Shown here one piece after another: positions 1 to 64,000 of a stretch of 64,000 bases of DNA; the stretch's first letter is position 1; each line of letters begins with the position of its first letter. A program made the position numbers and the translations under genes. The notes beneath the pieces were generated by a model, which did not search any database, was not told the origin of the DNA, and saw only the letters and a program-made list of their open reading frames with translations. Origin of the DNA: Microcoleus sp. FACHB-61 (lineage in GTDB: Bacteria; Cyanobacteriota; Cyanobacteriia; Cyanobacteriales; Microcoleaceae); assembly GCA_014695295.1 (NCBI GenBank), contig JACJNY010000013.1, positions 62,001 to 126,000 on the forward strand. Direction: 5' to 3'.

Positions 1-1
1 C

Positions 2-241
2 TTGCTAGCGATGGGCTTCCTCGGCCCCGAACAGCCCTTGCTGGATGCGCTGGGATTGGAACGGGACGCCCGCAGCAACGTGAAAGCCGAGCACGAAAAA
101 TATACAACCAGCATTCCGGGAGTTTTCGCGGCTGGTGACTGTCGCCGGGGACAAAGTTTGGTGGTTTGGGCGATTAATGAAGGGCGGGGCGTGGCCCGGG
201 AGTGCGACCTTTATTTGATGGGGAGCACTGATTTGCCTTAG
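2..241 (+). CDS. gltD: glutamate synthase small subunit, C-terminal end (5' cut by window edge)
   Basis: This is the last 79 codons of a reading frame that enters from the left edge without a start. It contains [17 protein letters not shown] and then WAINEGR, the FAD-contacting signature at the C-terminus of the GOGAT beta subunit and related pyridine-nucleotide:disulfide oxidoreductase modules. The upstream GFLGPE piece is also typical of GltD. In the family this flavoprotein passes electrons from NAD(P)H to the large subunit, which makes glutamate from glutamine and 2-oxoglutarate in the cytosol. The rest of the gene, and any gltB neighbour, lies outside the window. It ends with TAG and is convergent with priA across a repeat-rich spacer. 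A GltD-like subunit of another oxidoreductase cannot be excluded from 79 residues. Confidence 0.85.
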
Positions 242-458
242 TTGGTAGGATTTACAGTAGGGACACGGCGCCGTGCCCAAGGCGTGTCAACTTAAGCTTT
301 TCGTCCGCTAGTCCTACCGCCTACCCGGCAGTCCGCCAGGGAATGAATTCCCTGTCTCATAGCGAAAGTCCTCTGAAGAGGACTAATCAGTTTACAAGTC
401 TTTTTCTCAGTCCTCTTAAGAGGACTTTCGCTTTGAGGCAGGGGTTTCAACCCCTGCC
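242..458. repeat. dispersed palindrome cassette in gltD/priA spacer
   Basis: The spacer between two convergent genes holds stacked inverted repeats. A 12-bp palindrome CACGGCGCCGTG lies at 264-275. A long inverted repeat pairs 361-374 (AGCGAAAGTCCTCT) with 419-432, and each arm carries its own palindrome (367-384 and 409-426, AGTCCTCT/AGAGGACT arms). It is followed at 437-458 by GGCAGGGG and CCCCTGCC arms around a TTTCAA centre. The same composite order (hairpin, then TTTGA, then the GGCAGGGG palindrome) recurs at 37483-37539, so this is a dispersed element family and not only a local terminator. It could still end transcripts from both sides. Confidence 0.75.
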
Positions 459-480
459 GGAGTGCGGGTTTAACGCCCTT

Positions 481-600
481 GTTGACAGCATCAAGGACAC
501 GGCAGTGCCGTTTCCCTACCGTTGACAGGATCAAGGACACGGCAGTGCCGTTTCCCTACCGTTGACAGGATAAAGGATACGGCAGTGCCGTTTCCCTACC
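481..600. repeat. three tandem 40-bp repeats
   Basis: Three head-to-tail units of exactly 40 bp (481-520, 521-560, 561-600) begin GTTGACAG and end TTTCCCTACC. They differ at only a few positions (GCATC/GGATC/GGATA and GGACAC/GGATAC). Each carries the ACGGCAGTGCCGT core also seen in the inverted pair at 51207-51269. There are no unique spacers between units, so this is not a CRISPR array. A related sequence with GGGGCGGTGCCCCCGTGCC follows at 615-633, and that element also occurs inside a gene at 7039-7071. Confidence 0.85.
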
Positions 601-672
601 CCAAAATAATCCTAGGGGCGGTGCCCCCGTGCCCGCCCTCTCCTGTTCCCGATCGCATTTCTCCACCACCAA

Positions 673-3246
673 TCAACCAAAATTCAACGGATCGACATCA
701 ATAGTTAAACTAACAGAACGCGGCGTGCGATCGCGCAATCCGATCAAATCCGACAAATCCACCGACTCATCCAAAGGCAACTTCAGCAAAATCTGCCATC
801 GATACCGATTTGCAACCCGCATAATCGCCGCAGGTGCAGGCCCCAACAACTCACAGCCCGGTACAGACAATCGCTCCATATACTCCTGACAAACAGACGC
901 TAATTGTACCGCAGTCACCGCCACTTCCGCCGCATCTACACTGCTCAATCGCAACAAAATCAGCCGCCCCGAAGGTGGATAATTTAGCGCCGCTCTTTCT
1001 GCTAATTCTGTTTCCACAAAACTTGCATATTCGTGCCGCCTAACTGCTTGAATAACCCGGTGTTCTGGAGTGTAAGTTTGAATAATTACCCGCCCCGGAT
1101 CGTCGCCTCTGCCCGCACGGCCCGCGACTTGAGTTAATGTTTGAAAAGCTCGTTCGCTTGCCCGATAATCCGATAAGTTCAGCAACCCGTCAGCAGACAC
1201 AACTCCCACCAATGTGACTTGAGCTAAATCTAACCCTTTCGTCAGCATTTGCGTACCCAACAAAATGTCAGCTTCCCCATTAGCAAATTGCGTTAACAAT
1301 CTGCGGTGGTCGCCCTTATTTCTAGTCGTATCGCTGTCAAACCGAATTGCCCGCAATTCTGGAAACAATCTCGTTAATTCCTGTTCGACTCGCTGAGTGC
1401 CGCTGCCAAAGTTTTTGAAGTAAGGAGAACTGCATTCCGGGCAGTTTTGGGGGTGTCGTTCCGTGTGGTTGCAGTAGTGACAGCGCAATATTTCTGCTGT
1501 TCCTTCGCCGACGTGGTGATAAGACAGGGAAACATCGCAATTCGGGCATTCCATCACATAGCCGCAACTCCGACAAGAGACAAAGGTACTGTGTCCTCTT
1601 CTGTGAATAAACAGGATACCTTGCTGTTGTCTTGCTCGCAATTGTTCCAGCGCATTTTGCAGGGAAGCACTGAAAATTGAGCGGTTTCCTTGCCGCAATT
1701 CTTGCCGCATATCGACTATTTCCACAGGTGGCATCGGGCGGGAATAAATGCGATCTGGCAAGGATAAATAATGGATATTTGGTAATGAGCAATAATCTCG
1801 GCGCGTCCCCACCAAAGTCTCTAAAGCTGGCGTTGCGGAACCTAAAATTAAGGGACAATTTTCTAATTCGGCGCGCCATTTGGCAACGGTGCGGGCGTGG
1901 TAGCAGGGGGCTGGTTGGTCTTGTTTGAAGCTGCTGTCGTGTTCTTCATCGAGGATAATTAAGCCGAGGTGAGGTAAAGGCGCAAAAATGGCCGATCGCG
2001 TGCCGATGACAATTTGCCGGGTTCCAGTCAGCATCTGACGCCATGTATCGTAACGTTCGCCGTCGGATAGGGCGCTGTGGTACACGCAAATTTGCTCGCC
2101 AAAACGGGCGCGGAATCGATCCGTAAGTTGCGGTGTGAGGCCGATTTCGGGAACGAGTACGAGGGCGGATTTGCCGCTGGCTAAGATTGGGGCGATCGCC
2201 TGCAAATACACTTCGGTTTTCCCGGAACCTGTAACGCCGTGCAGCAGCACTTGACGAAATCCCGAAAAAGAGTTAATAAACGCTAAAGCTTCAGCTTGAA
2301 AATGAGTTAAAGTTTTCGGTGCATCGGGCAGTTGAGCAATTCCGCGATCGCCCCTGAGCACTTCCCTTTGATCGATAACAACACAGCCTTTTTCTTCTAT
2401 TTTTTTGACAACCGAAGAACTTGCGCTGCAAATCCTCAGTAAATCATTCAGCCACATTTCACCGCCACCCCGCCGCAAAACTTCCAATACTTCTTGTTGC
2501 CGCTTGGTTAAATCTGTGACAAATGCACTAGCAATTAATGTCACTGCAGGTTTAAGTTGTGGTTTGGGAGGATGGGGAGGTTCTAAATAACTTTCTACCC
2601 AACCCCGTTTCAATAAATCTCGCAATCCCCGATAACTTCCCTTGACTTGCCCCTGGAGATATTTCCAAGTGTAATCGCCGTTTTTTTGAGCTTGCAGCAA
2701 TTGCAAAATTTGATTGGCTGCGGGATTGAGAAATGTTTCGGCATTCGGAGAAATAGCGTCCTTAATTAAGCGAATTCGGCGCACGGAACGGCTTAACAAA
2801 CCGGGCGGCAGCGAGGCTCTAATTACTTGAATTAAAGGTGTGCAATAATAGGTGGCAGTGCGATCGAGCAATTCCCAGTAAGTAGGCGGGAAAAAGCCAG
2901 TACTGACAACATCTTCGACATCTTTAACCCGGGCTGGATCTAAGTCGGGCGGCAGTTGAGAAATGAACCGAATCGCGATCGCCCCTACCTGTTGACTGCC
3001 AAAGGGTACACTCAAAATATCCCCAGGTTGCACGGTAAGTTCCGCAGGTAAACGATAGGTAAATAACTTGTTTTCCTCCCCAGGGGAGTCCCCCGCAACC
3101 CTGAAAGGAGAGTCCACCAATACCTCGATCCACTCTGCCCGCACGGTGGGGCGCTGTGGCGGTTCGCTGCTGCCGTAGGATGCCCCGGCCTCTGCCGCTA
3201 TAGGGGTTGACAAACCAAAAGTGACAGTAGACATAGGGTTGCACAT
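673..3246 (-). CDS. priA: primosomal protein N' (replication restart helicase PriA)
   Basis: PriA recognises stalled forks and D-loops and reloads the replicative helicase. Visible parts, numbered from the ATG at 3246: an N-terminal DNA-binding domain (about 35-130); Walker A GVTGSGKT at 337-344; DEEH box at 433-436; and eight zinc-binding cysteines at 558, 561, 567, 570, 589, 592, 602 and 605, arranged as CxxC pairs. These are followed by the second RecA-like domain with VAGRAGRG. The length (857 aa) suits cyanobacterial PriA, which has a longer N-terminus than the E. coli protein. The frame is open to a TTG at 3270. ATG 3246 or ATG 3234 (MSTVTFG) is more plausible, but no clear ribosome site decides between them. 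It is convergent with gltD. Identity is secure; only the start is not. Confidence 0.96.
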   Translation of the reverse strand: MCNPMSTVTFGLSTPIAAEAGASYGSSEPPQRPTVRAEWIEVLVDSPFRVAGDSPGEENKLFTYRLPAELTVQPGDILSVPFGSQQVGAIAIRFISQLPPDLDPARVKDVEDVVSTGFFPPTYWELLDRTATYYCTPLIQVIRASLPPGLLSRSVRRIRLIKDAISPNAETFLNPAANQILQLLQAQKNGDYTWKYLQGQVKGSYRGLRDLLKRGWVESYLEPPHPPKPQLKPAVTLIASAFVTDLTKRQQEVLEVLRRGGGEMWLNDLLRICSASSSVVKKIEEKGCVVIDQREVLRGDRGIAQLPDAPKTLTHFQAEALAFINSFSGFRQVLLHGVTGSGKTEVYLQAIAPILASGKSALVLVPEIGLTPQLTDRFRARFGEQICVYHSALSDGERYDTWRQMLTGTRQIVIGTRSAIFAPLPHLGLIILDEEHDSSFKQDQPAPCYHARTVAKWRAELENCPLILGSATPALETLVGTRRDYCSLPNIHYLSLPDRIYSRPMPPVEIVDMRQELRQGNRSIFSASLQNALEQLRARQQQGILFIHRRGHSTFVSCRSCGYVMECPNCDVSLSYHHVGEGTAEILRCHYCNHTERHPQNCPECSSPYFKNFGSGTQRVEQELTRLFPELRAIRFDSDTTRNKGDHRRLLTQFANGEADILLGTQMLTKGLDLAQVTLVGVVSADGLLNLSDYRASERAFQTLTQVAGRAGRGDDPGRVIIQTYTPEHRVIQAVRRHEYASFVETELAERAALNYPPSGRLILLRLSSVDAAEVAVTAVQLASVCQEYMERLSVPGCELLGPAPAAIMRVANRYRWQILLKLPLDESVDLSDLIGLRDRTPRSVSLTIDVDPLNFG

Positions 3247-3313
3247 CAAACTAGGAGGAGCCGCGGTCAAAGGGAGTTTTCATTATCCCTCAGTTTAGCT
3301 CGATCGATCGATC

Positions 3314-4384
3314 TTAGCTGCGGGATTTGGCGATCGGAATCTCGATCGCCAATTCAGTCCCTTCTCCAATTGCGGATATGCACTCCAACCTCCCGCCGTG
3401 TTTGTCCACAACAATTTGATAGCTAATTGAGAGTCCCAAACCCGTCCCGTTACCGACTGGTTTGGTGGTGAAAAACGGATTAAAAATTTTCGCTTTTACA
3501 GATTCATTCATTCCCAGACCATTATCTTTGATGCTAATTCTTGCCCAATTTTCGGAAATAATAGAAGTAGTAATTACAATCTGGCTGGGGTTGGTTTCTA
3601 TCTCGTTTATGGAACGCTTTTGCTCTCGCTCTCGCAGCGCATCAACAGCATTATTAATGATGTTCATAAATGCCTGATTTAATTGCCCCGCATAACATTC
3701 AACTTTCGGCAAATTTCCATAATCTTTAATAATATTTATTGCCGGATGACCGGGTTTTTCTTTAGTTAAATGCTGCACAATTAACAAGGTGCTGTCAATT
3801 CCTTCGTGAATGTTAACCGGTTTCTTTTCTGCTTCATCTACCCGCGCAAAGTTGCGTAAAGTCAGCACAATTTCGCGGATGCGCTCGGAGCCAACTTTCA
3901 TTGACGAAAGAGTTTTCAACAAATCTTCGCGCAGAAAGTCGAGGTCAATTCTTTCAAGAAAAGCTTCAATCTCTGGATCTGTTTCGGGATAACGATCCTG
4001 GTACATTGCGAGCAATTTTAAAATGTCGCCAGCGTAGCCATTGACATAGGTAATATTGCCGTAGATGAAGTTGACGGGATTGTTGATTTCGTGGGCGATA
4101 CCAGCTACCAAAATTCCCAAAGCCGACATTTTTTCGGCTTCGATCAATTTGATCTGCATTGTTTGCTGGTTTAAGAGAGCTTTTTCTAGTGTAGACATTC
4201 TTGCTTTTAAAATTTTTTCTGAATTTGTAAATTCCTCAGTGACTGTTTTTAGCAAAGATTCTTTTTTTTGATTAAGGGCTTCTAATTGGCTGCGTTCGGT
4301 TCCTGAAGTTTCGAGTTTTTCCCGCAGGATTCGATTTTCATCTTCCAGCTCTTTGATTCGGTTTTCCCAGTCTGTTGGTTCCAT
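3314..4384 (-). CDS. soluble sensor histidine kinase, coiled-coil N-terminus
   Basis: This 356-residue protein has no membrane segment. Residues 5-85 are charged and heptad-like ([15 protein letters not shown] and on), predicting a coiled coil. The H-box [17 protein letters not shown] follows with the phospho-accepting His at 98, then the N-box region, DNGLGMN and [11 protein letters not shown] of the HATPase domain. The [10 protein letters not shown] signature marks the cyanobacterial kinase subfamily also represented by the LOV kinase at 26297-28189, with the same segment order ([27 protein letters not shown]-type stretches). No sensor domain or response regulator is adjacent, so input and partner are unknown. 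It lies 43 bp downstream of the 5' end of priA on the same strand as priA. The ATG at 4384 is the only good start. Confidence 0.93.
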
Positions 4385-4998
4385 CGGCTATTATTTTGAA
4401 CCTAAAAATAGTGTCATAACATTTTTATTAAGAAATTTAGTTGCACCCTTTACCTACTTAGAATGTGGTAGCACATAGCCTCGGCAATTTTCTCCTAAAA
4501 ATTCAACACTTCTTTTTTTTGGGTCGATCTAAAAATCTTATCTAACATACATTCAAAATGTCAAGATATTAATAACAAATCTGGTTAAAACCGATCGCAA
4601 CTTTTATTTCCCGCACTCGCATTTGCAGGGTTTTCATCCGATTATTGATAAATAAGCAGGGCGATCGCCAATTTATAAAGGCGGGCCCAGCGCGAAAAAT
4701 TGCCCGATTCAGACAACATTTGTACAAAATCCGCCGGCAATGCAAAGCGAAAATATTAAATGTGACTGCGATCGAGTGGGGGCGACGGGAAAAGAGCGAT
4801 CGACTGGGCGCGCGATCGCCCACAAGCAATCTCAAGTACCGAGGCAATAGCGAACTCCCAGAACGCAATCACACTATACCATTGCTGAGAAATCTCACTC
4901 CCATGTGTCGATCGTACTTACATACCCGCACCATTTTGTGCTAATAACTACTACTTGTGACAACATCGACACAGCAGTTTATATTTGGAGAGTAATTG
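4385..4998. other. spacer upstream of speE, no gene recognised
   Basis: About 610 bp lie between the divergent kinase and speE. They are AT-rich at the left and contain several HIP1-type GCGATCGC sites (for example near 4660-4670 and 4815). Open frames on both strands here overlap each other head to head and resemble nothing I recognise. Promoters for both flanking genes must lie here, but none stands out. The speE ribosome site GGAGAG is at 4987-4992. Confidence 0.6.
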
Positions 4999-5943
4999 AT
5001 GTCAGGTAGCGAAGTTCGTGCAGACTTTTGGATGAGCGAGTACATTACCCCTTGGGATATTTACGTTCACGGCATCATCGGCGTGCTCGCTTACAAGAAA
5101 ACAGCCTATCAAGAAATGTACGTAGTTCAGACCGGTACCTACGGCAAAGGCTTAGTTCTCGACGGCAAATGGCAATCTTGTACAGGCGACGAGTTTCTGT
5201 ACCACGAACCCCTGGTGCACCCAGCCATGATTTGTCACGGTTCCCCCAAAAAAGTGCTAGTTCTCGGCGGCGGAGAAGGAGCTACAATTAGAGAAGTGCT
5301 GCGCTGGAAAACAGTTGAAAAAGTCGTGATGATCGATATTGACGGCGAAGTAGTAGAAGCTTGCCGCGAACACCTCCCAGAAATGCACCAAAACGCCTTT
5401 GACGACCCCCGCTGCGAAGTAGTAATCGGCGATGCTTTGGACTATTTAGACAAAACAGACAAAGATTGGGATATTGTCATTTCTGACTTGTCCGATCCCA
5501 TTGAAGAAGGCCCATCTTTCCAGTTGTTTACCAAGGAGTATTTTGAGAAAGTTCGCAGCGTAATGTCGCCTAACGGATATTTCGTAGTGCAAGCGGGCCC
5601 AGTTTCTCCGGCAGAAATGAAAATGCACGCTCGCATTGTCAATACCCTGAAATCGGTTTTCCCCAACGTTCAATCCTGCACCAGCTTTATTTCTACTTAC
5701 GGAGCTCCTTGGGGTTTTGCGGTAGCTTCAACTCAAGAAATAAATACGCGGCCAGAACCCGAAGTTACTGACAAATTACTCGCCGAGAAAACAACTGGCG
5801 GGTTGCGGATGTTCGATGGGGTTACACTGTTGGGGTTGATGCAAGTTCCCGGTCACTTGCGGCAGGTAATCGCCGCTGAAACCGAAGTTTACACTATGGC
5901 AGCACCGCCTAAATTTTTCGGGAAAGGCTCTGTCAGTCAGTGA
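4999..5943 (+). CDS. speE: spermidine synthase (polyamine aminopropyltransferase)
   Basis: The enzyme transfers an aminopropyl group from decarboxylated S-adenosylmethionine to a diamine (classically putrescine giving spermidine) in the cytosol. Visible features: N-terminal beta-domain (1-75) with the YHE motif at 68-70; nucleotide-binding loop GGGEGATIRE at 90-99; acidic MIDIDGEVVE at 111-120; GDALDYL at 144-150; and the catalytic-region SDLSDP at 162-167. The reading frame opens at a TTG (4996), but ATG 4999 has GGAGAG six bases upstream and is chosen. The 314 aa length is slightly longer than E. coli SpeE because of a C-terminal extension. A Pmp3-type gene follows 39 bp downstream on the same strand. 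True substrate (putrescine, agmatine or other) cannot be read from sequence. Confidence 0.93.
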   Translation: MSGSEVRADFWMSEYITPWDIYVHGIIGVLAYKKTAYQEMYVVQTGTYGKGLVLDGKWQSCTGDEFLYHEPLVHPAMICHGSPKKVLVLGGGEGATIREVLRWKTVEKVVMIDIDGEVVEACREHLPEMHQNAFDDPRCEVVIGDALDYLDKTDKDWDIVISDLSDPIEEGPSFQLFTKEYFEKVRSVMSPNGYFVVQAGPVSPAEMKMHARIVNTLKSVFPNVQSCTSFISTYGAPWGFAVASTQEINTRPEPEVTDKLLAEKTTGGLRMFDGVTLLGLMQVPGHLRQVIAAETEVYTMAAPPKFFGKGSVSQ

Positions 5944-5982
5944 AGTTAAATTGAAAGAGAAAACTCGTTTGGAGTAACTGAG

Positions 5983-6153
5983 ATGGGCAATTTAATCCGC
6001 ATAGCCGCTGCAATTTTTGTTCCCCCTCTGGGCGTATTTTTGACTGTAGGCCTCGGGACTGATTTTTGGATCAACCTGGTTCTAACCTGTTTTTTCTGGT
6101 TTCCGGGTATGATCCACGCCATTTGGATAATTGCCAAGCACGATCGGGCTTAA
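5983..6153 (+). CDS. small Pmp3/YqaE-family membrane protein, 56 aa
   Basis: This short gene encodes MGNLIRIAAAIFVPPLGVFL followed by a second hydrophobic segment ending PGMIHAIWII and a basic tail AKHDRA. Two transmembrane helices, the PPLGVFL turn and PGMIHA are the hallmarks of the YqaE/Pmp3 proteolipid family. In yeast and plants these proteins affect membrane potential and salt tolerance; in bacteria the role is poorly defined. The ribosome site GGAG (5971-5974) sits eight bases before the ATG. It follows speE by 39 bp and is closed by a strong hairpin at 6183-6220, so the two probably share a transcript. The acidic D27 in the short loop and the lack of a signal peptide fit an inner-membrane protein. 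Confidence 0.9.
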   Translation: MGNLIRIAAAIFVPPLGVFLTVGLGTDFWINLVLTCFFWFPGMIHAIWIIAKHDRA

Positions 6154-6182
6154 CTTGAAGGCAAATCCAGTTTTTGGATAAT

Positions 6183-6220
6183 AAACAGGCCAAAGAAAAT
6201 TTTTTTTCTTTGGCCTGTTT
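6183..6220. terminator. bidirectional hairpin terminator
   Basis: A perfect 17-bp stem (6183-6199 pairing with 6204-6220) has a four-T loop. The sequence AAACAGGCCAAAGAAAA reads into a run of T on the top strand, and by symmetry also on the bottom strand. It sits between the convergent Pmp3 gene and the LpxB-like gene, so it can end both transcripts. Confidence 0.88.
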
Positions 6221-6285
6221 TCACTAATTAATCGGTATTAAATCTGCGTTCATCCGCGTTCATCTGCGGTTAAAAATAAAAAAAT

Positions 6286-7566
6286 CTAATTCTTATCAGA
6301 ATTAGATTGCACCTCAATTTCTTCACAAACCAATTCAGCAATTTTTTTCGCCGCCCCCGATTCTCCTCGAACCGCACGCAAACGATCGCCCATTTGTGCT
6401 AATTTATCAGGATGGCTCAAATAGTCGATCGCTAATTGGGCCACAGCATCGGGTTCCAGCTTCCCAATTAACTCCGGCACAATCTCCTCCTGTGCCCAAA
6501 TATTCGGCCAAGCATAAAGCTTTCCCTTTCCCAATTGCAAGATTAGCCAATTAATCGCCGTAGCAAAAACTGAACCGACTAACGGCAAATTTGCCAGCAA
6601 TCCAGGCAATCCGTCCCAAGCTTTCATGGCATCCAATTGCTGCGTCGGAATCAAAACAATCATCGGTACAGCTAACGAACCCAATTCGGCAGTATTGGCT
6701 CCCACAGTAGTTAAACACAGGCTGCTTTCTGATAGCAAATCGTAGGCGGGCGTCTGCGTCCAAAGTTCTATTTTTAAGCCATTTGCTGTCTGCAAAAACG
6801 GGGGTTCTGTTAAATGAAGTTCGGCGCTGGCGTTCTCAAATAAATGCAGGCAAGGATTTTGTTTGGGGTCGGCAAAACCTGCTAGAGTTTGCACATCTAA
6901 GGTAGGAGCAACGGGAATTACAAAGCGAGTTTCAGGGCGGAGGCGATGGATGGATTGGGCGATCGACAAACATAACGGTACACCTAAAGCTAATTTTGCC
7001 GCTTTAGAACCGGGCAACAATCCAATTAATTCTATTTTCCGTAGGGGCGGTGCCCCCGTGCCAGCCCTGCCCAATTTTCCGTTTCCTACCTCCGCAATTA
7101 AATCTCCGACAACTGTAAATTTCTTAGCATATTTTTCGGGAACTTTAGCAAAAACTTCTGGTTTCATCGCCGCAAATTTATCAATCCAGCGATACCACCG
7201 CGCGTCCCATTCAGCATAAATAACAGTGCGATATTTTAGCCTTTTGCCAATCACAACCGTAAAAAATTGATCGCCGCCTAAAAACAAAACAACTCCTGTT
7301 TCATACCAATCCCAATTTTCAGCAGTTTTGCCCGATAATAAAAATGGAAAAAAATGCTCCGGCGCCTGCACTCTGTCCACTTCTGGGTAGGAACGGGCGA
7401 TTTGTGCTTCTTTCCCCGTGGCGTGGGGACAGGGGGACAGCACCACAGAGATGCGCGCTTGAGTACCCGCGTTCCCCAATTGCTCGCGCAAAGCTTGCAC
7501 GGCGGGACGCACCCAAGTTGCTAATTCTCCGGGGCCGTTGGAGAGGATTAAAATATCTACTGCCAT
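6286..7566 (-). CDS. lipid-A-disaccharide synthase-like glycosyltransferase
   Basis: The 426-residue protein opens with MAVDILILSNGPGELATWV and contains LLPGSKAAKLALGVPLCLSI and LTTVGANTAELGSLAVPMIV. These correspond to the two Rossmann-like halves of the LpxB (GT19) family. A canonical LpxB joins UDP-2,3-diacylglucosamine to lipid X in the lipid A pathway. This cyanobacterial branch is divergent, and its substrate is not established from sequence. No other lpx gene is adjacent. A repeat-derived insertion of 11 codons (GRAGTGAPPLR, bases 7039-7071) lies just before the IELIGLLPGS strand without breaking the frame. It is divergent from the ankyrin gene and convergent with the Pmp3 gene. The ATG at 7566 gives the conserved N-terminus. 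Confidence 0.8.
   Translation of the reverse strand: MAVDILILSNGPGELATWVRPAVQALREQLGNAGTQARISVVLSPCPHATGKEAQIARSYPEVDRVQAPEHFFPFLLSGKTAENWDWYETGVVLFLGGDQFFTVVIGKRLKYRTVIYAEWDARWYRWIDKFAAMKPEVFAKVPEKYAKKFTVVGDLIAEVGNGKLGRAGTGAPPLRKIELIGLLPGSKAAKLALGVPLCLSIAQSIHRLRPETRFVIPVAPTLDVQTLAGFADPKQNPCLHLFENASAELHLTEPPFLQTANGLKIELWTQTPAYDLLSESSLCLTTVGANTAELGSLAVPMIVLIPTQQLDAMKAWDGLPGLLANLPLVGSVFATAINWLILQLGKGKLYAWPNIWAQEEIVPELIGKLEPDAVAQLAIDYLSHPDKLAQMGDRLRAVRGESGAAKKIAELVCEEIEVQSNSDKN
7039..7071. repeat. dispersed GC-rich palindrome inserted in a coding gene
   Basis: CCGTAGGGGCGGTGCCCCCG and the following bases match the intergenic element at 615-633 (GGGGCGGTGCCCCCGTGCC). The segment is exactly 33 bp, keeps the reading frame of the LpxB-like gene and adds GRAGTGAPPLR to the protein. 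Confidence 0.7.
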
Positions 7567-7602
7567 AGGATTTAATATTTGAGAGGATGCAAGGGAGATT
7601 TT

Positions 7603-8079
7603 ATGACAGATTTAATTAATGCCGTCAAGACGGGTGATGTTGCGGCTGTAGAAAGTGCGATCGAACAGCGTGCAGATATCAATGCTAAAGATGAGGAAGG
7701 CGCGACTGCTTTGACGACGGCGGCTGAGGCTGGCAATTCGGCGATCGTCAAAAAATTGCTGGCTGCAGGTGCGGATGTCAACAGTCACGACAATGACGGG
7801 TGGACGCCGTTAATGAGTGCCGCTGCTGCCGGACATACGGAGATTGTACAGCTTTTGCTGGAGGCGGGAGCGGATGTGAATGCTAAAACTAATTTTGGTT
7901 TGACGGCTTTGATGAGTGCAGCAGGTAGCGGGCGCACTCAAGTTGTGGAATTTTTAATCGATAAAGGAGCTGATATCAAAGCTAAGGATAATAATACTTG
8001 GACTGCGTTAATTTGGGCGTCTTCGGAGGGCCACAAAGATGCGGTTGAGGTTTTGAAGCTAGCGCGCGATCGGCATTAA
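7603..8079 (+). CDS. ankyrin-repeat protein, 158 aa
   Basis: The protein is built almost wholly of ankyrin repeats. Successive units end in DINAKDEEGATAL, DVNSHDNDGWTPLMSAA, DVNAKTNFGLTALMSAA and DIKAKDNNTWTALIWAS, each with the G-T-x-L-x-x-A pattern and the AGADVN turn, roughly every 33 residues. Such stacks bind proteins and have no catalytic activity. No signal peptide or membrane segment is present, so it is probably cytosolic. A longer frame starts at 7579, but the ATG at 7603 has GGGAG at 7593-7597 and begins MTDLINAVKTGDV, the usual capping start. It is divergent from the glycosyltransferase and ends at a hairpin at 8086-8118. The partner is unknown. Confidence 0.9.
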   Translation: MTDLINAVKTGDVAAVESAIEQRADINAKDEEGATALTTAAEAGNSAIVKKLLAAGADVNSHDNDGWTPLMSAAAAGHTEIVQLLLEAGADVNAKTNFGLTALMSAAGSGRTQVVEFLIDKGADIKAKDNNTWTALIWASSEGHKDAVEVLKLARDRH

Positions 8080-8085
8080 AGACTT

Positions 8086-8118
8086 AGAAACCGGGTTTAT
8101 TCGAGAAACCCGGTTTCT
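8086..8118. terminator. hairpin between convergent ankyrin gene and array copy 1
   Basis: A perfect 13-bp stem (8086-8098 with 8106-8118) of AGAAACCGGGTTT has a 7-base loop. The AAACCCGGTTTC half reappears at about 10760, so this is also a dispersed repeat. There is no long T run, so terminator activity is inferred from position and stem strength. Confidence 0.6.
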
Positions 8119-8184
8119 GGAGGGTACAATTAATTATCCCACCGAAAGCAGCAATCAGGCAAATCCCGAATAGCTGCGAGATTT

Positions 8185-9222
8185 TTATCCAAGTAAAAGT
8201 GTCATAGTCAGCCAAGACGATTCGGGTAATAGATTCAACTTGAGATTTCCGCCACCTTCAATAACCGCGATCGTGTCAAAGCTACTAATTTCGGTAACTC
8301 CATTTTTACCAACGGGATAGCCGTTCGTTTGGATAGCTAAATCTCGATTATTGTTGGTGGGAACCAGAATGTAGTAATCTAAGGAAGGCGCTTTGAGCTC
8401 GATTCTATCCTGACCTTGCGTAAAGTTGCGAATAGTAGCAAAACCCTGCCCAATGTAGAAAGTTTTAACTCCACTAAGAAACCCTTTACTGCTTATTAAA
8501 GTTTCCCCGAACACGAATGTATCGCGACCGGTACCGCCAATCAGAGTATCGAATTCGTTGCTGCCGTCACTTTCAGTCAGTGGGGTGGTGTAGGAGCCTA
8601 CTTCAACTCCAATTAATTCGACATTCCCTACCCCTACACCAGTGAGGATATCATTGCCGGGGCTTCCGACAAAGGTAGCGGAGCGCCCCTGGTCAAATTG
8701 CCCAAATTTGAAATAATGTTCTCGACCAGTTTTCAAGGCTCCTGAGTTGACGAACGGCGCGATGTCGGGGTTGTCCCTTAAGTATTTCGGTTCCCTAAAA
8801 GAAGTCGCAAATCTGCCCTCTTTATTTCCGAATTTGATGAAGTGCTGGTAGCCATTTTTGAAAGTTCCGTTCTGAACAAGTGGTAGCAGTTCTCGGTTAT
8901 TTGCTAAATAAAAATCTTCGTTGTACTCAGGCGATACGCGGGTGCGACCCTGTTCGTAGCCCAACTGAATAAAGTGATCGAGGCCTGACGCAAAAGGCGC
9001 GTTTGGATTGTTTGGGCTGCGAACCAAGGGAGCAATATCTGGATTTTGAGCTAGATAGGTTTCTTCGTCAAAGTAACGCGATACTTTGGTCAGGCCGCCG
9101 GCTTGACCGAACTTTTCAAAGTGTTCTTTCCCCGATTTTATAATTCCTGCATCAATAGCCGGTTTCACCCAAGGATATTGCGCCAGGTAGTATGGTTCGT
9201 CAAAAATGTCATAATTAGTCAT
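8185..9222 (-). CDS. array copy 1: four-repeat protein with RTX-like C-terminus (type A tail)
   Basis: The first of six paralogues. Residues 5-48, 50-97, 99-139 and 141-180 are four units of the pattern YL..NPD/YPW....V..G...SG..HF..FG...GR, found in many large secreted bacterial proteins. A glycine/aspartate-rich module follows (GNDILTGVGVGNVELIGVEVG at about 189-209, then FDTLIGGTGRDTFVFG), resembling RTX calcium-binding nonapeptides, and then ATIRNFTQGQDRIELKAP and IAVIEGGGNLKLN. No N-terminal signal is present. Family knowledge suggests type I export through an uncleaved C-terminal signal, but no transporter is in the window. The tail type (ESDGSNEFDTLIGG, INNNRDLAIQ) is shared with copies 4 and 5. 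Bases 8936-9222 of this gene are identical to the 5' part of copy 3. Function is unknown; adhesion or a surface coat is a guess. Confidence 0.85.
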   Translation of the reverse strand: MTNYDIFDEPYYLAQYPWVKPAIDAGIIKSGKEHFEKFGQAGGLTKVSRYFDEETYLAQNPDIAPLVRSPNNPNAPFASGLDHFIQLGYEQGRTRVSPEYNEDFYLANNRELLPLVQNGTFKNGYQHFIKFGNKEGRFATSFREPKYLRDNPDIAPFVNSGALKTGREHYFKFGQFDQGRSATFVGSPGNDILTGVGVGNVELIGVEVGSYTTPLTESDGSNEFDTLIGGTGRDTFVFGETLISSKGFLSGVKTFYIGQGFATIRNFTQGQDRIELKAPSLDYYILVPTNNNRDLAIQTNGYPVGKNGVTEISSFDTIAVIEGGGNLKLNLLPESSWLTMTLLLG

Positions 9223-9400
9223 AATTTTGGCTCCAAGCTTAGTCTGCTTACTTGTCGATTAAACTTGATCCACTATTACTAACTCTACTAACTAAGTATG
9301 TCAAGTTAATTATTGTTAAGCCTGTTTTATTATTTTTTTTATGGCAAACACAACCGTGCGATCGCCATTTTTGCGAATGTGCGATCGCACTCCCCAGCAG
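8936..9400. repeat. 465-bp duplicated tract (first copy)
   Basis: By eye this stretch is identical to 11707-12171 at a constant offset of 2771 bp. It covers the first 96 or so codons of array copy 1 plus 178 bp upstream, including two HIP1 sites. Identity stops abruptly at both ends, which indicates very recent duplication or gene conversion. Confidence 0.9.
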
Positions 9401-9432
9401 ACAAAGGTGAACCGATACCAGCGTCAAGATTT

Positions 9433-9671
9433 CTATCCAAGGAAAGATGTAAAATTACCTGATTTGGGTAATAAATTTAAACTGAGATTTCCGCCACCTT
9501 CAATAACAGCGATCGTGTCAAAGCGGCTGGTTTCGACCACTCCATTTTTAACAACAGACAAGCCATTCGCTTGGATAGCTAAATCTCGATTATTGTTAAT
9601 GGGAAACACCAAGAATTGCTCTCAGAAAGTCTCTGCAAGCTGGATGCTATCCTGACCTTGGGTAAAGTTCA
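9433..9671 (-). pseudogene. headless C-terminal cassette of the array family
   Basis: The minus strand encodes the tail of an array gene without the repeat domain: FTQGQDSIQLAETF, then an in-frame TGA, then QFLVFPINNNRDLAIQANGL, SRFDTIAVIEGGGNLSLNL and a natural TAG at 9433-9435. It is closest to the type A tails of copies 4 and 5. Its 5' side is cut by the short element starting near 9668, which also flanks the 3' end of copy 3 (10942-10990). No start codon or N-terminal repeats remain. It could be debris from unequal crossing over or a silent donor for gene conversion. Confidence 0.8.
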
Positions 9672-9716
9672 GTATGGTGCATTATTAACGCAGCTACCAT
9701 GTTAACCGAGAAACAA

Positions 9717-10724
9717 TTAAGCGAGGTTCCGGTTTTCAAATAAGACGTAGAAAGTGCCGTCCCCCTTTGGCTGAATTGTAGACCCAACTAAATTTTTTCC
9801 CCCCTCAATAGTAGCAAGTCTGTAAATTTTATAGATTACGATTGAGAGATCGTTCCCCTCCTCAATTGTTCTGTAGCTAGCGGGATCGCCTGCCAACTGG
9901 ATCTTGTCCTTTTCTTTATCAAAGTTCCGAATTATAGCTGTATCGCCCAAACCCTCATAGAGCATACGGGGTGTGGGGTTACTGGAGGTAGCAGGAACTC
10001 CCAGTACGAATGTATCTCTCCCAGGGGCGCCGATGAGGACATCAGATTCCTCATTTCCAAAGCTTTCATACTGCCGATTGCCTTGGGGATCGATACCTAC
10101 TTCCACTCCAATCAGTTCGGTATTCCCCACACCAACGCCAGTGAGGATGTCATTGCCGGAAGTTCCGACAAAAGTAGCGGATCGGTTTGGCTCGTTTTTC
10201 CCGAAATTGAAGTAGTGTTCCCGACCAGTTTTCAAGGCTCCAGAGTTGACAAATGGCACAATGTCGGGGTTTTGTTTTAAGTATTCCGGTTCAAAAAATG
10301 AAGTCCCGAAACGACCTTCTTTGGCCCCGAATTGAGTGAAATGCTGGTATCCTGATTTGAAAGCTGCATTGGGCCCTATTAACGATCGCAACTCTGAGTT
10401 ATTTGCCAAATAAAACTCTTCGTTGTACTCAGGCGATACGCGGGTGCGGCCTTCTTCGTAGCCAAACTGAATAAATTGGTCTAAACCAGACGCAAAAGGC
10501 GCGTTTGGATTGTTTCGGCTGCGAACCAAGGGAGCAATATCTGGATTTTGAGCTAGATAGGTTTCTTCGTCAAAGTAACGCGATACTTTGGTCAGACCGC
10601 CGGCTTGACCGAACTTTTCAAAGTGTTCTCTGCCGGATTTTATAATTCCTGCATCAATAGCCGGTTTCACCCAAGGATATTGCGCCAGGTAGTATAGCTC
10701 GTCAAAAATTGCGTAGTTAGTCAT
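9717..10724 (-). CDS. array copy 2: four-repeat protein, type B tail
   Basis: This 335-residue paralogue starts MTNYAIFDELYYLAQYPWVK and keeps all four HF/YF..FG units. Its C-terminus is the second class (type B): EVGIDPQGNRQYESF, SDVLIGAPGRDTFVLGVPATS, TAIIRNFDKEKDKIQLAG and LATIEGGKNL, ending in QPKGDGTFYVLFENRNLA. Copies 3 and 6 share this tail class, while the N-terminal half is almost the same as copies 1 and 3. The RTX glycine motif has GAPGRD in place of the usual GGxGxD. Bases just past its stop (9668-9716) resemble those past copy 3, so the 3' junction was duplicated with the tail. The start is the conserved ATG at 10724. Confidence 0.83.
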   Translation of the reverse strand: MTNYAIFDELYYLAQYPWVKPAIDAGIIKSGREHFEKFGQAGGLTKVSRYFDEETYLAQNPDIAPLVRSRNNPNAPFASGLDQFIQFGYEEGRTRVSPEYNEEFYLANNSELRSLIGPNAAFKSGYQHFTQFGAKEGRFGTSFFEPEYLKQNPDIVPFVNSGALKTGREHYFNFGKNEPNRSATFVGTSGNDILTGVGVGNTELIGVEVGIDPQGNRQYESFGNEESDVLIGAPGRDTFVLGVPATSSNPTPRMLYEGLGDTAIIRNFDKEKDKIQLAGDPASYRTIEEGNDLSIVIYKIYRLATIEGGKNLVGSTIQPKGDGTFYVLFENRNLA

Positions 10725-11006
10725 GTTTTTCTACTACGGTGTTAATGATTTTGATATTTAGAAACCCGGTTTCGGGATCGTACAATTAATTAATAAAGTT
10801 GCCAACTTTTTGTCATGGTATTGTTCGATACTGGCACGATGAACACGGTTCTCGGTATTTGACAGCCGAAGCAAAAGCTGAGCCAGCAGAAGAACAACTC
10901 GATCGCTATCGACAGCAATTTGGCAACTGGTATAATCAGAGTTCAGTAGGGTGCGTTATTAACGCACCTACCATGTTAACCGAGAAAGAGAGAACCAAGG
11001 TTCCGG
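10725..11006. pseudogene. spacer with probable Uma2-type nuclease C-terminal remnant
   Basis: On the top strand, bases about 10799-10935 encode RYWHDEHGSRYLTAEAKAEP and then EEQLDRYRQQFGNWY. This resembles the alanine/glutamate-rich tail of Uma2-family (DUF820) restriction-like nucleases common in cyanobacteria. No upstream catalytic part is present. The rest is repeats: AGAAACCCGGTTTC near 10760 and a GGTGCGTT/AACGCACC hairpin at 10950-10968. The Uma2 assignment rests on a short low-complexity tail. Confidence 0.35.
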
Positions 11007-11993
11007 TTATTTAAGAAATAGGTAGAAAGTGCCGTCCCCCTTTGGCTGAATTGTAGACCAAGATAAACTTTCTCCCTCAATAATACCAATTGTTTCATAT
11101 CTTGGGCTGAGGATTATGAGCTCGTTAACATCCCCCATTGTTGTGTAGATATCGGGACCTCCTGCCAACTGGATCTTGTCATTGTCTTGATCAAAGTTCC
11201 GAATTCTAACTATACCGGGGGGAGTCGCATAGAGTGTACGGGATGTGGGATTACCGGAGGTAGCAGGAACTCCGAGTACGAATGTATCTCTCCCAGGGCC
11301 GCCGATCAGGACATCAGATTCATCAAATCCAAAGCTTTCATACTGCCGATTGCCTTGGGGATCGATACCTACTTCAACTCCAATTAATTCGGCATTCCCT
11401 ACCCCTACACCAGTGAGGATATCATCGCCGCGGCTTCCGACAAAAGTAGCGGAGCGACTCTGCTCAAATTGCCCAAATTTGAAATAATGTTCTCGACCGG
11501 TTCTCAAGGCTCCAGAGTTGACAAACGGCACAATGTCGGGGTTTTCTTTTAAGTATTCCGGTTCAAAAAATGAAGTCCCAAAACGACCGTCTTTGATTCC
11601 GAATTGAATGAAATGCTGGTAGCCTGATTTGAAAGTTCCGTTCTGAACGAACGATCGCAACTCTGAGTTATTTCCCAAATAAAACTCTTCGTTGTATTCA
11701 GGTGACACGCGGGTGCGACCCTGTTCGTAGCCCAACTGAATAAAGTGATCGAGGCCTGACGCAAAAGGCGCGTTTGGATTGTTTGGGCTGCGAACCAAGG
11801 GAGCAATATCTGGATTTTGAGCTAGATAGGTTTCTTCGTCAAAGTAACGCGATACTTTGGTCAGGCCGCCGGCTTGACCGAACTTTTCAAAGTGTTCTTT
11901 CCCCGATTTTATAATTCCTGCATCAATAGCCGGTTTCACCCAAGGATATTGCGCCAGGTAGTATGGTTCGTCAAAAATGTCATAATTAGTCAT
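11007..11993 (-). CDS. array copy 3: chimera-like, copy-1 head with type B tail
   Basis: At 328 aa this copy has residues 1-97 identical to copy 1 (MTNYDIFDEPYYLAQYPWVK and onward). From unit 3 it resembles copy 2: EEFYLGNNSELRSFVQ, SFFEPEYLKENPDIVPFVNS and EVGIDPQGNRQYESFGFDES, with the type B RTX module SDVLIGGPGRDTFVLGVPATS. It ends QPKGDGTFYLFLK. The switch point near base 11707 coincides with the left end of the duplicated tract, so the gene looks like a product of recombination between a copy-1-like 5' half and a copy-2-like 3' half. The IEGG motif survives as IIEGESLSW, a weaker match than in its siblings. Confidence 0.84.
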   Translation of the reverse strand: MTNYDIFDEPYYLAQYPWVKPAIDAGIIKSGKEHFEKFGQAGGLTKVSRYFDEETYLAQNPDIAPLVRSPNNPNAPFASGLDHFIQLGYEQGRTRVSPEYNEEFYLGNNSELRSFVQNGTFKSGYQHFIQFGIKDGRFGTSFFEPEYLKENPDIVPFVNSGALRTGREHYFKFGQFEQSRSATFVGSRGDDILTGVGVGNAELIGVEVGIDPQGNRQYESFGFDESDVLIGGPGRDTFVLGVPATSGNPTSRTLYATPPGIVRIRNFDQDNDKIQLAGGPDIYTTMGDVNELIILSPRYETIGIIEGESLSWSTIQPKGDGTFYLFLK

Positions 11994-12171
11994 AATTTTG
12001 GCTCCAAGCTTAGTCTGCTTACTTGTCGATTAAACTTGATCCACTATTACTAACTCTACTAACTAAGTATGTCAAGTTAATTATTGTTAAGCCTGTTTTA
12101 TTATTTTTTTTATGGCAAACACAACCGTGCGATCGCCATTTTTGCGAATGTGCGATCGCACTCCCCAGCAG
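11707..12171. repeat. 465-bp duplicated tract (second copy)
   Basis: This is the partner of 8936-9400. It comprises the 5' end of array copy 3 and its upstream region. To the right of 12171 the sequence continues into the 3' flank of copy 4 (GCAATCAGGCACATCCCG), which in turn matches the 3' flank of copy 1 near 8150-8170. Confidence 0.9.
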
Positions 12172-12204
12172 CAATCAGGCACATCCCGAATAACTGCGAG
12201 AATT

Positions 12205-13257
12205 CTATCCAATTAAAAGTGTCGCAAAAGGCGATTCTGGTAATAGATTCAACTTGAGATTTCCGCCACCTTCAATAACCGCGATCGTGTCAAAGCGACT
12301 AACTTGGGTAACTCCATTTTGAAAATCGGTGGGAAAGCCGTTCGTTTGGATAGCTAAATCTCGATTATTGTTAATGGGAACAATCAAGAATTGATCTAAA
12401 TCATACCCTGCTAGCTGGATGCTGTCCAGACCTTGGATAAAGTTCCGAATAGTAGCAAAACCCGACCCGATGTAGAACTGTGAGACTCCGGCTGGGTTCC
12501 CCTTACTGCCTACTAAAGCTGCACCAAGTACAAATGTATCGCGGCCGCTACCGCCAATGAGAGTATCGAATTCATTGCTGCCATCACTTTCATAATTTCG
12601 GCCGGAGCCAAAGCCATTACCTGTACCTAAACCTACTTCAACTCCAATTAATTCAACTTTCCCCACCCCCGAACCAGTCAGGATGTCATTGCCGGAAGTT
12701 CCGACAAAAGTAGCAGATCGGTTTGGCTCGTTTTTGCCGAAATTGAAGTAGTGTTCCCGACCAGTTTTCAAGGCTCCCGATTCGACAAACGGCACGATGT
12801 CGAGGTTTTTTTGTAAGTATTCCGGTTCCAAAAATGAAGTCCCAAACTGACCGTCTTTGATGCCGAATTCAATGAAATGCTGGTAGCCATTTTTAAAAGT
12901 TCCATTTTGAATAAACGGCTGCAACTGTCGGTTATTTGCTACATAAAACGCTTCGTCATACTCAGCCGATACGCGAGTGCGACCTTCTTCGTAACCATAT
13001 TGGATAAAGTGGTCTAGCCCGGTCGCAAAGGGTGCATTTTGGTTGTTGGGAGTGCGGACTAAGGCAGCGATGTCTGGGTTGCCAGCAAGGTAAGTAGCTT
13101 CGTCAAAATACCGCGATACTTTAGTTAAGCCGGCGGCTTGACCGAATTTTTCAAAGTGTTCTATTCCAGATTTGATAACTCCTGCATCAATGGCTGGCTT
13201 GACCCAAGGATATTGAGCAAGGTAGTATTTTTCGTCAAAAATTGCGTAACTAGCCAT
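12205..13257 (-). CDS. array copy 4: four-repeat protein, type A tail
   Basis: The longest array member (350 aa) begins MASYAIFDEKYYLAQYPWVK. Its repeat units diverge more from copies 1-3 (YDEAFYVANNRQLQPFIQNG, EPEYLQKNLDIVPFVESG). The tail is type A with a glycine-rich insertion, VELIGVEVGLGTGNGFGSGR, before ESDGSNEFDTLIGGSGRDTF and FATIRNFIQGLDSIQLAG. One repeat carries NLD instead of the usual NPD. The motif IAVIEGGGNLKLNLLPES is the same as in copy 1. The 3' flank is shared with copy 1, so copies 1 and 4 look like an older pair between which copies 2 and 3 were expanded. Confidence 0.84.
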   Translation of the reverse strand: MASYAIFDEKYYLAQYPWVKPAIDAGVIKSGIEHFEKFGQAAGLTKVSRYFDEATYLAGNPDIAALVRTPNNQNAPFATGLDHFIQYGYEEGRTRVSAEYDEAFYVANNRQLQPFIQNGTFKNGYQHFIEFGIKDGQFGTSFLEPEYLQKNLDIVPFVESGALKTGREHYFNFGKNEPNRSATFVGTSGNDILTGSGVGKVELIGVEVGLGTGNGFGSGRNYESDGSNEFDTLIGGSGRDTFVLGAALVGSKGNPAGVSQFYIGSGFATIRNFIQGLDSIQLAGYDLDQFLIVPINNNRDLAIQTNGFPTDFQNGVTQVSRFDTIAVIEGGGNLKLNLLPESPFATLLIG

Positions 13258-13577
13258 GTTTTCCTACTGCGGCTTTAATGAGCTGTTTATGCAATTTATC
13301 AATAATCCAGAACAGAGACAATTACCTGATCGGGTGATTTTACTCAACAGTCAAATCTCACTTAAGCTCTATGCTTTATCGCCCAGACAAGTGAGACCGA
13401 CTGGAGGATTAAAGGGATTTATCATCCCAATCAATTGCAGATTTAGATTGGCTACGCTATGAATTATGGCAATTGTATCTGCCGATTGTTGAATTAATAA
13501 GTCTCCCGATGATGGACTAAGGCAAACCCTGAATAGCTGCGAAATTTATAGCCAAGCCAAATACAGCGCTAATAACA
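13258..13577. other. spacer between copies 4 and 5, no gene assigned
   Basis: A 207-bp top-strand frame (13256-13462) antisense to no gene gives a peptide I do not recognise (LLNSQISLKLYALSPRQVRP). A second frame nearby gives DWLRYELWQLYLPIVELI. Both lack ribosome sites and look like decayed coding remnants. No repeat stands out. Confidence 0.4.
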
Positions 13578-14621
13578 CTAGATCCCACCATAGGCTACTG
13601 GTAGATTCAAACTGAGATTTCCGCCACCTTCAATAACAGCGATAGTGTCACCGGGAGTGGTTTCGGTAACTCCATTGTTAACGACGAATAAGCCCCTTTT
13701 TTGAATAGCTAAATCTCGATTATTGTTGATGGGAAATACCAATAATTGATTTGAGAAAACCCCTATATCGAGCGTATCCTGATCTTGCGTAAAGTTCCGA
13801 ATTGTAGCAAAACCCGGCCCGATGTAGGACAGGTCAGTGTAAACCGCCGATCTACCACCCGCTAGAGTGCGAGTTCTACGGGTCAACACGAATATATCGC
13901 GGCCGCTACCGCCCGTTAGAGTATCGAATTCATTGCTGCCGTCACTTTCATAATATTCCCTGGGGGAGGCTAAAAATGCGTTACTTTCTGTAGTGTAACC
14001 TACTTCAAATCCTATTAATCGGGTATTCCCCACCCCTACACCAGTGAGGAGGTCATGGCCGGAAGTTCCGACAAAAGTAGCAGACCGGTTTGGCTCGTTT
14101 TTCCCGAAATTGAAGTAGTGTTCGCGACCAGTTTTCAAGGCTCCCGATTCGACAAGCTGCCGAACATCGGGGTTGCTTTCTAAGTATTGTATTTCCAAAA
14201 ATGAAGTCCCAAACTGCTCCTCTTTGAGGCCGAATTCAATGAAATGCTGGTAGCCGTTTTTAAACGTTCCATTCTGAATAAACGGCAGCAAAGCTCGGTT
14301 AGTCGCGAGATAAAACGCTTCGTCATACTCAGGCGATACTTGGCTGCGACCCTCTTCGTAACCGTATTGGATAAAGTGGTCTAGTCCGGTCGCAAAAGGC
14401 GCGTTTGGGTTGTTGGGGGTGCGGACAAAGGGTTTAAGGTCTGGGTTTCGCTCAAGGTAAGTATCTTCGTCAAAATACCGCGATATTTTTGTGAGACCGG
14501 CGGCTTGACCAAACTTCTCAAAGTGTTCTCTTCCAGATTTGATGATTCCTGCATCAATGGCTGGTTTCAGCCACGGATATGAGGCGAGGTAGTATTGTTC
14601 GTCGAAGATATCGTAATTCAT
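13578..14621 (-). CDS. array copy 5: most divergent member, type A tail
   Basis: This 347-residue copy opens MNYDIFDEQYYLASYPWLK, one residue shorter at the start than its siblings. It has the four units with several private substitutions (YLERNPDLKPFVRTPNNPN, QYLESNPDVRQLVESG). The RTX region reads GHDLLTGVGVG and SNEFDTLTGGSGRDIFVLTR. The middle insert ASPREYYESDG is followed by LTRRTRTLAGGRSAVYTDLS. It retains the tail block INNNRDLAIQKRGLFV and the ending DTIAVIEGGGNLSLN. The divergence suggests it is an older copy that has not been homogenised. An array of TAATGAC heptamers lies just upstream (14693-14757). Confidence 0.83.
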   Translation of the reverse strand: MNYDIFDEQYYLASYPWLKPAIDAGIIKSGREHFEKFGQAAGLTKISRYFDEDTYLERNPDLKPFVRTPNNPNAPFATGLDHFIQYGYEEGRSQVSPEYDEAFYLATNRALLPFIQNGTFKNGYQHFIEFGLKEEQFGTSFLEIQYLESNPDVRQLVESGALKTGREHYFNFGKNEPNRSATFVGTSGHDLLTGVGVGNTRLIGFEVGYTTESNAFLASPREYYESDGSNEFDTLTGGSGRDIFVLTRRTRTLAGGRSAVYTDLSYIGPGFATIRNFTQDQDTLDIGVFSNQLLVFPINNNRDLAIQKRGLFVVNNGVTETTPGDTIAVIEGGGNLSLNLPVAYGGI

Positions 14622-14692
14622 CGTTGCTTTTTTAAGAATGTAAAGTGCGATCGTACTTTTTTATAGAACCATCGCCCACCACCAATAAAAAA

Positions 14693-14757
14693 TCATTAGT
14701 CATTAGTCATTAGCTAATGACTAATGACTAATGACTAATGACTAACGACCAATGACT
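14693..14757. repeat. heptamer array with internal palindrome
   Basis: GTCATTA units run into TAATGAC units around a central TTAGCTAA (about 14711-14718), giving a large hairpin, followed by further TAATGAC copies with single changes (TAACGAC, CAATGAC). Short tandem heptamers of this type are common in filamentous cyanobacteria. It separates array copies 5 and 6 and abuts the stop of copy 6. Confidence 0.85.
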
Positions 14758-15742
14758 ATCCAATCAAGAAAGTACCGTTACCGTTAGATTCTTGGAAAGT
14801 CAAACCCAAGGTTGCTCCTCCTTCAATGACGCCGAGCACATCTCCAAAACGCTGGATTGACAAATTGTTGCCAACCGGAGTCAGGCTGTAGCTGTTTAAA
14901 GAAGTTCCTTGCAGTTGGATAAAATCGCTTTCTATGTCGAAGTTGCGAATGGTAGCTTGACCGTTACCCAAATACAGCGGTGTCGGGGCGCCATTCCCGG
15001 CTGTAGCAGGAACTCCGAGTACGAATCTATCAGGTCCCGGGCCACCAATCAGGACATCGAACTCATTGGTTCCAAAGCTTTCATACTGCCGGTTGCGGCT
15101 GGGATCGATACCTACTTCCACTCCAATCAGTTCGGTATTCCCCACACCAACACCAGTGAGAATATCGTTGCTGCTGCTGCCGACAAAAGTTGCGTCGCGG
15201 CTTGGCTCGTTTTTCCCGAAATTGAAGTAGTGTTCCCGACCAGTGTTCAAGGTTCCAGAGTTTACAAACGGCACGATGTCGGGGTTTTCTTTTAAGTATT
15301 CCGGTTCAAAAAATGAAGTTCCAAAACGACCTTCTTTGGCCCCGAATTGAGCGAAATGCTGGTATCCTGATTTGAAAGGTGCATTAGGGCCGATAAACGA
15401 TCGCAGCTCTGAGTTGTTTTTTAAATAAAAATCTTCGTTGTACTCAGGCGATACTTGGGTGCGGCGCTGTCCTTCATCGTAACCGAACTGGATAAAGTGA
15501 TCGAGGCCGGTCGCAAAAGGTGCGTTTGGATTGACTGTGCGGACAAAGGGTGCGATGTCTGGGTTGCCCGCAAGGTAAGTATTTTCGTCAAAATAACGCG
15601 ATACTTTAGTTAGACCGCCGGCTTGACCAAATTTTTCAAAGTGTTCTCTGCCGGATTTGATGACTCCTGCATCAATGGCTGGTTTGACCCAAGGATATGA
15701 GGCGAGGTAGAATTGTTCGTCAAAAATTGCGTAGTTAGCCAT
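14756..15742 (-). CDS. array copy 6: first gene of the array, type B tail
   Basis: As transcription runs right to left, this 328-aa gene is the promoter-proximal member. It begins MANYAIFDEQFYLASYPWVK. Unit 2 has a shorter linker (VRTVNPNAPFATG) and two added residues in GYDEGQRRTQVSPEY. The type B module reads EVGIDPSRNRQYESFGTNEF, DVLIGGPGPDRFVLGVPATA and QATIRNFDIESDFIQLQGTS, with LGVIEGGATLGLTF near the end. GPGPDRF replaces the GRDTF of other copies. It shares the GPNAPFKSGYQHFAQFGAKE segment with copy 2. The spacing of 13-490 bp between members argues for several separate transcripts and not one operon. Confidence 0.84.
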   Translation of the reverse strand: MANYAIFDEQFYLASYPWVKPAIDAGVIKSGREHFEKFGQAGGLTKVSRYFDENTYLAGNPDIAPFVRTVNPNAPFATGLDHFIQFGYDEGQRRTQVSPEYNEDFYLKNNSELRSFIGPNAPFKSGYQHFAQFGAKEGRFGTSFFEPEYLKENPDIVPFVNSGTLNTGREHYFNFGKNEPSRDATFVGSSSNDILTGVGVGNTELIGVEVGIDPSRNRQYESFGTNEFDVLIGGPGPDRFVLGVPATAGNGAPTPLYLGNGQATIRNFDIESDFIQLQGTSLNSYSLTPVGNNLSIQRFGDVLGVIEGGATLGLTFQESNGNGTFLIG

Positions 15743-16277
15743 GTTTCCCTCCTAAGGTTTTGATGAGTTTTATTGTGAATACCGATTAGCTTTCCATGAA
15801 CTCGATCGCCGATCAGGAATTTACACAAAACAGACGTTACGAAATGGCTTTAAATTCCTTGCCAAATATCAATTTGGGTGAGTCAGCAATTATCTGAAGG
15901 CTACATTCTGCTTTCAGAAAATATGCCTTTTTTGCATCAGTTAATTGCTCGATCGCCTGTTCTCTCAGTTCTACAAAACTTGGAAATTTTTTCAGGATTT
16001 CTTTCTTAATGGTTGGTTAATTTGGAATTATTTTTATCCAACTACTGAATCCTATACACATAAATTATATTTTGTCAAGTAAATTTTTGTAAAGAAAAAT
16101 TGGAGTATTTGCTCAAGGAATTTAGAAGAAAATGTAACGAAAAGTTGCCATAAATTTGTCGAATTGTGTCATGTGCAGGCTCAAATCGCCTAATGGCAAG
16201 CGTTTTCTGGTAAAAATGCTTATGGGATAAAAAAATTCCCGATTCCCGAAAACAGCATCTTAAAGGAGCCTAACCGG
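15743..16277. other. divergent promoter region, array copy 6 / chlH
   Basis: About 535 bp lie between divergently transcribed genes and are AT-rich from 16010 to 16180. The chlH ribosome site AAAGGAG is at 16262-16268, nine bases from the ATG. I see no coding frame of substance and no recognisable riboswitch. Confidence 0.6.
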
Positions 16278-19200
16278 ATGTTCACTCACGTCAAGCCCAC
16301 CATTCGCCACGTCGTGCCGGAAAACTTGCAGGGGCGATCGCTCATGAAGGTGGTCTATGTCGTACTGGAACCGCAGTATCAAAGCGCCCTGTCGGCAGCG
16401 GTTCGATCGATAAACAAGAAAAATCCGAATCTGGCAATAGAAATCAGTGGCTACCTGATCGAGGAACTCCGCAGCCCGGAAAATTACGAAGCCTTCAAGC
16501 GGGATGTGGCCGATGCCAATGTATTTATTGCTTCTCTAATTTTCATCGAAGATTTGGCAGAAAAAGTGGTAGCGGCGGTGGAACCGCTGCGCGACAGCTT
16601 GGATGTCGCCGTCGTCTTCCCGTCGATGCCAGGTGTGATGCGACTCAATAAAATGGGCAGTTTCTCGATGGCACAGTTGGGACAAAGCAAAAGTGCGATC
16701 GGCGAATTCATGAAAAAACGGAAGGAAAAATCCGGGAGTTCCTTCCAAGACGGAATGCTGAAACTGCTGCAAACTTTGCCGAAAGTGCTGAAATATTTGC
16801 CCATCGACAAAGCCCAAGATGCCCGCAACTTCATGCTGAGTTTCCAGTATTGGCTGGGAGGTTCCCAAGAAAACTTGGAAAACTTCTTGCTGATGCTGTC
16901 ACATAAATATGTATTCAAAGGCCAGGAACAGCTAACTTTCCAAGATCCGGTGGTTTACCCGGATATGGGAATTTGGCATCCTTTGGCACCGTCGATGTTT
17001 GAGGATGTAAAAGGATATCTCACCTGGTACAACGCCCGCAAAGATATTTCGGCAGACCTCAAAGACCCCCTCGCACCTTGCATCGGCTTGGTATTGCAGC
17101 GGACTCACTTAGTCACGGGAGATGACGCGCACTACGTAGCAATGGTGCAGGAATTGGAGGCAATGGGGGCGCGGGTGGTGCCGATTTTTGCCGGCGGTTT
17201 GGACTTCTCGAAACCAGTCGAAACTTTTTTCTTGGAAGTTGGAACCAAAGGTGTTGCGCCGCTGCCGATCGTTGATGCGGTCGTTTCTCTGACTGGTTTT
17301 GCGCTGGTGGGCGGCCCGGCGAAACAAGATCACCCGAAGGCGATCGAGACTTTGAAAAAGCTAAACTGCCCTTACATGGTGGCTTTGCCGCTGGTTTTCC
17401 AAACGACGGAAGAGTGGGAAAATAGCGATTTAGGCTTGCACCCGATTCAAGTTGCTTTGCAAATTGCCATTCCCGAGTTGGATGGCGCGATCGAACCGAT
17501 TATTTTGTCGGGACGTGATGGCGCAACTGGCAAGGCGATCGCCCTACAAGACCGGATCGAAGCAATTTCCCAGCGCGCCATGAAATGGGCAATGCTGCGC
17601 CGCAAACCAAAATTAGATAAAAAAGTTGCGATCACAGTTTTCAGTTTCCCGCCCGACAAAGGCAACGTCGGAACTGCCGCTTATTTGGACGTTTTCGGCT
17701 CGATTTACCAAGTATTGAAAGCCTTAAAAGGCAACGGTTACGACTTGCCAGAATTGCCGGAGTCCGCCGAAAAACTGATGCAAGAAGTCATCCACGACGC
17801 AACAGCCCAATACCAAAGTCCGGAATTAAATGTTGCTTACCGGATGTCCGTAGCTGAATACGAAGAATTCACTCCTTACTCGGAACGCTTGCAAGAAAAT
17901 TGGGGCCCGCCTCCGGGACATTTGAACAGCGACGGACAAAATTTGCTGATTTTCGGCAAACATTTCGGCAATGTGTTTATCGGAGTGCAACCTACTTTTG
18001 GATACGAAGGCGATCCGATGCGGTTGTTATTCTCTCGTTCTGCCAGCCCGCACCACGGTTTTGCTGCTTACTATACATATTTGGAGCGCATTTGGGGTGC
18101 GGATGCGGTGCTGCACTTTGGCACTCACGGTTCGCTAGAATTCATGCCCGGTAAGCAGATGGGAATGTCTGGAGATTGTTATCCCGACAGTTTGATCGGC
18201 AAAATTCCTAACCTCTATTATTACGCCGCCAACAATCCCAGCGAGGCAACAATTGCCAAGCGCCGCAGTTATGCTGAAACAATCAGCTATCTGACTCCTC
18301 CGGCTGAAAATGCTGGTTTGTACAAAGGTTTGCAGGAACTCAGCGAGTTAATTGCTTCTTATCAAACTTTGAAAGAGACTGGGCGCGGTGTGCCGATTGT
18401 TGATGCGATCGTCGAAAAATGCCGTTTGGTGAATTTGGACAAGGATATCGCCCTACCTCCCGAACAAGAAAGAGGGGTTGCTGCGGGAATGACGGCGGAG
18501 GAACGCGACAATTTAGTTGGCTTGGTTTACCGCAAGTTGATGGAGATTGAGTCGCGGTTGTTACCTTGCGGTTTGCACGTTATCGGTAAGCCGCCGACTG
18601 CGGAAGAGGCGATCGCAACTTTGGTGAATATCGCCAATTTAGACCGCGAAGAAGACGGGCTGATCAGCTTGCCGCGGATTATCGCTAACAGTCTGGGACG
18701 CGATATCGGCGAAATTTACACTAACAGCGACAAAGGCATTTTAAGTGATGTCGAATTGCTGCAAAACATCACCTTGGCCTGTCGGGATGCCGTTGGCGCT
18801 TTGGTGAAGGAACAAACCGATGCTGAGGGCCGAGTTTCCCTTGTTTCTAAGTTGAATTTCTTCAACATGGGCAAGAAAACACCTTGGATTGATGCGCTGC
18901 ACGCCGCTGGTTACAAAAAAATCGATCCAGAACCGATTAAACCGCTGTTTGAGTATCTGGAATTCTGCTTGCAGCAAGTTTGTGCCGACAACGAATTAGG
19001 CGCTTTGTTGCGCGCCTTAGAAGGCGAGTATGTTCTGCCTGGCCCCGGTGGCGATCCGATTCGCAACCCGGATGTTTTGCCGACGGGCAAGAATATGCAC
19101 GCTTTAGACCCGCAGTCAATCCCTACAACGGGGGCGGTTAAGTCTGCTAAGCTTGTAGTCGATCGGCTGTTAGAAAGACAGCGCGTTGATAACGGCGGAA

Positions 19201-20273
19201 ATTACCCAGAAACGATCGCCGTTGTGTTGTGGGGAACCGACAACATCAAGACTTACGGCGAATCCCTCGCCCAAGTAATGTGGATGGTGGGAGTGAAGCC
19301 AGTTCCCGACGCATTGGGCCGGGTAAACAAACTCGAATTGCTTTCTTTAGAAGAGTTGGGACGCCCTCGGATCGACGTAGTAATTAACTGTTCCGGCGTA
19401 TTCCGCGACTTGTTCATCAACCAAATGAATTTGTTAGATAAAGCCGTGAAAATGGCAGCGGAAGCCGACGAACCGTTAGAGATGAACTTCGTCCGCAAAC
19501 ACGCCCTGAAGCAAGCGGAAGAAATGGGAATCAACCTGCGACAAGCAGCAACCAGGGTATTTTCCAATGCCTCTGGTTCCTATTCATCTAACATCAACTT
19601 GGCGGTGGAAAACAGCACTTGGGAAAGCGAAGCCGAGTTGCAGGAAATGTACTTAACTCGCAAATCCTTCGCCTTTTCTTCCGACAATCCCGGAACAATG
19701 GAACAAGATCGGCAGATTTTTGAATCATCTTTGAAAACTGCGGAAGTCACCTTCCAAAACTTGGATTCTGCCGAAATTTCCCTAACCGACGTGTCGCACT
19801 ATTTCGACTCCGACCCGACTAAATTGATCGGCAGTTTGCGCGCAGATGGGAAGAAACCGACATCCTTTGTTGCTGATACAACCACAGCCAACGCCCAGGT
19901 GCGGACGCTATCAGAAACCGTGCGTTTAGATTCGCGGACTAAGCTGCTGAATCCGAAGTGGTACGAGGGGATGTTGTCGCACGGTTATGAAGGCGTGCGG
20001 GAGATTTCTAAGCGTTTGGTGAATACGACTGGATGGAGTGCTACGGCGGGCGCTGTGGATAATTGGGTGTATGAGGATGTCAACACTACGTTTATCCAAG
20101 ATGAGGAAATGCAGAAGCGTTTGCTTAACTTAAATCCTCATTCGTTCCGCAAGATTGTCAGCACTTTGCTTGAGGTGAATGGCCGGGGTTATTGGGAGAC
20201 ATCGGAGAACAATTTGGATCGTCTGCGTGAACTTTATCAGGAGGTGGAAGACCGAATTGAGGGGGTAGAATAG
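16278..20273 (+). CDS. chlH: magnesium chelatase subunit H
   Basis: ChlH is the large porphyrin-binding subunit of Mg-chelatase. With the ChlI/ChlD AAA+ motor it inserts Mg2+ into protoporphyrin IX, the first committed step to chlorophyll. The 1331-residue length is right for cyanobacterial ChlH. The CobN/ChlH core is plain around residue 613 ([20 protein letters not shown], then [20 protein letters not shown]). Other typical blocks are [20 protein letters not shown]-like [11 protein letters not shown], and the C-terminal [20 protein letters not shown]. The start [20 protein letters not shown] has a good ribosome site. It stands alone, with no chlI/chlD neighbour. A weak hairpin (20301-20307 with 20313-20319) follows. 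It is one of the best-conserved genes in the window and confirms an oxygenic or at least chlorophyll-making host. Confidence 0.97.
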
Positions 20274-20535
20274 GATTCCCGAATTAGTGTAGAAGGGTGT
20301 AGGGGTAGCTGATACCCCTGCACTGTTTTGAGAACATCAAGTTGAGGTAGATACATTTAAGAGCATTGATATAGTTTAAGGGTAGAGATTACCGTACTCA
20401 TACCCCCTTCAGCAGTAGGGAAAATTCTACACAAACTATGTGCAAATCTCTAGTTAGTATGTTATACTGTATTTATAAAAAATTAATAATATACAAAACA
20501 TTAAGTTAATATACTAAGCATTAAAAAAAAATATT

Positions 20536-20811
20536 ATGGCTAAAATAGATAAACTAATTACTAAGCTGATGCTCGGTGCATCTGATGCTAACTTTTCCTT
20601 TAGCGATTTATGTCAAATTGTCCAGATTTTAGGGTTTGATGTAAGGATGAAGGGAAGTCACCATATTTTTAGTAAGGAAGGTGTCGAAGAAATTCTAAAT
20701 CTCCAACCACAAAAAGGAGATAGCTCAAAAGCTAAGCCTTTTCAAGTTAAGCAAGTTCGTGCAGTAGTTTTGAAGTATAAACTGGTCAATCAAGATGATA
20801 ATGAAGTATGA
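20536..20811 (+). CDS. hicA: HicA-family mRNA interferase toxin
   Basis: A 91-residue protein with the HicA double-stranded-RNA-binding-like fold signature: LCQIVQILGFDVRMKGSHHIF, with the catalytic histidine in GSHH (residues 42-43), then NLQPQKG and KPFQVKQVRAVVLKYKL. HicA toxins cleave mRNA and stop translation when not bound by HicB. The length is slightly above the usual 60-85 aa because of an N-terminal extension. A possible -10 box TATACT lies at 20463-20468, and the leader is very AT-rich. The gene overlaps hicB, so the two are translationally coupled with the toxin first, the usual hicAB order. Confidence 0.92.
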   Translation: MAKIDKLITKLMLGASDANFSFSDLCQIVQILGFDVRMKGSHHIFSKEGVEEILNLQPQKGDSSKAKPFQVKQVRAVVLKYKLVNQDDNEV

Positions 20812-21007
20812 AGTAATTATTTACTGGAGTCAGGAAGACCAAGCTTTTATTGCCGAAGTGCCTGAATTAGCTGGCTGCGCCGCCGATGGTGAAACTTATC
20901 AAGAAGCTCTGCAAAATGTAGAAATGATTATGCAGGAGTGGATTGAGACTGCTCAGGAATTAGGGCGCTCTATCCCTCAACCTAAAGGTAGATTGATGTT
21001 TGTGTAG
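20801..21007 (+). CDS. hicB: HicB-family antitoxin
   Basis: This 68-residue protein starts MKYEVIIYWSQEDQAFIAEV and continues PELAGCAADGETYQEALQNV, the partial RNase H-like HicB fold. It ends EWIETAQELGRSIPQPKGRL. It neutralises HicA by direct binding. It lacks the C-terminal helix-turn-helix or ribbon-helix-helix of longer HicB forms, so autoregulation may need another DNA-binding element. An alternative ATG at 20795 adds two residues. The gene overlaps the end of hicA by 11 bp from the chosen start, which supports coupling. It is convergent with the MazF-type module 96 bp downstream. Confidence 0.92.
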   Translation: MKYEVIIYWSQEDQAFIAEVPELAGCAADGETYQEALQNVEMIMQEWIETAQELGRSIPQPKGRLMFV

Positions 21008-21023
21008 TTGAAATAGAATCACA

Positions 21024-21083
21024 GGCGATCGCCCTTTTCTTCCTAAAGTGCGATCGCCCTTATTTTTCCAAAGTACGATCGCC
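21024..21083. repeat. short HIP1-containing tandem repeats
   Basis: Three imperfect units of roughly 28 bp, each with GCGATCGCCCT or ACGATCGCCCT followed by a T-rich stretch and AAAG, occupy the gap between two convergent toxin-antitoxin operons. A fourth related copy is at 21763-21776, upstream of the second module. Confidence 0.65.
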
Positions 21084-21103
21084 CTGATAGTCCTCAAGTG
21101 CAA

Positions 21104-21454
21104 TTAAACTTGACCAGGCAAATCCAAGGCAATTAATAAAGCTTGATTCAGCAGAAGTATTGCTTCATCACTAAGCATTCCTCGTAAACTCAATAAACGA
21201 GATTTAGATAATACCCGTACTTGATCTGCCATAGCGATAGAATCGTTGGTTAATCCACCGTCGGGGGCTTTAATTAATACCTGAGTGGGATAAACTCGTT
21301 TACCAGTTTGATAAGTTGTGCAGGGAATAGCCAAAACTACAGGGCTATATGTATTGATTGTAGCTCGACTAACGATGATAACAGGACGGGTTCCTCCTTG
21401 TTCAGAACCCTCAACAGGCTCAAGTCGAGCATCATAGACTTCTCCCCGGTTCAT
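21104..21454 (-). CDS. MazF/PemK-family endoribonuclease toxin
   Basis: The 116-residue protein begins MNRGEVYDARLEPVEGSEQG and continues GTRPVIIVSRATINTYSPVV. This is the MazF/PemK beta-barrel with the conserved GxxRPVxI(V)S segment, followed by AIPCTTYQTGKRVYPTQVLI and ADQVRVLSKSRLLSLRGMLS. These toxins cut single-stranded mRNA at short motifs. The ATG at 21454 overlaps the antitoxin stop as ATGA, which fixes the start against the longer frame beginning at 21487. It is convergent with hicAB. The exact cleavage motif cannot be predicted. Confidence 0.93.
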   Translation of the reverse strand: MNRGEVYDARLEPVEGSEQGGTRPVIIVSRATINTYSPVVLAIPCTTYQTGKRVYPTQVLIKAPDGGLTNDSIAMADQVRVLSKSRLLSLRGMLSDEAILLLNQALLIALDLPGQV

Positions 21455-21705
21455 ACAGGAGATTCTCCCAATTGCAGCGCTTCCCAACTTGCTACCGCAA
21501 ACTCAGCCTCCATCTGTAGCACTTGAGCTTGATACTCTGGATCTTGTACCATTTCAATCAGTGCTGCATCAATTTCCGATCGTTGATCCTGAGTTTGGGT
21601 TGTTACCCGATCGCGAACCAATGCTGACAATACTTCTAACAGTTGCTGTTGCTCTTCAAGAGTGAGATTTTGAGCCTGACTCAGTACCTCGCTATAAGTA
21701 GACAT
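21451..21705 (-). CDS. antitoxin partner of the MazF-type toxin
   Basis: The 84-residue acidic, glutamine-rich protein reads MSTYSEVLSQAQNLTLEEQQ, QLLEVLSALVRDRVT and later EIDAALIEMVQDPEYQAQVL. The LTLEEQQQLLEVL start resembles small cyanobacterial antitoxins placed before MazF or RelE toxins. It does not match the AbrB-type MazE fold clearly, so the family is uncertain. Its stop codon overlaps the toxin start by four bases (ATGA), arguing strongly for a functional pair. An AT-rich leader lies upstream at 21706-21780. Confidence 0.8.
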   Translation of the reverse strand: MSTYSEVLSQAQNLTLEEQQQLLEVLSALVRDRVTTQTQDQRSEIDAALIEMVQDPEYQAQVLQMEAEFAVASWEALQLGESPV

Positions 21706-21834
21706 AGATTTTTCATTAAGATTTTTTGCTGATTGTCATTATAGCAATTTAGGATCGAAGGAAGTGCGATCGCCCTGAGCTTCCCTTGCATTGCGATTTA
21801 GTTTTGAGGAATGTTGCCAGTAACTTTAATGTTA

Positions 21835-23013
21835 TCACCTACGCTTCAAGCTCAGCACGCTGAGAAAAAAGCTCGACAAAACCATCTGCAAACCAACAGT
21901 CAGGCAAGTGAGCGAGGGAATAACCAAACGCAGAGTTTTAGAAGGATCGAGAGAACCGAAAGCCGTTTCGCTCCAGATAGTTAATGACAAGAACGAGCCA
22001 ACTATTCCGATTAAAATCAGCGTGACTCCGACAATCAATCCTGTCTCTAGGGTGACATAGCGAAATATTTTGTTGAGTTTGGGGTCTTCGGGCAGGAATT
22101 TCTCGCTGATGGCAAAAATCTTGGTGAAAAAAGCGAAAGTTACTGCTTGAAAACCGATGAGAATTGCGATCGCACCATAAAGCAGCGTGTGTACATCAAA
22201 GCTGATACTCCCAATCTTTTGAGTACCGGGTAACAGCCAAACCACAATAATTAGACCCCAAATCATCAGCGCAGTACCCGGATACAAAAACAGCCACCGA
22301 GGACTGTAAAGCAGCAAAAATCGGAGGTGCCGCCAGCCATCTCGCCAAGTTCGCAAGTGCGGCGGGCGCGATCGGCCGTCGGGAGAAAGTACGGTTGGGA
22401 TTTCAGTTATCCGCAGCTTGTACACAGAAGCCTTGACCACCATTTCGCTAGCAAATTCCATCCCCGTTGTTTGCAAGTCGAGTTTCAAAATTGAGTCTCT
22501 CCTAAAACCCCTGAGTCCGCAGTGAAAATCGCCGACGGGACTTGCAAAGAATAGCCGCCCAACCCATGTCAGCACCGGATTTCCTAAATATTTGTGCAGC
22601 GGCGGCATTGCACCCGGTTTGATGCCCCCTTGAAAGCGGTTTCCCATTACTAAGTCGAAACCTTCTCGCAATTTGTTGACAAAAAAGCCGAGGTTGGAAA
22701 AATTGTAGCTGTCGTCAGCGTCGCCCATGATAATATAAACTCCGCGCGCTGCGATGATGCCTCCCATCAGGGCGCTGCCGTAGCCTTTGGCTGCTACGGG
22801 CACAACTCTCGCTCCCATTCTGGTAGCGATATCTTGAGAACCGTCAGTGCTGCCGTTGTCTGCTATGATGACCTCGCCGGCAATATCAAGTTCGCGCAGC
22901 GACTTCTGCGCCTTCTCGATGCAGATTTCTAAAGTTTCTGCTTCGTTCAGGCAAGGCATGAGTATCGATAGTTCTAGAGTGTATTCTCCGCTTGGGTTAG
23001 TCTGCTCTGCCAT
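21835..23013 (-). CDS. membrane-anchored family 2 glycosyltransferase (polyprenyl-phosphate sugar type)
   Basis: The N-terminal GT-A domain shows LSILMPCLNEAETLEICIEK, IIADNGSTDGSQDIA, GYGSALMGGI and the metal-binding IIMGDADDSYNFSNL. The acceptor region VMGNRFQGGIKPGAMP and the GLRGFRRDS loop are typical of dolichol/undecaprenyl-phosphate mannose- or glucose-synthase relatives. The C-terminal third has about four transmembrane segments (YPGTALMIWGLIIVVWLLPG and three more). It should load a sugar from a nucleotide donor onto a lipid carrier at the inner membrane. A longer frame runs to ATG 23091; ATG 23013 (MAEQTNPSGEY) is close to the conserved domain, and neither is decided by a ribosome site. 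It is divergent from an EamA/SMR-like protein, an arrangement that recalls arnC with arnE/F. Confidence 0.88.
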   Translation of the reverse strand: MAEQTNPSGEYTLELSILMPCLNEAETLEICIEKAQKSLRELDIAGEVIIADNGSTDGSQDIATRMGARVVPVAAKGYGSALMGGIIAARGVYIIMGDADDSYNFSNLGFFVNKLREGFDLVMGNRFQGGIKPGAMPPLHKYLGNPVLTWVGRLFFASPVGDFHCGLRGFRRDSILKLDLQTTGMEFASEMVVKASVYKLRITEIPTVLSPDGRSRPPHLRTWRDGWRHLRFLLLYSPRWLFLYPGTALMIWGLIIVVWLLPGTQKIGSISFDVHTLLYGAIAILIGFQAVTFAFFTKIFAISEKFLPEDPKLNKIFRYVTLETGLIVGVTLILIGIVGSFLSLTIWSETAFGSLDPSKTLRLVIPSLTCLTVGLQMVLSSFFLSVLSLKRR

Positions 23014-23173
23014 ATATTTGTTCCACTCTCGATCGCGATCGACAATACTTGATTTTCCAGTATCTTTGCTTAAAATATTGATCTCGAACAAAACTCAATA
23101 AAACTTAATTAAAGTTGTTAATGGTAGTTTTTGTATCGGCAATTCTCGCCCTGTAGTATAAATTGGTGAACTA

Positions 23174-23566
23174 ATGAATAGAAGCGTTTTTATGTTATTG
23201 CTTGCTGCAATATTGTGCGGCGTCGCAGGTCAATTCAGCCTGAAGGCAGGAGCTAAAATATTAGGGCCCATTGGCGCTGCTAATTTAATAGAAAAAATTA
23301 TAGCAATGGCTACTCAGCCGTTGATAGTAGGCGGTCTTTCTTTGTATGCAATTTCTTCGATCGGCTTTATAGTAGTTCTGTCGCGGGCAAACCTTAGCAT
23401 AGTCTCGCCCTTACTGTCAATTAGTTACCTGTTTACTGTTTTAGGCGGCAAACTTATATTTCACGAGCCTTTGCCGCCGCTGCGGTTGGTAGGCGTGGCG
23501 CTAATTATGACAGGAGTAATTTTTGTACTCAGAGGTCAAGTTGGGGGAGCGCCTGGAGGCAACTAG
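23174..23566 (+). CDS. EamA/SMR-like four-helix membrane protein (ArnE/F-like)
   Basis: This 130-residue protein is four hydrophobic helices with short loops: MLLLAAILCGVAGQFSLKAG, PLIVGGLSLYAISSIGFIVV, IVSPLLSISYLFTVLGGKLI and RLVGVALIMTGVIFVLRGQV. The SLKAGAK and the LGGKLIFHEPL pattern fit the small multidrug resistance/EamA superfamily half-size members, including ArnE/ArnF flippase subunits. The nearby divergent glycosyltransferase makes a lipid-linked sugar flippase role attractive, but this is inference. It is followed 92 bp later by the DUF6671 gene on the same strand. Confidence 0.82.
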   Translation: MNRSVFMLLLAAILCGVAGQFSLKAGAKILGPIGAANLIEKIIAMATQPLIVGGLSLYAISSIGFIVVLSRANLSIVSPLLSISYLFTVLGGKLIFHEPLPPLRLVGVALIMTGVIFVLRGQVGGAPGGN

Positions 23567-23658
23567 CGCTCGCTTTTAAGATTGACGCTTGAGTGCTGAA
23601 TTGATAAGTTACGTCAAAGGGTGTATTTGAGCCTTCTGTTATGAAATGAGACTGCTGT

Positions 23659-24543
23659 ATGTCTAATATTTCTGAGCCTGTGAATCCCAATCAATTATTG
23701 AGCGATCGCACCGCTGTTCTTGCTACCATGCACCAAAAAGAACGGGTAATGGCTCCCGTTTTGGAACGAGAATTGGGTGTAAATATCCTAGTACCTGCGG
23801 AGCTTGACACTGACACTTTCGGCACCTTCACCCGAGAAGTTAAACGCTTAGGAACGCAAATAGAAGCGGCTCGCCATAAAGCACATAAAGCCCTAGAAAT
23901 TGCGGGCGAAACTCTTGCCTTTGCTAGCGAAGGTACTTTCGGCCCTCACCCAATGATGCCGTATCTGCCAGCTAACAGAGAAATAGTAATTTTATTAGAT
24001 CGAGCCAACAATCTAGAACTAATCGGCGACTCTTTCTCCGTTGAAACTAACTACAGTCACCAGTTAGTTTCCAGTATAGAAGAAGCGGATGATTTTGCGA
24101 AAAAAGCTGGATTTCCCGAACACGCACTGGTGGTTATAGTTGGCGATGCTGCGCTCGGTAACGGCGAAATTGTCAAGGGCATTAGGACAGAAAAACAACT
24201 TTTTGACGCTGTGACAGCAGGCTTAAAAAAATCGTCAACCGGCCTAGTTCACATCGAAACAGATATGCGGGCGATGTACAATCCAACTCGGATGAAAAAC
24301 ATCGAAAATGCAACTCTGGATTTAGTTAAAAAATTTAAGCAATTCTGCCCGGAGTGCGCTTGGCCGGGATTCGATATTGCTGAGAAGAAAATCGGATTGC
24401 CCTGCGGACTTTGCTATTTTCCGACTCAGCTAGTGCGATCGGCAATCTCTAAATGCAAAAACTGCGGTTATACTAAAGAAAAACTATTTCCCGACGGTCG
24501 AGAGACTGCCGATCCTTCCCTGTGTCAATATTGCAACCCTTAG
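23659..24543 (+). CDS. DUF6671 family protein with C-terminal zinc-ribbon-like cysteines
   Basis: A 294-residue soluble protein beginning MSNISEPVNPNQLLSDRTAV. I recognise the DUF6671 pattern: HQKERVMAPVLERELGVNIL, FTREVKRLGTQIEAARHKAH, and ASEGTFGPHPMMPYLPANRE. The C-terminus holds eight cysteines in four CxxC pairs (CPEC, CGLC, CKNC, CQYC), consistent with two zinc sites. HIETDMRAMYNPTRM in the middle is strongly conserved-looking and could be catalytic. The family has no experimentally defined function that I know of. Neighbours are a small membrane protein upstream and glcD 73 bp downstream on the same strand, but no pathway link is obvious. Confidence 0.8.
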   Translation: MSNISEPVNPNQLLSDRTAVLATMHQKERVMAPVLERELGVNILVPAELDTDTFGTFTREVKRLGTQIEAARHKAHKALEIAGETLAFASEGTFGPHPMMPYLPANREIVILLDRANNLELIGDSFSVETNYSHQLVSSIEEADDFAKKAGFPEHALVVIVGDAALGNGEIVKGIRTEKQLFDAVTAGLKKSSTGLVHIETDMRAMYNPTRMKNIENATLDLVKKFKQFCPECAWPGFDIAEKKIGLPCGLCYFPTQLVRSAISKCKNCGYTKEKLFPDGRETADPSLCQYCNP

Positions 24544-24616
24544 AAAAATAATTAATTGCACAAAAATAGTAAAGTTTGTCACAATATTATTGATAGTTCC
24601 CTAATTAAATTCACTA

Positions 24617-26092
24617 ATGATAGCCATAGAAACAGAACGCAACTGGAAACCCGTTATTAAAGAATTCGAGGCTGTTGTCGGCAAAAATGGTGTCGTGCAG
24701 CGCCGCGAAGAATTGATTGTCTACGAGTGCGACGGACTCGCCAGCTACCGCCAGCGGCCCGCCCTGGTGGTATTGCCTCGAACTACGGAGGAAGTGGCGC
24801 AAGTGGTCAAAATATGCGATCGCAACTCAATTCCTTGGGTGGCTAGAGGCGCAGGCACCGGCCTTTCTGGCGGCGCTTTGCCTGTAGAAAACTGCGTGCT
24901 GATTGTCACTGCCCTGATGCGAAAAATCCTGAAAGTAGACTTAGAAAATCAGCAAGTAGTCGTGCAACCGGGAGTAATTAATAACTGGGTAACGCAAGCA
25001 GTTAGCGGCGCCGGTTTCTACTACGCGCCAGATCCTTCCAGTCAAATTGTTTGTTCGATTGGCGGCAACGTTGCCGAAAATTCTGGCGGCGTTCACTGCC
25101 TCAAATACGGAGTCACCACGAATCACGTTTTAGGATTAAAATTGGTACTTCCCGACGGTTCAATTGTCGATGTCGGTGGCGAAATTTCCGAAATGCCCGG
25201 TTACGATTTAAGTGGTGTATTTGTCGGTTCCGAAGGCACTTTAGGAATCGCTACAGAAGTTACTCTGCGAATTCTCAAAGCGCCGGAATCGATTTGCGTT
25301 CTCCTAGCGGATTTTGCCAGTATAGAAGCAGCGGGCGAATCGGTTTCCGATATTATCAGCGCTGGCATTATTCCCGGCGGCATGGAAATTATGGACAACA
25401 TCAGCATCAATGCTGTGGAAGATGTGGTGGCAACTGGATGTTATCCCCGCGATGCGGCGGCAATTCTCCTCATAGAAATCGACGGTTTAGAAGTGGAAGT
25501 TGCCACCAACAAACAGCGGATTGCCGATATTTGCAAGCATAACGGAGCGCGAAATATCACGACAGCAAGCGACCCGGAAACGCGCCTAAAAATTTGGAAA
25601 GGGCGGAAAGCTGCTTTTGCGGCTGCGGGTCATTTGAGCCCCGATTATTACGTGCAAGACGGGGTAATTCCGCGAACGCAAATGGCTTATGTTTTGAAAG
25701 AAATTGAGGGTTTGAGCGAGAAATACGGTTATCGGATTGCTAATGTATTCCACGCGGGAGACGGGAATTTGCACCCGCTGATTCTGTACGATAACTCGGT
25801 AAAAGGTGCGCTGGAAAAGGTGGAAGAATTGGGCGGGGAAATTCTCAGGCTTTGCGTTAAAGTTGGGGGAAGTCTTTCGGGGGAACACGGCATCGGTGCT
25901 GACAAGAAGTGTTTTATGCCGGATATGTTTTCGGAGGTAGATTTGGAGACGATGCAGTGGGTGCGTCAGGTGTTTAATCCGAAAGGTTTGGCGAATCCCG
26001 GGAAGATGTTTCCGACGCCGAAGACTTGCGGGGAAGCGGCGAGGGCTAAGGTTGAAACTTTTAAGAAGTTGGAAGGTGCGGAAGTTTTTTAA
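24617..26092 (+). CDS. glcD: glycolate oxidase/dehydrogenase subunit GlcD (FAD-linked oxidase)
   Basis: GlcD oxidises 2-hydroxyacids, chiefly glycolate to glyoxylate, in photorespiration. The 491-residue protein has the PCMH/VAO-type FAD domain: VVLPRTTEEVAQVVKICDRN, WVARGAGTGLSGGALPVENC, and DPSSQIVCSIGGNVAENSGG. The C-terminal cap follows with NVFHAGDGNLHPLILYD and GGSLSGEHGIGADKK. These motifs are the GlcD/D-lactate dehydrogenase signature. The FAD- and Fe-S-containing partners GlcE and GlcF are not adjacent, a common situation in cyanobacteria. The alternative D-lactate dehydrogenase activity cannot be ruled out. Start ATG 24617. It is convergent with the LOV kinase across a hairpin cluster. 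Confidence 0.92.
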   Translation: MIAIETERNWKPVIKEFEAVVGKNGVVQRREELIVYECDGLASYRQRPALVVLPRTTEEVAQVVKICDRNSIPWVARGAGTGLSGGALPVENCVLIVTALMRKILKVDLENQQVVVQPGVINNWVTQAVSGAGFYYAPDPSSQIVCSIGGNVAENSGGVHCLKYGVTTNHVLGLKLVLPDGSIVDVGGEISEMPGYDLSGVFVGSEGTLGIATEVTLRILKAPESICVLLADFASIEAAGESVSDIISAGIIPGGMEIMDNISINAVEDVVATGCYPRDAAAILLIEIDGLEVEVATNKQRIADICKHNGARNITTASDPETRLKIWKGRKAAFAAAGHLSPDYYVQDGVIPRTQMAYVLKEIEGLSEKYGYRIANVFHAGDGNLHPLILYDNSVKGALEKVEELGGEILRLCVKVGGSLSGEHGIGADKKCFMPDMFSEVDLETMQWVRQVFNPKGLANPGKMFPTPKTCGEAARAKVETFKKLEGAEVF

Positions 26093-26152
26093 TTCACTAT
26101 TTATGCGGGTAAGGTGAGCAGAAAAGCACCCTAGAATTGTCTCTAAAATGGG

Positions 26153-26224
26153 GAGGCAGAGCCTCTAAGTATGCGTTCCCAGCCACAGTCTGGGAACGAT
26201 AAAAAACGAGAAAAATCGTTTTTT
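26153..26224. terminator. hairpin cluster between convergent glcD and LOV kinase
   Basis: Three consecutive hairpins lie here: GAGGCAGAGCCTC at 26153-26165, CGTTCCCA/TGGGAACG at 26174-26181 with 26191-26198, and AAAAAACGA/TCGTTTTTT at 26201-26209 with 26216-26224. The last is flanked by A and T runs and would work as an intrinsic terminator on either strand. The first two resemble dispersed elements. Confidence 0.7.
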
Positions 26225-26296
26225 ACGAGTGCGAGAGTCCCGCTCGCTTGCTTGCGTATATATCACGTTGGTAAGGTGCGGATTGCGCACTCTGCG

Positions 26297-28189
26297 CTAA
26301 TGTGCGATCGGAATTCTGATAGTAAATTCCGTGCCCTTGCCCAATTGCGAACTACAATACAATTCGCCTTTGTGTCTTTCTACAATTATTTGATAGCTAA
26401 TTGACAAACCCATTCCCGTGCCTTTGCCAATGGGTTTGGTAGTAAAAAATGTATCGAATATGCGCTGCTTGACTTCCTCAGTTATTCCCGGCCCGTTGTC
26501 GGCAATTTTGATTTCTACAAAATTGCCGACAACTTCCGTGCAAATCCTAATCTCGCTGGGATTTTCTGCCATTTGTTGACAAATTGGCTTACTGTTCGCC
26601 TCCTCTAAAGCATCGATCGCATTGCTGAGAATATTCATAAAAACTTGATTTATCGGCCCGGCAAAACACTCAACCGGCGGCAAGTTTCCGTATTCTTTGA
26701 GAATTTGAATTGGCGGTTTTTCTCCGTTTCCTTTCAAACGGTGATTTAGAATTAACAGCGTGCTGTCAATACCTTCGTGCAGGTTAACGGGTTTCATCTC
26801 TGAATCGTCGTGCCGCGAAAAGTTCCGCAGCGACTGAACAATCTGGCAAATCCGCTCGACACCAACGCTCATTGAAGACAGCATTTTAGGTAAATCTTCT
26901 GCTAAAAAATCTAGCTCCTTTTCTTCTCTTGCCTGTTGAATTTCCGCGACTGGATTAGGATAGTGCTGTTGGTAAAGTTCTAGCTGGTGAAACAAGTCTT
27001 GAGTATAATTTGTGAGATGAGAGAGATTGCCGTAAATAAAGCTGACTGGGTTGTTAATTTCGTGAGCGACGCCAGCAAGTAGCAATCCCAAACTCGACAT
27101 TTTTTCGCTTTGAACTAATTGGGAATTAGTGGCTTTGAGTTGGTTAAGTGCGGCGGCTAGTTGAGCGGCTTGTTCTCTGCTTTGTGCTTCGGAATTATGC
27201 AAGGCTTCTTCGGCTTGTTTGCGCTCCGTGATGTCTCTCTGTACGCCAATAAAATGAGTTAACTTGCCCATTCGATCGCGCACGGGAGATATTGAAAAAC
27301 AATTCCAGAAAGCGGTTCCGTCTTTGCGGTAATTCTTTAATATTACCTTGCATTCGCTTTCTGTTTGCAAGGCCTGGCGAATTATTTCTACGGCCGCCGG
27401 ATCGGTATCGCTTCCGTACAAAAATCGGCAGTTTTTCCCAACAATTTCCTGTCGCCGATAACCTGTCATTTTTTCAAATGCGGGATTGCAATAAATAATT
27501 GGATGTTCTGGATCAGTGGCGTCAGAAATCGTAACTCCGGTGCTAGTAGCTTTTATAGCTCGATCGTACAACCAAAGCATTTCTTCTGCGCGCTTGCGAT
27601 CGGTAATGTCCCGCAGCGTAGCTAAATAAGCCATTTCTCCCTCCCATTCCGTTTCCACCACCCGCATTTCTACTACAGCATTTGCTTTGTGCTGGCGAAT
27701 AGCTTCAACTTCTGTTTGCACGACGCGAGTTCCTGCTGCTTCTGCTTTTCCAACTTGGGGAATAATATCCGTGTCCATCTCAATGTCGCAAGCTGAACCT
27801 TCTACTACCAAATCGCCAAAAAATGTTTGACCTAAAAGTTGCTCTGCTTTGCAGTTAAACAGCGCTTCTGCTGACGGGTTGGCAAAACACACAAGTCCTC
27901 GCTTGTTAACGATTGCGATGCCGTCGGCATTTTTTTCAATCACATTCCGAAACCGAGATTCGCTAGCTTTCAAATCCTGCTTTAGCTGTTCCATTGCTCG
28001 CTCCATCTGGTGCATTTCGCACAGACTAAGACTATAAGCTTCTGAAATGCTGGCCTCTGTCAAATTCTCGGCTCTTGTTTTGGGAATCTCTTGGTAGTCT
28101 GTTCTCTTGAACATATTTTGAGGACTTGTTTTATGATGCCTGCTAATATGACTGAGCTTATTTTCTGGATCGGCTTCTTGGAAAAACAT
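26297..28189 (-). CDS. LOV-domain sensor histidine kinase (likely blue-light receptor)
   Basis: The order is a first PAS (about 76-196), a second PAS (210-321) that is a canonical LOV domain, a short coiled coil, then H-box [17 protein letters not shown] with His 376 and the HATPase domain (DNGPGIT, GKGTGMGLSIS). The LOV signature is GKNCRFLYG with the flavin-adduct Cys at 254. Asn 286 (KNYRKDG) and Asn 296 (FWN) lie at +32 and +42 from the Cys, the spacing known for YtvA-type LOV, and a Gln is at 317 (FIGVQRD). In the usual GxNCRFLQ motif the last Gln is Tyr here. It is soluble, with no membrane segment. The kinase half closely resembles the protein at 3314-4384. No response regulator is adjacent. 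An alternative start is Met 26. Confidence 0.88.
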   Translation of the reverse strand: MFFQEADPENKLSHISRHHKTSPQNMFKRTDYQEIPKTRAENLTEASISEAYSLSLCEMHQMERAMEQLKQDLKASESRFRNVIEKNADGIAIVNKRGLVCFANPSAEALFNCKAEQLLGQTFFGDLVVEGSACDIEMDTDIIPQVGKAEAAGTRVVQTEVEAIRQHKANAVVEMRVVETEWEGEMAYLATLRDITDRKRAEEMLWLYDRAIKATSTGVTISDATDPEHPIIYCNPAFEKMTGYRRQEIVGKNCRFLYGSDTDPAAVEIIRQALQTESECKVILKNYRKDGTAFWNCFSISPVRDRMGKLTHFIGVQRDITERKQAEEALHNSEAQSREQAAQLAAALNQLKATNSQLVQSEKMSSLGLLLAGVAHEINNPVSFIYGNLSHLTNYTQDLFHQLELYQQHYPNPVAEIQQAREEKELDFLAEDLPKMLSSMSVGVERICQIVQSLRNFSRHDDSEMKPVNLHEGIDSTLLILNHRLKGNGEKPPIQILKEYGNLPPVECFAGPINQVFMNILSNAIDALEEANSKPICQQMAENPSEIRICTEVVGNFVEIKIADNGPGITEEVKQRIFDTFFTTKPIGKGTGMGLSISYQIIVERHKGELYCSSQLGKGTEFTIRIPIAH

Positions 28190-28664
28190 ATTACAACCCT
28201 ACCAAATTATTTTTTAGATGAATGTGTGGCATTGCCGAATGTTCCCGTAAATTTACGGAGATAGCAATTTACACCCGATGCTAGCACACTACTTTTAGAA
28301 TTCATCCTAAAACATCGTTAAAATTTCAGAGCGATCGCCACCGCATTATCTATTACGCTTTATTAAGTATTTTAAACAACATTGACCCTTACGTAGCGAG
28401 ACGAACGGTGAAGGCTGGATATGCCTTCAATCTCGCTCGAAATCGACAAAATAACCAGCTCCACGCGCAAGTCCTAAATATTTAGAAGCCGCTGCTCAGT
28501 ATAAAATATTATATAATTTTGACAAAAAATATGGTTCAAAATAAGCGAACTCATCTTTAAAGATTCAAAAATTCTCATAATTAGCAATTACCCAATCATG
28601 TCCCTGCCGCCAGATTTGATATAGAATATAACCTGTCTATTTTTGCGAGCGCAACTTCAAACCA
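28190..28664. other. spacer between LOV kinase and purH
   Basis: 475 bp between divergent genes. A nested stem-loop is visible: AGCGAG (28395-28400) with CTCGCT (28432-28437), enclosing TGAAGGC (28409-28415) with GCCTTCA (28423-28429). The rest is AT-rich with one HIP1-like site. No coding frame stands out. Confidence 0.5.
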
Positions 28665-30209
28665 ATGGCACGTCTAGCACTTCTGAGCACCTCCAATAAA
28701 ACCGGACTAATCGACTTAGCGCGCAGTCTAGTAGAAGAATTTGAATTTGACATAATTAGCAGCGGCGGGACAGCAACTGCCCTCAAAGAAGCTGGAATTC
28801 CAGTCACAAAAGTTGCGGAATATACTGGTTCCCCCGAAATTTTGGGAGGGCGAGTCAAAACACTTCACCCGCGCATCCACGGAGGTATTTTAGCGCGCCG
28901 CGATGTACCGCAAGATCTAACAGATTTAAATGAAAATCAAATTCGAGCGATCGATCTAGTTGTAGTCAATTTGTATCCATTTGAAGAAACAATTGCGAAA
29001 CCAGGAGTTACTCTAGCCGATGCAATTGAGCAGATAGATATCGGCGGGCCGGCGCTCCTGAGAGCTTCAGCCAAAAACCACGCTCACTTAACAGTTTTGT
29101 GCGACCCCGAACAGTACAATACTTATTTGGCAGAACTGCGGCAAAATGGCGGCGAAGCCTCATTACAGTTCCGGCAAAAATGCGCGCTGGAAACCTTCAA
29201 ACATACAGCCAACTACGATCGCGCGATCGCAAATTATCTCAGCAGCCAATCCGCTGAAGAATCTTCGCTACCAGATCAGTTTAATTTATCAGGAAAAGAG
29301 TTGCAAACTCTCCGCTACGGCGAAAATCCCCATCAAGCCGCCACCTGGTATCAAAGCGGAAGTACACCGACAGGCTGGACGACTAGCACCATCCTGCAAG
29401 GCAAAGAATTAAGCTACAATAATTTAGTAGATTTAGAAGCAGCAAGGCGGCTGATCGTAGAATTCCCAGACACACCCGCAGCCGCTATTCTGAAGCATAC
29501 AAATCCTTGCGGCACAGCCTTGGGAACAACTATTTCTGAAGCGTATCAAAAAGCCTTCGACACCGATTCAGTCTCAGCTTTCGGCGGAATTGTCGCCCTC
29601 AACCGCCCGATTGATGCTGCTACCGCAACGGCCTTAACTCAAACATTTTTAGAATGTATCGTCGCGCCGGGGTGCGAACCCGAGGCCGAAGAAATTATCA
29701 AGAAAAAGGCGAAAGTTCGAGTATTAATTTTGCCCGATTTGACTCAAGGGCCGCCACAAACAGTTAAAATTATTGCAGGCGGTTTGCTGGTGCAAAACTC
29801 AGATAATATAGTAGAAGAAACTAGCAAATGGCGGGTTGTTACTGAGAAACAGCCGACGGCGGGAGAGTTGGAAGAATTGCTGTTTGCTTGGAAAGTAGCG
29901 AAACACGTCAAATCTAATGCGATCGTTGTGACGCGCGATCGCACTACAATCGGTGTCGGCGCCGGACAAATGAATCGCGTCGGTTCGGTTAAACTAGCAT
30001 TGGAACAAGCAGGAGAGAAGAGCAAAGGAGCGATTTTGGCCAGCGATGGTTTCTTCCCCTTCGACGATTCAGTCAAAACTGCGGCTGAGGCTGGAATAAT
30101 TGCGATCGTCCAACCGGGAGGAAGTATGCGCGATCGAGATTCCATTGAAGCCGCCAACCAACTCGGAATCACAATGGTTTTCACCGATATCCGCCACTTC
30201 TTGCATTAA
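28665..30209 (+). CDS. purH: bifunctional AICAR formyltransferase / IMP cyclohydrolase
   Basis: PurH performs the last two steps of IMP synthesis. The N-terminal MGS-like cyclohydrolase domain shows ALLSTSNKTGLIDLARSLVE, IISSGGTATALKEAGIPVTK and LGGRVKTLHPRIHGGILARR. The formyltransferase domain shows LRYGENPHQAATWY, AAILKHTNPCGTALG, DSVSAFGGIVALNRPI and the C-terminal ASDGFFPFDDSVKTAAEAGI. The length of 514 aa and the motif order match the family throughout. ATG 28665 encodes MARLALLSTSNKTG, the normal start. No other pur gene is adjacent. The IS630 element begins about 100 bp downstream. Confidence 0.97.
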   Translation: MARLALLSTSNKTGLIDLARSLVEEFEFDIISSGGTATALKEAGIPVTKVAEYTGSPEILGGRVKTLHPRIHGGILARRDVPQDLTDLNENQIRAIDLVVVNLYPFEETIAKPGVTLADAIEQIDIGGPALLRASAKNHAHLTVLCDPEQYNTYLAELRQNGGEASLQFRQKCALETFKHTANYDRAIANYLSSQSAEESSLPDQFNLSGKELQTLRYGENPHQAATWYQSGSTPTGWTTSTILQGKELSYNNLVDLEAARRLIVEFPDTPAAAILKHTNPCGTALGTTISEAYQKAFDTDSVSAFGGIVALNRPIDAATATALTQTFLECIVAPGCEPEAEEIIKKKAKVRVLILPDLTQGPPQTVKIIAGGLLVQNSDNIVEETSKWRVVTEKQPTAGELEELLFAWKVAKHVKSNAIVVTRDRTTIGVGAGQMNRVGSVKLALEQAGEKSKGAILASDGFFPFDDSVKTAAEAGIIAIVQPGGSMRDRDSIEAANQLGITMVFTDIRHFLH

Positions 30210-30306
30210 TTAAGTTCGTAGTGTAGTAATGACATCTTAGGTATCTCTCACGAACAAACAAGATGCCTGTTCCACAAAGAGTCAATTCTATTGTGGAATG
30301 GGCTTC

Positions 30307-31499
30307 TAAGCTGATACGCAGCTAGATTGTATAATATAAATATAAGATAAGCGATCATTAGTTATAATGTATGCCAGCCAAAAACCATCTATCTCAAAAT
30401 CAAAAACAGAGACTCATTAAACTATTAAAAGAGTCTGATGATAATTATGTGAGGGAAAAAGTTCTAATCTTATTGCTAATAAATGACGGAAAAACTTATC
30501 GAGAAATCAGTGAATTTATGGAGATTGCTTACACAACGGTAGCTTATTGGTCAGTTCATGGCGACCCAGATAATTTGGATAGTTTTTTAGATAAAAGAAG
30601 CCAAGGTAATTTTCGCAAAGTCACTCCAGAGTATGAAAAAATATTGATAGATACAATCGCTCAAGCTCCGGCAGAATATGGATATGAATTTGGGAGATGG
30701 ACGGCAGCCAGACTAGCAACATATTTAGAAAAAGTCACAAAAATTAAATTGAGTGGTTCCCAAATATCCAGGATACTACATAAAAAAAATACGTTTACAT
30801 TTGGGCTAAATATAGTTTAAAGGACAAACAAAATCCCGTTGAAAGAGAAGTATTTAAAGAGAAGCTATCCGAGTATTTAAAAATAACAAAACAAAGCCCA
30901 GAGCTTTTACAGGTATGGTTTTGGGACGAAAATGGATATAGAAGAGCGAGTGATAAGAAGAAAAACTTGGGGTAAAAAAGGTAGTCGAAAAAAAATCACA
31001 GGTCAAAGGAGAAGAGGCAGAGTAAATATCATGGGTGGATTGAGATATCATGACAAAAAAAGGTTAAATTTTGTAATAAAAAAAGGAGACTCGAATACGT
31101 TTTATGAGCAAATTAATGCCTTAAATGATTCGATAGTTCAAGAATGGAGAGAACTGGGTAATCAAGCTGAAAGTTTTGCCGAATCAGGAATAAAGATTGT
31201 AATTATTTTAGACAATGCTAGTTTTCATAAAAAGAAAGATATTCTGAGCCAAATATCAGCCGAAATGCCTCATATTATTTTAGAATTTTTGCCACCTTAC
31301 AGCCCCGATTATAATTTGATTGAATTGGTCTGGCATTCAGCGAAAGAATATATAGCACATCGACTGTTTAAGTCAGTAGAAGAATTGTCAAAATTACTAC
31401 ATAGATTATTAAATGAAGGAGAAATGGTTATCAAATGGGAGCGAAAAATCAAAAATAAAGGCAATGCTATTTTATCCGGTTTAGCTGCGTAGCAGCTTA
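30307..31499 (+). mobile_element. IS630-family insertion sequence with terminal inverted repeats
   Basis: The left end TAAGCTGATACGCAGCTA (30307-30324) is the reverse complement of TAGCTGCGTAGCAGCTTA (31482-31499) with one mismatch. Both ends carry the TA dinucleotide expected as the IS630/Tc1 target duplication. The element is about 1.19 kb and contains one transposase gene split by two frame changes. The transposase stop lies inside the right inverted repeat. The right end abuts a truncated IS4 transposase with no spacer. Confidence 0.85.
30371..31492 (+). pseudogene. IS630 transposase, frame-shifted
   Basis: The N-terminal part (30371-30820) is a helix-turn-helix protein: NDGKTYREISEFMEIAYTTV and WTAARLATYLEKVTKIKLSG. 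At a run of eight A (30783-30790) the logical continuation moves to the -1 frame (YVYIWAKYSLKDKQNPVERE, then LLQVWFWDENG with the first catalytic Asp). A second change near 30925-30935 returns to the original frame for RVIRRKTWGKKG, IILDNASFH (second Asp) and LPPYSPDYNLIELVW (Glu). The first shift sits on a slippery A tract, as in IS elements that make their transposase by programmed frameshifting. The second has no obvious slip site and is probably a disabling mutation. All three DDE residues are still encoded. Confidence 0.82.
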
Positions 31500-32299
31500 T
31501 TCCTTTATACTGCGAAATACTCCCCAAAAGAGGCAGCACGAATCTTCAAGAACAACAAAATTTAATTACACCTGTTTTGGACTTGCTACAAGATTATCAA
31601 ATAATTATTCTAGGCGGATGCGAGAATTTGGTTCTGTCAAGCTGGCGCAATGGCTCTGTGACGTAAGCGTCAAGTTTGTATTAAGAGTGAAACAAGAACG
31701 ATACATACAAGCTGAAAAATCCGAATATCAACGTCTAATTGAGTTAGGACTAATGCCAGGGACAGGCTTTTATAGAAGCGGGGTTAAAGTTACTAAACAA
31801 AAAGGTTTTGGCTTATTTGATGTAGCAGGTTATTGGAAAAGAAAGTACAGAAATAACGGGACTTCCGAAGGGTGGTATCTGTTGACTAATGTAGGTAGTT
31901 TAAAATTGGCGATCGCCAGTTTTAAGTGTCGGAGTGGAATAGAGGCTATGTTTAAGGATTGTAAGACAGGAGGTTATAACGAAAGAAAATAGTCATGCCT
32001 GTTATGACCGCTTAAAGTCATTAGTCTTGTTAATAGCGATCGCATACACTTGTGCAATAATTAAAGGTTGTACAATCAAACAGATGGGAATTCAAAAATA
32101 TGTGGGTCGGGTGCAGGAATTAGGGCGAACGGTACGTCGTCATAGCAACTTTTGGATAGGTTTATATGGTGAATGTTGGGTGACCGGAAGTGAAGTTTGC
32201 CAAGATTTAGTAACTAAATTAATGAGGATTAGAAGTAATAAGCGACCATTTTTTCAGAAGGGGATAAGGGCTAGAACCTTGATTATATCTACTCTTTGA
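31500..32299 (+). pseudogene. IS4-family transposase remnant, 5' truncated and frame-shifted
   Basis: Coding resemblance begins immediately at the right end of the IS630 element (LYCEILPKRGSTNLQEQQNL, then LDLLQDYQIIIL). A two-base insertion near 31616 breaks the LGDREF motif, after which REFGSVKLAQWLC and AGYWKRKYRNNGTSEGWYLL continue in another frame. FKCRSGIEAMFKDCKTGGYN carries the YREK-like acidic residue. A further shift near 31980 leads to LKSLVLLIAIAYTCAIIKGC and the C-terminus, ending at TGA 32297-32299. The N-terminal half with the first catalytic Asp is missing. A GACGGGGT/ACCCCGTC hairpin follows at 32298-32317. Confidence 0.82.
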
Positions 32300-32692
32300 C
32301 GGGGTTGTCACCCCGTCAGCACCGATGATGTATTCTAAATCTACTGCCGTTTGCTCGTATGACATATTGGCACTCAATCTCAGACAACATTGTTCCAAAT
32401 GTGGACTAATTCTTGTGCAGGGCTTAACTCCGAGTAGTTTAGCTTGTTTCTCACTGATTTTGAGTATTCCTAATGTACGGGTAAGTTGTCTGGTTCTACC
32501 TGCCGTAGTTCCTGTTGATTGCTTAAAAAAAAAGCAGCAATTTCGGGACTGACATACGGCTGTTGCTGTGTCTGAATAGTTTTTTCTATACTTCCTTTGC
32601 GTGAACTGTTGTTCAGATTCAGCTTCTGTATATAAAATCTCCGCAATTGCTCTGGTATATTCTTGCAGCTTTCTTTGTTTCTCTGGATTCAT
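32300..32692 (-). pseudogene. ISKra4-family transposase N-terminal fragment
   Basis: The minus strand starts MNPEKQRKLQEYTRAIAEIL and continues YTEAESEQQFTQRKYRK, then changes frame. Later it reads FFFKQSTGTTAGRTRQLTRT, LGILKISEKQAKLLGVKP and QCCLRLSANMSYEQTAVDLE. This is the conserved N-terminal third of ISKra4 transposases. It stops where the IS4 remnant begins, near 32300, so the catalytic part has been lost. The open frame extends to 32219 only by running into IS4 sequence. Confidence 0.75.
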
Positions 32693-32779
32693 AATTTTTC
32701 AAGAGTGGTAAACATATTTAATTATGGACTAATGAGGGGCATGGTATTTCTGAGTATTTGTACTCATCGCATAAGTGTT

Positions 32780-33082
32780 ATGCTCCCAATGACAGAAGCT
32801 GAAAAGCGACTATGGCAACACATTAGAAACAGACAGCTTGAGAATTGTAAATTTCGCAGACTATATAGTGTAGCAGCATTTGCGATCGACTTCTACTCGC
32901 CCGAAATCAAGTTAGCACTAGAAGTTGATGGTGACAGCCATTTCGTGGATGATCCTGTAGAATATGATGCAGAAAGGCAAGAGTTTATTGAGTCGGCAAG
33001 GATTAATTTTTTGAGGTTTACTAATGATGATGTTTATCATAATTTGGATGGGGTTTTAGAGGTTATTGTAGAGGGGATTTAA
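32780..33082 (+). CDS. DUF559 endonuclease-like protein (possibly N-terminally truncated)
   Basis: The 100-residue product MLPMTEAEKRLWQHIRNRQL continues ENCKFRRLYSVAAFAIDFYS, then LALEVDGDSHFVDDPVEYDA and EFIESARINFLRFTNDDVYH. This is the DUF559/Vsr-like PD-(D/E)XK nuclease fold, with catalytic-type Asp/Glu in AIDFYSPEIKLALEVDGDSH. Members usually have an N-terminal arginine-rich stretch (A-R-x-L-R-x-x-x-T), of which only the TEAEKRLW part is present. The frame is open upstream to 32663 with unrelated-looking residues from the IS junction. It lies beside IS remnants and before a C-rich repeat pair. It is probably a small solitary nuclease of unknown role. Confidence 0.72.
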   Translation: MLPMTEAEKRLWQHIRNRQLENCKFRRLYSVAAFAIDFYSPEIKLALEVDGDSHFVDDPVEYDAERQEFIESARINFLRFTNDDVYHNLDGVLEVIVEGI

Positions 33083-33264
33083 TCGTTTATAACATCGGGT
33101 GTTTTACCCCCCCCAGCCCCCCCTTGCTAAGGGGGGGAGTAAGAGTTAGCGCCTTGCTAAGGGTGGGAGTAAGAGTTAGGAGGGTAGATTAGATTCAATC
33201 GTTTAAAACATCGACTCTTTTACCCCCCCCAGCCCCCCCTTGCTAAGAGGGGGGAGTAAGAGTT
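33081..33264. repeat. duplicated C-rich/G-rich hairpin repeat
   Basis: Two direct copies of about 67 bp (33081-33147 and 33197-33264) start AATCGTTTA and end GAGTAAGAGTT. Each contains a run of 8-9 C, AG, then 7 C paired across TTGCTAA with 6-7 G. A partial third unit (CTTGCTAAGGGTGGGAGTAA) lies between them. This is a familiar kind of spacer element in cyanobacteria and could fold as a strong hairpin or G-quadruplex. Confidence 0.85.
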
Positions 33265-33297
33265 TCGATAGTCCAAAATCCAAAATACGAAATCGAT

Positions 33298-34659
33298 ATG
33301 AGCTCAAAAGTTACCCTCACCATCACTTCCGGGAATCTCAAAGGCCGAGAATTTACCTTTGACACCCGCACAACTTGCATTATTGGCCGCGCCAAAGATT
33401 GCTATCCCAAGATTCCCGACGACGAAAAACACCGCACGATTTCCCGCTATCACTGCTTGCTGGATATCAATCCTCCCGATATCCGGGTGCGCGATTTCGG
33501 TAGCAAAAATGGCACTTTTGTTAATGGCAAAAAAATCGGTCAGCGAGAAGCTCATCAAACTCCCGAAGAAGCTGCTCAAATTCAATTCCCCGAATACGAC
33601 TTGCAAGGGGGAGATGAATTTACACTCAGCGATACTTCTTTTCGAGTTGGCGTTGCCCTTGACCCGGAAATTGTGAAAACTGCCGAACATCAAATACCCC
33701 CTGCCATTCCCTCAAATCAAGCAAATCGGTGGGAAATGCTCAAAGCTTTTCTGTTGAAAGCGGTGGCGAATGAAAGCAATATCGGAGTTCTCGGCGATTA
33801 CGTTTTGCTCAAAGAATTGGGTAGGGGAGGTTTTAGTTTAGTTTATTTGGCGCGCCACAAACAAACTAACGAACAAGTTGCGCTGAAAGTGATGCTGCCA
33901 AAAGTAGCGGCAAATCAGCGGGCTGTTAATTGGTTTTTGCGAGAAGTTGAAAATATGAAAGTTTTAAAACATCCCAATGTGGTAGGATTAAAAGAGTTTG
34001 GTTATGCTGATGAAACTTTCTTTTTCACGATGGAATACTGCGACGGCGGCAGCGTTATTGATTTGATGGAAAAACGCGGTTTCAGCACTTTGCCGGTTGG
34101 TGAGGCTGTGGCTATTATTTTGCAAGTTTTAGATGGTTTGACTTACACCCATAATGCAGAAATTCCAAACGTCAGATTGGCTGATGGTAGTTTTGCAAAA
34201 GGACGGGGTTTGATTCACCGGGATTTGAAACCGGGGAATATTTTTCTGGCGAATGTGGGTGGGAAACAAGTTGCCAAAATTGGGGATTATGGGTTAGCAA
34301 AGGCTTTTGACCAAGCGGGTTTAAGCGGCCAAACGATGACTGGTAATGTTGTGGGCACGCCGTATTTTATGCCGCGACAGCAGGTAGTAAATTATAAGTA
34401 CGCGCAACCGGATGTTGATGTTTGGGCGGCTGCGGCTTGTTTGTATGTGATGATAACGGGATATTCCCCGCGCAATTTGCAGGATCAAGACCCGTTTTTG
34501 GCGGTTTTGCAAAATGATGCGGTTCCTGTGCGCGATCGCACTTCTGCGATTCCTCAACCTTTAGCTGCTGCGATCGATCGCGCTTTAATTGACAATCCTG
34601 AAATTTATTATAAAAGTGCGGCGGAATTTAAACAAGCTTTATTAAATACTATATCATAA
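33298..34659 (+). CDS. FHA-domain Ser/Thr protein kinase
   Basis: The N-terminal FHA domain (about 5-118) has IIGRAKDCY at 28-36, SRYHC at 49-53 and DFGSKNGTFVNG at 66-77, so it should bind phosphothreonine. The kinase domain (166-453) has the glycine loop GRGGFS at 175-180, VALK with Lys 197, the alpha-C Glu 216, catalytic HRDLKPGN at 307-314 and DYG at 330-332 in place of DFG. GTPYFMPRQQVVNYKYAQPD is the activation segment end. It lacks a transmembrane segment and PASTA repeats, so it is cytosolic and senses through FHA. It may autophosphorylate and dock to its own products. A GH44 gene starts four bases after its stop. Confidence 0.93.
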   Translation: MSSKVTLTITSGNLKGREFTFDTRTTCIIGRAKDCYPKIPDDEKHRTISRYHCLLDINPPDIRVRDFGSKNGTFVNGKKIGQREAHQTPEEAAQIQFPEYDLQGGDEFTLSDTSFRVGVALDPEIVKTAEHQIPPAIPSNQANRWEMLKAFLLKAVANESNIGVLGDYVLLKELGRGGFSLVYLARHKQTNEQVALKVMLPKVAANQRAVNWFLREVENMKVLKHPNVVGLKEFGYADETFFFTMEYCDGGSVIDLMEKRGFSTLPVGEAVAIILQVLDGLTYTHNAEIPNVRLADGSFAKGRGLIHRDLKPGNIFLANVGGKQVAKIGDYGLAKAFDQAGLSGQTMTGNVVGTPYFMPRQQVVNYKYAQPDVDVWAAAACLYVMITGYSPRNLQDQDPFLAVLQNDAVPVRDRTSAIPQPLAAAIDRALIDNPEIYYKSAAEFKQALLNTIS

Positions 34660-34663
34660 ATTA

Positions 34664-36346
34664 ATGAATACACAATTTTTATGGCGCTCGCCCGAAAATA
34701 AACCGCGTTGGATTATCCTATTATTGTTAGGTGTTTTGGCTGCTTTGGGGGTAGTGGCAACAACAGCTTACCTCAAAACGGCGATCGCCCAAACTATCGG
34801 CCCGGCTTTGTCTGTAGATGTTAAAGCCGATCGACATCCCATTAGCCCCGACATCTACGGTATGAACGATTATGCCCTAGACCCGGCCATCGCCAAAGAG
34901 TTGCGGATTCCGGTAGAACGCTGGGGGGCTAATCACACCAGCCGCTACAACTGGTTAGTCGATTCTTCCAACAAGGGCGATGACTTCTTTTTCGTGGGTG
35001 GCGGCGACAATAAAAATCCTGTTCCCGGCGATTCTATAGATAAAATTGTCAAAACCAACCGCCAAAACGGCAGCAAAAGTATTGTTACAATTCCGATGAT
35101 TGGCTATGTAAATAAGATTAGCACTTGGAACTGCGGCTTTAGAGTATCCAAATACGGGCCGCAAGAAAAAACTAATCCTTACATTTTTCCAGAAGGTGAT
35201 AAATGCGGCAATGGTAAGCGTCCCGATGGCACTTTGATAACTGATAATAATCGCCTTGATGTCAGCATTGTTAGCAATCCAGCATTTCAAAAAGCTTGGG
35301 TTCAACACTTAATTAAAACCCACGGTACTGCTGCTAACGGCGGCGTGCAAATTTACCAAATGGACAACGAACCAAGCGGTTGGGGAAATACTCACCGCGA
35401 TGTTCATCCAGAACCGACGAGTTACGAGGAATTGCGCGATCGCACTTATCAATATGCCTCAATGGTAAAAGCTACAGATCCCACTGCTAAGGTACTCGGG
35501 CCGTCGGATTTTGGCTGGCCTGTCTATGTGGATTCGGGGGTTAAGGGCGATCGCGAAAAACACGGCGGCGTCTGGTTTGCGCGGTGGTACTTGCAACAAA
35601 TGCGCGCTTACGAACAGCAGAAAGGTGTTCGGATTCTCGACTATTTCGACGAACACTACTATCCTTCGGTGGATGATACCTGTTTGGCGAATTGTCCCGC
35701 CGGCGATGCCAAAACCCAAGCAGCGCGACTGCGATCGACTCGTTCTCTGTGGGATGCTACCTATACTGATGAAAGTTGGATTGGTAAATACAATCCGCCG
35801 CTAACAATTATTCCCCGGTTTCGAGAGTGGGTAAAGCAAGATTATCCAGGTACAAAAATTGCAATTACTGAATACAATTGGGGCGGTTTAGAGTCGATTA
35901 ACGGAGCCTTAGCCCAAGCCGACGTACTGGGGATTTTTGGGCGGGAACAACTCGATTTAGCGACGCTGTGGGGGCCTCCGAAGTCTTCTGAACCGGGGGC
36001 CTATGCTTTCCGAATGTACATGAATTACGACGGAAAAGGCGGTAAGTATGGCGATACTTGGGTGCGATCGCAAAGCACAGATCAAGGACTGTTGTCAATC
36101 TATGCAGCCGATCGCACTAGCGACAGTGCTTTGACGCTGGTTATTATTAATAAAACCAGCAAAAATTTGACCAGCAACTTAAGTTTGGCAGGATTTAACC
36201 CAGCCGCCAAAGCTCAAGTTTACACTTACAGCGAGGCGAATTTGGGGGCGATCGTCCGTGAGAGCGATTTAGGTGTCAGCGCCGCCGGTTTTCAGGCCAC
36301 TTATCCCGCTAATTCTATCACTTTGGTTGCCCTTCCAAAGGCTTAA
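34664..36346 (+). CDS. glycoside hydrolase family 44 protein, secreted or membrane-anchored
   Basis: The 560-residue protein has a hydrophobic segment WIILLLLGVLAALGVVATTA (about 16-35), followed by AIAQ, which could be a signal peptide or N-terminal anchor. The catalytic domain matches GH44: DIYGMNDYALDP, RWGANHTSRYNW, and YQMDNEPSGW with the likely acid/base Glu 236. The probable nucleophile is Glu 403 in AITEYNWGG. A beta-sandwich C-terminal part (from about 480) follows. Characterised GH44 enzymes cleave beta-1,4-glucans such as xyloglucan and carboxymethylcellulose. In this phototroph the substrate could be sheath polysaccharide or cellulose; that is inference. The 4-bp gap after the kinase gene implies translational coupling. 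Confidence 0.88.
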   Translation: MNTQFLWRSPENKPRWIILLLLGVLAALGVVATTAYLKTAIAQTIGPALSVDVKADRHPISPDIYGMNDYALDPAIAKELRIPVERWGANHTSRYNWLVDSSNKGDDFFFVGGGDNKNPVPGDSIDKIVKTNRQNGSKSIVTIPMIGYVNKISTWNCGFRVSKYGPQEKTNPYIFPEGDKCGNGKRPDGTLITDNNRLDVSIVSNPAFQKAWVQHLIKTHGTAANGGVQIYQMDNEPSGWGNTHRDVHPEPTSYEELRDRTYQYASMVKATDPTAKVLGPSDFGWPVYVDSGVKGDREKHGGVWFARWYLQQMRAYEQQKGVRILDYFDEHYYPSVDDTCLANCPAGDAKTQAARLRSTRSLWDATYTDESWIGKYNPPLTIIPRFREWVKQDYPGTKIAITEYNWGGLESINGALAQADVLGIFGREQLDLATLWGPPKSSEPGAYAFRMYMNYDGKGGKYGDTWVRSQSTDQGLLSIYAADRTSDSALTLVIINKTSKNLTSNLSLAGFNPAAKAQVYTYSEANLGAIVRESDLGVSAAGFQATYPANSITLVALPKA

Positions 36347-36465
36347 TACCCAATCCGCCTTAAATATCCCCTCTTATTCTTAGTCCCCTTCTTAGCCCCC
36401 TCGGCTCGGACTTTCTGTGTCTAGTAGCGGTTTCAACCGCCCAGTATAAAAGGGGCTTTAAACCA

Positions 36466-37338
36466 TTAAGAATCGACCATCCAAGCAATACATTTGCGCA
36501 TTTGCTCGCGCATTGTTTCTCTATCAGCATTATACCTGCGGCCGTGTCCCGGCAACACCCATTCAAACGAGTAATTAGCCAAATTCTGCATAGATTTTAT
36601 TTGTTCCGGCCAAGAATACCAACAGACTTCGCGAAAGCCAACTAGCTGCTGCAAACTTTCCGACCAAGCAAGATGATCGCCGCTGAACAAAAACTTGTTA
36701 TTGTAAAGTAAAACTGTGTGGCCTTTCGTGTGCCCCGGAACAGGTATAATCAACAAGTCATCGGCTATTTGATAGGGTTCGCTGCGCGACAATTGAATTT
36801 CTACACTGCAAGTATTCGCGTTAATTTCGTCAGCATGGAGAATGCGATCGCACCCAAAATGGTCGCGGTATTGTTGATGATCTGCTACGTCGTCGCGGTG
36901 AGTCAAGTACAGATAGCGAATGCCGCCCATTGCTTCTATGTTTTTGACTAGCGGCGGCACAAAACGGGGAGAATCAACTAAAATATTGCCATCGGGACGG
37001 ACAATTAAATAGCTGGCCGCAGCGTAGGATTTCTCAGAGTGATAGCCGCAGTGATAGACATTTTCTGCTACGAGTGCGGGCAACTGTTGCTGAACTTGTT
37101 TGATACTTTTGGGCTTTTCAACAGTGCCGATGGAACTTGTGGGACAAGACAAAAGAGCCGCGAGCGCTCGCATTTCTTCCATCTCGTTAGTTGGCTGGTG
37201 GTAAACAGCAGACTGTTCTCCCTCTTGAGTAAATACTTCCGGCGCCATCCACCGACAAGTATCGCAGTCAATGCAGGTAGTGTCTACATAAAAGTTACCG
37301 GTAATATTTTCAGTACGCCTCCGATTAATGTTAGCCAT
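36466..37338 (-). CDS. ferredoxin-like domain fused to metallo-beta-lactamase-fold hydrolase
   Basis: Residues 1-75 resemble a single-cluster ferredoxin with Cys 22, 25 and 28 (CIDCDTC) and Cys 65 (SCPTSSIG), so a [4Fe-4S] or [3Fe-4S] centre is likely. Residues 85-290 are an MBL fold: YLIVRPDGNILVDSPRF, the metal motif LTHRDDVADHQQY, VPGHTKGHTVLLY, FSGDHLAW and LPGHGRRY. The first metal motif is HRDDVADH, longer than the usual HxHxDH: the second His is replaced and the final DH pair is kept. The fusion occurs widely in cyanobacteria and plants, function unestablished. It is convergent with the GH44 gene; 118 bp of spacer separates the stops. Confidence 0.88.
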   Translation of the reverse strand: MANINRRRTENITGNFYVDTTCIDCDTCRWMAPEVFTQEGEQSAVYHQPTNEMEEMRALAALLSCPTSSIGTVEKPKSIKQVQQQLPALVAENVYHCGYHSEKSYAAASYLIVRPDGNILVDSPRFVPPLVKNIEAMGGIRYLYLTHRDDVADHQQYRDHFGCDRILHADEINANTCSVEIQLSRSEPYQIADDLLIIPVPGHTKGHTVLLYNNKFLFSGDHLAWSESLQQLVGFREVCWYSWPEQIKSMQNLANYSFEWVLPGHGRRYNADRETMREQMRKCIAWMVDS

Positions 37339-37584
37339 TTTTCTACCTCTTAATAAACAATATAAATAATGGTAAATTTGTATAATTCCTACGACATCCC
37401 GCCGGAGGTTTAAATCCCCGTCTCACAGCACAATTCGGTTAAAACCGATTAATAATTACTCCCTATTTATTGACACTAGGTGAGTATCAGTCCTATGCAA
37501 CAGGACTGATACTTTGAGGCAGGGGTTTAAACCCCTGCCGGACTCTTGCTTCTGCGTGCAAGATATAACTTTCAATCAACAATT
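37339..37584. repeat. composite palindrome element between MBL gene and htrA
   Basis: A 12-bp stem (37483-37494 with 37502-37513, AGTATCAGTCCT arms) is followed after TTTGA by a perfect 22-bp palindrome at 37518-37539 with GGCAGGGG/CCCCTGCC arms. The arrangement is the same as at 361-458. A degenerate mate (CCGGAGGTTTAAATCCCCG) at 37402-37420 may be the other flank. It sits immediately downstream of htrA and could serve as its terminator. Confidence 0.75.
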
Positions 37585-38874
37585 CTACTGCTGGTTCTGA
37601 TCCGCTGGAAAAGCACCCGCTTTCACCGCCACAGTAACAGGTTGTCCGCCGCGGCTCAATTCAAGCTGCAGATCGCTGCCCACTGTACTTTTCTCAACAA
37701 TTTGCTGTACGCTGCTAGCATCGCTAACTTCTGCACCGTTAATTTTCTTGATCACATCGGCAACGCGAACTCCAGCTTGTGCCGCCGGAGAACCTTTGGC
37801 AATTCCCAAAACTAACACGCCTTTATCTTCAGTCAGCCTCAATTTGGTGTTGGGATTTTGATTAAATTCTCTCTTGATTTCGGGAGTAATGCTCAACATC
37901 CGAACGCCGAGATAAGGATGTTCGGCTTTTCCTGCTGTTACTAATTGGTCGGCAATTTGTTGTGCTCGATCGATCGGAATAGCAAAACCCAATCCTTGAG
38001 CGCCTTGAATAATCGCCGTATTCATGCCGATAACTTGACCGCGCTGGTTCAGCAGCGGGCCGCCGGAATTACCGGGATTGATCGCAGCATCGGTTTGAAT
38101 AAAGCTGACGCGCTTGTCGGGAACGCCGACATCGGCGCTAGAACGGCCTGTAGCGCTAATAATGCCCACAGTCACAGTATTGTCCAAACCGAGGGGATTG
38201 CCGATCGCGATCGCCCATTCTCCCGGCTGTAACTCTTCTGATTTGCCCAAACTCACCACAGGCAAATTGTTAGCTTCAACTTTAACAACAGCCACATCAG
38301 TAACTGTATCTACACCTAAAACTTTGCCGACAAATTCGCGACCATCCTTCAGTTTTACCGTCACCGTATCCGCGCCGTTAACAACGTGAGCGTTAGTCAA
38401 AATGCGACCGTCGGAACCAAAAATAAAACCGGAACCAGAACCCCGTTCTACCCTATTTCCCCGCTCAATCGGAAGTTCCGAACCGAAGAAGCGGCGGAAT
38501 TGCTCGGGGATCTCATCTGGAACTTGGTTCTTCACCGTGCGAGACGAATTGATCCGCACCACTGCCGGGCCGACTCCCTGCACAACTTTAGTTACAAAAT
38601 TAGAGTCTTGAGAGGGCAGTATATTTGCAGGCAATGCTGAGATTGGCGCTGCATTTGAAGGTTCAGCTTGAATGGCGTTAGAACTTCCAGGAACTTGAGA
38701 AGTTAGGGCATTGCACCCAACAGTTGCGGTGGAGCCGAGCAAAAGAAGGGATAAAAAAGCAAGTTTTTTGGGCAAAGAAAAACGGCGAGAACGCTGAGCA
38801 GCAGGCATATTTTGGGTTGACATAGTATTGATTTGGTGGGAGTTAGAGCGAGAGTTATAATTATGGTTTTGCAT
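37585..38874 (-). CDS. HtrA/Deg-family serine protease (HhoA/HhoB/HtrA type)
   Basis: The trypsin-like domain has the triad His 163 (LTNAHVV), Asp 193 (TDVAVVKV) and Ser 270 (NPGNSGGPL). One PDZ domain follows (about 325-415: GVLVLGIAKGSPAAQAGVRV). The N-terminus has basic residues RSRRFSLPKK and then a hydrophobic core LAFLSLLLLGSTATVGC. This is a signal peptide, with Cys 54 a possible lipoprotein cysteine, although TVGC is an imperfect lipobox. The family degrades or refolds damaged proteins in the periplasm or thylakoid lumen, and helps cells survive high light and heat. A single PDZ is typical of cyanobacterial Deg proteases. The start could be Met 1 (38874) or Met 18 (38823). Which of the three paralogues it is cannot be told by eye. 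Confidence 0.93.
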   Translation of the reverse strand: MQNHNYNSRSNSHQINTMSTQNMPAAQRSRRFSLPKKLAFLSLLLLGSTATVGCNALTSQVPGSSNAIQAEPSNAAPISALPANILPSQDSNFVTKVVQGVGPAVVRINSSRTVKNQVPDEIPEQFRRFFGSELPIERGNRVERGSGSGFIFGSDGRILTNAHVVNGADTVTVKLKDGREFVGKVLGVDTVTDVAVVKVEANNLPVVSLGKSEELQPGEWAIAIGNPLGLDNTVTVGIISATGRSSADVGVPDKRVSFIQTDAAINPGNSGGPLLNQRGQVIGMNTAIIQGAQGLGFAIPIDRAQQIADQLVTAGKAEHPYLGVRMLSITPEIKREFNQNPNTKLRLTEDKGVLVLGIAKGSPAAQAGVRVADVIKKINGAEVSDASSVQQIVEKSTVGSDLQLELSRGGQPVTVAVKAGAFPADQNQQ

Positions 38875-39638
38875 TTTTAGTACCTACTGTAATTAATTTA
38901 GAACTAAAGGGTCTTTAATTTTAATTCAACCATTTCTGACATCTGCTTGACTGGTGGGGTTTACCCTACAAGGTGGGGTAGAAACCGGACAGTAGCAGGC
39001 AAATTGTGTGTGGATTGCAGCTTTTGAGTGCGATCGAACTGGGCCAGCATTGGCGAATTACCTCACAATTCAATAATCAAGACTACGGCCGCAGACCAGG
39101 ATATTCCGCATTGGCATGGAATCTTTACAGGATTGATATCCGAACTCTACAACAGCCCTGGACTAACAAAAACCCGGTTAAGAGTCAAAATCTTCGCTGT
39201 CAGCGATTGACGTTAAGGTAGAAACGGGGTTTTTGAGCCCGCCTGCATCCAGGACAGCAGCTAAAGCACCCAGAAAGCCTAACCCTAAAAAAGCAGGAAG
39301 TAAAAAGCCTGTAAAGTCTCCAGCGAAGTAAGTCGGTGGGAAAATTCACCTGTATGTAGCAAAACATTAAGTAGGGTGATTCGAGTTAGATTTAAGACGT
39401 TGTGTAAGGTTGTGTACGGTTTTTTATTTACTTTCTACCCCATGAATTACCGCATAAGCAAGCTCTAATTCGGAAGCAAATATTTGTCCCGCTAGTTCAT
39501 CTTTTTTGATGTGTTGCCACTCCCCTGCCAAGCAAATTTATTCCTTATCATTCTTCACAACTATTACCAGTATAGCGTTTGTGGCTTTTAACTAAAAAGT
39601 CAATAACGATGCCATCGGACTTGATCGAAAAACTTATG
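38875..39638. other. gene-poor spacer upstream of htrA
   Basis: About 760 bp with only short open frames. Top-strand frames at 39006-39221 and 39028-39210 overlap and look unrelated to any family I know. On the minus strand 39178-39345 a 55-codon open stretch encodes PPTYFAGDFTGFLLPAFLGL and then GFLGALAAVLDAGGLKN. This looks like a membrane-protein fragment, without a normal start codon. A hairpin-like region with ACGGGGTTTTTGAGC lies near 39222. The htrA promoter should be close to 38880-38960. Confidence 0.4.
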
Positions 39639-40772
39639 CTAATTACGGACAATCGGCAGAGTGAGATGTACCGTTGTTTCCTTTTGATAGATACTGGTAA
39701 TTGAGAACTCTCCTCCTGCCAGTTCGACAATTTTCTGGACAATTTTTAAGCCTATACCGGTGCCCTGTTGCTCATACTTCTTGCGCTCAAACTGCATGAA
39801 TGCACCAATTTTAGCAATTTGCTCTTCTGTCATGCCCTGCCCCGAGTCATGTACAGATAAATGCAGCATCTCCCCTACGACTTGACTACTAACTTTAATG
39901 GTTGTCTCTGGTGAGGAGAATTTCAGTGCATTATCAATTAATTCATGGAGAATCGTTGATAGATATCGCTCTGATAGAGCGATATCCGCTTCTTCCAGAG
40001 TTAACAACAGATCGTCGCTACGGTCAACTTTCTGAGCCTGGTATTTCAAATCGGCTTCAATGGCGGAAGCTAAAAATTGAGTTTGGGCAGATTCGATCTT
40101 GTGCTGTTGACTTGCGGATAGTTCTAATCCTAAATAAATCAGGAATTTTTTCGTTAATGTTTCTAGGCGACGGGCAGATTCATGTGCCCAGCCTAACATC
40201 TCACGGATTTGGGCGATCTCCATCTCTTCGAGCTCGTCCTTGAGCCACCCGATCGTGCCTAAGATGCCATTGAGGGGCGTATTCAGTTCGTGGGATATAG
40301 TAGAAGCTAAGTTGCCACGCAGCTCATTGAGGGTGCTTTTCAAGAGATAGATGGTATTTTCTTGGATGTGGTATAAGTTCTGGATATTATCATACTGTTG
40401 CTTGATTCTGAGCATTGAATGCACGCGAGCACGCAGTTCAATAGCATTTACAGGTTTACTGATGAAGTCGTCGGCTCCGGCAGTTAGACAATGCGCAAGG
40501 TCGGATTTTGAGCTTAATGCTGTTACCATAATGATGGGAACGGCTTGCCATTTTGACATGGCTTTGATTTGCCGACAAATCTCGATGCCGTCTATTCCCG
40601 GCATCATCACATCCAGCAAAATAAGATCGGGCTCAAATATGTCGAGGGATGCGATCGCTTCTTGCCCGCTGGCAGCGTAATGCAATTGATAATCCTGCTC
40701 TGATAACAGAGTTTCAATCACATCAAAGTTATCCGGCTCATCATCAACAATTAAGAGAGAGAATTGAGACAT
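39639..40772 (-). CDS. receiver-histidine kinase, third gene of relay operon
   Basis: A CheY-like receiver (1-125; phospho-Asp 54 in LLDVMMPGIDG, Lys in SKPVNA) precedes a short linker and a HisKA domain with H-box ISHELNTPLNGIL (His 161). The HATPase domain follows (HELIDNALKFSS, DSGQGMT, GTGIGLKIVQKIVELAGG). It has no other sensor domain or membrane segment, so input is probably phosphorylation of the receiver by an upstream kinase. A GTG three codons earlier (40781) is an alternative start. The receiver is nearly the same at DNA level as that of the preceding gene. It lies 57 bp after it, and all three relay genes are co-directional. Confidence 0.93.
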   Translation of the reverse strand: MSQFSLLIVDDEPDNFDVIETLLSEQDYQLHYAASGQEAIASLDIFEPDLILLDVMMPGIDGIEICRQIKAMSKWQAVPIIMVTALSSKSDLAHCLTAGADDFISKPVNAIELRARVHSMLRIKQQYDNIQNLYHIQENTIYLLKSTLNELRGNLASTISHELNTPLNGILGTIGWLKDELEEMEIAQIREMLGWAHESARRLETLTKKFLIYLGLELSASQQHKIESAQTQFLASAIEADLKYQAQKVDRSDDLLLTLEEADIALSERYLSTILHELIDNALKFSSPETTIKVSSQVVGEMLHLSVHDSGQGMTEEQIAKIGAFMQFERKKYEQQGTGIGLKIVQKIVELAGGEFSITSIYQKETTVHLTLPIVRN

Positions 40773-40829
40773 AATTGTCACCCGTTCAATAATGTAAAAA
40801 GTTTTATGACTTCACGTGATAGCCATCAG

Positions 40830-41906
40830 CTAGGCTGCCAAAGTGATTTCAAAAATGGCTCCTTGTGGTTGGTTGCTTCTTACACAAATGTCGCCCCCAT
40901 GTGCTTCAACGACCATTTTGCAGAAAGCTAAACCCAACCCTATTTGAGATATCTCCGACATCAAATTTCCAATTTCGTATTTCTCAAAAATTTTGTGCCG
41001 CAATGTATCAGGAACACCAGGCCCCGAGTCGATAACCTGGATTTTGGCATTGCCAGATGTGAGGAATTCTACATTCACTATGATTTGACTATTGGCTGGG
41101 GAAAACTTAATGGCATTCGAGAGGAGGTTATCCAGCGTTCGATGTATCATGGTGGCATCAACCGAGACTTTCTTACTCGGTTCTTCTGGTAATTGAGCGA
41201 CCAGCGACTGGTTTTTTTTAGCAGCGATCGCTTCAAAGTTTGATATGGCAGACTCTATGAGATCGCTCAGATAAACCTCGGTGTAATTGAGACGATTTTT
41301 ACCGGATTCCAGTAAAGCAATTTGCAATAAATCATCAATTAATACCTGTATTGCTTGTGCTGAAGAGTAAAGTCGAGCCAGTTGGGTTTGTTGTTTTTCT
41401 GTAGAATACTCTACGCTTGTTAGGAGTTCCAAGCCAAGCAAGATACCAGCCAGGGGATTGCGTAAATCGTGGACTACCATTTTAACCATATCTTCCCGCA
41501 ATTTTAGTAAGCTTTGCAGGTCGTCATACTGGTGCTTAATTCGCAGCATGGAGTGAACTCTGGCACGCAGTTCAATAGCATTTACAGGTTTACTGATGAA
41601 GTCATCGGCTCCAGAAGTTAAACAATGGGCAAGGTCTGATTTTGAGTTTAATGCTGTCACCATAATGATGGGAACGGCTTGCCATTTTGACATGGCTTTG
41701 ATTTGCCGACAAACTTCAATGCCATCTATTCCTGGCATCATCACATCCAGCAAAATAAGATCGGGTTCAAATATGTCGAGGGATGCGATCGCTTCTAGCC
41801 CGCTGGCAGCGTAATGCAATTGATAATCCTGCTCTGATAACAGAGTTTCAATTACATCAAAATTATTGGGATCGTCGTCAACGATTAAAACGGATGGTCT
41901 GTTCAC
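40830..41906 (-). CDS. receiver-histidine kinase, second gene of relay operon
   Basis: The 358-residue protein has a receiver (Asp 54), then HisKA with H-box VVHDLRNPLAGILLG (His 146). This is the HDLRNPL class, different from the HELNTPL class of its neighbour. The HATPase domain ends in GVPDTLRHKIFEKYEIGNLM and GLGLAFCKMVVEAHGG. The two downstream kinases therefore share receivers but not kinase cores. Its start is only three bases past the stop of the giant kinase, so translation is probably coupled. A phosphorelay from the giant protein's own receiver to this one would need an Hpt domain that is not visible; direct transfer from the giant kinase to this receiver is simpler. No output DNA-binding domain is in the operon. 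Confidence 0.93.
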   Translation of the reverse strand: MNRPSVLIVDDDPNNFDVIETLLSEQDYQLHYAASGLEAIASLDIFEPDLILLDVMMPGIDGIEVCRQIKAMSKWQAVPIIMVTALNSKSDLAHCLTSGADDFISKPVNAIELRARVHSMLRIKHQYDDLQSLLKLREDMVKMVVHDLRNPLAGILLGLELLTSVEYSTEKQQTQLARLYSSAQAIQVLIDDLLQIALLESGKNRLNYTEVYLSDLIESAISNFEAIAAKKNQSLVAQLPEEPSKKVSVDATMIHRTLDNLLSNAIKFSPANSQIIVNVEFLTSGNAKIQVIDSGPGVPDTLRHKIFEKYEIGNLMSEISQIGLGLAFCKMVVEAHGGDICVRSNQPQGAIFEITLAA

Positions 41907-41909
41907 GGG

Positions 41910-44900
41910 TTATCTTTGTTTAGAAGCTAAAAGTTGTTGAATAGTGCTTGCCAATTGCTTCAGCTTGACGGGTTTGGTGAGGTAATCATTGGCTCCGGCG
42001 GCAAGGCAACGATCGCGATCGCCCGTCATGGCTAAGGCAGTTAGGGCAACGATCGGCAAATCGACTAAGTTTGGATCGCTGCGGATCTGCTGCATAGCTT
42101 CTAGACCATCCATACCAGGCATTTGAATGTCCATCAAAATTAGATTGGGGTTTTCCGACTTGGCCAGGGCGATCGCCTCCTCTCCATTCTTAGCCAAGAG
42201 AATGCGATAGCCTTTAGCTCTCAGGTAGCTCGAAATCGTAGTGATATTGGCTTCGTTGTCTTCCGCCAGCAAGATTAATGGAGAGCTTCCCGGTTCGGGT
42301 TCGCTGGGTTCGATGCTGGGATCTGTCTGGGATGCCAAGTCAGGAGAGGATGGCGCACAAGCAGTGCAGGGAAGGTCGATCGTGAAGCAACTTCCTACAC
42401 CCACAGTGCTGGTGAGCCCCACCTGCCCGCCGTGGAGTTCGACGATGCGTTTCACCAAGGCAAGCCCCAAGCCAGTGCCTGTATATTGACGATTCAGGGC
42501 GCCATCGATTTGGATAAAAGGCTGAAACAGTTTGTTGATATGTTTTGCGGCAATACCAATACCTGTATCGATGACCGCAATTTGCAGGGTTTCTTTGACC
42601 AAAAAATGGGGTGGGGAACCGGCAGAATCTGGGTCGGCAGGGCGCTGTTGACGGCGGACTTCTAGGGTGATGCGTCCTCCGTTAGGAGTGAATTTGACAG
42701 CGTTATTGAGCAGGTTGATCAAGACTTGGCGCATCCGCCGTTCATCAATCAATAAGGCGGGCAGATTGAGCGGCATTTGAATGTCTAGCTGAATGCGTTT
42801 TTGCAGGGCTTGTTGTTTGATAAATGCCATACTGGATTGACACAGATGATTGATAGAAACTGGGGTGCAATCGAGTTCCATTTGACCCGATTCAATTTTG
42901 GCGACATCCAAAATGTCGTTGATTAGCTCTAGCAAGTGAGAGCTACTGCGATCGATGGTTTGTAAAGCTTTGATTTGTTGTTCGTTGACGATGCCAAAGA
43001 CTTGCTCTTGTAGCCCCTCGCTCATGCCCAGAATGGCGTTAAGGGGAGTGCGGAGTTCGTGGCTCATGTTGGCAAGGAATTCGTCTTTGAGACGGGTAGC
43101 GCGGGCCAGTTCTTCGTTAGAGGCTCCTAGTTGTTGGTTGCGCTCGGTGAGCTGCTGCTGGGCTTGTTGTCGTTCGGTGAGTTCTTGCTGCAACTGCTTA
43201 AATAGGCTCGCTTGTTGAATTGCGATCGCCAACTGGTTGGCAATTTGTTGCAGGAGTTGCGCTTCAGACTCTTGCCACACTCGTTTTTCTCGACAAGCAT
43301 GGACGACTAACACCCCCCAGAGCTTCTTGGTTTGCCCGGGGGCAACCCATCTATGGTTTTCGCTGCTTCGGACTTCTTGCAAGATAGGTGCAACGATTTT
43401 GGACTGGACTTGACCAACGGTTGCGTATTCCACCAAGCAATGAGTCCAGATATCGGTCATTACATCGGGGACGATGCGGGGCTTGCCCTCCCAGTACCGG
43501 TTGAGGATTTCTTGAGACCACTGTTCGTCCTGCCAGTGATGGTCTTTGAGCGCGGGGAACTCGCTAGACACAGCTTCTTCAACAATTTGACTTCTGCCAT
43601 CCCCAAATAGCCGGAACACGATAATCCGATCGCCTTGCAAGATTTCTTTGACTTTCTGTGTCACAGTCGCCAAAATTTGGTTAATATCCAACGATTCGCG
43701 AATTTGCTGGGCGATTTCTCCCAAAGTTCGCTGCCGTTGGAGTTGTAAAGCGATCGCATTTTCTGTTTGCTTGCGGATAGCCAGTTCTGATTGTACCTGT
43801 TCGTAGAGGTAAGATTGCTGAATTGCGATCGCTAATTGGTTAGCAATTTGTTTAAGTAAATTGATTTCCCAGTCTTGCCACTGGCGCGGACCATCGCATT
43901 GATGAACAATCAGCAATCCCCAGAGGGTTTGATTCAGAATAATTGGAACTACGAGTTTGGCTCTGACTTGGATTTCTGCGAGGAATTCAACCAAGCAGGG
44001 AAAGATTGACTCGTTTACATCTTCGCTATCGTTGAGGGCATACACTCTTCCTTGGATATAGCGATCGTAGTTTTCTTGGGGGAAAACCTCTTCAGGGAAG
44101 AGGATATCCAGGAGCTTAGACCTATTTGGCGAAACAGATTCAGCAATGGCAGCCCCCGTCCCTTCAGGAAAAACTCGATAAACCAGCGTTCGGTCTGGTT
44201 GCAAGACCTGATGGATTTCCTCAACAGTGCTATTGAGAATCTCGTCGAGATTCAGAGAAGATCGCATCCGTTTAGTAATCGCTCCCAGCAAACGTTCCAG
44301 GTCTGTTCGTTGTCGCACTTTCTCTTCGGCTTCTTTGCGATCGGTGATATCCTGAAACGTGCCTACCAGACCAATAACATTATCTGAGCAGTCTCGCAGG
44401 GGAGCCTTGTGGGTTTCGATAAATAGTGCTTTACCATTGGGTAGGGTTAGGGTTTCTTCGAGCCCTAATATAGATTCACCCGTTTCTACTAACCACCGAT
44501 CGATCGCACGATAGCTGCTCACCTCGACTTTTTTCGGGCAAATATCTAAATCTGTTTTACCTATAATTTCGGTCGTAGATGGCAAGCTTAGAGTTTTGGC
44601 AAACTTCTGATTGCATCCTAAAAAAACAGACTCTCTATTCTTCCAAAACACGGCGAGCGGGATGGTATCGAGTACCGTTTGCAGAAACTGCTGAGATTCC
44701 TGCAAAGCCTTCTGGGCCTGTTTGCGATCGGTGATGTCTACTAATACACAAATAGTTTGATTCTCTGAGCCTGGAAGGAGTGCGACTCCGATCAAGACAG
44801 CAATCCGGCTGCCATCCTTACGGTAGTATTCCTTTTCCCAGGTCTCATCGGCCGCGCCATCCTGCATCAGGCGTTCCATCACTACAACATCAGCGTGGGC

Positions 44901-47900
44901 ATATTCGGGGGGGGTCATGGCATCCCAATGAATTAGCCCCGCCTCTAGTTCCTCCCTACTGTAGCCAACCATCTGTAAGAAGCGATCGTTGGCATCGATA
45001 ATGTTCCCCTGAAAATCGGCAAACATCATGCCGCTCACACTCGACTCAAACACCCGGCTGAATCTGATTTCACTGCTTTCCCTGGCGAGTTCAGCTTGTT
45101 TGCGATCGCTGATATCCGATAAAATTCCCTGGACGCTAATCAATTCCCCTTCAGCATTTATAACGGGTGTGGCGCTGCTTCTTACCCAGACATAATTGCC
45201 ATCTCGGCGGCGGTGTCGGAACTCATAATCACTTGACTTTTTACCAAGTTTCATATTCTCCCGATAATCAGTAACTACCAAAGAGCGATCGTCTGGATGC
45301 ACCAGATATATAAACGACTTACCAATCCATGCACTCTCATCCCAGCCAAACATGGTCTTGAATTGCGGTGACACATAAGTGAGTATGCCATCGGGTTCAC
45401 ATGACCAGATCAAATCATTAGCCCCTTCTACCAGCCGCCGGAATTTAGCTTCACTCTCTGCTAATTCGGCTTCGATCTGTTTGCGATAGCTCATATCGCG
45501 ACATACACAAATCAATAATCCATCGTCTGTGAGGGTGAGGGATAACCCTTCGGCAAAGGTAGAGCCATCTTTGCGGGTGGCGATCGCCTCTCCCTCCCAA
45601 GCGCGATCGCGCCCCAGCACCGGAAAGACTTCCCGCTCAAACCGTTCTAATTCCTGTTGGGAATACAAAAGTTTCCAAGATTTGCCCAACAGTTCTTCAG
45701 GGCGTTCGTAGCCAAACAGTTCTAAATGGGCTTGATTCAAATAGAGGTAGGTATCTCCTTCGATAATCGCAATGCCGTCGATCGCCGCCTCAATTGCCGC
45801 CTGTTGTATTTTTAGGGTTTCTTGGGTTTGTTTGACATTGCTAATATCGGCACAATAGCCAACAATCTCAGTCGGGCGACCTTGTTCATCTCGCACCAGG
45901 CGCCTTCCATCCTGTATCCAAACGTAGTAACCATCGCGATGCAAAAATCGATATTCATGCTGCTGAGTGTCGTACTCAAAGAGAGCCGATAGATCTGCCA
46001 AAACTCTAGGGGCATCTTCTGGGTGAAGATGGTGAGTCCAGAAGCTGGGGGTCGATACAACTTCTTTTGGCTTGTAGCCCAAAATGGCTTCGATATTTTT
46101 GCTGATGAAGGTTGAGTCATAGTCGGGATAGGGCTTAGAGCTATAGATCATCGCGGGACTGGATGCCAGAAGAAATTCGAGGCGTTCTTTCAACAGGCGA
46201 TTTTCTCGCTCTGTCTGTTGGCGATGGGTAATGTCTTGGATCAGGGCCAGCGCATAGAGATGTCCATCATCACACGATAGGATAGAGGTGGAAATGGAGA
46301 TAGTGCGCCGCTGTCCGTCTTGACGCTGGATTTCCCTTTCCACAGCGATCGGCTGCATCTGTCTGCAGTTGGCGATCGCCTGTTCTCGATCTTCTAGATT
46401 CGGGTACAAGGTTTGATACCACCCCAGACGGTTAATTTCTTCTAAGGTGTAACCCGTAATCTCTTGCATTTGCTGATTCCAGACTGTGAAGTGGACAAAG
46501 GGAAACTCCTTAACAGGATGGAAAACGCACAGCCCTTCTGCCATGTTTTCTACTATTTGTTGACGGAAAGTATTTTCCTGCCGAAGCGTTGCTTCGGCCA
46601 ACTTGCGATCGGTAATATCGAAGCGAATGGCTAGATACTGAAAAGGTCGCCCACCATCGTCCACAAAGGGGACGATGGTGGTTGCAACCCAGTACAGGCT
46701 ACCGTTTTTTGCCCGATTGCAAATTTCACCGCGCCAAATCTGACTGCTGTTAATGGTGCGCCACAAGTGTTGGAAGAAAGCAGGGGGATGATAGCCAGAG
46801 TTGACTATGCGATGGGTTTGTCCGATCAGTCGATCGCGGGAGTAGCCAGAGACTAAACAGAAGCGATCGTTGACGTAGGTCATCACCCCTTCGCGATCGG
46901 TTATGACCACAATGGCAGACTGATCCAAGGCCTGTTTAAAGGTTGATAATTCTTGAATTAACTGCTGTCGTTGGAGTTCAGCCTGTTTGCGTCTGCTGAT
47001 ATCAAAGTTGACCCCTATCATGCTGTGGGGATTGCCTTGGGCATCTCGCACGACGACACCATAGGCTTTAATAAAGCGGAGGCTGCCATCGGGATGCAAC
47101 ACTCGAAATTCGGTTTCGTATTCTGCCTGTCCTAAGACGGCTTGCTGAAGCAATGTTTCGGTGGCAGTGCGGTCTTCGGGATGTAGGCGGTTTGCCCAAA
47201 TGTGGTAAGGCAGAGGGGAATCAGATTGTTTTGTGACACCGTACAGTTCGTACATCCGCTCGTCCCAAATGACGGTGTTCTGTTCAATATCGAAGTCCCA
47301 ACAGCCGATCGCCCCTGATTTGAGAGACAAAGCGAGGCGATCTGATACTTTCTGTAGTTGCACTTGTGTACGTTTGCACTCGCTAATATCTTTGGCGATG
47401 CCTAAAAAGCCGATAATTTGCTGATTGACATCCTTGAGGGCGGTGATGGATAGCGACACAGGAAATCGAGAACCATCTTTGCGGATATAGCTCCACTCTT
47501 CTTCGCTGGCAATACCTTGGCGTGCTTTGGCAACAAAAACCTCAAAGCCGGGAGGAATATTTTGCCCTAGTTCGGCAGATAGTGATGCTGCCCGGTCAAT
47601 TACCTCATTTGCATCGTGGATGAGTGCGGGGGTGGCTTTGCCGATGATTTCTTGAGCACTGTAACCCAGCATCCTTTCGCCTGCGGCATTCAAGGTCTGG
47701 ATGATGCCAGTTGGGTCTGCGGAGACGATGGAGTAATCAGCACCATCAAGGATAGCGCGTTGCAGGCTGTTGACTTGCGAAAGCTCTTGGGTGCGTTCTG
47801 CGACTTTGGTTTCTAGCTGTTGGTTGAGTTGCTGGAGTTGTTGTTCGGCTTGTTTGCGATCGCTAATATCTGTCGTACTTCCTACATAGCCGACTACTTG

Positions 47901-50156
47901 CCCGTCTGCATCCAGTTCGGTAACGGACTGCCCATAAACCCACGTTACCCCACCGTCGGGACGTTGAAAGCGATATTCGAGTTGGAAAGGGCGATTTTCT
48001 TGGAGAGATTGCTGCCATTGGGCAATGACCCAATCGCGATCGTCGGGGTGTAGCCCCTGTTGCCATCCTTCCCCGACGGCGGTTTTTGGGGTGAGCCCGC
48101 TGATCTGACACCAGCGATAGTTAACATAGATGCACTTGCCCACAGCATTGGCGCGGAAAATCCCCACTGGTACGGCTGCCACTAGGGAGGCGTAGCGTTC
48201 TTCGCTTTCTTGCAGGCGGACTTCAGTTCGTTTGCGATCGCTAATGTCGGTAATGGTGCCTATATAGCCGCTCCGATGTCCGCTGGCATCGAGTTCGGCG
48301 ACGCACTGGCCATAAACCCACGTTACCCCACCGTCGGGACGTTGAAAGCGATATTCGAGTTCAAAAGAGTCGTTACCTTGGATGAATTGCTCCCATCGGG
48401 CAATGACCCAATCGCGATCGTCGGGGTGTATTCCTTGTTGCCATCCCTGTCCCATAGTGGCTTCTGGTCTGAGTCCGCCGATCTGAAAGTAGCGATCGTT
48501 GACATAGGTGCATAGCCCCTCCGCATCGGTGCGAAAAATCCCCACCGGAGCGGCGGCAGCAAGGGCCGCGTAGCGTTCTTCGCTCTCGATCAGGGTGGCT
48601 TCGATCCGCTTTCGCTTTACCAGTTCATTCTGCAATTTTTGCTGGATCGTGTCTTGCCCGAGGGCGATCGCCACCTGTAGAGAAACTTGTCGCAGGAGTT
48701 CGATCTCGTCAGCCGTCCAAGAGTGCGCAGCGGCTCGATAACTGGCGATCATTAATCCGCGCAGTTGTTCCTCTATCACGATCGGCACCATCAGCTTGGC
48801 GCGAATATCAAACCCCCCTAACATTTCCTGATGGCACTGGGTCATTTCTTCGCCGTAGATGTCGTTGATGATGCGAATTCTGCCCTGGCGATACGGTTCA
48901 AGCCATTCTGGACTCATGCAAGAATCGCGGGCTTCTCTATGGAGTACCGATCGCCCAGTTTCGGTAATCGCTTCCGCAATCACGGTGCCTCTAAAGTCAG
49001 GCCGAAACTGGTAAATGATGACGCGATCGCACCCCAGAAGCGAGTGAATTTCGTGCACTGTAGTATGCAGAATATCTGACAAATTCAAGGACGAGCGGAT
49101 CTGCTCGGCAATGGTATTGAGAAGTTGCTCTCGATCGGCCTTTGCTTTGAGGGCGACTGTCCGAGCTTGCACCTGCTGTTCGAGCTCGATGTTGCGATTT
49201 GCCAGCAGCGCCACCTTTTCGGCCTCTAGGCGCACCACCTTCTCTTCCCACTTCTGGACCAGTTTGTATACCTCCAGCGGGTTGAGGGCTTGCAGCAAAC
49301 TGGTCTGGGTGATGATGCCTAATAGTTCTCCTAGCTCCCCTGTCACCGCCAACCGACGGATCGATCGCTGCTCCAGGATCTGCTGCACAGTCCAGAGCGA
49401 CTCCTCTGGCTTGACCTTAAAAATCGGTGCACTCATTACCGTCTCAGCCAGACAGGTTTCCAGCTTCAACCCCAATGTCTGAAATTGCACAATATCCCGC
49501 TCGGTGAGAATCCCCACTGGAATTTGTAGCGGTTCAGTAGAGATTCCGCCTGGGTGTACAATCATCACGGAACTGACGCGATGCTCTGCCATAAGTTGAG
49601 CGATCGTCAGTAGGGAAGAATCTGGCGCAGCACAAATCACTTCGCGAGTCATCACTTCTGCTACCATACGCAACCGCAGCAGGTCGATCGGTCGAGAGGT
49701 TTGGCGCAGACTTCCGTGAGTCACTAAGCCCACTAGGCGATCGTGCTCGTCCACGATGGGCAAATGGCGAATGTGGTGCTGCTGGAGCAGATTAATCGCA
49801 AAAAATAAATCGGTGAAGGCGGACTCGCGGAGGGTGACGACGGGATATGCCATCACATCCCGGATCGCCAAATTCTCCAAGGAACGCTGCTGGGCACTCA
49901 GCCGCACCACGTCTCGCTCGGTCAGTACGCCGACCAATTGCTCGTTTTCCACTACCAACACGCAGCTCGATCGCGCCTCTAGGTGGAGGTCGTCGAGTTG
50001 ACCATCCGCCGTTCTAGGGGTGTTGCAGAGCGATCGCACGCCGCTCATTTGGGCGATCGCATCCATCACCGTCGTATCGAGCGAAACCACCAACGGGTGT
50101 CGGATGATCGCAGTCCTGAGTTCTATTGGGGTGAGAGCCGTAATACCGCTGAACAT
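41910..50156 (-). CDS. giant hybrid sensor kinase: CBS x4, GAF, PAS x11, GAF x2, HisKA-HATPase, receiver
   Basis: At 2748 residues this is the largest gene here. Domains in order: four CBS units (about 8-300; VGVLTERDVV, VGLVTHGSLR, VGILTERDIV, LGIITQTSLL) that may bind adenine nucleotides; coiled coil (300-345); GAF1 (345-505); eleven PAS units (about 523-1945), each ending in a DI(S/T)xRK-type motif; GAF2 (1950-2120); GAF3 (2141-2320); HisKA with MSHELRTPLNAILG (His 2366); HATPase (about 2465-2600; DTGIGIA, GTGLGLALVKRIVELHGG); receiver with phospho-Asp 2676. GAF1 looks like a cyanobacteriochrome: CH at 441-442 after NDIYGEEMTQ, and a DxCF-like DSCM with Cys 413. GAF2 and GAF3 have Cys-Leu (2054, 2240) at that place. 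PAS1 and PAS2 are a recent tandem duplication. No membrane segment is visible. It heads an operon with two receiver-kinases. Confidence 0.92.
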   Translation of the reverse strand: MFSGITALTPIELRTAIIRHPLVVSLDTTVMDAIAQMSGVRSLCNTPRTADGQLDDLHLEARSSCVLVVENEQLVGVLTERDVVRLSAQQRSLENLAIRDVMAYPVVTLRESAFTDLFFAINLLQQHHIRHLPIVDEHDRLVGLVTHGSLRQTSRPIDLLRLRMVAEVMTREVICAAPDSSLLTIAQLMAEHRVSSVMIVHPGGISTEPLQIPVGILTERDIVQFQTLGLKLETCLAETVMSAPIFKVKPEESLWTVQQILEQRSIRRLAVTGELGELLGIITQTSLLQALNPLEVYKLVQKWEEKVVRLEAEKVALLANRNIELEQQVQARTVALKAKADREQLLNTIAEQIRSSLNLSDILHTTVHEIHSLLGCDRVIIYQFRPDFRGTVIAEAITETGRSVLHREARDSCMSPEWLEPYRQGRIRIINDIYGEEMTQCHQEMLGGFDIRAKLMVPIVIEEQLRGLMIASYRAAAHSWTADEIELLRQVSLQVAIALGQDTIQQKLQNELVKRKRIEATLIESEERYAALAAAAPVGIFRTDAEGLCTYVNDRYFQIGGLRPEATMGQGWQQGIHPDDRDWVIARWEQFIQGNDSFELEYRFQRPDGGVTWVYGQCVAELDASGHRSGYIGTITDISDRKRTEVRLQESEERYASLVAAVPVGIFRANAVGKCIYVNYRWCQISGLTPKTAVGEGWQQGLHPDDRDWVIAQWQQSLQENRPFQLEYRFQRPDGGVTWVYGQSVTELDADGQVVGYVGSTTDISDRKQAEQQLQQLNQQLETKVAERTQELSQVNSLQRAILDGADYSIVSADPTGIIQTLNAAGERMLGYSAQEIIGKATPALIHDANEVIDRAASLSAELGQNIPPGFEVFVAKARQGIASEEEWSYIRKDGSRFPVSLSITALKDVNQQIIGFLGIAKDISECKRTQVQLQKVSDRLALSLKSGAIGCWDFDIEQNTVIWDERMYELYGVTKQSDSPLPYHIWANRLHPEDRTATETLLQQAVLGQAEYETEFRVLHPDGSLRFIKAYGVVVRDAQGNPHSMIGVNFDISRRKQAELQRQQLIQELSTFKQALDQSAIVVITDREGVMTYVNDRFCLVSGYSRDRLIGQTHRIVNSGYHPPAFFQHLWRTINSSQIWRGEICNRAKNGSLYWVATTIVPFVDDGGRPFQYLAIRFDITDRKLAEATLRQENTFRQQIVENMAEGLCVFHPVKEFPFVHFTVWNQQMQEITGYTLEEINRLGWYQTLYPNLEDREQAIANCRQMQPIAVEREIQRQDGQRRTISISTSILSCDDGHLYALALIQDITHRQQTERENRLLKERLEFLLASSPAMIYSSKPYPDYDSTFISKNIEAILGYKPKEVVSTPSFWTHHLHPEDAPRVLADLSALFEYDTQQHEYRFLHRDGYYVWIQDGRRLVRDEQGRPTEIVGYCADISNVKQTQETLKIQQAAIEAAIDGIAIIEGDTYLYLNQAHLELFGYERPEELLGKSWKLLYSQQELERFEREVFPVLGRDRAWEGEAIATRKDGSTFAEGLSLTLTDDGLLICVCRDMSYRKQIEAELAESEAKFRRLVEGANDLIWSCEPDGILTYVSPQFKTMFGWDESAWIGKSFIYLVHPDDRSLVVTDYRENMKLGKKSSDYEFRHRRRDGNYVWVRSSATPVINAEGELISVQGILSDISDRKQAELARESSEIRFSRVFESSVSGMMFADFQGNIIDANDRFLQMVGYSREELEAGLIHWDAMTPPEYAHADVVVMERLMQDGAADETWEKEYYRKDGSRIAVLIGVALLPGSENQTICVLVDITDRKQAQKALQESQQFLQTVLDTIPLAVFWKNRESVFLGCNQKFAKTLSLPSTTEIIGKTDLDICPKKVEVSSYRAIDRWLVETGESILGLEETLTLPNGKALFIETHKAPLRDCSDNVIGLVGTFQDITDRKEAEEKVRQRTDLERLLGAITKRMRSSLNLDEILNSTVEEIHQVLQPDRTLVYRVFPEGTGAAIAESVSPNRSKLLDILFPEEVFPQENYDRYIQGRVYALNDSEDVNESIFPCLVEFLAEIQVRAKLVVPIILNQTLWGLLIVHQCDGPRQWQDWEINLLKQIANQLAIAIQQSYLYEQVQSELAIRKQTENAIALQLQRQRTLGEIAQQIRESLDINQILATVTQKVKEILQGDRIIVFRLFGDGRSQIVEEAVSSEFPALKDHHWQDEQWSQEILNRYWEGKPRIVPDVMTDIWTHCLVEYATVGQVQSKIVAPILQEVRSSENHRWVAPGQTKKLWGVLVVHACREKRVWQESEAQLLQQIANQLAIAIQQASLFKQLQQELTERQQAQQQLTERNQQLGASNEELARATRLKDEFLANMSHELRTPLNAILGMSEGLQEQVFGIVNEQQIKALQTIDRSSSHLLELINDILDVAKIESGQMELDCTPVSINHLCQSSMAFIKQQALQKRIQLDIQMPLNLPALLIDERRMRQVLINLLNNAVKFTPNGGRITLEVRRQQRPADPDSAGSPPHFLVKETLQIAVIDTGIGIAAKHINKLFQPFIQIDGALNRQYTGTGLGLALVKRIVELHGGQVGLTSTVGVGSCFTIDLPCTACAPSSPDLASQTDPSIEPSEPEPGSSPLILLAEDNEANITTISSYLRAKGYRILLAKNGEEAIALAKSENPNLILMDIQMPGMDGLEAMQQIRSDPNLVDLPIVALTALAMTGDRDRCLAAGANDYLTKPVKLKQLASTIQQLLASKQR

Positions 50157-50844
50157 GAGTTTATAGGGTTTTATTGCTGATTATTTTTTTAAACTCTTCG
50201 CCTTAAACACGTGAGCTGATAGCGTAGCGTGGGGCCAGCCATAGTACGGAGAAGAGTTACTTACCTGCACGGCATTCTCTAAATATTATATTGACTTACT
50301 GTTCGCTCCTGCATGAAATTAGTTAGGGAAATTCGGCGACTCTAAAATAACGATACTTATCACTTTCATGAAATAATAAAAAGAGAAAGTAACTATCTTT
50401 TATGACTTTCATAAAATAATAAAAAGAGAAAGAGCCGTAAACCCTTTACTCGACTATGTTGAAGCTCGGAGAACCCGCCGTAAATATAAAATTTGTTGAC
50501 GATTGACGATGGCTGTGAATTATACAGAGCATACAAATCGCTATTCCCCAAAGTGAGAATTTGTGAGGCGTTTAATTACTTTCATGTGGGGATTTTCTGA
50601 TATTAAAAGTAAAACACTACCAGCAATATCTCGTGTAGTAGGGTTAAGCAATGAACAAAAACCATTGCCTTTTCTAAGCGAATTACTTGAAAATCACAAC
50701 GATTGAGAGAGGCTAGGTTAAACCTTATTCTACAAGACATAGCCGGACGATAATTTTGCTAATTATTGTAGGGCTTATTAAACATGAAATCAGCTTGGTT
50801 TACGGTTTGATAATGGGGGGAGCTATCGAAAAATTTATATCAAA
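50157..50844. other. promoter region of relay operon and decayed sequence
   Basis: This region is AT-rich with no intact gene. A direct repeat CTTTCATGAAATAATAAAAA / CTTTCATAAAATAATAAAAA, each followed by GAGAAAG, lies at about 50362-50388 and 50406-50432. Further right (50700-50840) the sequence may be the degraded 5' part of the IS630 remnant that follows. The promoter of the giant kinase should be near 50160-50330. Confidence 0.5.
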
Positions 50845-51171
50845 ATGATGGATCAAGAAGCCCAACAGCCTGCTCAGATTGGACGCTCCAGAATAATCGT
50901 ACAATACAACGGCTTCATACACCGATGTCAAAAAGTCCAACAGTTATGGTCAAAGTGGGGAAACCAGGGTTTATATATCTTTTTCTTGCCCAAATATTGT
51001 TCCGAAATGAACCGAATTTAATAGAAGTGGCAACACCTAAAAAAAGATAAATTAATTAGCGGCAAAAATATTTGACTCGGATTTAGAACTCGCCTACGCA
51101 GTAATTCATGGAGTAGAAGTTAGAGGAAAAAGAGGAAACTACTGTCCAAAACGTGTTAAATTTAATATCAA
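50845..51171 (+). pseudogene. degenerate IS630-family transposase C-terminal part
   Basis: The top strand from ATG 50848 reads MDQEAQQPAQIGRSRIIVQY, then NGFIHRCQKVQQLWSKWGNQ and GLYIFFLPKYCSEMNRI, stopping at TAA. This matches IS630 transposases of the 'VQDNGSxH ... FFLPPYCSEMNRIE' type: VQDN has become VQYN, so the second catalytic Asp is lost, and the stop replaces the third catalytic Glu. After a gap the family C-terminus resumes (KIFDSDLELAYAVIHGVEVR, GKRGNYCPKRVKFN) up to about 51171. It is a different subgroup from the element at 30307-31499. Inactive. Confidence 0.78.
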
Positions 51172-51206
51172 CTCCGGTAGCATCGGAATTAATATTACTC
51201 ACAGTC

Positions 51207-51269
51207 AGGACACGGCAGTGCCGTGTCCCTACCCTCATTAATTGTAGGGACACGGCACTGCCGTGTCCT
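51207..51269. repeat. inverted pair of 26-bp palindromic repeats
   Basis: Bases 51207-51232 are the exact reverse complement of 51244-51269, with an 11-bp spacer. Each arm is itself a near-perfect palindrome with the core ACACGGCAGTGCCGTGT. The core is shared with the tandem 40-mers at 481-600. It lies 170 bp from the end of the AI-2E transporter gene. Confidence 0.88.
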
Positions 51270-51441
51270 CGGTATCATTCCGATGCAACCGGAAACGATA
51301 TAACTCCTACGATCGTAATTAATATTTCGTTAGATAAAGATATTTTTTCCCGGCTACCTATTTAAAGTACCAACTAAACCTAACTCAAAATGGCTGACAA
51401 AAACTCCGTTAAGATTTGAGATTTGAACGGAGTTTACAATT

Positions 51442-52524
51442 TTATTGATCCATAGGTTCAATGGAACTAACCGAATCGATTTCCCGCGACTTGTTCCTCG
51501 AAATTTCCAAAGTATCAACAGTATTCTTAATAAAACCAGCCATCGGCACAGCAACTAACAAACCTGCTAGTCCCGCCACCTTAACCCCCACCAGCAGCGA
51601 CACTAAAATCCACACGGGATTGAGGCCGATAAAACCGCCTAATAACCGAGGAGCAACCCCGCTTTCAATTACTTGCTCAATTACTGTAGCGACAGCTAAA
51701 ACTGTGACGCCGAGCCAAAAGTTGTTTAATGTGATCAGCAAACTGACAATGCAAATACTGAAAGGTGCCCCGAAGGGAATCATGGTCATTGCACCCACGC
51801 CCAAACCGAACAGCAATCCGAAGGGAACTCGCAAAATTAAAAAAGCAACAGTGATAGACAGTCCCATCAAACCCGCCAAAGTTGCTTGGCCGACGAAGTA
51901 GTTGTGGAAGCTTCGCGCCAGCAACTCTCGCAATTGAAGGCTCAGCTTGGAGGGAAACCATTTAAACAAGCCTTCCCACACGCGATCGCCGTGCAAGAGC
52001 AAGTAGAATGTCACGACTATTGTCAGGAGGAAATTCAACAGACTGTCTGCAGCACCCAAGCCAAATTTGAGAATTTCGCCAGTGAGAGACTGCAACTGAG
52101 CTGAAAGTCGATCGCTCAATTTGGTAGTCAAACCGCTAACATCAATGCGGAGATTGCGATTCTCCGCCCAATTGTTGAATGCTTCAATCTGTTCTGTGCC
52201 AGAAACTATCCAAGTCGGCAGCCTGGTGGCGAGTTCAGTGATTTGGTTTAGCAGAATCGGAGCCAGGGTGACACCTAAAACCACCAATAGCAGTAAAGTC
52301 AAAAACAATACCGACAAAACTGCTCGATCGCGCTTCAGGCCGTATCTGTGCAGAAAGCGCACTGGATAATCCAGCAAAAAAGACAGCACTGTAGCCACTA
52401 CCAAAACTGTAATCAAGGCGCGAAAATATTCAAAGACTAGGAGGGCTAACCAGCAGTTGAGTACCGCTAGGGGAAATACCAGTCCGTAAGTCCAGCACTG
52501 CGGCAGTTGAGTGAAACGTCTCAT
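51442..52524 (-). CDS. AI-2E family transporter (PerM/YdiK-like)
   Basis: This 360-residue membrane protein has about seven to eight hydrophobic segments: VFPLAVLNCWLALLVFEYF, LITVLVVATVLSFLLDYPV, AVLSVLFLTLLLLVVLGVTL, then a long soluble loop (about 100-150), LLNFLLTIVVTFYLLLHGD, and the conserved GVGAMTMIPFGAPFSICIVS region. The C-terminal helices follow (LVGVKVAGLAGLLVAVPMAG). The pattern, including the LLDYPV and the PxxG near helix 6, fits the AI-2E/UPF0118 exporter family. Members include autoinducer-2 exporters and Na+/H+ antiporters, so the substrate is unknown. The start ATG 52524 gives MRRFTQLPQC, just before the first helix. It stands alone on the minus strand, 262 bp past the start-distal end of ddl. 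Confidence 0.9.
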   Translation of the reverse strand: MRRFTQLPQCWTYGLVFPLAVLNCWLALLVFEYFRALITVLVVATVLSFLLDYPVRFLHRYGLKRDRAVLSVLFLTLLLLVVLGVTLAPILLNQITELATRLPTWIVSGTEQIEAFNNWAENRNLRIDVSGLTTKLSDRLSAQLQSLTGEILKFGLGAADSLLNFLLTIVVTFYLLLHGDRVWEGLFKWFPSKLSLQLRELLARSFHNYFVGQATLAGLMGLSITVAFLILRVPFGLLFGLGVGAMTMIPFGAPFSICIVSLLITLNNFWLGVTVLAVATVIEQVIESGVAPRLLGGFIGLNPVWILVSLLVGVKVAGLAGLLVAVPMAGFIKNTVDTLEISRNKSREIDSVSSIEPMDQ

Positions 52525-52786
52525 CTAAGTTAACCGAGTTAAAATTTGAGATGAAAGATGTGAGATTGACCCTGCTATTCGCCGTTCTCGCTTAAACATT
52601 TTATGGTGCATTTAATTTATAGCCGACTGCTGAAAATTCCCAGTCGATCGACCAGCAGCGAAAATTGGGTTGCTGGCAGGCACGGCCTGCCACAACCATG
52701 TTATATCGTTTCCGCTGGTATGGATATATCACCTGCGAAAAAAATATTTGTTGCTGTTGGCAAGGCAGCAGTTTGCAGCGCACGAT

Positions 52787-53860
52787 TCAACCTTTTTCCC
52801 CGTGCCGTTCAAGAGCTAATTGAATTAAACGGTCTACTAATTCCGGGAAAGAAATACCGTCCGCTGCCCACATTTGCGGATACATACTGGTAGCTGTAAA
52901 GCCTGGAAAAGTGTTGATTTCGTTAATCAAAACTTCTCCGGTTGATTCAATGTAGAAAAAGTCTACTCGCGCTAAACCTGCCGCGTCTATAGCCAAAAAT
53001 GCTTGCACTGCCATTTCTTGGATTTGCGAGACGATCGCACCGCTGACTTTTGCCGGGATTGAGCAGTCGGCTTGTCCCTGGGTATATTTAGTTTCGTAGT
53101 CGTAGAAATCGCTTTGAAAAGTAATTTCTCCCACCGTTGAAGCTTTGGGGTTGTCGTTGCCTAAAACTGCACATTCTAATTCTCTAGCAACCACACCCGC
53201 TTCTACAATTATCCGCCTGTCGTAGCTGGCGGCGCTGTCGAGAGCTGCTTCTAACTCAGCGCGCGATCGAGCTTTAGAGATTCCCACAGACGAGCCCAAA
53301 TTCGCCGGTTTAACAAAGCAAGGATAGCCCAAAGTTGCTTCAATGTTGTCGCACAGTTTGGGGAAAACGCAAGGATTAGACCAGATTTCGGAACGGTTGA
53401 CAGCGATGTATTTTACCTGCGGCAAACCAGCGTGAGCAAAAGCCATTTTCATCGCAATTTTATCCATTCCCAGCGCCGAACCTAAAACCCCGGAACCGAC
53501 AAAAGGAATCTGCATTAATTTCAGCAACCCTTGCACTGTACCGTCTTCGCCATTTGGTCCGTGCAAAACAGGGAACCAAACATCTACAGCATTAAAATTA
53601 GGAAACTGTGCAGACGCGGGAGAGTCGTCTTGTCCTGGTTGTTGCTCGATTTCCACAGGTTTTCCGGTGGCTAAGACTTGTTGAGGTAATGTCCCCGACA
53701 GCCAGCGACCGTTTTTTTGGATGTAAAAGGGCAGAACTTCGTATTTAGAGGCATTTTCGTCAGCAGCGAGGGCGCGGGCGATCGCCCGCGCCGAACTAAT
53801 TGAGACTTCGTGTTCGCCCGATCGCCCCCCGAACAATAGCCCGATCCGCATCTTTGTCAT
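52787..53860 (-). CDS. ddl: D-alanine--D-alanine ligase
   Basis: Ddl joins two D-alanines with ATP for peptidoglycan precursor synthesis. The 357-residue ATP-grasp protein shows [40 protein letters not shown] and [20 protein letters not shown]. Further motifs are [20 protein letters not shown], then [20 protein letters not shown] and [15 protein letters not shown]. The EHE and [17 protein letters not shown] signatures fit D-Ala-D-Ala ligases; nothing obvious suggests the D-lactate variant. Start ATG 53860; a second ATG at 53851 (MRIGLLFGG) is equally possible. The next gene downstream on the same strand is the transporter. Confidence 0.96.
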
Positions 53861-54404
53861 TTTTCAATACTCCTAGGACTTTTCGACAAATATACACGCA
53901 GTTAGCGCAGCTAACGCAGAGACGAACCGCTTTCACACTATTTATCTCCTCTCTTCCACTCTTCCTCTGTGCCCTCTGCGCTCTCTGCGGTTAAAATCCC
54001 CCTCCCGCCTGTGAAAAGCCTCAATTCCCGCCCGGTCATTTTCAGTTAAACCTTCGCCAGAAGCCACAGCAAACACGCGCCTTCAGTCAAAAATTGCATC
54101 ATTTCCCTCAGCATTCGATTCCGGTTTCTTGCCCTGACTGGAAACAGTTTATTTTTTTCATCGTCTTTCTGGGCAGTTAGATATTACCGGAGTAAATATA
54201 AACGCTCAATACTCCAGTAAGTCTTAGTTGTAGGAATAGTTGTTTGCAGCAAAATGCAAATTAGTTCTTGCATAATTTGCTGCCGACCTTAAATTACTTA
54301 TTCCACCAATATAGTTGCGATTTTACCCCCTACAATTTATGTTTTGAGTATAGAGTTTGCCAACATTATTTTGGGTAATTTAACTCACAACTCAATACTC
54401 ACAA
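53861..54404. other. spacer between ddl and miaB with low-complexity repeats
   Basis: About 540 bp. Bases 53900-54000 carry CGCAGTTAGCGCAGCTAACG and the pyrimidine-rich CTCTGCGCTCTCTGCGGTTA type of sequence, a known intergenic repeat style that also appears as CATCCGCGTTCATCTGCGGT at 6250-6269. A minus-strand open stretch near 53990-54075 encodes VFAVASGEGLTENDRAGIEA but has no start and I cannot place it. No gene is called. Confidence 0.45.
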
Positions 54405-55748
54405 CTATTCCACCATTTCTCCCGTCAAACTAAAAGCGCGAATATCTGTAATTTTAACCCGCACAATTTTACCCGCCAATTCAGCAATATCGCCCTTAAA
54501 AAATGTGAGACGATTGCCGCGAGTGCGTCCCATCACCTGAGTTGGATCTTTGAGATTCTGGACTTCCACCAAAACCTCTTCAGTGCGTCCGAAATAGCGC
54601 TGCGATCGTTCCATCGCCGTTGTTGTCACTACATGATTGATTCGTTGCAGGCGATCGGCTTTCACCTCCTCACTCAACTGATTTTCCCACAAAGCCGCCG
54701 GCGTCCCAGGGCGAGGCGAATAAGCCGCAGTATTCACTAAATCGAAACCAACATCTTCGATTAACTTCAAAGTCTTCTCAAACTGCGCTTCCGTCTCCCC
54801 GGGAAAACCCACAATCGCATCAGCCGTAATCGAAGCATCCGGCATATAACGGCGAACTGTATCAATAATCCGGCGGTATTTTTCCTGAGTATAACCCCGA
54901 GACATCGCCTTCAAAATATCATTATCTCCCGACTGAAAAGGAATGTGAAAATGTTCGCAAACCTGCGGTAATTCCGCACAAGCCTTAATCAATCTTTCCG
55001 TAAAGTAGCGCGGGTGGCTAGTAGCAAATCTCAGGCGATCGACTCCCGGCACATCCTGCACAAAATAAAGCAAATCCGTCAAAGTATGCTGGTTGCTGCC
55101 GTCCGGTTTGGTTCCGGGCAAATCGCGTCCGTAAGCATCAATATTTTGCCCCAACAAAGTTACTTCCTTGTAACCTTGACGGCCCAAATCTTCCATCTCA
55201 GCGCGAATTGCCTCCGGCATTCGCGACTGTTCAACCCCGCGAACATTCGGGACAACACAATAAGTGCAGCGTTCATTGCAGCCATAAATTACATTCACCC
55301 AAGCAGTCACCTTGCTATCGCGGCGCGGCTTAGTAATATCCTCCATAATCTCAACAGCTTCAGTCGCCACAACTTGATTGCCCTCAAAAACTTGTTCGAG
55401 CAAATCTTCAAGTCGGTTAGCGTGTTGCGGCCCCATTACTAAGTCTAATTCCGGCACTCTGCGCAGCAGCGCTTCACCTTCCTGCTGCGCCACGCATCCA
55501 GCTACAACTAAAGTTAAACCCGGTTCTTGGCGCTTGCGATGAGCTTGCCTTCCGAGGTTAGAATAAACTCTTTGTTCGGCATTGTCGCGAATTGTGCAAG
55601 TATTGTAGAGAATCAAGCTAGCTTCATTGGGGTCTTCCGAGAACTCAAAGCCCATATTTTCGAGAATGCCGGCCATCCGTTCCGAGTCGGCTTTATTCAT
55701 CTGGCATCCGAAAGTAGTGATGTGATAGCGGCGGGGTTTAACGGTCAT
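54405..55748 (-). CDS. miaB: tRNA-2-methylthio-N6-dimethylallyladenosine synthase
   Basis: MiaB is a radical-SAM methylthiotransferase that makes ms2i6A37 in tRNAs reading UNN codons. The N-terminal UPF0004 domain holds the auxiliary-cluster cysteines 15 (FGCQMN), 51 ([13 protein letters not shown]) and 85 (AGCVAQQEG). The radical-SAM triad is Cys 157, 161 and 164 ([17 protein letters not shown]). A TRAM domain ends the protein ([20 protein letters not shown]). The length of 447 aa is normal. The start [20 protein letters not shown] is conserved in cyanobacteria. [12 protein letters not shown] and AFxTSHPR-like [11 protein letters not shown] are further signatures. The gene stands alone and its spacer to the methyltransferase contains a GGTGCGC/GCGCACC palindrome at 55859-55875. 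Confidence 0.96.
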
Positions 55749-55943
55749 GGCGAATTGCAGGCAAATAAAAAATATAGGTTTTCAACCTTAACAATTTATT
55801 ATAACACTTCTGTGTTAAACGAGATACGTCTGGTAACTGGGAATTTTAGTAATTGTAGGGTGCGCATTGCGCACCTTACCGCTACAAATAGCTTTATATC
55901 CCAGACAAATTATGCGAAGTCGGTATCTGGCTATTCTGTTTTT

Positions 55944-57083
55944 TTAGTGATATAAAAACTGTAAAATTGTTTTGGCAATACCTTGTGCAGCCAAATAAGG
56001 AACCCCATTGCCAACAGTTTTAAACATATTAGTCAACGTCATCTTAGCGGGCAGTGCAAACTCTTTTGGCAGTGACTGAATAGCCAGTGTTTCTGCAACA
56101 GAAAGCCGGCGAACTTTGTAAGGGTGCAAGTGAACTTCGTTATTGCCGTAACAAGCTGTCGGGGAATAACGCCACCGGTGCAATCGCTTGAAAGATTTTT
56201 TTGAATCATCTCCTTCATCAACGGAACCAAACCGCTTAATGCCAGCTTTTGGTGTGAAATAGTGTTTGGCATTGGGATGGTTGAGAACGTCATTTTTTTG
56301 GAACCAAAATTCAACAGTTAAATCTTGGGGAATGCCATCAGGACAAGGCACGAAACCATCATCTGCAAAGGCTGTTCTCTCAGGCCAAGGATGAGAAAAA
56401 ATTTCTGATTTGGGATATAATACCTGACTTTGCCAAGGAAATAAACTTTCGGCTAACATTGGGCTTTTTTCCTCTAGGGAAATGCCCAGATTTTTGACAA
56501 GGTTTTTTCTAAGTCCAATCAAAATAATTCTATCCCTATCTTGCGGAACCCCGTATTCTATCGCATTAATTAAACGTTCGGCAAAAACGTATCCCGAATC
56601 AGCCAACTGATGTTTTAGTTGACCGTAAAAAGCTTTATGTTTCTTGGTTCTCCACAAACCTTTGACATTTTCAAATAAAAAGAAATCTGGCTGCTGCTGA
56701 CAAATCAATTCAATGTATGAAGCTGAAAGTTGACCTTTATCTCCTTCCCCACCCCGGTTTTTGCCACCAATAGAAAAGTCAGGACAAGGCGGCCCCGCGA
56801 TAAATCCCACAATATCGTGATGCTTGCGGGCATCCTGCATCAATTCGCGCAGGCGAAAAGCTGGTTCTCCCCCTACAAGTCGAGTTACATCTGCTTCCTC
56901 TCCTTCGCAATATCCGTATTCTGGTAGCGGCAAATTCATGCAGTGCCGAGAATAGCGGTATGCTTGCATGAAAGGTGGGAAAATTTCATTGACATACGCT
57001 ACATTAAAGCCGATCGACTCAAAACCCAGATCGAGCAAGCCTGAACCTGAAAAAAATGAGAAAATACAAGGAGGAGGGTGCAT
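55944..57083 (-). CDS. DNA (cytosine-5) methyltransferase, solitary
   Basis: This 379-residue C5-MTase has motif I IFSFFSGSGLLDLGFES (SAM binding, 7-23), motif IV GPPCPDFS with catalytic Cys 100, motif VI FFLFENVKG, and motif VIII YGVPQDRDRIILIGL. Motif IX/X is RRLSVAETLAIQSLP with TVGNGVPYLAAQ. The target-recognition region (about 220-310) is unlike any family I can name. Motif IV has PPCPDFS where PPCQxFS is usual. No restriction endonuclease, specificity subunit or Vsr gene is nearby (the nearest genes are miaB and a membrane protein), so it looks like an orphan methyltransferase. Its target cannot be read from sequence. Start ATG 57083, with GGAGGAG at 57071-57076 on the opposite strand, not a ribosome site. 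Confidence 0.92.
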   Translation of the reverse strand: MHPPPCIFSFFSGSGLLDLGFESIGFNVAYVNEIFPPFMQAYRYSRHCMNLPLPEYGYCEGEEADVTRLVGGEPAFRLRELMQDARKHHDIVGFIAGPPCPDFSIGGKNRGGEGDKGQLSASYIELICQQQPDFFLFENVKGLWRTKKHKAFYGQLKHQLADSGYVFAERLINAIEYGVPQDRDRIILIGLRKNLVKNLGISLEEKSPMLAESLFPWQSQVLYPKSEIFSHPWPERTAFADDGFVPCPDGIPQDLTVEFWFQKNDVLNHPNAKHYFTPKAGIKRFGSVDEGDDSKKSFKRLHRWRYSPTACYGNNEVHLHPYKVRRLSVAETLAIQSLPKEFALPAKMTLTNMFKTVGNGVPYLAAQGIAKTILQFLYH

Positions 57084-57270
57084 TGAAGGATGCCAGCAAT
57101 TTTGAGTTGAGCTTACTATAAATTCTGTCGGGTGCGCAGGGAGCCGTGCACCTTACTATAAATTCTGTCGGGAATTGGGCATGGGGAATTGGTAGAATGG
57201 CCGGGGCGGGTTTATGAGATTATTAGTTTGAGCCGATTATTGTTGGTAAAAACCGCCCCTACAGGTATTA

Positions 57271-57699
57271 TTACAACCATTGACCGCCTCGGAAACGCCA
57301 GTATGGAAAGAAAATCCGCATCAGTGTTTGGGATGCCAGATAAATAGCCAGCCACACTAAACTATAATGCAAAGCAAAAGCTCCCAAGTCCAAATCTTGT
57401 GCAGGTATCCCCGGCAAACCGATAACTTTGATTAAAAATAACACAAAAAGCGCTTCCCAAATCCCAGCCAGCAATTGAAACGCGCCGGGCCAATCTCGAT
57501 CCCAGCGGAACTGCTGAATGTAAATATATAAGGCATCCCAGCCGATGCCAAAAATCGCTACATACCCTAAAATCCAGAAAAAGACTGAGCCTGATTGGGA
57601 GGTAATTAAACCCAGAAAAAAGGGCAGCGTTACTAAAGCGCCTACGGTTGCAAATAGCAATAACCGAGTTTGCCAGCGGCCGAATAAGGTGGGGGTCAT
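57271..57699 (-). CDS. conserved four-helix membrane protein, unknown function
   Basis: The 142-residue protein has four hydrophobic segments: LLLFATVGALVTLPFFLGLI, GSVFFWILGYVAIFGIGWDA, AGIWEALFVLFLIKVIGLPG and FALHYSLVWLAIYLASQTLM. The short loop QQFRWDRDWPGAFQLL and the C-terminal FFPYWRFRGGQWL are aromatic- and basic-rich. I recognise it as a cyanobacterial conserved membrane protein but know no function. It is flanked by the methyltransferase (same strand, downstream) and 80-bp repeats upstream. There is no ribosome site strong enough to prove the start. Confidence 0.75.
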   Translation of the reverse strand: MTPTLFGRWQTRLLLFATVGALVTLPFFLGLITSQSGSVFFWILGYVAIFGIGWDALYIYIQQFRWDRDWPGAFQLLAGIWEALFVLFLIKVIGLPGIPAQDLDLGAFALHYSLVWLAIYLASQTLMRIFFPYWRFRGGQWL

Positions 57700-57704
57700 T
57701 CGAT

Positions 57705-57885
57705 TTTAGATTTTAGATTTTAGATTTTAGATTGAATAGGAAGGTTGTTTGGCTAGTCGAAGGCTTGGATTTTAGATTTTAGATTTGGGATTTTACATTT
57801 TAGGTTTTAGATTGAATGTGAAGGTTGTTTGGCTAGTCGAAGCCTTGGATTTGAGATTTTAGATTTGGGATTTTACATTGAAGGC
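57705..57885. repeat. GATTTTA heptamers and an 80-bp direct repeat
   Basis: Consecutive TTTTAGA heptamers (57708-57733) run into two copies of an 80-bp unit (57731-57810 and 57811-57885). Each has ATTGAATxxGAAGGTTGTTTG, GCTAGTCGAAGxCTTGG, then more heptamer-like TTTTAGATTTGGGATTTTAC. A GTTCCACAAAGAGTGAGTTT element at about 57950-57969 is related to the one at 30270-30290. Confidence 0.85.
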
Positions 57886-58085
57886 GAAGCTCGTTTAAAT
57901 CATTTAAATCTCACATCTTTTACCATTTTCAAGAACAAGCTTTTCAGCCCGTTCCACAAAGAGTGAGTTTTATTGTGGGGTGGACATCCTGCCCTGCCGT
58001 AAAAAACCTATTGAAAATGGTGCAATGCCTCCGTTAAATCTATTAAATCCCGTACATTGCTCGTTGCCGAACTTCCTAATTCAAA

Positions 58086-60089
58086 TTAGCCGGGAGATTT
58101 ATTAAAAATCCACTTCAACCACTGCACGAACGATCGCCAAACGCTCAATTTCCGCACACCAGCAACTCTGTTGGCGGCCAGACTTTCAACCGATCGCAAG
58201 GCGGCGTATTGCAAGCCCAAAAAACTGTCTACCGGCGCGTAAGGCCCCCCCAAAGTAATCGCGCCGGCTGCGTATACCCGGCCTTCTGTGTTGCTAGCAG
58301 AAGTGTTGCACAATTCGGGCACTTCAAAATCCTTATTAACGCTCAGCCGCCCCAAACCGTTGAGGGGAAGATTGTATTGAACTACCAAATCGTTTAATAG
58401 GGGACTGGTTTTTACCTTAGCGTCCAAACCCGTAGCGTCAATAATAAAATCAGCCTCTAACTTAATTTGCCCCTTGAGTTCCTTCTCCTGAATGTACGTC
58501 ACCGTGCGGTTTTGACTGTCGCGCTCGACTCGCTCGACTTCCCCGAAGGTAATTTGATACCATCCTTGACTTAAACCTTCTTTGACAATCCGCCGCCAGT
58601 CGCTGCGCTTGGCTGTAGTAGTGCCGCCCCAGTCTGTGAGCAACTGCGGGCGAAACTCGGGGGCGGCTTGTTCCAAAAGTACGCGGAGTTCCCCACCCCA
58701 GCAAGCTTTCGGCCAGTTGAAAGGTTGAAATTCGTAGTGATTTTCGACGCTGCGCTCAGCGAGTTTAAATTTGTTACCTTGAGGTTTGGGCGATCGCATC
58801 AAATGCAATACTTGAATGTTGCGGTTCCGCTGTCGCGCTTCGTAAATTCGCTGCACCACCCTCGAAGCCACAATTCCCCGGCCTCTAATTAACACGCTGC
58901 CGCCCCTGGCCTCCAATTTTTCGTAAACGCCGTCGTGGCTTTCGTAAGCGTTGACAACCGACTCAAAATCCTGGGTTTTTTCGCGGTAAGCTTGCAAGTC
59001 GGGCAAAAATTGAATGGCGGGATAGCCGGTGGCTAAGTGTACGTATTTGGCGATTAAAAAAGCGTGATCGCGGTGATCCGCATTCGATCGAGAATAAGCG
59101 ATCGCGTACCTGCCGTCATCTGTTTTGCGAATTCCCCGCACTCTACCGTAGCGAAACATCTGATTCCACCCAATTCGATCGACTTCCCTGTCAATAGAAT
59201 CAAACACATTCCCCGCGCGAGGCGTATAAGTTTCGGCAAAAGTCGGTTCAGCAAACACCTGCCACATCAACATCAGTGATACTCCCAACCGCCCTTTGAG
59301 CAATTCCTGCCAAGCTTCCCGCAAAGCATAGGGAGGCCATCCCCAAATGTTGTCTGGACAAGAGTCAGAATTCGATCGTAGGCGTTCCCGCAGCGGAATT
59401 TGAGAATTCAGGCACAAACGCAGGTAGCGGGCGTAAGGCTGGCTTTCCATGCCCAAAACACCAATTCGATCTGTTTTCACACCGCAAATTCTCAGCAAAT
59501 CCACCCAAATAAAGCTGCCCAAACCGCCGCCAACTGCCGCCCAATCCACTTCTGCCACAGGGAGTCCCATAGATTGGATCGATCGCATTGAGACTTGAGA
59601 AGCTTGCAAAAATGCGATCGGCGGAAATTCTCCCCTACTAGCTGTTTGAGGAAGCTGCAACATTATTTGCTGCCCTAATGCGGGGTCTGGCCCATTGGTC
59701 TGGGGGTTAAAGAAAATGTGAGAATTGAGCGACGGCGTTTCTGGGGAATTCACAGCAAAAGAAATGCCGATCGCGTAGGGCCCAACTTGCAGCATATCCC
59801 CGTTTGCCAGCACGCAACGGGTTTGGCGAATGCCGTTAACAAAAGTACCGTTGCGGCTGCCCGTGTCAGTGAGTAGAATACTGTTGCCTTCGGTGCCAAT
59901 CACTGCGTGAAAGCGAGAAACTTGACTGCTGCTGAGGGCAATTCGAGAAACTCGTTCCCCGTTGATTGTGGCCGGCATAGCTTCAAAAATTCGTCCCAAA
60001 GCGATGGGTAAGTCGAGTATCGGGGAGCGACAATCCCCCGTAGCTGTATCTGTCCAAGTCAGTCGCAGGCGCAAGGGTTGAGAATTCAT
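58086..60089 (-). CDS. FHA domain fused to FAD-dependent oxidoreductase-like domain
   Basis: Residues 1-115 are an FHA domain (IALSSSQVSRFHAVIGTEGN; DTGSRNGTFVNG at 75-86). From 180 onward lies a flavoprotein fold: AAVGGGLGSFIWVDLLRICG, with GGGLGS at 187-192 as the dinucleotide-binding turn; SVLIRGRGIVASRVVQRIYE, a second Rossmann glycine motif; DFIIDATGLDAKV; and VYAAGAITLGGPYAPVDSFLG near the C-terminus. The order resembles flavin monooxygenase / FAD-NAD(P)-binding (pfam13454-like) proteins. An FHA fused to such an enzyme suggests recruitment to a phosphothreonine partner. Its substrate is unknown. It is co-directional with another FHA gene 104 bp upstream, and they may form an operon. The start MNSQPLRLRLTWTD is the first domain strand. 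Confidence 0.85.
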   Translation of the reverse strand: MNSQPLRLRLTWTDTATGDCRSPILDLPIALGRIFEAMPATINGERVSRIALSSSQVSRFHAVIGTEGNSILLTDTGSRNGTFVNGIRQTRCVLANGDMLQVGPYAIGISFAVNSPETPSLNSHIFFNPQTNGPDPALGQQIMLQLPQTASRGEFPPIAFLQASQVSMRSIQSMGLPVAEVDWAAVGGGLGSFIWVDLLRICGVKTDRIGVLGMESQPYARYLRLCLNSQIPLRERLRSNSDSCPDNIWGWPPYALREAWQELLKGRLGVSLMLMWQVFAEPTFAETYTPRAGNVFDSIDREVDRIGWNQMFRYGRVRGIRKTDDGRYAIAYSRSNADHRDHAFLIAKYVHLATGYPAIQFLPDLQAYREKTQDFESVVNAYESHDGVYEKLEARGGSVLIRGRGIVASRVVQRIYEARQRNRNIQVLHLMRSPKPQGNKFKLAERSVENHYEFQPFNWPKACWGGELRVLLEQAAPEFRPQLLTDWGGTTTAKRSDWRRIVKEGLSQGWYQITFGEVERVERDSQNRTVTYIQEKELKGQIKLEADFIIDATGLDAKVKTSPLLNDLVVQYNLPLNGLGRLSVNKDFEVPELCNTSASNTEGRVYAAGAITLGGPYAPVDSFLGLQYAALRSVESLAANRVAGVRKLSVWRSFVQWLKWIFNKSPG

Positions 60090-60193
60090 GATTATTTTTT
60101 AAACATCAGCAGTCGGCTTTGAGCTTTCTGCAAAAAAGATTTTTGAATTTGAGAGTGTTTAGCGGATACCCTGATTTTCCCTTTTTCAAACTT

Positions 60194-60724
60194 TCACGGA
60201 GAGATCATCACGCTCGCCGCCGCCGCCAAAGAAGTACCGCACCACGGACACCCCGCATTCAACTGCGCGTAAGGCGAAATTCGGTTGCACTTGGGACACT
60301 GCAAACCGTAGCTTGAAGGCCCCGTCGGCGGGGAAGAACTTTCAACCGGAGGCCCGGACAGCAAAACAGTCAGCGGCGCGGCTACCTCTACCTCCGCTAC
60401 CTTCACCACCTCGATTTGCACTTGGCCTAAATGGATGCGGCTTCCCGAGTTCAATTTCGCTTCGCCTCGGGCGAGAATTTTTCCGTCTACCAGCGGCGGA
60501 TTGCTTTCGCGCAAATTCCGCACTGCATACTCCTGCAATTCTTGATTAAAAAATATTTCAACGTGCAGACCCGATACGCTGGGATGCGAAAATACTATAT
60601 CGCACTTCGCCGGATCGCGCCCGATCCTCACGGTTCCGGGATTTTTGGTCGGCAGTCCGTTTTCAATTGTCTGAGTTTGACGCACTCCAGCCTCTGTCCA
60701 TGCTAAAGTGAGCTGGCTTGTCAT
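60194..60724 (-). CDS. FHA-domain protein with C-terminal zinc ribbon
   Basis: The 176-residue product from ATG 60724 begins MTSQLTLAWTEAGVRQTQTI, closely parallel to the start of the next FHA gene (LRLTWTD). The FHA core shows GTVRIGRDPAKCDIVFSHPS and VSGLHVEIFF, with the glycine loop replaced by LRESNPPLVDGK where NGTFVNG is usual. The conserved SxxH is present. After a proline/serine linker, CPKCNRISPYAQLNAGCPWC is a four-Cys zinc ribbon. The open frame runs to 60949, but its upstream part is low-quality sequence. It may be an adaptor for the FAD-FHA protein downstream. The terminator at 60863-60888 separates it from the KGG gene. Confidence 0.85.
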   Translation of the reverse strand: MTSQLTLAWTEAGVRQTQTIENGLPTKNPGTVRIGRDPAKCDIVFSHPSVSGLHVEIFFNQELQEYAVRNLRESNPPLVDGKILARGEAKLNSGSRIHLGQVQIEVVKVAEVEVAAPLTVLLSGPPVESSSPPTGPSSYGLQCPKCNRISPYAQLNAGCPWCGTSLAAAASVMISP

Positions 60725-61200
60725 GATTCTATAGTTGTGCTGACACTGTGGAAAAATATTAGCTGATTTATTTTGAGGACGGACTTCCTCACTAAAAAAC
60801 TTAATTAGAATTATTGACGCGGACTCGATCGAACTTCTGAAAATACTATGTGCAGCAAAACAAAAAAGCCCCGACTTCGGGGCTTTTTGTGCTCGTATTG
60901 GCTTTTTTTGAGAGACTGACTCGCGCTTGCCAGCTTTTGTTTCCCACAAAATTATTGACCCCAGTGCACCTTTGTTAAAATTTTGCTGTTAAAGATTGAG
61001 CAGCGATTACTAAAAACTAATTGGTGTGGGGTTTCCAGATTTGCGAAGCTTTGGGGCGCTAGTGACGAATTTTGGAAGTTGGGCCACCGAACTATCTCGG
61101 GAAATTCGATCGCCCCACCTCCTCAAATGCTCAGTGTCCTAGTGCTATCTCTCAAGCTGCAACTTTGTAATCTTTCGTTGCAGAGCCAGCCGTGAGAGAT
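60725..61200. other. spacer between FHA-zinc ribbon gene and KGG gene
   Basis: It contains one strong hairpin (60863-60888) and otherwise AT-rich sequence. The open frame at 60983-61195 (top strand) is unlike known proteins and I do not call it. The promoter of the two FHA genes is expected near 60725-60860. Confidence 0.5.
60863..60888. terminator. intrinsic terminator (AAAAAGCCCCG stem)
   Basis: An 11-bp stem (60863-60873 with 60878-60888), GC-rich at the loop side, has a four-base loop ACTT and T runs on each flank. It is 313 bp past the KGG stop on the minus strand and upstream of the FHA pair. It can insulate the FHA operon from upstream transcription. Confidence 0.8.
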
Positions 61201-61428
61201 TTATTCGCTCTTGCGGCTTTTGCGACCGCCTTCGCGACCAATTTGAGCCATGTGTTCGCGATTTCTGCTGACAGCTTCGCCGCCTTTTTGGCCAGCTTGT
61301 CTGGCTTCTTCAGGGGTGAATTCGTGTGCAGTTCCTTTCTCGTGTGCAGCTTTTCCGCCTTTGCTAGCAATTGCGCGCTGTTTTTCTGCATCCATAGAAG
61401 CGAATCCGCGTTTGCTTTTCTCAGCCAT
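61201..61428 (-). CDS. KGG-motif (CON-10-like) stress-induced protein
   Basis: The 75-residue hydrophilic protein MAEKSKRGFASMDAEKQRAI, ASKGGKAAHEKG and FTPEEARQAGQKGGEAVSRN ends REHMAQIGREGGRKSRKSE. KGG/GxxGG repeats are characteristic of the general stress protein family that includes fungal CON-10, E. coli YciG and B. subtilis GsiB. They are strongly hydrated, probably disordered, and rise with starvation or desiccation; the molecular function is not established. Ribosome site GAGGAG six bases before the ATG at 61428 decides the start; a longer frame begins at 61485. It is the only short basic protein of this kind here. Confidence 0.92.
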   Translation of the reverse strand: MAEKSKRGFASMDAEKQRAIASKGGKAAHEKGTAHEFTPEEARQAGQKGGEAVSRNREHMAQIGREGGRKSRKSE

Positions 61429-61881
61429 GACTGTCTCCTCGTTATTGTTCTGATTTTTTAGCTCGATCGCGCCTTCGCCTCCCACTGTCGTGGTTGCTCC
61501 CAGTCAGTGGTGAGATATCCGACGGTAAATTATGAAACCTCATCAGACGAATCTAAGCTTTTGGTCTAAATCGCAGGATGACTCTTTCATAATTTACAAA
61601 TGTGAACTAAAAATAGTTCACGCCCGGGCACTATAGTTAGAGCCGCCAATGTTTAAGCAGGTTACTGTCTTTCAATCATTGTAGAAACCCCCGCAACTTT
61701 TATACCTCTTTCTCAGGTATAGTCATTCTCTAGTTCGCTGGAAGGATGGAACCGAAAGCTGATTGGGGGTAGACTCATAGGATTTTTTGACTTAACGGCG
61801 ACACCTCAAAAATTAAAAGTCTAAAGAGGGATGCTTTTTTGTCTTTTTACTTTTTTTTTTGATGCCTTCCGCGCTTGCCAA
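61429..61881. other. spacer upstream of KGG gene, downstream of nfi
   Basis: About 450 bp between same-strand genes. The KGG promoter must lie here. A poly-T/A-rich stretch at 61830-61860 lies just past the nfi stop on its template side and may act as a terminator, though no clean stem is visible. No gene is seen. Confidence 0.45.
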
Positions 61882-62535
61882 TTATCCCGATGTTAGTTGG
61901 TCTGCCGATCGAGTTGTTTCTGGTAAGCGATATTTTGGGGCGCAGCGCAGCACGTACTCGATCGCACTTATCAAGTTTACCTTATGACCTATGGAAACAT
62001 AAATCGGTTTTACCCCTGTTTGCGTCCTCAGCGCTGCGCCTACCGTTGCTCCCTCCAGCAGCAAGGGCTGCCAACTGCCCCGGTCGAATCCAACTTCTAA
62101 ATGTTCTCCAATAAATCGATTTTTGGCAACTCCGATCGTCGCAATTCCTGTCAAAACCCCCAAATGGCAGGCAAGACCGAACCTGCGGGGATGCGCTAGT
62201 CCTTGACCGTCGCACAATATCAAGTCTGGCTTCAAACTGATATTTTCCAAAGCTTCCAGGACTGCCGGCACTTCTCGAAAAGACAGGAAACCGGGAATGT
62301 AAGGAAAAGCTGTAGGACTGCGAACCACAGCTTGCTGCTGCAACTGCAAGTCGGGAAAGCTCAGAACTGTTACAGCGGCCCGCGATACGTCGTCTGCAAT
62401 GTCGTACCCTACATCTACGCCTGCGACGTACCGAACTGGCGACAGTTGATTTTCGGTAATTACCTCTGACCGAAGCTCTTCTTGAATGGCGATCGCCTCT
62501 TCAATTGTCTGGGGCCAAGGGTGTCGCTGCAACAT
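61882..62535 (-). CDS. nfi: endonuclease V (deoxyinosine 3'-endonuclease)
   Basis: EndoV nicks DNA (or RNA) one nucleotide 3' to inosine and starts repair of deaminated adenine. The 217-residue protein has RYVAGVDVGYDIADDVSRAA with Asp 41, then PYIPGFLSFREVPAVLEAL with Glu 88, and DLILCDGQGLAHPRRFGLAC with Asp 109. These are the metal-coordinating residues and the HPRR/CHLG block of the family. The length matches E. coli Nfi (223 aa). The start MLQRHPWPQTIEEAIAIQEE is conserved. The gene is solitary. The GTGC ends and codon use are unremarkable. Confidence 0.95.
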   Translation of the reverse strand: MLQRHPWPQTIEEAIAIQEELRSEVITENQLSPVRYVAGVDVGYDIADDVSRAAVTVLSFPDLQLQQQAVVRSPTAFPYIPGFLSFREVPAVLEALENISLKPDLILCDGQGLAHPRRFGLACHLGVLTGIATIGVAKNRFIGEHLEVGFDRGSWQPLLLEGATVGAALRTQTGVKPIYVSIGHKVNLISAIEYVLRCAPKYRLPETTRSADQLTSG

Positions 62536-63186
62536 TAGACCTCTTTATTTAACCGTTCTCATCTAAGGTTAACTTATCTTCGGATCTTTTTAAACTCGGA
62601 GTTTTATCGTTTGTCGCTATAAATTCCCAACTTGCCCAAGGAGTCTTTTTTTATACTCTGGAGGGTTGAGCGAGGCGGGCGTCGGCTTATTCTACATATA
62701 AAATCTGTACGTCGGAGAGCGAAATTTTATCTTTCGCGGCTTGCACCAACCGGCAAAGGTTTCACCGCTGCTGGCATCCAATTTTCTACTCAAAATTCAC
62801 AAAAAATACCTGTTTGATGCTGATTTTTTAGCTTTCTAGAAAGCTTTTTCTTTGCGATCGCCATTTTATCCCTTGTTGGAGAGCGATCGAGCTACCTATT
62901 TGCTTCTTCTTTATCTAAAATCATCCCCATTGTCAAGATGAGTGAAACATTTATTCATCAATAATCTCAGGCAGAAGCGCCATTGTTCATCCCCGAGCAT
63001 CGATTTAGCATAAATCTAATATTTTTTGGTAGTTAAGAGGTTCCCAGACCCTCACAACTATATGACTTTTATGAATAAAAAACCAATGAATTTATGAGTT
63101 GTTGCCCCATTAACATGAAGTTAGAATATTAGATAATAGGGAATAGAAGACTAACATCCAGTAACACAACCTAGCTGTATTAACCT
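62536..63186. other. divergent spacer, nfi / prohibitin-family gene
   Basis: 650 bp. A top-strand frame 62632-62817 has no recognisable relatives. Just after it, AGCTTTCTAGAAAGCT (62830-62845) with T runs on both sides is a possible weak terminator. The rest is AT-rich, and promoters for both divergent genes must lie here. Confidence 0.45.
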
Positions 63187-64000
63187 ATGAAAACCATGCA
63201 AAGTGTTCGGTACAACCTAGCTCTCTACATCGTCGGTGGCATCGTCTTCATCATCGCCGCCTTAATTTTAAGACCTTTTGCTATCGTCGGCCCAGGGGAA
63301 CGCGGCGTCATGATGCGCTTCGGCAAAGTTCAAGACGCGATTTTAGATGAAGGCATCCACCCGATTTTACCGATCGTCACTTCTGTAAAAACTCTGAGCG
63401 TGCGGGTACAAAAAACAGATATGAATGCAGATGCAGCATCCAAAGACTTGCAAAAAATTACTACTGATTTGGCAGTCAACTGGAATGTTGACCCCGCCCA
63501 CGTCAATCAAGTTTTTCAACAAATAGGAGACGAAGAACAAATTGTTGCCAGCATTCTGAGTCCGGCCATTTCTGAAGTTCTCAAAGCAGCAACTTCAAAA
63601 AAAACCGCCGAAGAAATTATCACTAAGCGCACGGAACTCAAAACAGAAATCGACAACAGCCTCAAAAAGCGTTTGGAACCTTACGGCGTCATCGTCAGAG
63701 ATGTTTCGTTAATAAATTTTGGGTTTTCTCCAGAATTTAGCAAAGCCATCGAAGCTAAACAGATAGCCGAACAAGAAGCCAAACAAGCAGAGTTTACAGT
63801 TAGAAAAGCAACCCAAGACGCTCAAGCCCAAATTAACCGCGCTAAAGGTCAAGCCGAAGCTCAGCGCTTGCAGCGGCAAACTTTAACTTCAGAAATTTTG
63901 CAGCAGCAAGCGATTGAAAAATGGAACGGTCAGTTTCCGACTGTAATGGGAGGAAGCGGAAGTTTGCCGTTAATTAATATTGCGCCGCCGATCTCTCAAG
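63187..64000 (+). CDS. prohibitin/SPFH-domain membrane protein (3' cut by window edge)
   Basis: The frame starts MKTMQSVRYNLALYIVGGIV, with a single membrane anchor (about 8-28), and runs open to the last base, 271 codons so far. The SPFH/PHB domain is clear: RPFAIVGPGERGVMMRFGKV, EGIHPILPIVTSVKTLSVRV, and TTDLAVNWNVDPAHVNQVFQ. A coiled-coil tail follows (IAEQEAKQAEFTVRKATQDA, AKGQAEAQRLQRQTL). Prohibitin-like proteins form large membrane rings that organise FtsH-type proteases and stabilise membranes. It is divergent from nfi. A second ATG at 63196 is a possible start. No stop or downstream gene is visible. Confidence 0.93.
   Translation, partial: MKTMQSVRYNLALYIVGGIVFIIAALILRPFAIVGPGERGVMMRFGKVQDAILDEGIHPILPIVTSVKTLSVRVQKTDMNADAASKDLQKITTDLAVNWNVDPAHVNQVFQQIGDEEQIVASILSPAISEVLKAATSKKTAEEIITKRTELKTEIDNSLKKRLEPYGVIVRDVSLINFGFSPEFSKAIEAKQIAEQEAKQAEFTVRKATQDAQAQINRAKGQAEAQRLQRQTLTSEILQQQAIEKWNGQFPTVMGGSGSLPLINIAPPISQ

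Follow-up and report, generated by a model that had tools for sequence, protein, structure and literature searches.

Zeaxanthin epoxidase has its FHA domain at the C end and an FAD domain (PF01494) of the hydroxylase type, with one Rossmann unit, FraH of Anabaena joins an N-terminal zinc ribbon to a C-terminal FHA domain, and Rv1827/GarA and OdhI, which are stand-alone FHA proteins, control metabolic enzymes by phosphorylation. In the excerpted text of PMC11429058, the zeaxanthin epoxidase of plants and algae is described as joining an FAD monooxygenase to an FHA domain, and phosphorylation is named among its proposed regulators in an excerpt of PMC12570779. The phosphothreonine (pThr) contact motif of FHA domains, as given in the relevant section of PMC1262709, is GR, SxxH and N(G). 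The cyanobacterial locus described here has zeaxanthin epoxidase as a known precedent for an FHA-flavin fusion, but its protein has two predicted dinucleotide-binding domains, an N-terminal FHA domain, no PF01494 match in any of 38 homologues, and a membrane-protein partner, TM4. By profile, GarA and OdhI rank with the nearest FHA domains of solved structure, whereas here the FHA reader is fused to an enzyme-like domain. The second FHA protein of the locus reverses the FHA/zinc ribbon order of FraH. Cyanobacterial FHA-Ser/Thr kinases share the GR/SxxH/NG residues (PMC1262709, same section) but phosphorylate proteins. Searches of PMC open-licence full text brought up neither a cyanobacterial FHA-flavoprotein fusion nor a description of the present module.

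Gene content and FHA domains

The window, a 64,000-nucleotide stretch of the Microcoleus sp. FACHB-61 genome, contains the following features:

57271..57699, minus strand: TM4 gene, 142-aa four-helix membrane protein
58086..60089, minus strand: FHA-flavoprotein gene, 667 aa
58149..59561, minus strand: predicted two-dinucleotide-binding flavoprotein domain, residues 177-647 (AlphaFold2/Foldseek/VIA-align)
58425..58439, minus strand: DATGL, in place of N-hydroxylase (L/F)ATGY, residues 551-555
58863..58886, minus strand: second Rossmann motif RGRGIVAS, putative NAD(P)H site, residues 402-409
59514..59531, minus strand: first Rossmann glycine motif GGGLGS, putative FAD site, residues 187-192
59781..59951, minus strand: FHA domain of the FHA-flavoprotein, residues 47-103 by Pfam
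60194..60724, minus strand: FHA-zinc ribbon gene, 176 aa, ATG at 60724
60239..60298, minus strand: zinc ribbon C143-x2-C ... C159-x2-C162
60425..60631, minus strand: FHA domain of the zinc-ribbon protein, residues 32-100
60726..60754, minus strand: promoter-like site, by consensus match only, just ahead of the start codon of the FHA-zinc ribbon gene
60863..60888, minus strand: terminator-like hairpin (11 pairs, 6 G-C), upstream, between a KGG-repeat gene and the FHA/TM4 group

An earlier note on this DNA had read the two larger minus-strand genes as an FHA domain fused to a flavoenzyme fold beside an FHA-zinc ribbon protein, and both genes are as it described, the fold being that of a predicted structure. 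PF00498 matches the flavoprotein at residues 47-103 (E 3.2e-13) and the zinc-ribbon protein at residues 32-100 (E 2.5e-13), with scores of 50.3 and 50.7 bits against a curated cut-off of 20.7. The parallel that the note drew between the two FHA starts applies to position but not to sequence, since blastp of the two domains against each other gave no match. Three FHA genes do lie within about 27 kb (matches at window positions 33379, 59781 and 60425), although with 14 FHA matches in the genome the nearness of the third is unremarkable, at a roughly estimated chance of 9%.

The note had made its proposal depend on FHA residues fit for pThr binding, and GR, SxxH and N are kept in both families. 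In the flavoprotein, G32, R33, S58, H61 and N85 are invariant and N80 and G81 are at least 90% conserved across 38 homologues; in the zinc-ribbon protein, G35, R36, S51, H54, N70 and N75 occur in 31/31 rows. Both domains are thus predicted to be competent for pThr. Compared by profile with solved structures, the flavoprotein's FHA part lies nearest to Mb1858, a mycobacterial FHA protein that is itself uncharacterised (E 6e-10), with Rv1827/GarA and OdhI also near (E 1.6e-9 to 5e-9). The linker that follows it (113-155) is variable across homologues. In the zinc ribbon, C143 and C159 are present in all 31 rows and C162 in 97%, and the second Cys of the first pair falls below 90%, being missing from several rows of a divergent clade.

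The note's other stake was conservation of the neighbours, and here too the FHA-zinc ribbon and flavoprotein genes stay together: the former lies upstream on the same strand in 41/50 copies and is present in 75/80 named loci, its absences needing only one loss within one clade. This recurrence of gene order exceeds chance. The minus strand between the two genes has no terminator-like site, and the region holds 8 promoter-like sites where 4.2 are expected, with promoter- and terminator-like counts within two standard deviations of shuffles.

A predicted flavoprotein domain nearly invisible to sequence profiles

The remaining ~530 residues of the FHA-flavoprotein have no Pfam or NCBIfam match. 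Among the 38 homologues, FAD_oxidored matches stay below threshold (14/38, best E 0.033), PF13434 (Lys_Orn_oxgnase) is absent from the 15 Pfam families matched at E up to 1, and an FHA-less profile finds nothing in the PDB at E up to 10; the flavin-enzyme part is nearly invisible to sequence profiles. The AlphaFold2 model (pLDDT 77.3, pTM 0.68) matches SidA in Foldseek at E 4.5e-16, the top matches by E-value being ornithine N-hydroxylases, and VIA-align gives Z 20-21 to YpdA/PvdA/DfoA; the alignments with PvdA, DfoA and SsDesB span 369-381 residues at Z ~20. Together these support a predicted two-dinucleotide-binding flavoprotein domain of ~500 residues, of the flavin-monooxygenase/N-hydroxylase type. 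The model and the motifs place two Rossmann beta-alpha-beta units in it: the GGGLGS pattern (38/38 homologues) falls at the turn from strand 178-187 to helix 190-201, and the RGRGIVAS-site pattern (37/38) at that from strand 397-402 to helix 406-421. The two motifs would bind FAD and NAD(P)H, respectively.

The likeness to SidA/PvdA/DfoA and to class B flavin monooxygenases is that of a predicted fold over ~370 residues and of a first glycine motif of the GxGLG type (cf. N-hydroxylase L167); the window protein differs from them in its lack of a Pfam match, its changed NADPH and ATG motifs, its substrate region, its FHA domain and its TM4 partner. N-hydroxylating monooxygenases carry the motifs D(x3)(L/F)ATGY and GxGxSA, each found in 0/38 homologues; D[ACS]TGL and RGxGIVAS stand instead, DATGL having been equated with (L/F)ATGY by eye against L167. 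The FMO fingerprint FxGxxHxxY/F, described with an ATGY motif in an excerpt of PMC9960948, is likewise absent as a slightly looser pattern (0/38). A plain ATGY occurs in 27/38 homologues and lies at residues 353-356 of the window protein, ahead of the second Rossmann unit. The CxxC redox pair of TrxR-type thiol-disulfide reductases was found in 0/38, and the one invariant Cys, C244, is Arg in the actinomycete Nonomuraea. More than 120 columns are invariant across the 38 homologues, many outside the nucleotide sites, and in the conserved stretch 239-249 the loops of the model are of low confidence. A 417-aa cyanobacterial FAD/NAD(P) family (L169/L192; Lys_Orn_oxgnase at E 8.6e-17) aligns with the flavoprotein end to end and collinearly by profile (385 columns, single-comparison E 0.009 but HHalign probability only 4.5%), which is no more than suggestive of kinship; its 402-aa query, in contrast, has no FHA domain.

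A four-helix membrane partner

The earlier note's module of two FHA genes, conserved together as it is, was incomplete, leaving out the near-obligate partner TM4 (57271-57699). TM4 has no Pfam family above threshold and no fold match in the PDB, where Foldseek reaches E 5.9 at best and VIA-align Z 5.3 (rmsd 7.5 over 93 residues). Its conserved charged stretches are an N-terminal GRWQTR, a WDRDWP of the middle loop and a C-terminal R...WRFRGG. The flavoprotein occurs in 47/292 cyanobacterial genomes, its own included, and TM4 in 46/292, all among those 47, a co-occurrence uncorrected for phylogeny but with genera and families of mixed presence noted. TM4 accompanies the flavoprotein even in carriers where its gene is unlinked, and never occurs without it in the 292 genomes. 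The sole carrier without TM4, the draft G278, also has no close relative of the hydrolase that adjoins TM4 in the other three genomes sampled from its genus, which makes a shared loss or an assembly gap likely. Three genomes (G174, G255 and G284) have two flavoprotein copies and also two TM4 copies each, and pairwise distances of the two proteins correlate at r 0.88 over 42 pairs, with shared ancestry not removed.

A plasmid collection search returned one record with a homologue, from Nonomuraea, and this one genome is the evidence from outside Cyanobacteria. Its flavoprotein (38.5% identity over 93%; 505-aa frame) has no FHA domain, keeps the conserved stretches RSxS...PDN, GTTT and DSFLG, and is followed by a TM4 homologue gene with a 4-nt overlap, the start being assigned by homology; overlaps of the same kind and length occur in G058 and G083. 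The FHA-free pair thus points to a core of flavoprotein plus TM4, which cyanobacteria seem to have supplemented with the FHA parts as an extra layer of control.

Neighbouring genes and kinases

EndoV lies near the module in 63/80 named loci, and a C5-methyltransferase in 21/80, 6 of these being weak 25-28% matches to other methyltransferases. In many loci of the Nostocaceae type, including some to which TM4 has moved, a GDSL/SGNH hydrolase adjoins TM4; as a specific partner it was rejected, being present in 117/292 genomes, most of them without the module. A lipoprotein with a below-cut-off YHS match adjoins the loci of the divergent clade. The module is carried by 43/64 HetR-bearing genomes of the sample, and HetR is present in 43/47 carriers, but 21 HetR genomes without the module and 4 carriers without HetR speak against a strict multicellularity gene. 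Viral contigs gave 9 pattern matches, none of them a relative, and PHROGs no match for three proteins.

The earlier note had also tied an FHA kinase at 33298 to the two FHA proteins, a link that gained no support: full-length relatives occur in only 4/13 carrier genomes, its own included. Elsewhere they lie on another contig than the module in the drafts G039 and G195, at a distance thus undefined, and ~232 kb from it in G255; the single-contig G099 retains only a 49-aa remnant, ~40 kb away. This kinase query has 18 to 45 matches per genome in the 13 genomes, and 45 in its own, so other kinases are plentiful there. No kinase is consistently linked to the module in the 731 kb around 40 copies, where blastp counts 10 kinase ORFs and a motif search 11, from few independent loci; the background is roughly one kinase ORF per 200 kb, an estimate made at a search sensitivity different from that of the flank count. 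An apparent kinase linkage in the divergent clade was discarded, because the neighbour family had merged kinases with trypsin-like/WD40 proteins, as judged by eye.

A working model and its alternatives

We give an even chance to a membrane-docked NAD(P)H-flavin enzyme that works with TM4 and that pThr places or gates; it would be the form taken in cyanobacteria by an uncharacterised membrane redox system of two proteins. Its core would pair a soluble flavoprotein, dependent on NAD(P)H and with a fold of the flavin-monooxygenase/N-hydroxylase type, with the four-helix TM4, whose conserved charged residues would face the cytoplasm by the positive-inside rule and could dock the flavoprotein at the membrane, where TM4 may hand over or receive electrons or a substrate that resides in the membrane. 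The flavoprotein's FHA domain and the FHA-zinc ribbon protein encoded upstream would recognise pThr set by Ser/Thr kinases whose genes lie elsewhere, thereby placing or switching the enzyme. Domain make-up, fold prediction, pThr residues, glycine motifs, linkage, flavoprotein/TM4 co-occurrence and the Nonomuraea pair were computed directly, and binding of the two cofactors, catalysis, topology, docking and pThr dependence are what we infer. Counting against the model are the lack of an above-threshold flavoprotein-family profile match, the missing FMO and N-hydroxylase fingerprints, the low-confidence loops at 239-249, the change of C244 to Arg in Nonomuraea, TM4's lack of a fold match and the want of a consistently linked kinase, as well as a co-occurrence uncorrected for phylogeny, a single genome from outside Cyanobacteria and promoter- and terminator-like counts close to those of shuffles.

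The ornithine N-hydroxylases among the best Foldseek E-values and the Z ~20 to PvdA, DfoA and SsDesB would suit a genuine N-hydroxylating monooxygenase from a pathway for specialised metabolites, with an FHA domain that merely oligomerises the enzyme; we consider this quite unlikely, given that Lys_Orn_oxgnase and both signature motifs are missing from all 38 homologues, that no biosynthetic cluster was seen by eye among the recurring neighbours, and that the membrane partner is near-constant. Much the same low probability attaches to a non-catalytic flavin or NAD(P)H sensor or scaffold that reports redox state to membrane pThr signalling. The fusion of an enzyme-like domain to a reader, the lack of a CxxC pair and a substrate-region sequence unlike that of known enzymes are in keeping with such a role, whereas the invariant columns, part of which recur in Nonomuraea, fit an active site better than a scaffold.

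The FHA domain might instead act within or between the protein's own copies, as in the phosphorylation autoinhibition of OdhI/GarA, rather than as a recruiter; its profile likeness to Mb1858, Rv1827/GarA and OdhI fits this, the variable linker does not, and we judge it improbable. Least probable is that the 33298 kinase phosphorylates or recruits both FHA proteins, making the window's three FHA genes one pathway. Their clustering within 27 kb and the known cyanobacterial FHA-kinase fusions with conserved GR/SxxH/NG residues (section of PMC1262709 on these proteins) favour it, but the scarcity of full-length relatives and their unlinked or distant positions already make a conserved link unlikely, and the genome has other kinases in plenty.

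Returning to the membrane-docked enzyme, we tentatively suggest, at somewhat below an even chance, an undescribed two-protein membrane redox system of Cyanobacteria and an actinomycete. In cyanobacteria its enzyme would have come under the control of Ser/Thr kinases through a fused FHA domain and a second, FHA-zinc ribbon protein, making a direct phospho-to-redox switch at the membrane. To our knowledge, few cyanobacterial Ser/Thr kinases have known outputs, and here an enzyme-like protein that contains its own reader of pThr occurs in bacteria that encode up to dozens of such kinases. The TM4 partner makes genetics and pull-downs straightforward, and the Nonomuraea pair offers an FHA-free core for comparison, so that the contribution of the phospho-reading layer is directly testable. 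The flavoprotein and TM4, with an FHA domain at the N terminus of the former, suggest a hitherto unstudied redox system of the membrane that protein kinases would control.

FHA genes and their phosphothreonine-contact residues

The cyanobacterial host genome (6.62 Mb) gave 14 FHA matches. The genes considered here are:

58086-60089, minus strand: FHA-flavoprotein gene, 667 aa, FHA at residues 47-103 (E 3.2e-13)
60194-60724, minus strand, upstream of the FHA-flavoprotein gene: FHA-zinc ribbon gene, 176 aa, two CxxC pairs at the C end
57271-57699, minus strand: gene for a 142-aa four-helix membrane protein (TM4)

Both FHA genes proposed in the earlier note are present with the domains claimed, the first joining FHA to a further, unassigned domain (the ~530 residues after FHA had no Pfam or NCBIfam match). 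The phosphothreonine (pThr)-contact motif GR/SxxH/NG is defined in PMC1262709. Its residues are kept in both families, as expected of domains competent to bind pThr: in the FHA-flavoprotein, G32, R33, S58, H61, and N85 are invariant and N80 and G81 at least 90% conserved (38 homologues), and in the FHA-zinc ribbon family, G35, R36, S51, H54, N70, and N75 occur in 31/31 alignment rows, one of which (L067) repeats the window’s own gene. In the ribbon itself, these rows show no variation at C143 and C159 and 97% conservation at C162; since the second Cys of the first CxxC pair falls outside the columns conserved at ≥90%, some members, mainly those of a divergent clade, may have an incomplete ribbon.

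A predicted flavoprotein fold

By sequence, the second domain is nearly an orphan, with a sub-threshold FAD_oxidored match in 14 of 38 homologues and no PDB match at E up to 10 for a profile lacking FHA. Structurally, an AlphaFold2 model (38 sequences, mean pLDDT 77.3, pTM 0.68) led Foldseek to the ornithine N-hydroxylase SidA (E 4.5e-16, 15% identity), and VIA-align matched model residues 178-643 to the bacillithiol disulfide reductase YpdA (Z 21.0, rmsd 3.0 over 311 residues) and to PvdA (Z 20.5, rmsd 3.4 over 369 residues). The first Rossmann glycine motif, G[AG]G[LMI]G[SN], is present in 38/38 homologues and the second, RGxGIVAS, in 37/38, while pattern searches found the N-hydroxylase and FMO fingerprints in 0/38 each; the fold is thus that of a flavoprotein by prediction, and judged by motifs the protein belongs to neither family. 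At the ATG position past the second Rossmann unit, 37/38 have D[ACS]TGL; ATGY does occur in 27/38, in the window protein at a different site (residues 353-356), and no homologue (0/38) has a CxxC pair. In profile comparisons, an end-to-end alignment was obtained with a cyanobacterial FAD/NAD(P) family of 417 aa (385 columns; single-comparison E 0.009, probability 4.5%), whereas two genuine N-hydroxylases (E 0.17, 86 columns) and an FMO-like set (E 0.039, 43 columns) aligned less well; this likeness is only suggestive of kinship. The host carries an apparent broken copy of the 417-aa family (G000:C46:7781-8913), in two pieces with an internal stop in one.

TM4 and its association with the flavoprotein

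When 10.8–19.5 kb of DNA around each of 40 flavoprotein copies was surveyed, TM4 (~142 aa) was the commonest recurring neighbour besides the FHA-zinc ribbon gene. It matched no Pfam family above threshold, and its model (pLDDT 83.0, pTM 0.76), which has four long helices, found no structural match with Foldseek or VIA-align. Shared by 49 homologues are GRWQ-R, WD--Y, WD-DWP, E82, R128, R135, and GG; Lys/Arg residues lie at 8, 12, 65, 68, 91, 128, 135, and 137, and in our reading all except K91 would fall on one side of the predicted layout. The gap between the TM4 and flavoprotein genes holds GATTTTA-type tandem repeats (periods 7, 14, 80) at 57702-57879.

Among 292 cyanobacterial genomes, 47 carry the flavoprotein and 46 TM4: both in 46, flavoprotein alone in one draft (G278), TM4 alone in none, and neither in 245 (Fisher p 4e-53, ignoring phylogeny). 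For reference, HetR occurs in 64/292. Flavoprotein presence is mixed within four genera (g11, g12, g15, g27) and several families, and TM4 tracks it every time; three genomes (G174, G255, G284) have two of each. Family distances correlate (r 0.88, 42 pairs), with a contribution from shared ancestry. TM4 lies within 6 kb in 39/50 copies, downstream on the same strand in 37 of the 39; in ten genomes (G068, G125, G157, G167, G172, G174, G195, G197, G255, G262) the clade-I TM4 lies >8 kb off or on a separate contig. Two relocated TM4 genes of genus g3 (L223 in G255, L224 in G157) directly follow apparent polyamine-type ABC transporter genes by eye, and a relative (L226) has none apparent in front. 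Adjoining the pair in the divergent clade (L057-L062, L064, L066) is a small gene whose product looks like a lipoprotein and weakly matches the YHS domain. The second G255 copy (L066, contig C1) is a 735-aa frame in which the FHA-flavoprotein, truncated past its second Rossmann unit, runs in frame into TM4, probably through internal deletion in a duplicate.

The FHA-zinc ribbon gene lies ≤2.5 kb upstream on the same strand in 41/50 copies, and its query matches 44/292 genomes, three of them without the flavoprotein; in one carrier (G087) the sole match is unlinked and FHA-level. Evolutionarily, the eight copies without this gene in the tree (built without L066) group together behind a 100/100 branch, nested among copies that have it, so one loss is enough provided that the root is not within this group.

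Named relatives, analysed as the best 80 of 395 in one-per-species genomes, all have cyanobacterial titles, from Microcoleus, Tychonema, Nostoc, and Calothrix through to Gloeocapsopsis crepidinum, of a unicellular genus; the nearest among the matches listed, from which the host’s own genome may be absent, is Microcoleus vaginatus HSN003 (95% identical). The FHA-zinc ribbon gene is present in 75/80 of these loci; four of the other five have <1 kb of upstream DNA and L107 is a true miss. In both surveys the two FHA genes are conserved together. With the window’s TM4 alone as query, TM4 was found in 42/80 within the available flanking DNA. A C5-cytosine methyltransferase gene (55944-57083) adjoins the module; 15/80 loci, all near the window’s own group, have a close relative (74–93% identity) and six more only weak matches.

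The FHA kinase at 33298, which the earlier note had raised as a possible member of the module, is not a conserved part: full-length relatives occur in 4/13 carrier genomes, the host included (G000, G039, G195, and G255, the last at 47%), ~232 kb from the module in G255 and on a different contig in the drafts G039 and G195, and single-contig G099 has a 49-aa fragment ~40 kb away. By eye, transposase-like frames (30371-31992) end ~1.3 kb ahead of the kinase, and a giant 2748-aa frame (41910-50156) resembles a hybrid histidine kinase with multiple sensors; the two frames after it are shorter and receiver/histidine-kinase-like.

A pair outside cyanobacteria

The sole flavoprotein match in a plasmid collection was in Nonomuraea gerenzanensis (11.85-Mb record NZ_LT559118.1, labelled plasmid; 38.5% identity, 93% of query covered, E 1e-95). 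Its 505-aa frame begins just ahead of the flavoprotein domain; no Pfam family matches it, and it therefore has no FHA; the immediate neighbours encode DUF4253 (upstream) and methyltransferase (downstream) domains, neither of them FHA. Its stop TGA overlaps, within TTGA, a TTG fitting as start of a TM4 homologue with 40% identity to the window’s TM4 that keeps GR-QTR, W-x11-WD-DWP, E82, R128, R135, and GG; a matching 4-nt overlap is seen in the cyanobacterial pairs of G058 and G083. Hence the conserved unit is flavoprotein plus TM4. With this one genome as the comparison from outside cyanobacteria, FHA is most simply a cyanobacterial addition, its loss in Nonomuraea being the less simple course.

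Proposed function

Functionally, the likeliest picture is that the flavoprotein acts as an NAD(P)H-flavin enzyme at a membrane’s cytoplasmic face, where TM4 would dock it, gate its substrate, or accept its electrons. Its location or activity would hinge on pThr marks, with two readers: the flavoprotein’s own FHA domain and the FHA-zinc ribbon protein. The FAD domain of zeaxanthin epoxidase differs from the domain described here. That plant and algal enzyme is the FHA-flavin precedent already known (PMC11429058, PMC12570779), and we found no account of the present module in PMC open-licence full text. While architecture, predicted fold, motifs, co-occurrence, and operon-like layout come directly from computation, cofactors, catalysis, docking, and phospho-dependence are what we infer from them. 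The earlier observation stands, and its interpretation is half right; the pairing with TM4, which it overlooked, is the more interesting point.
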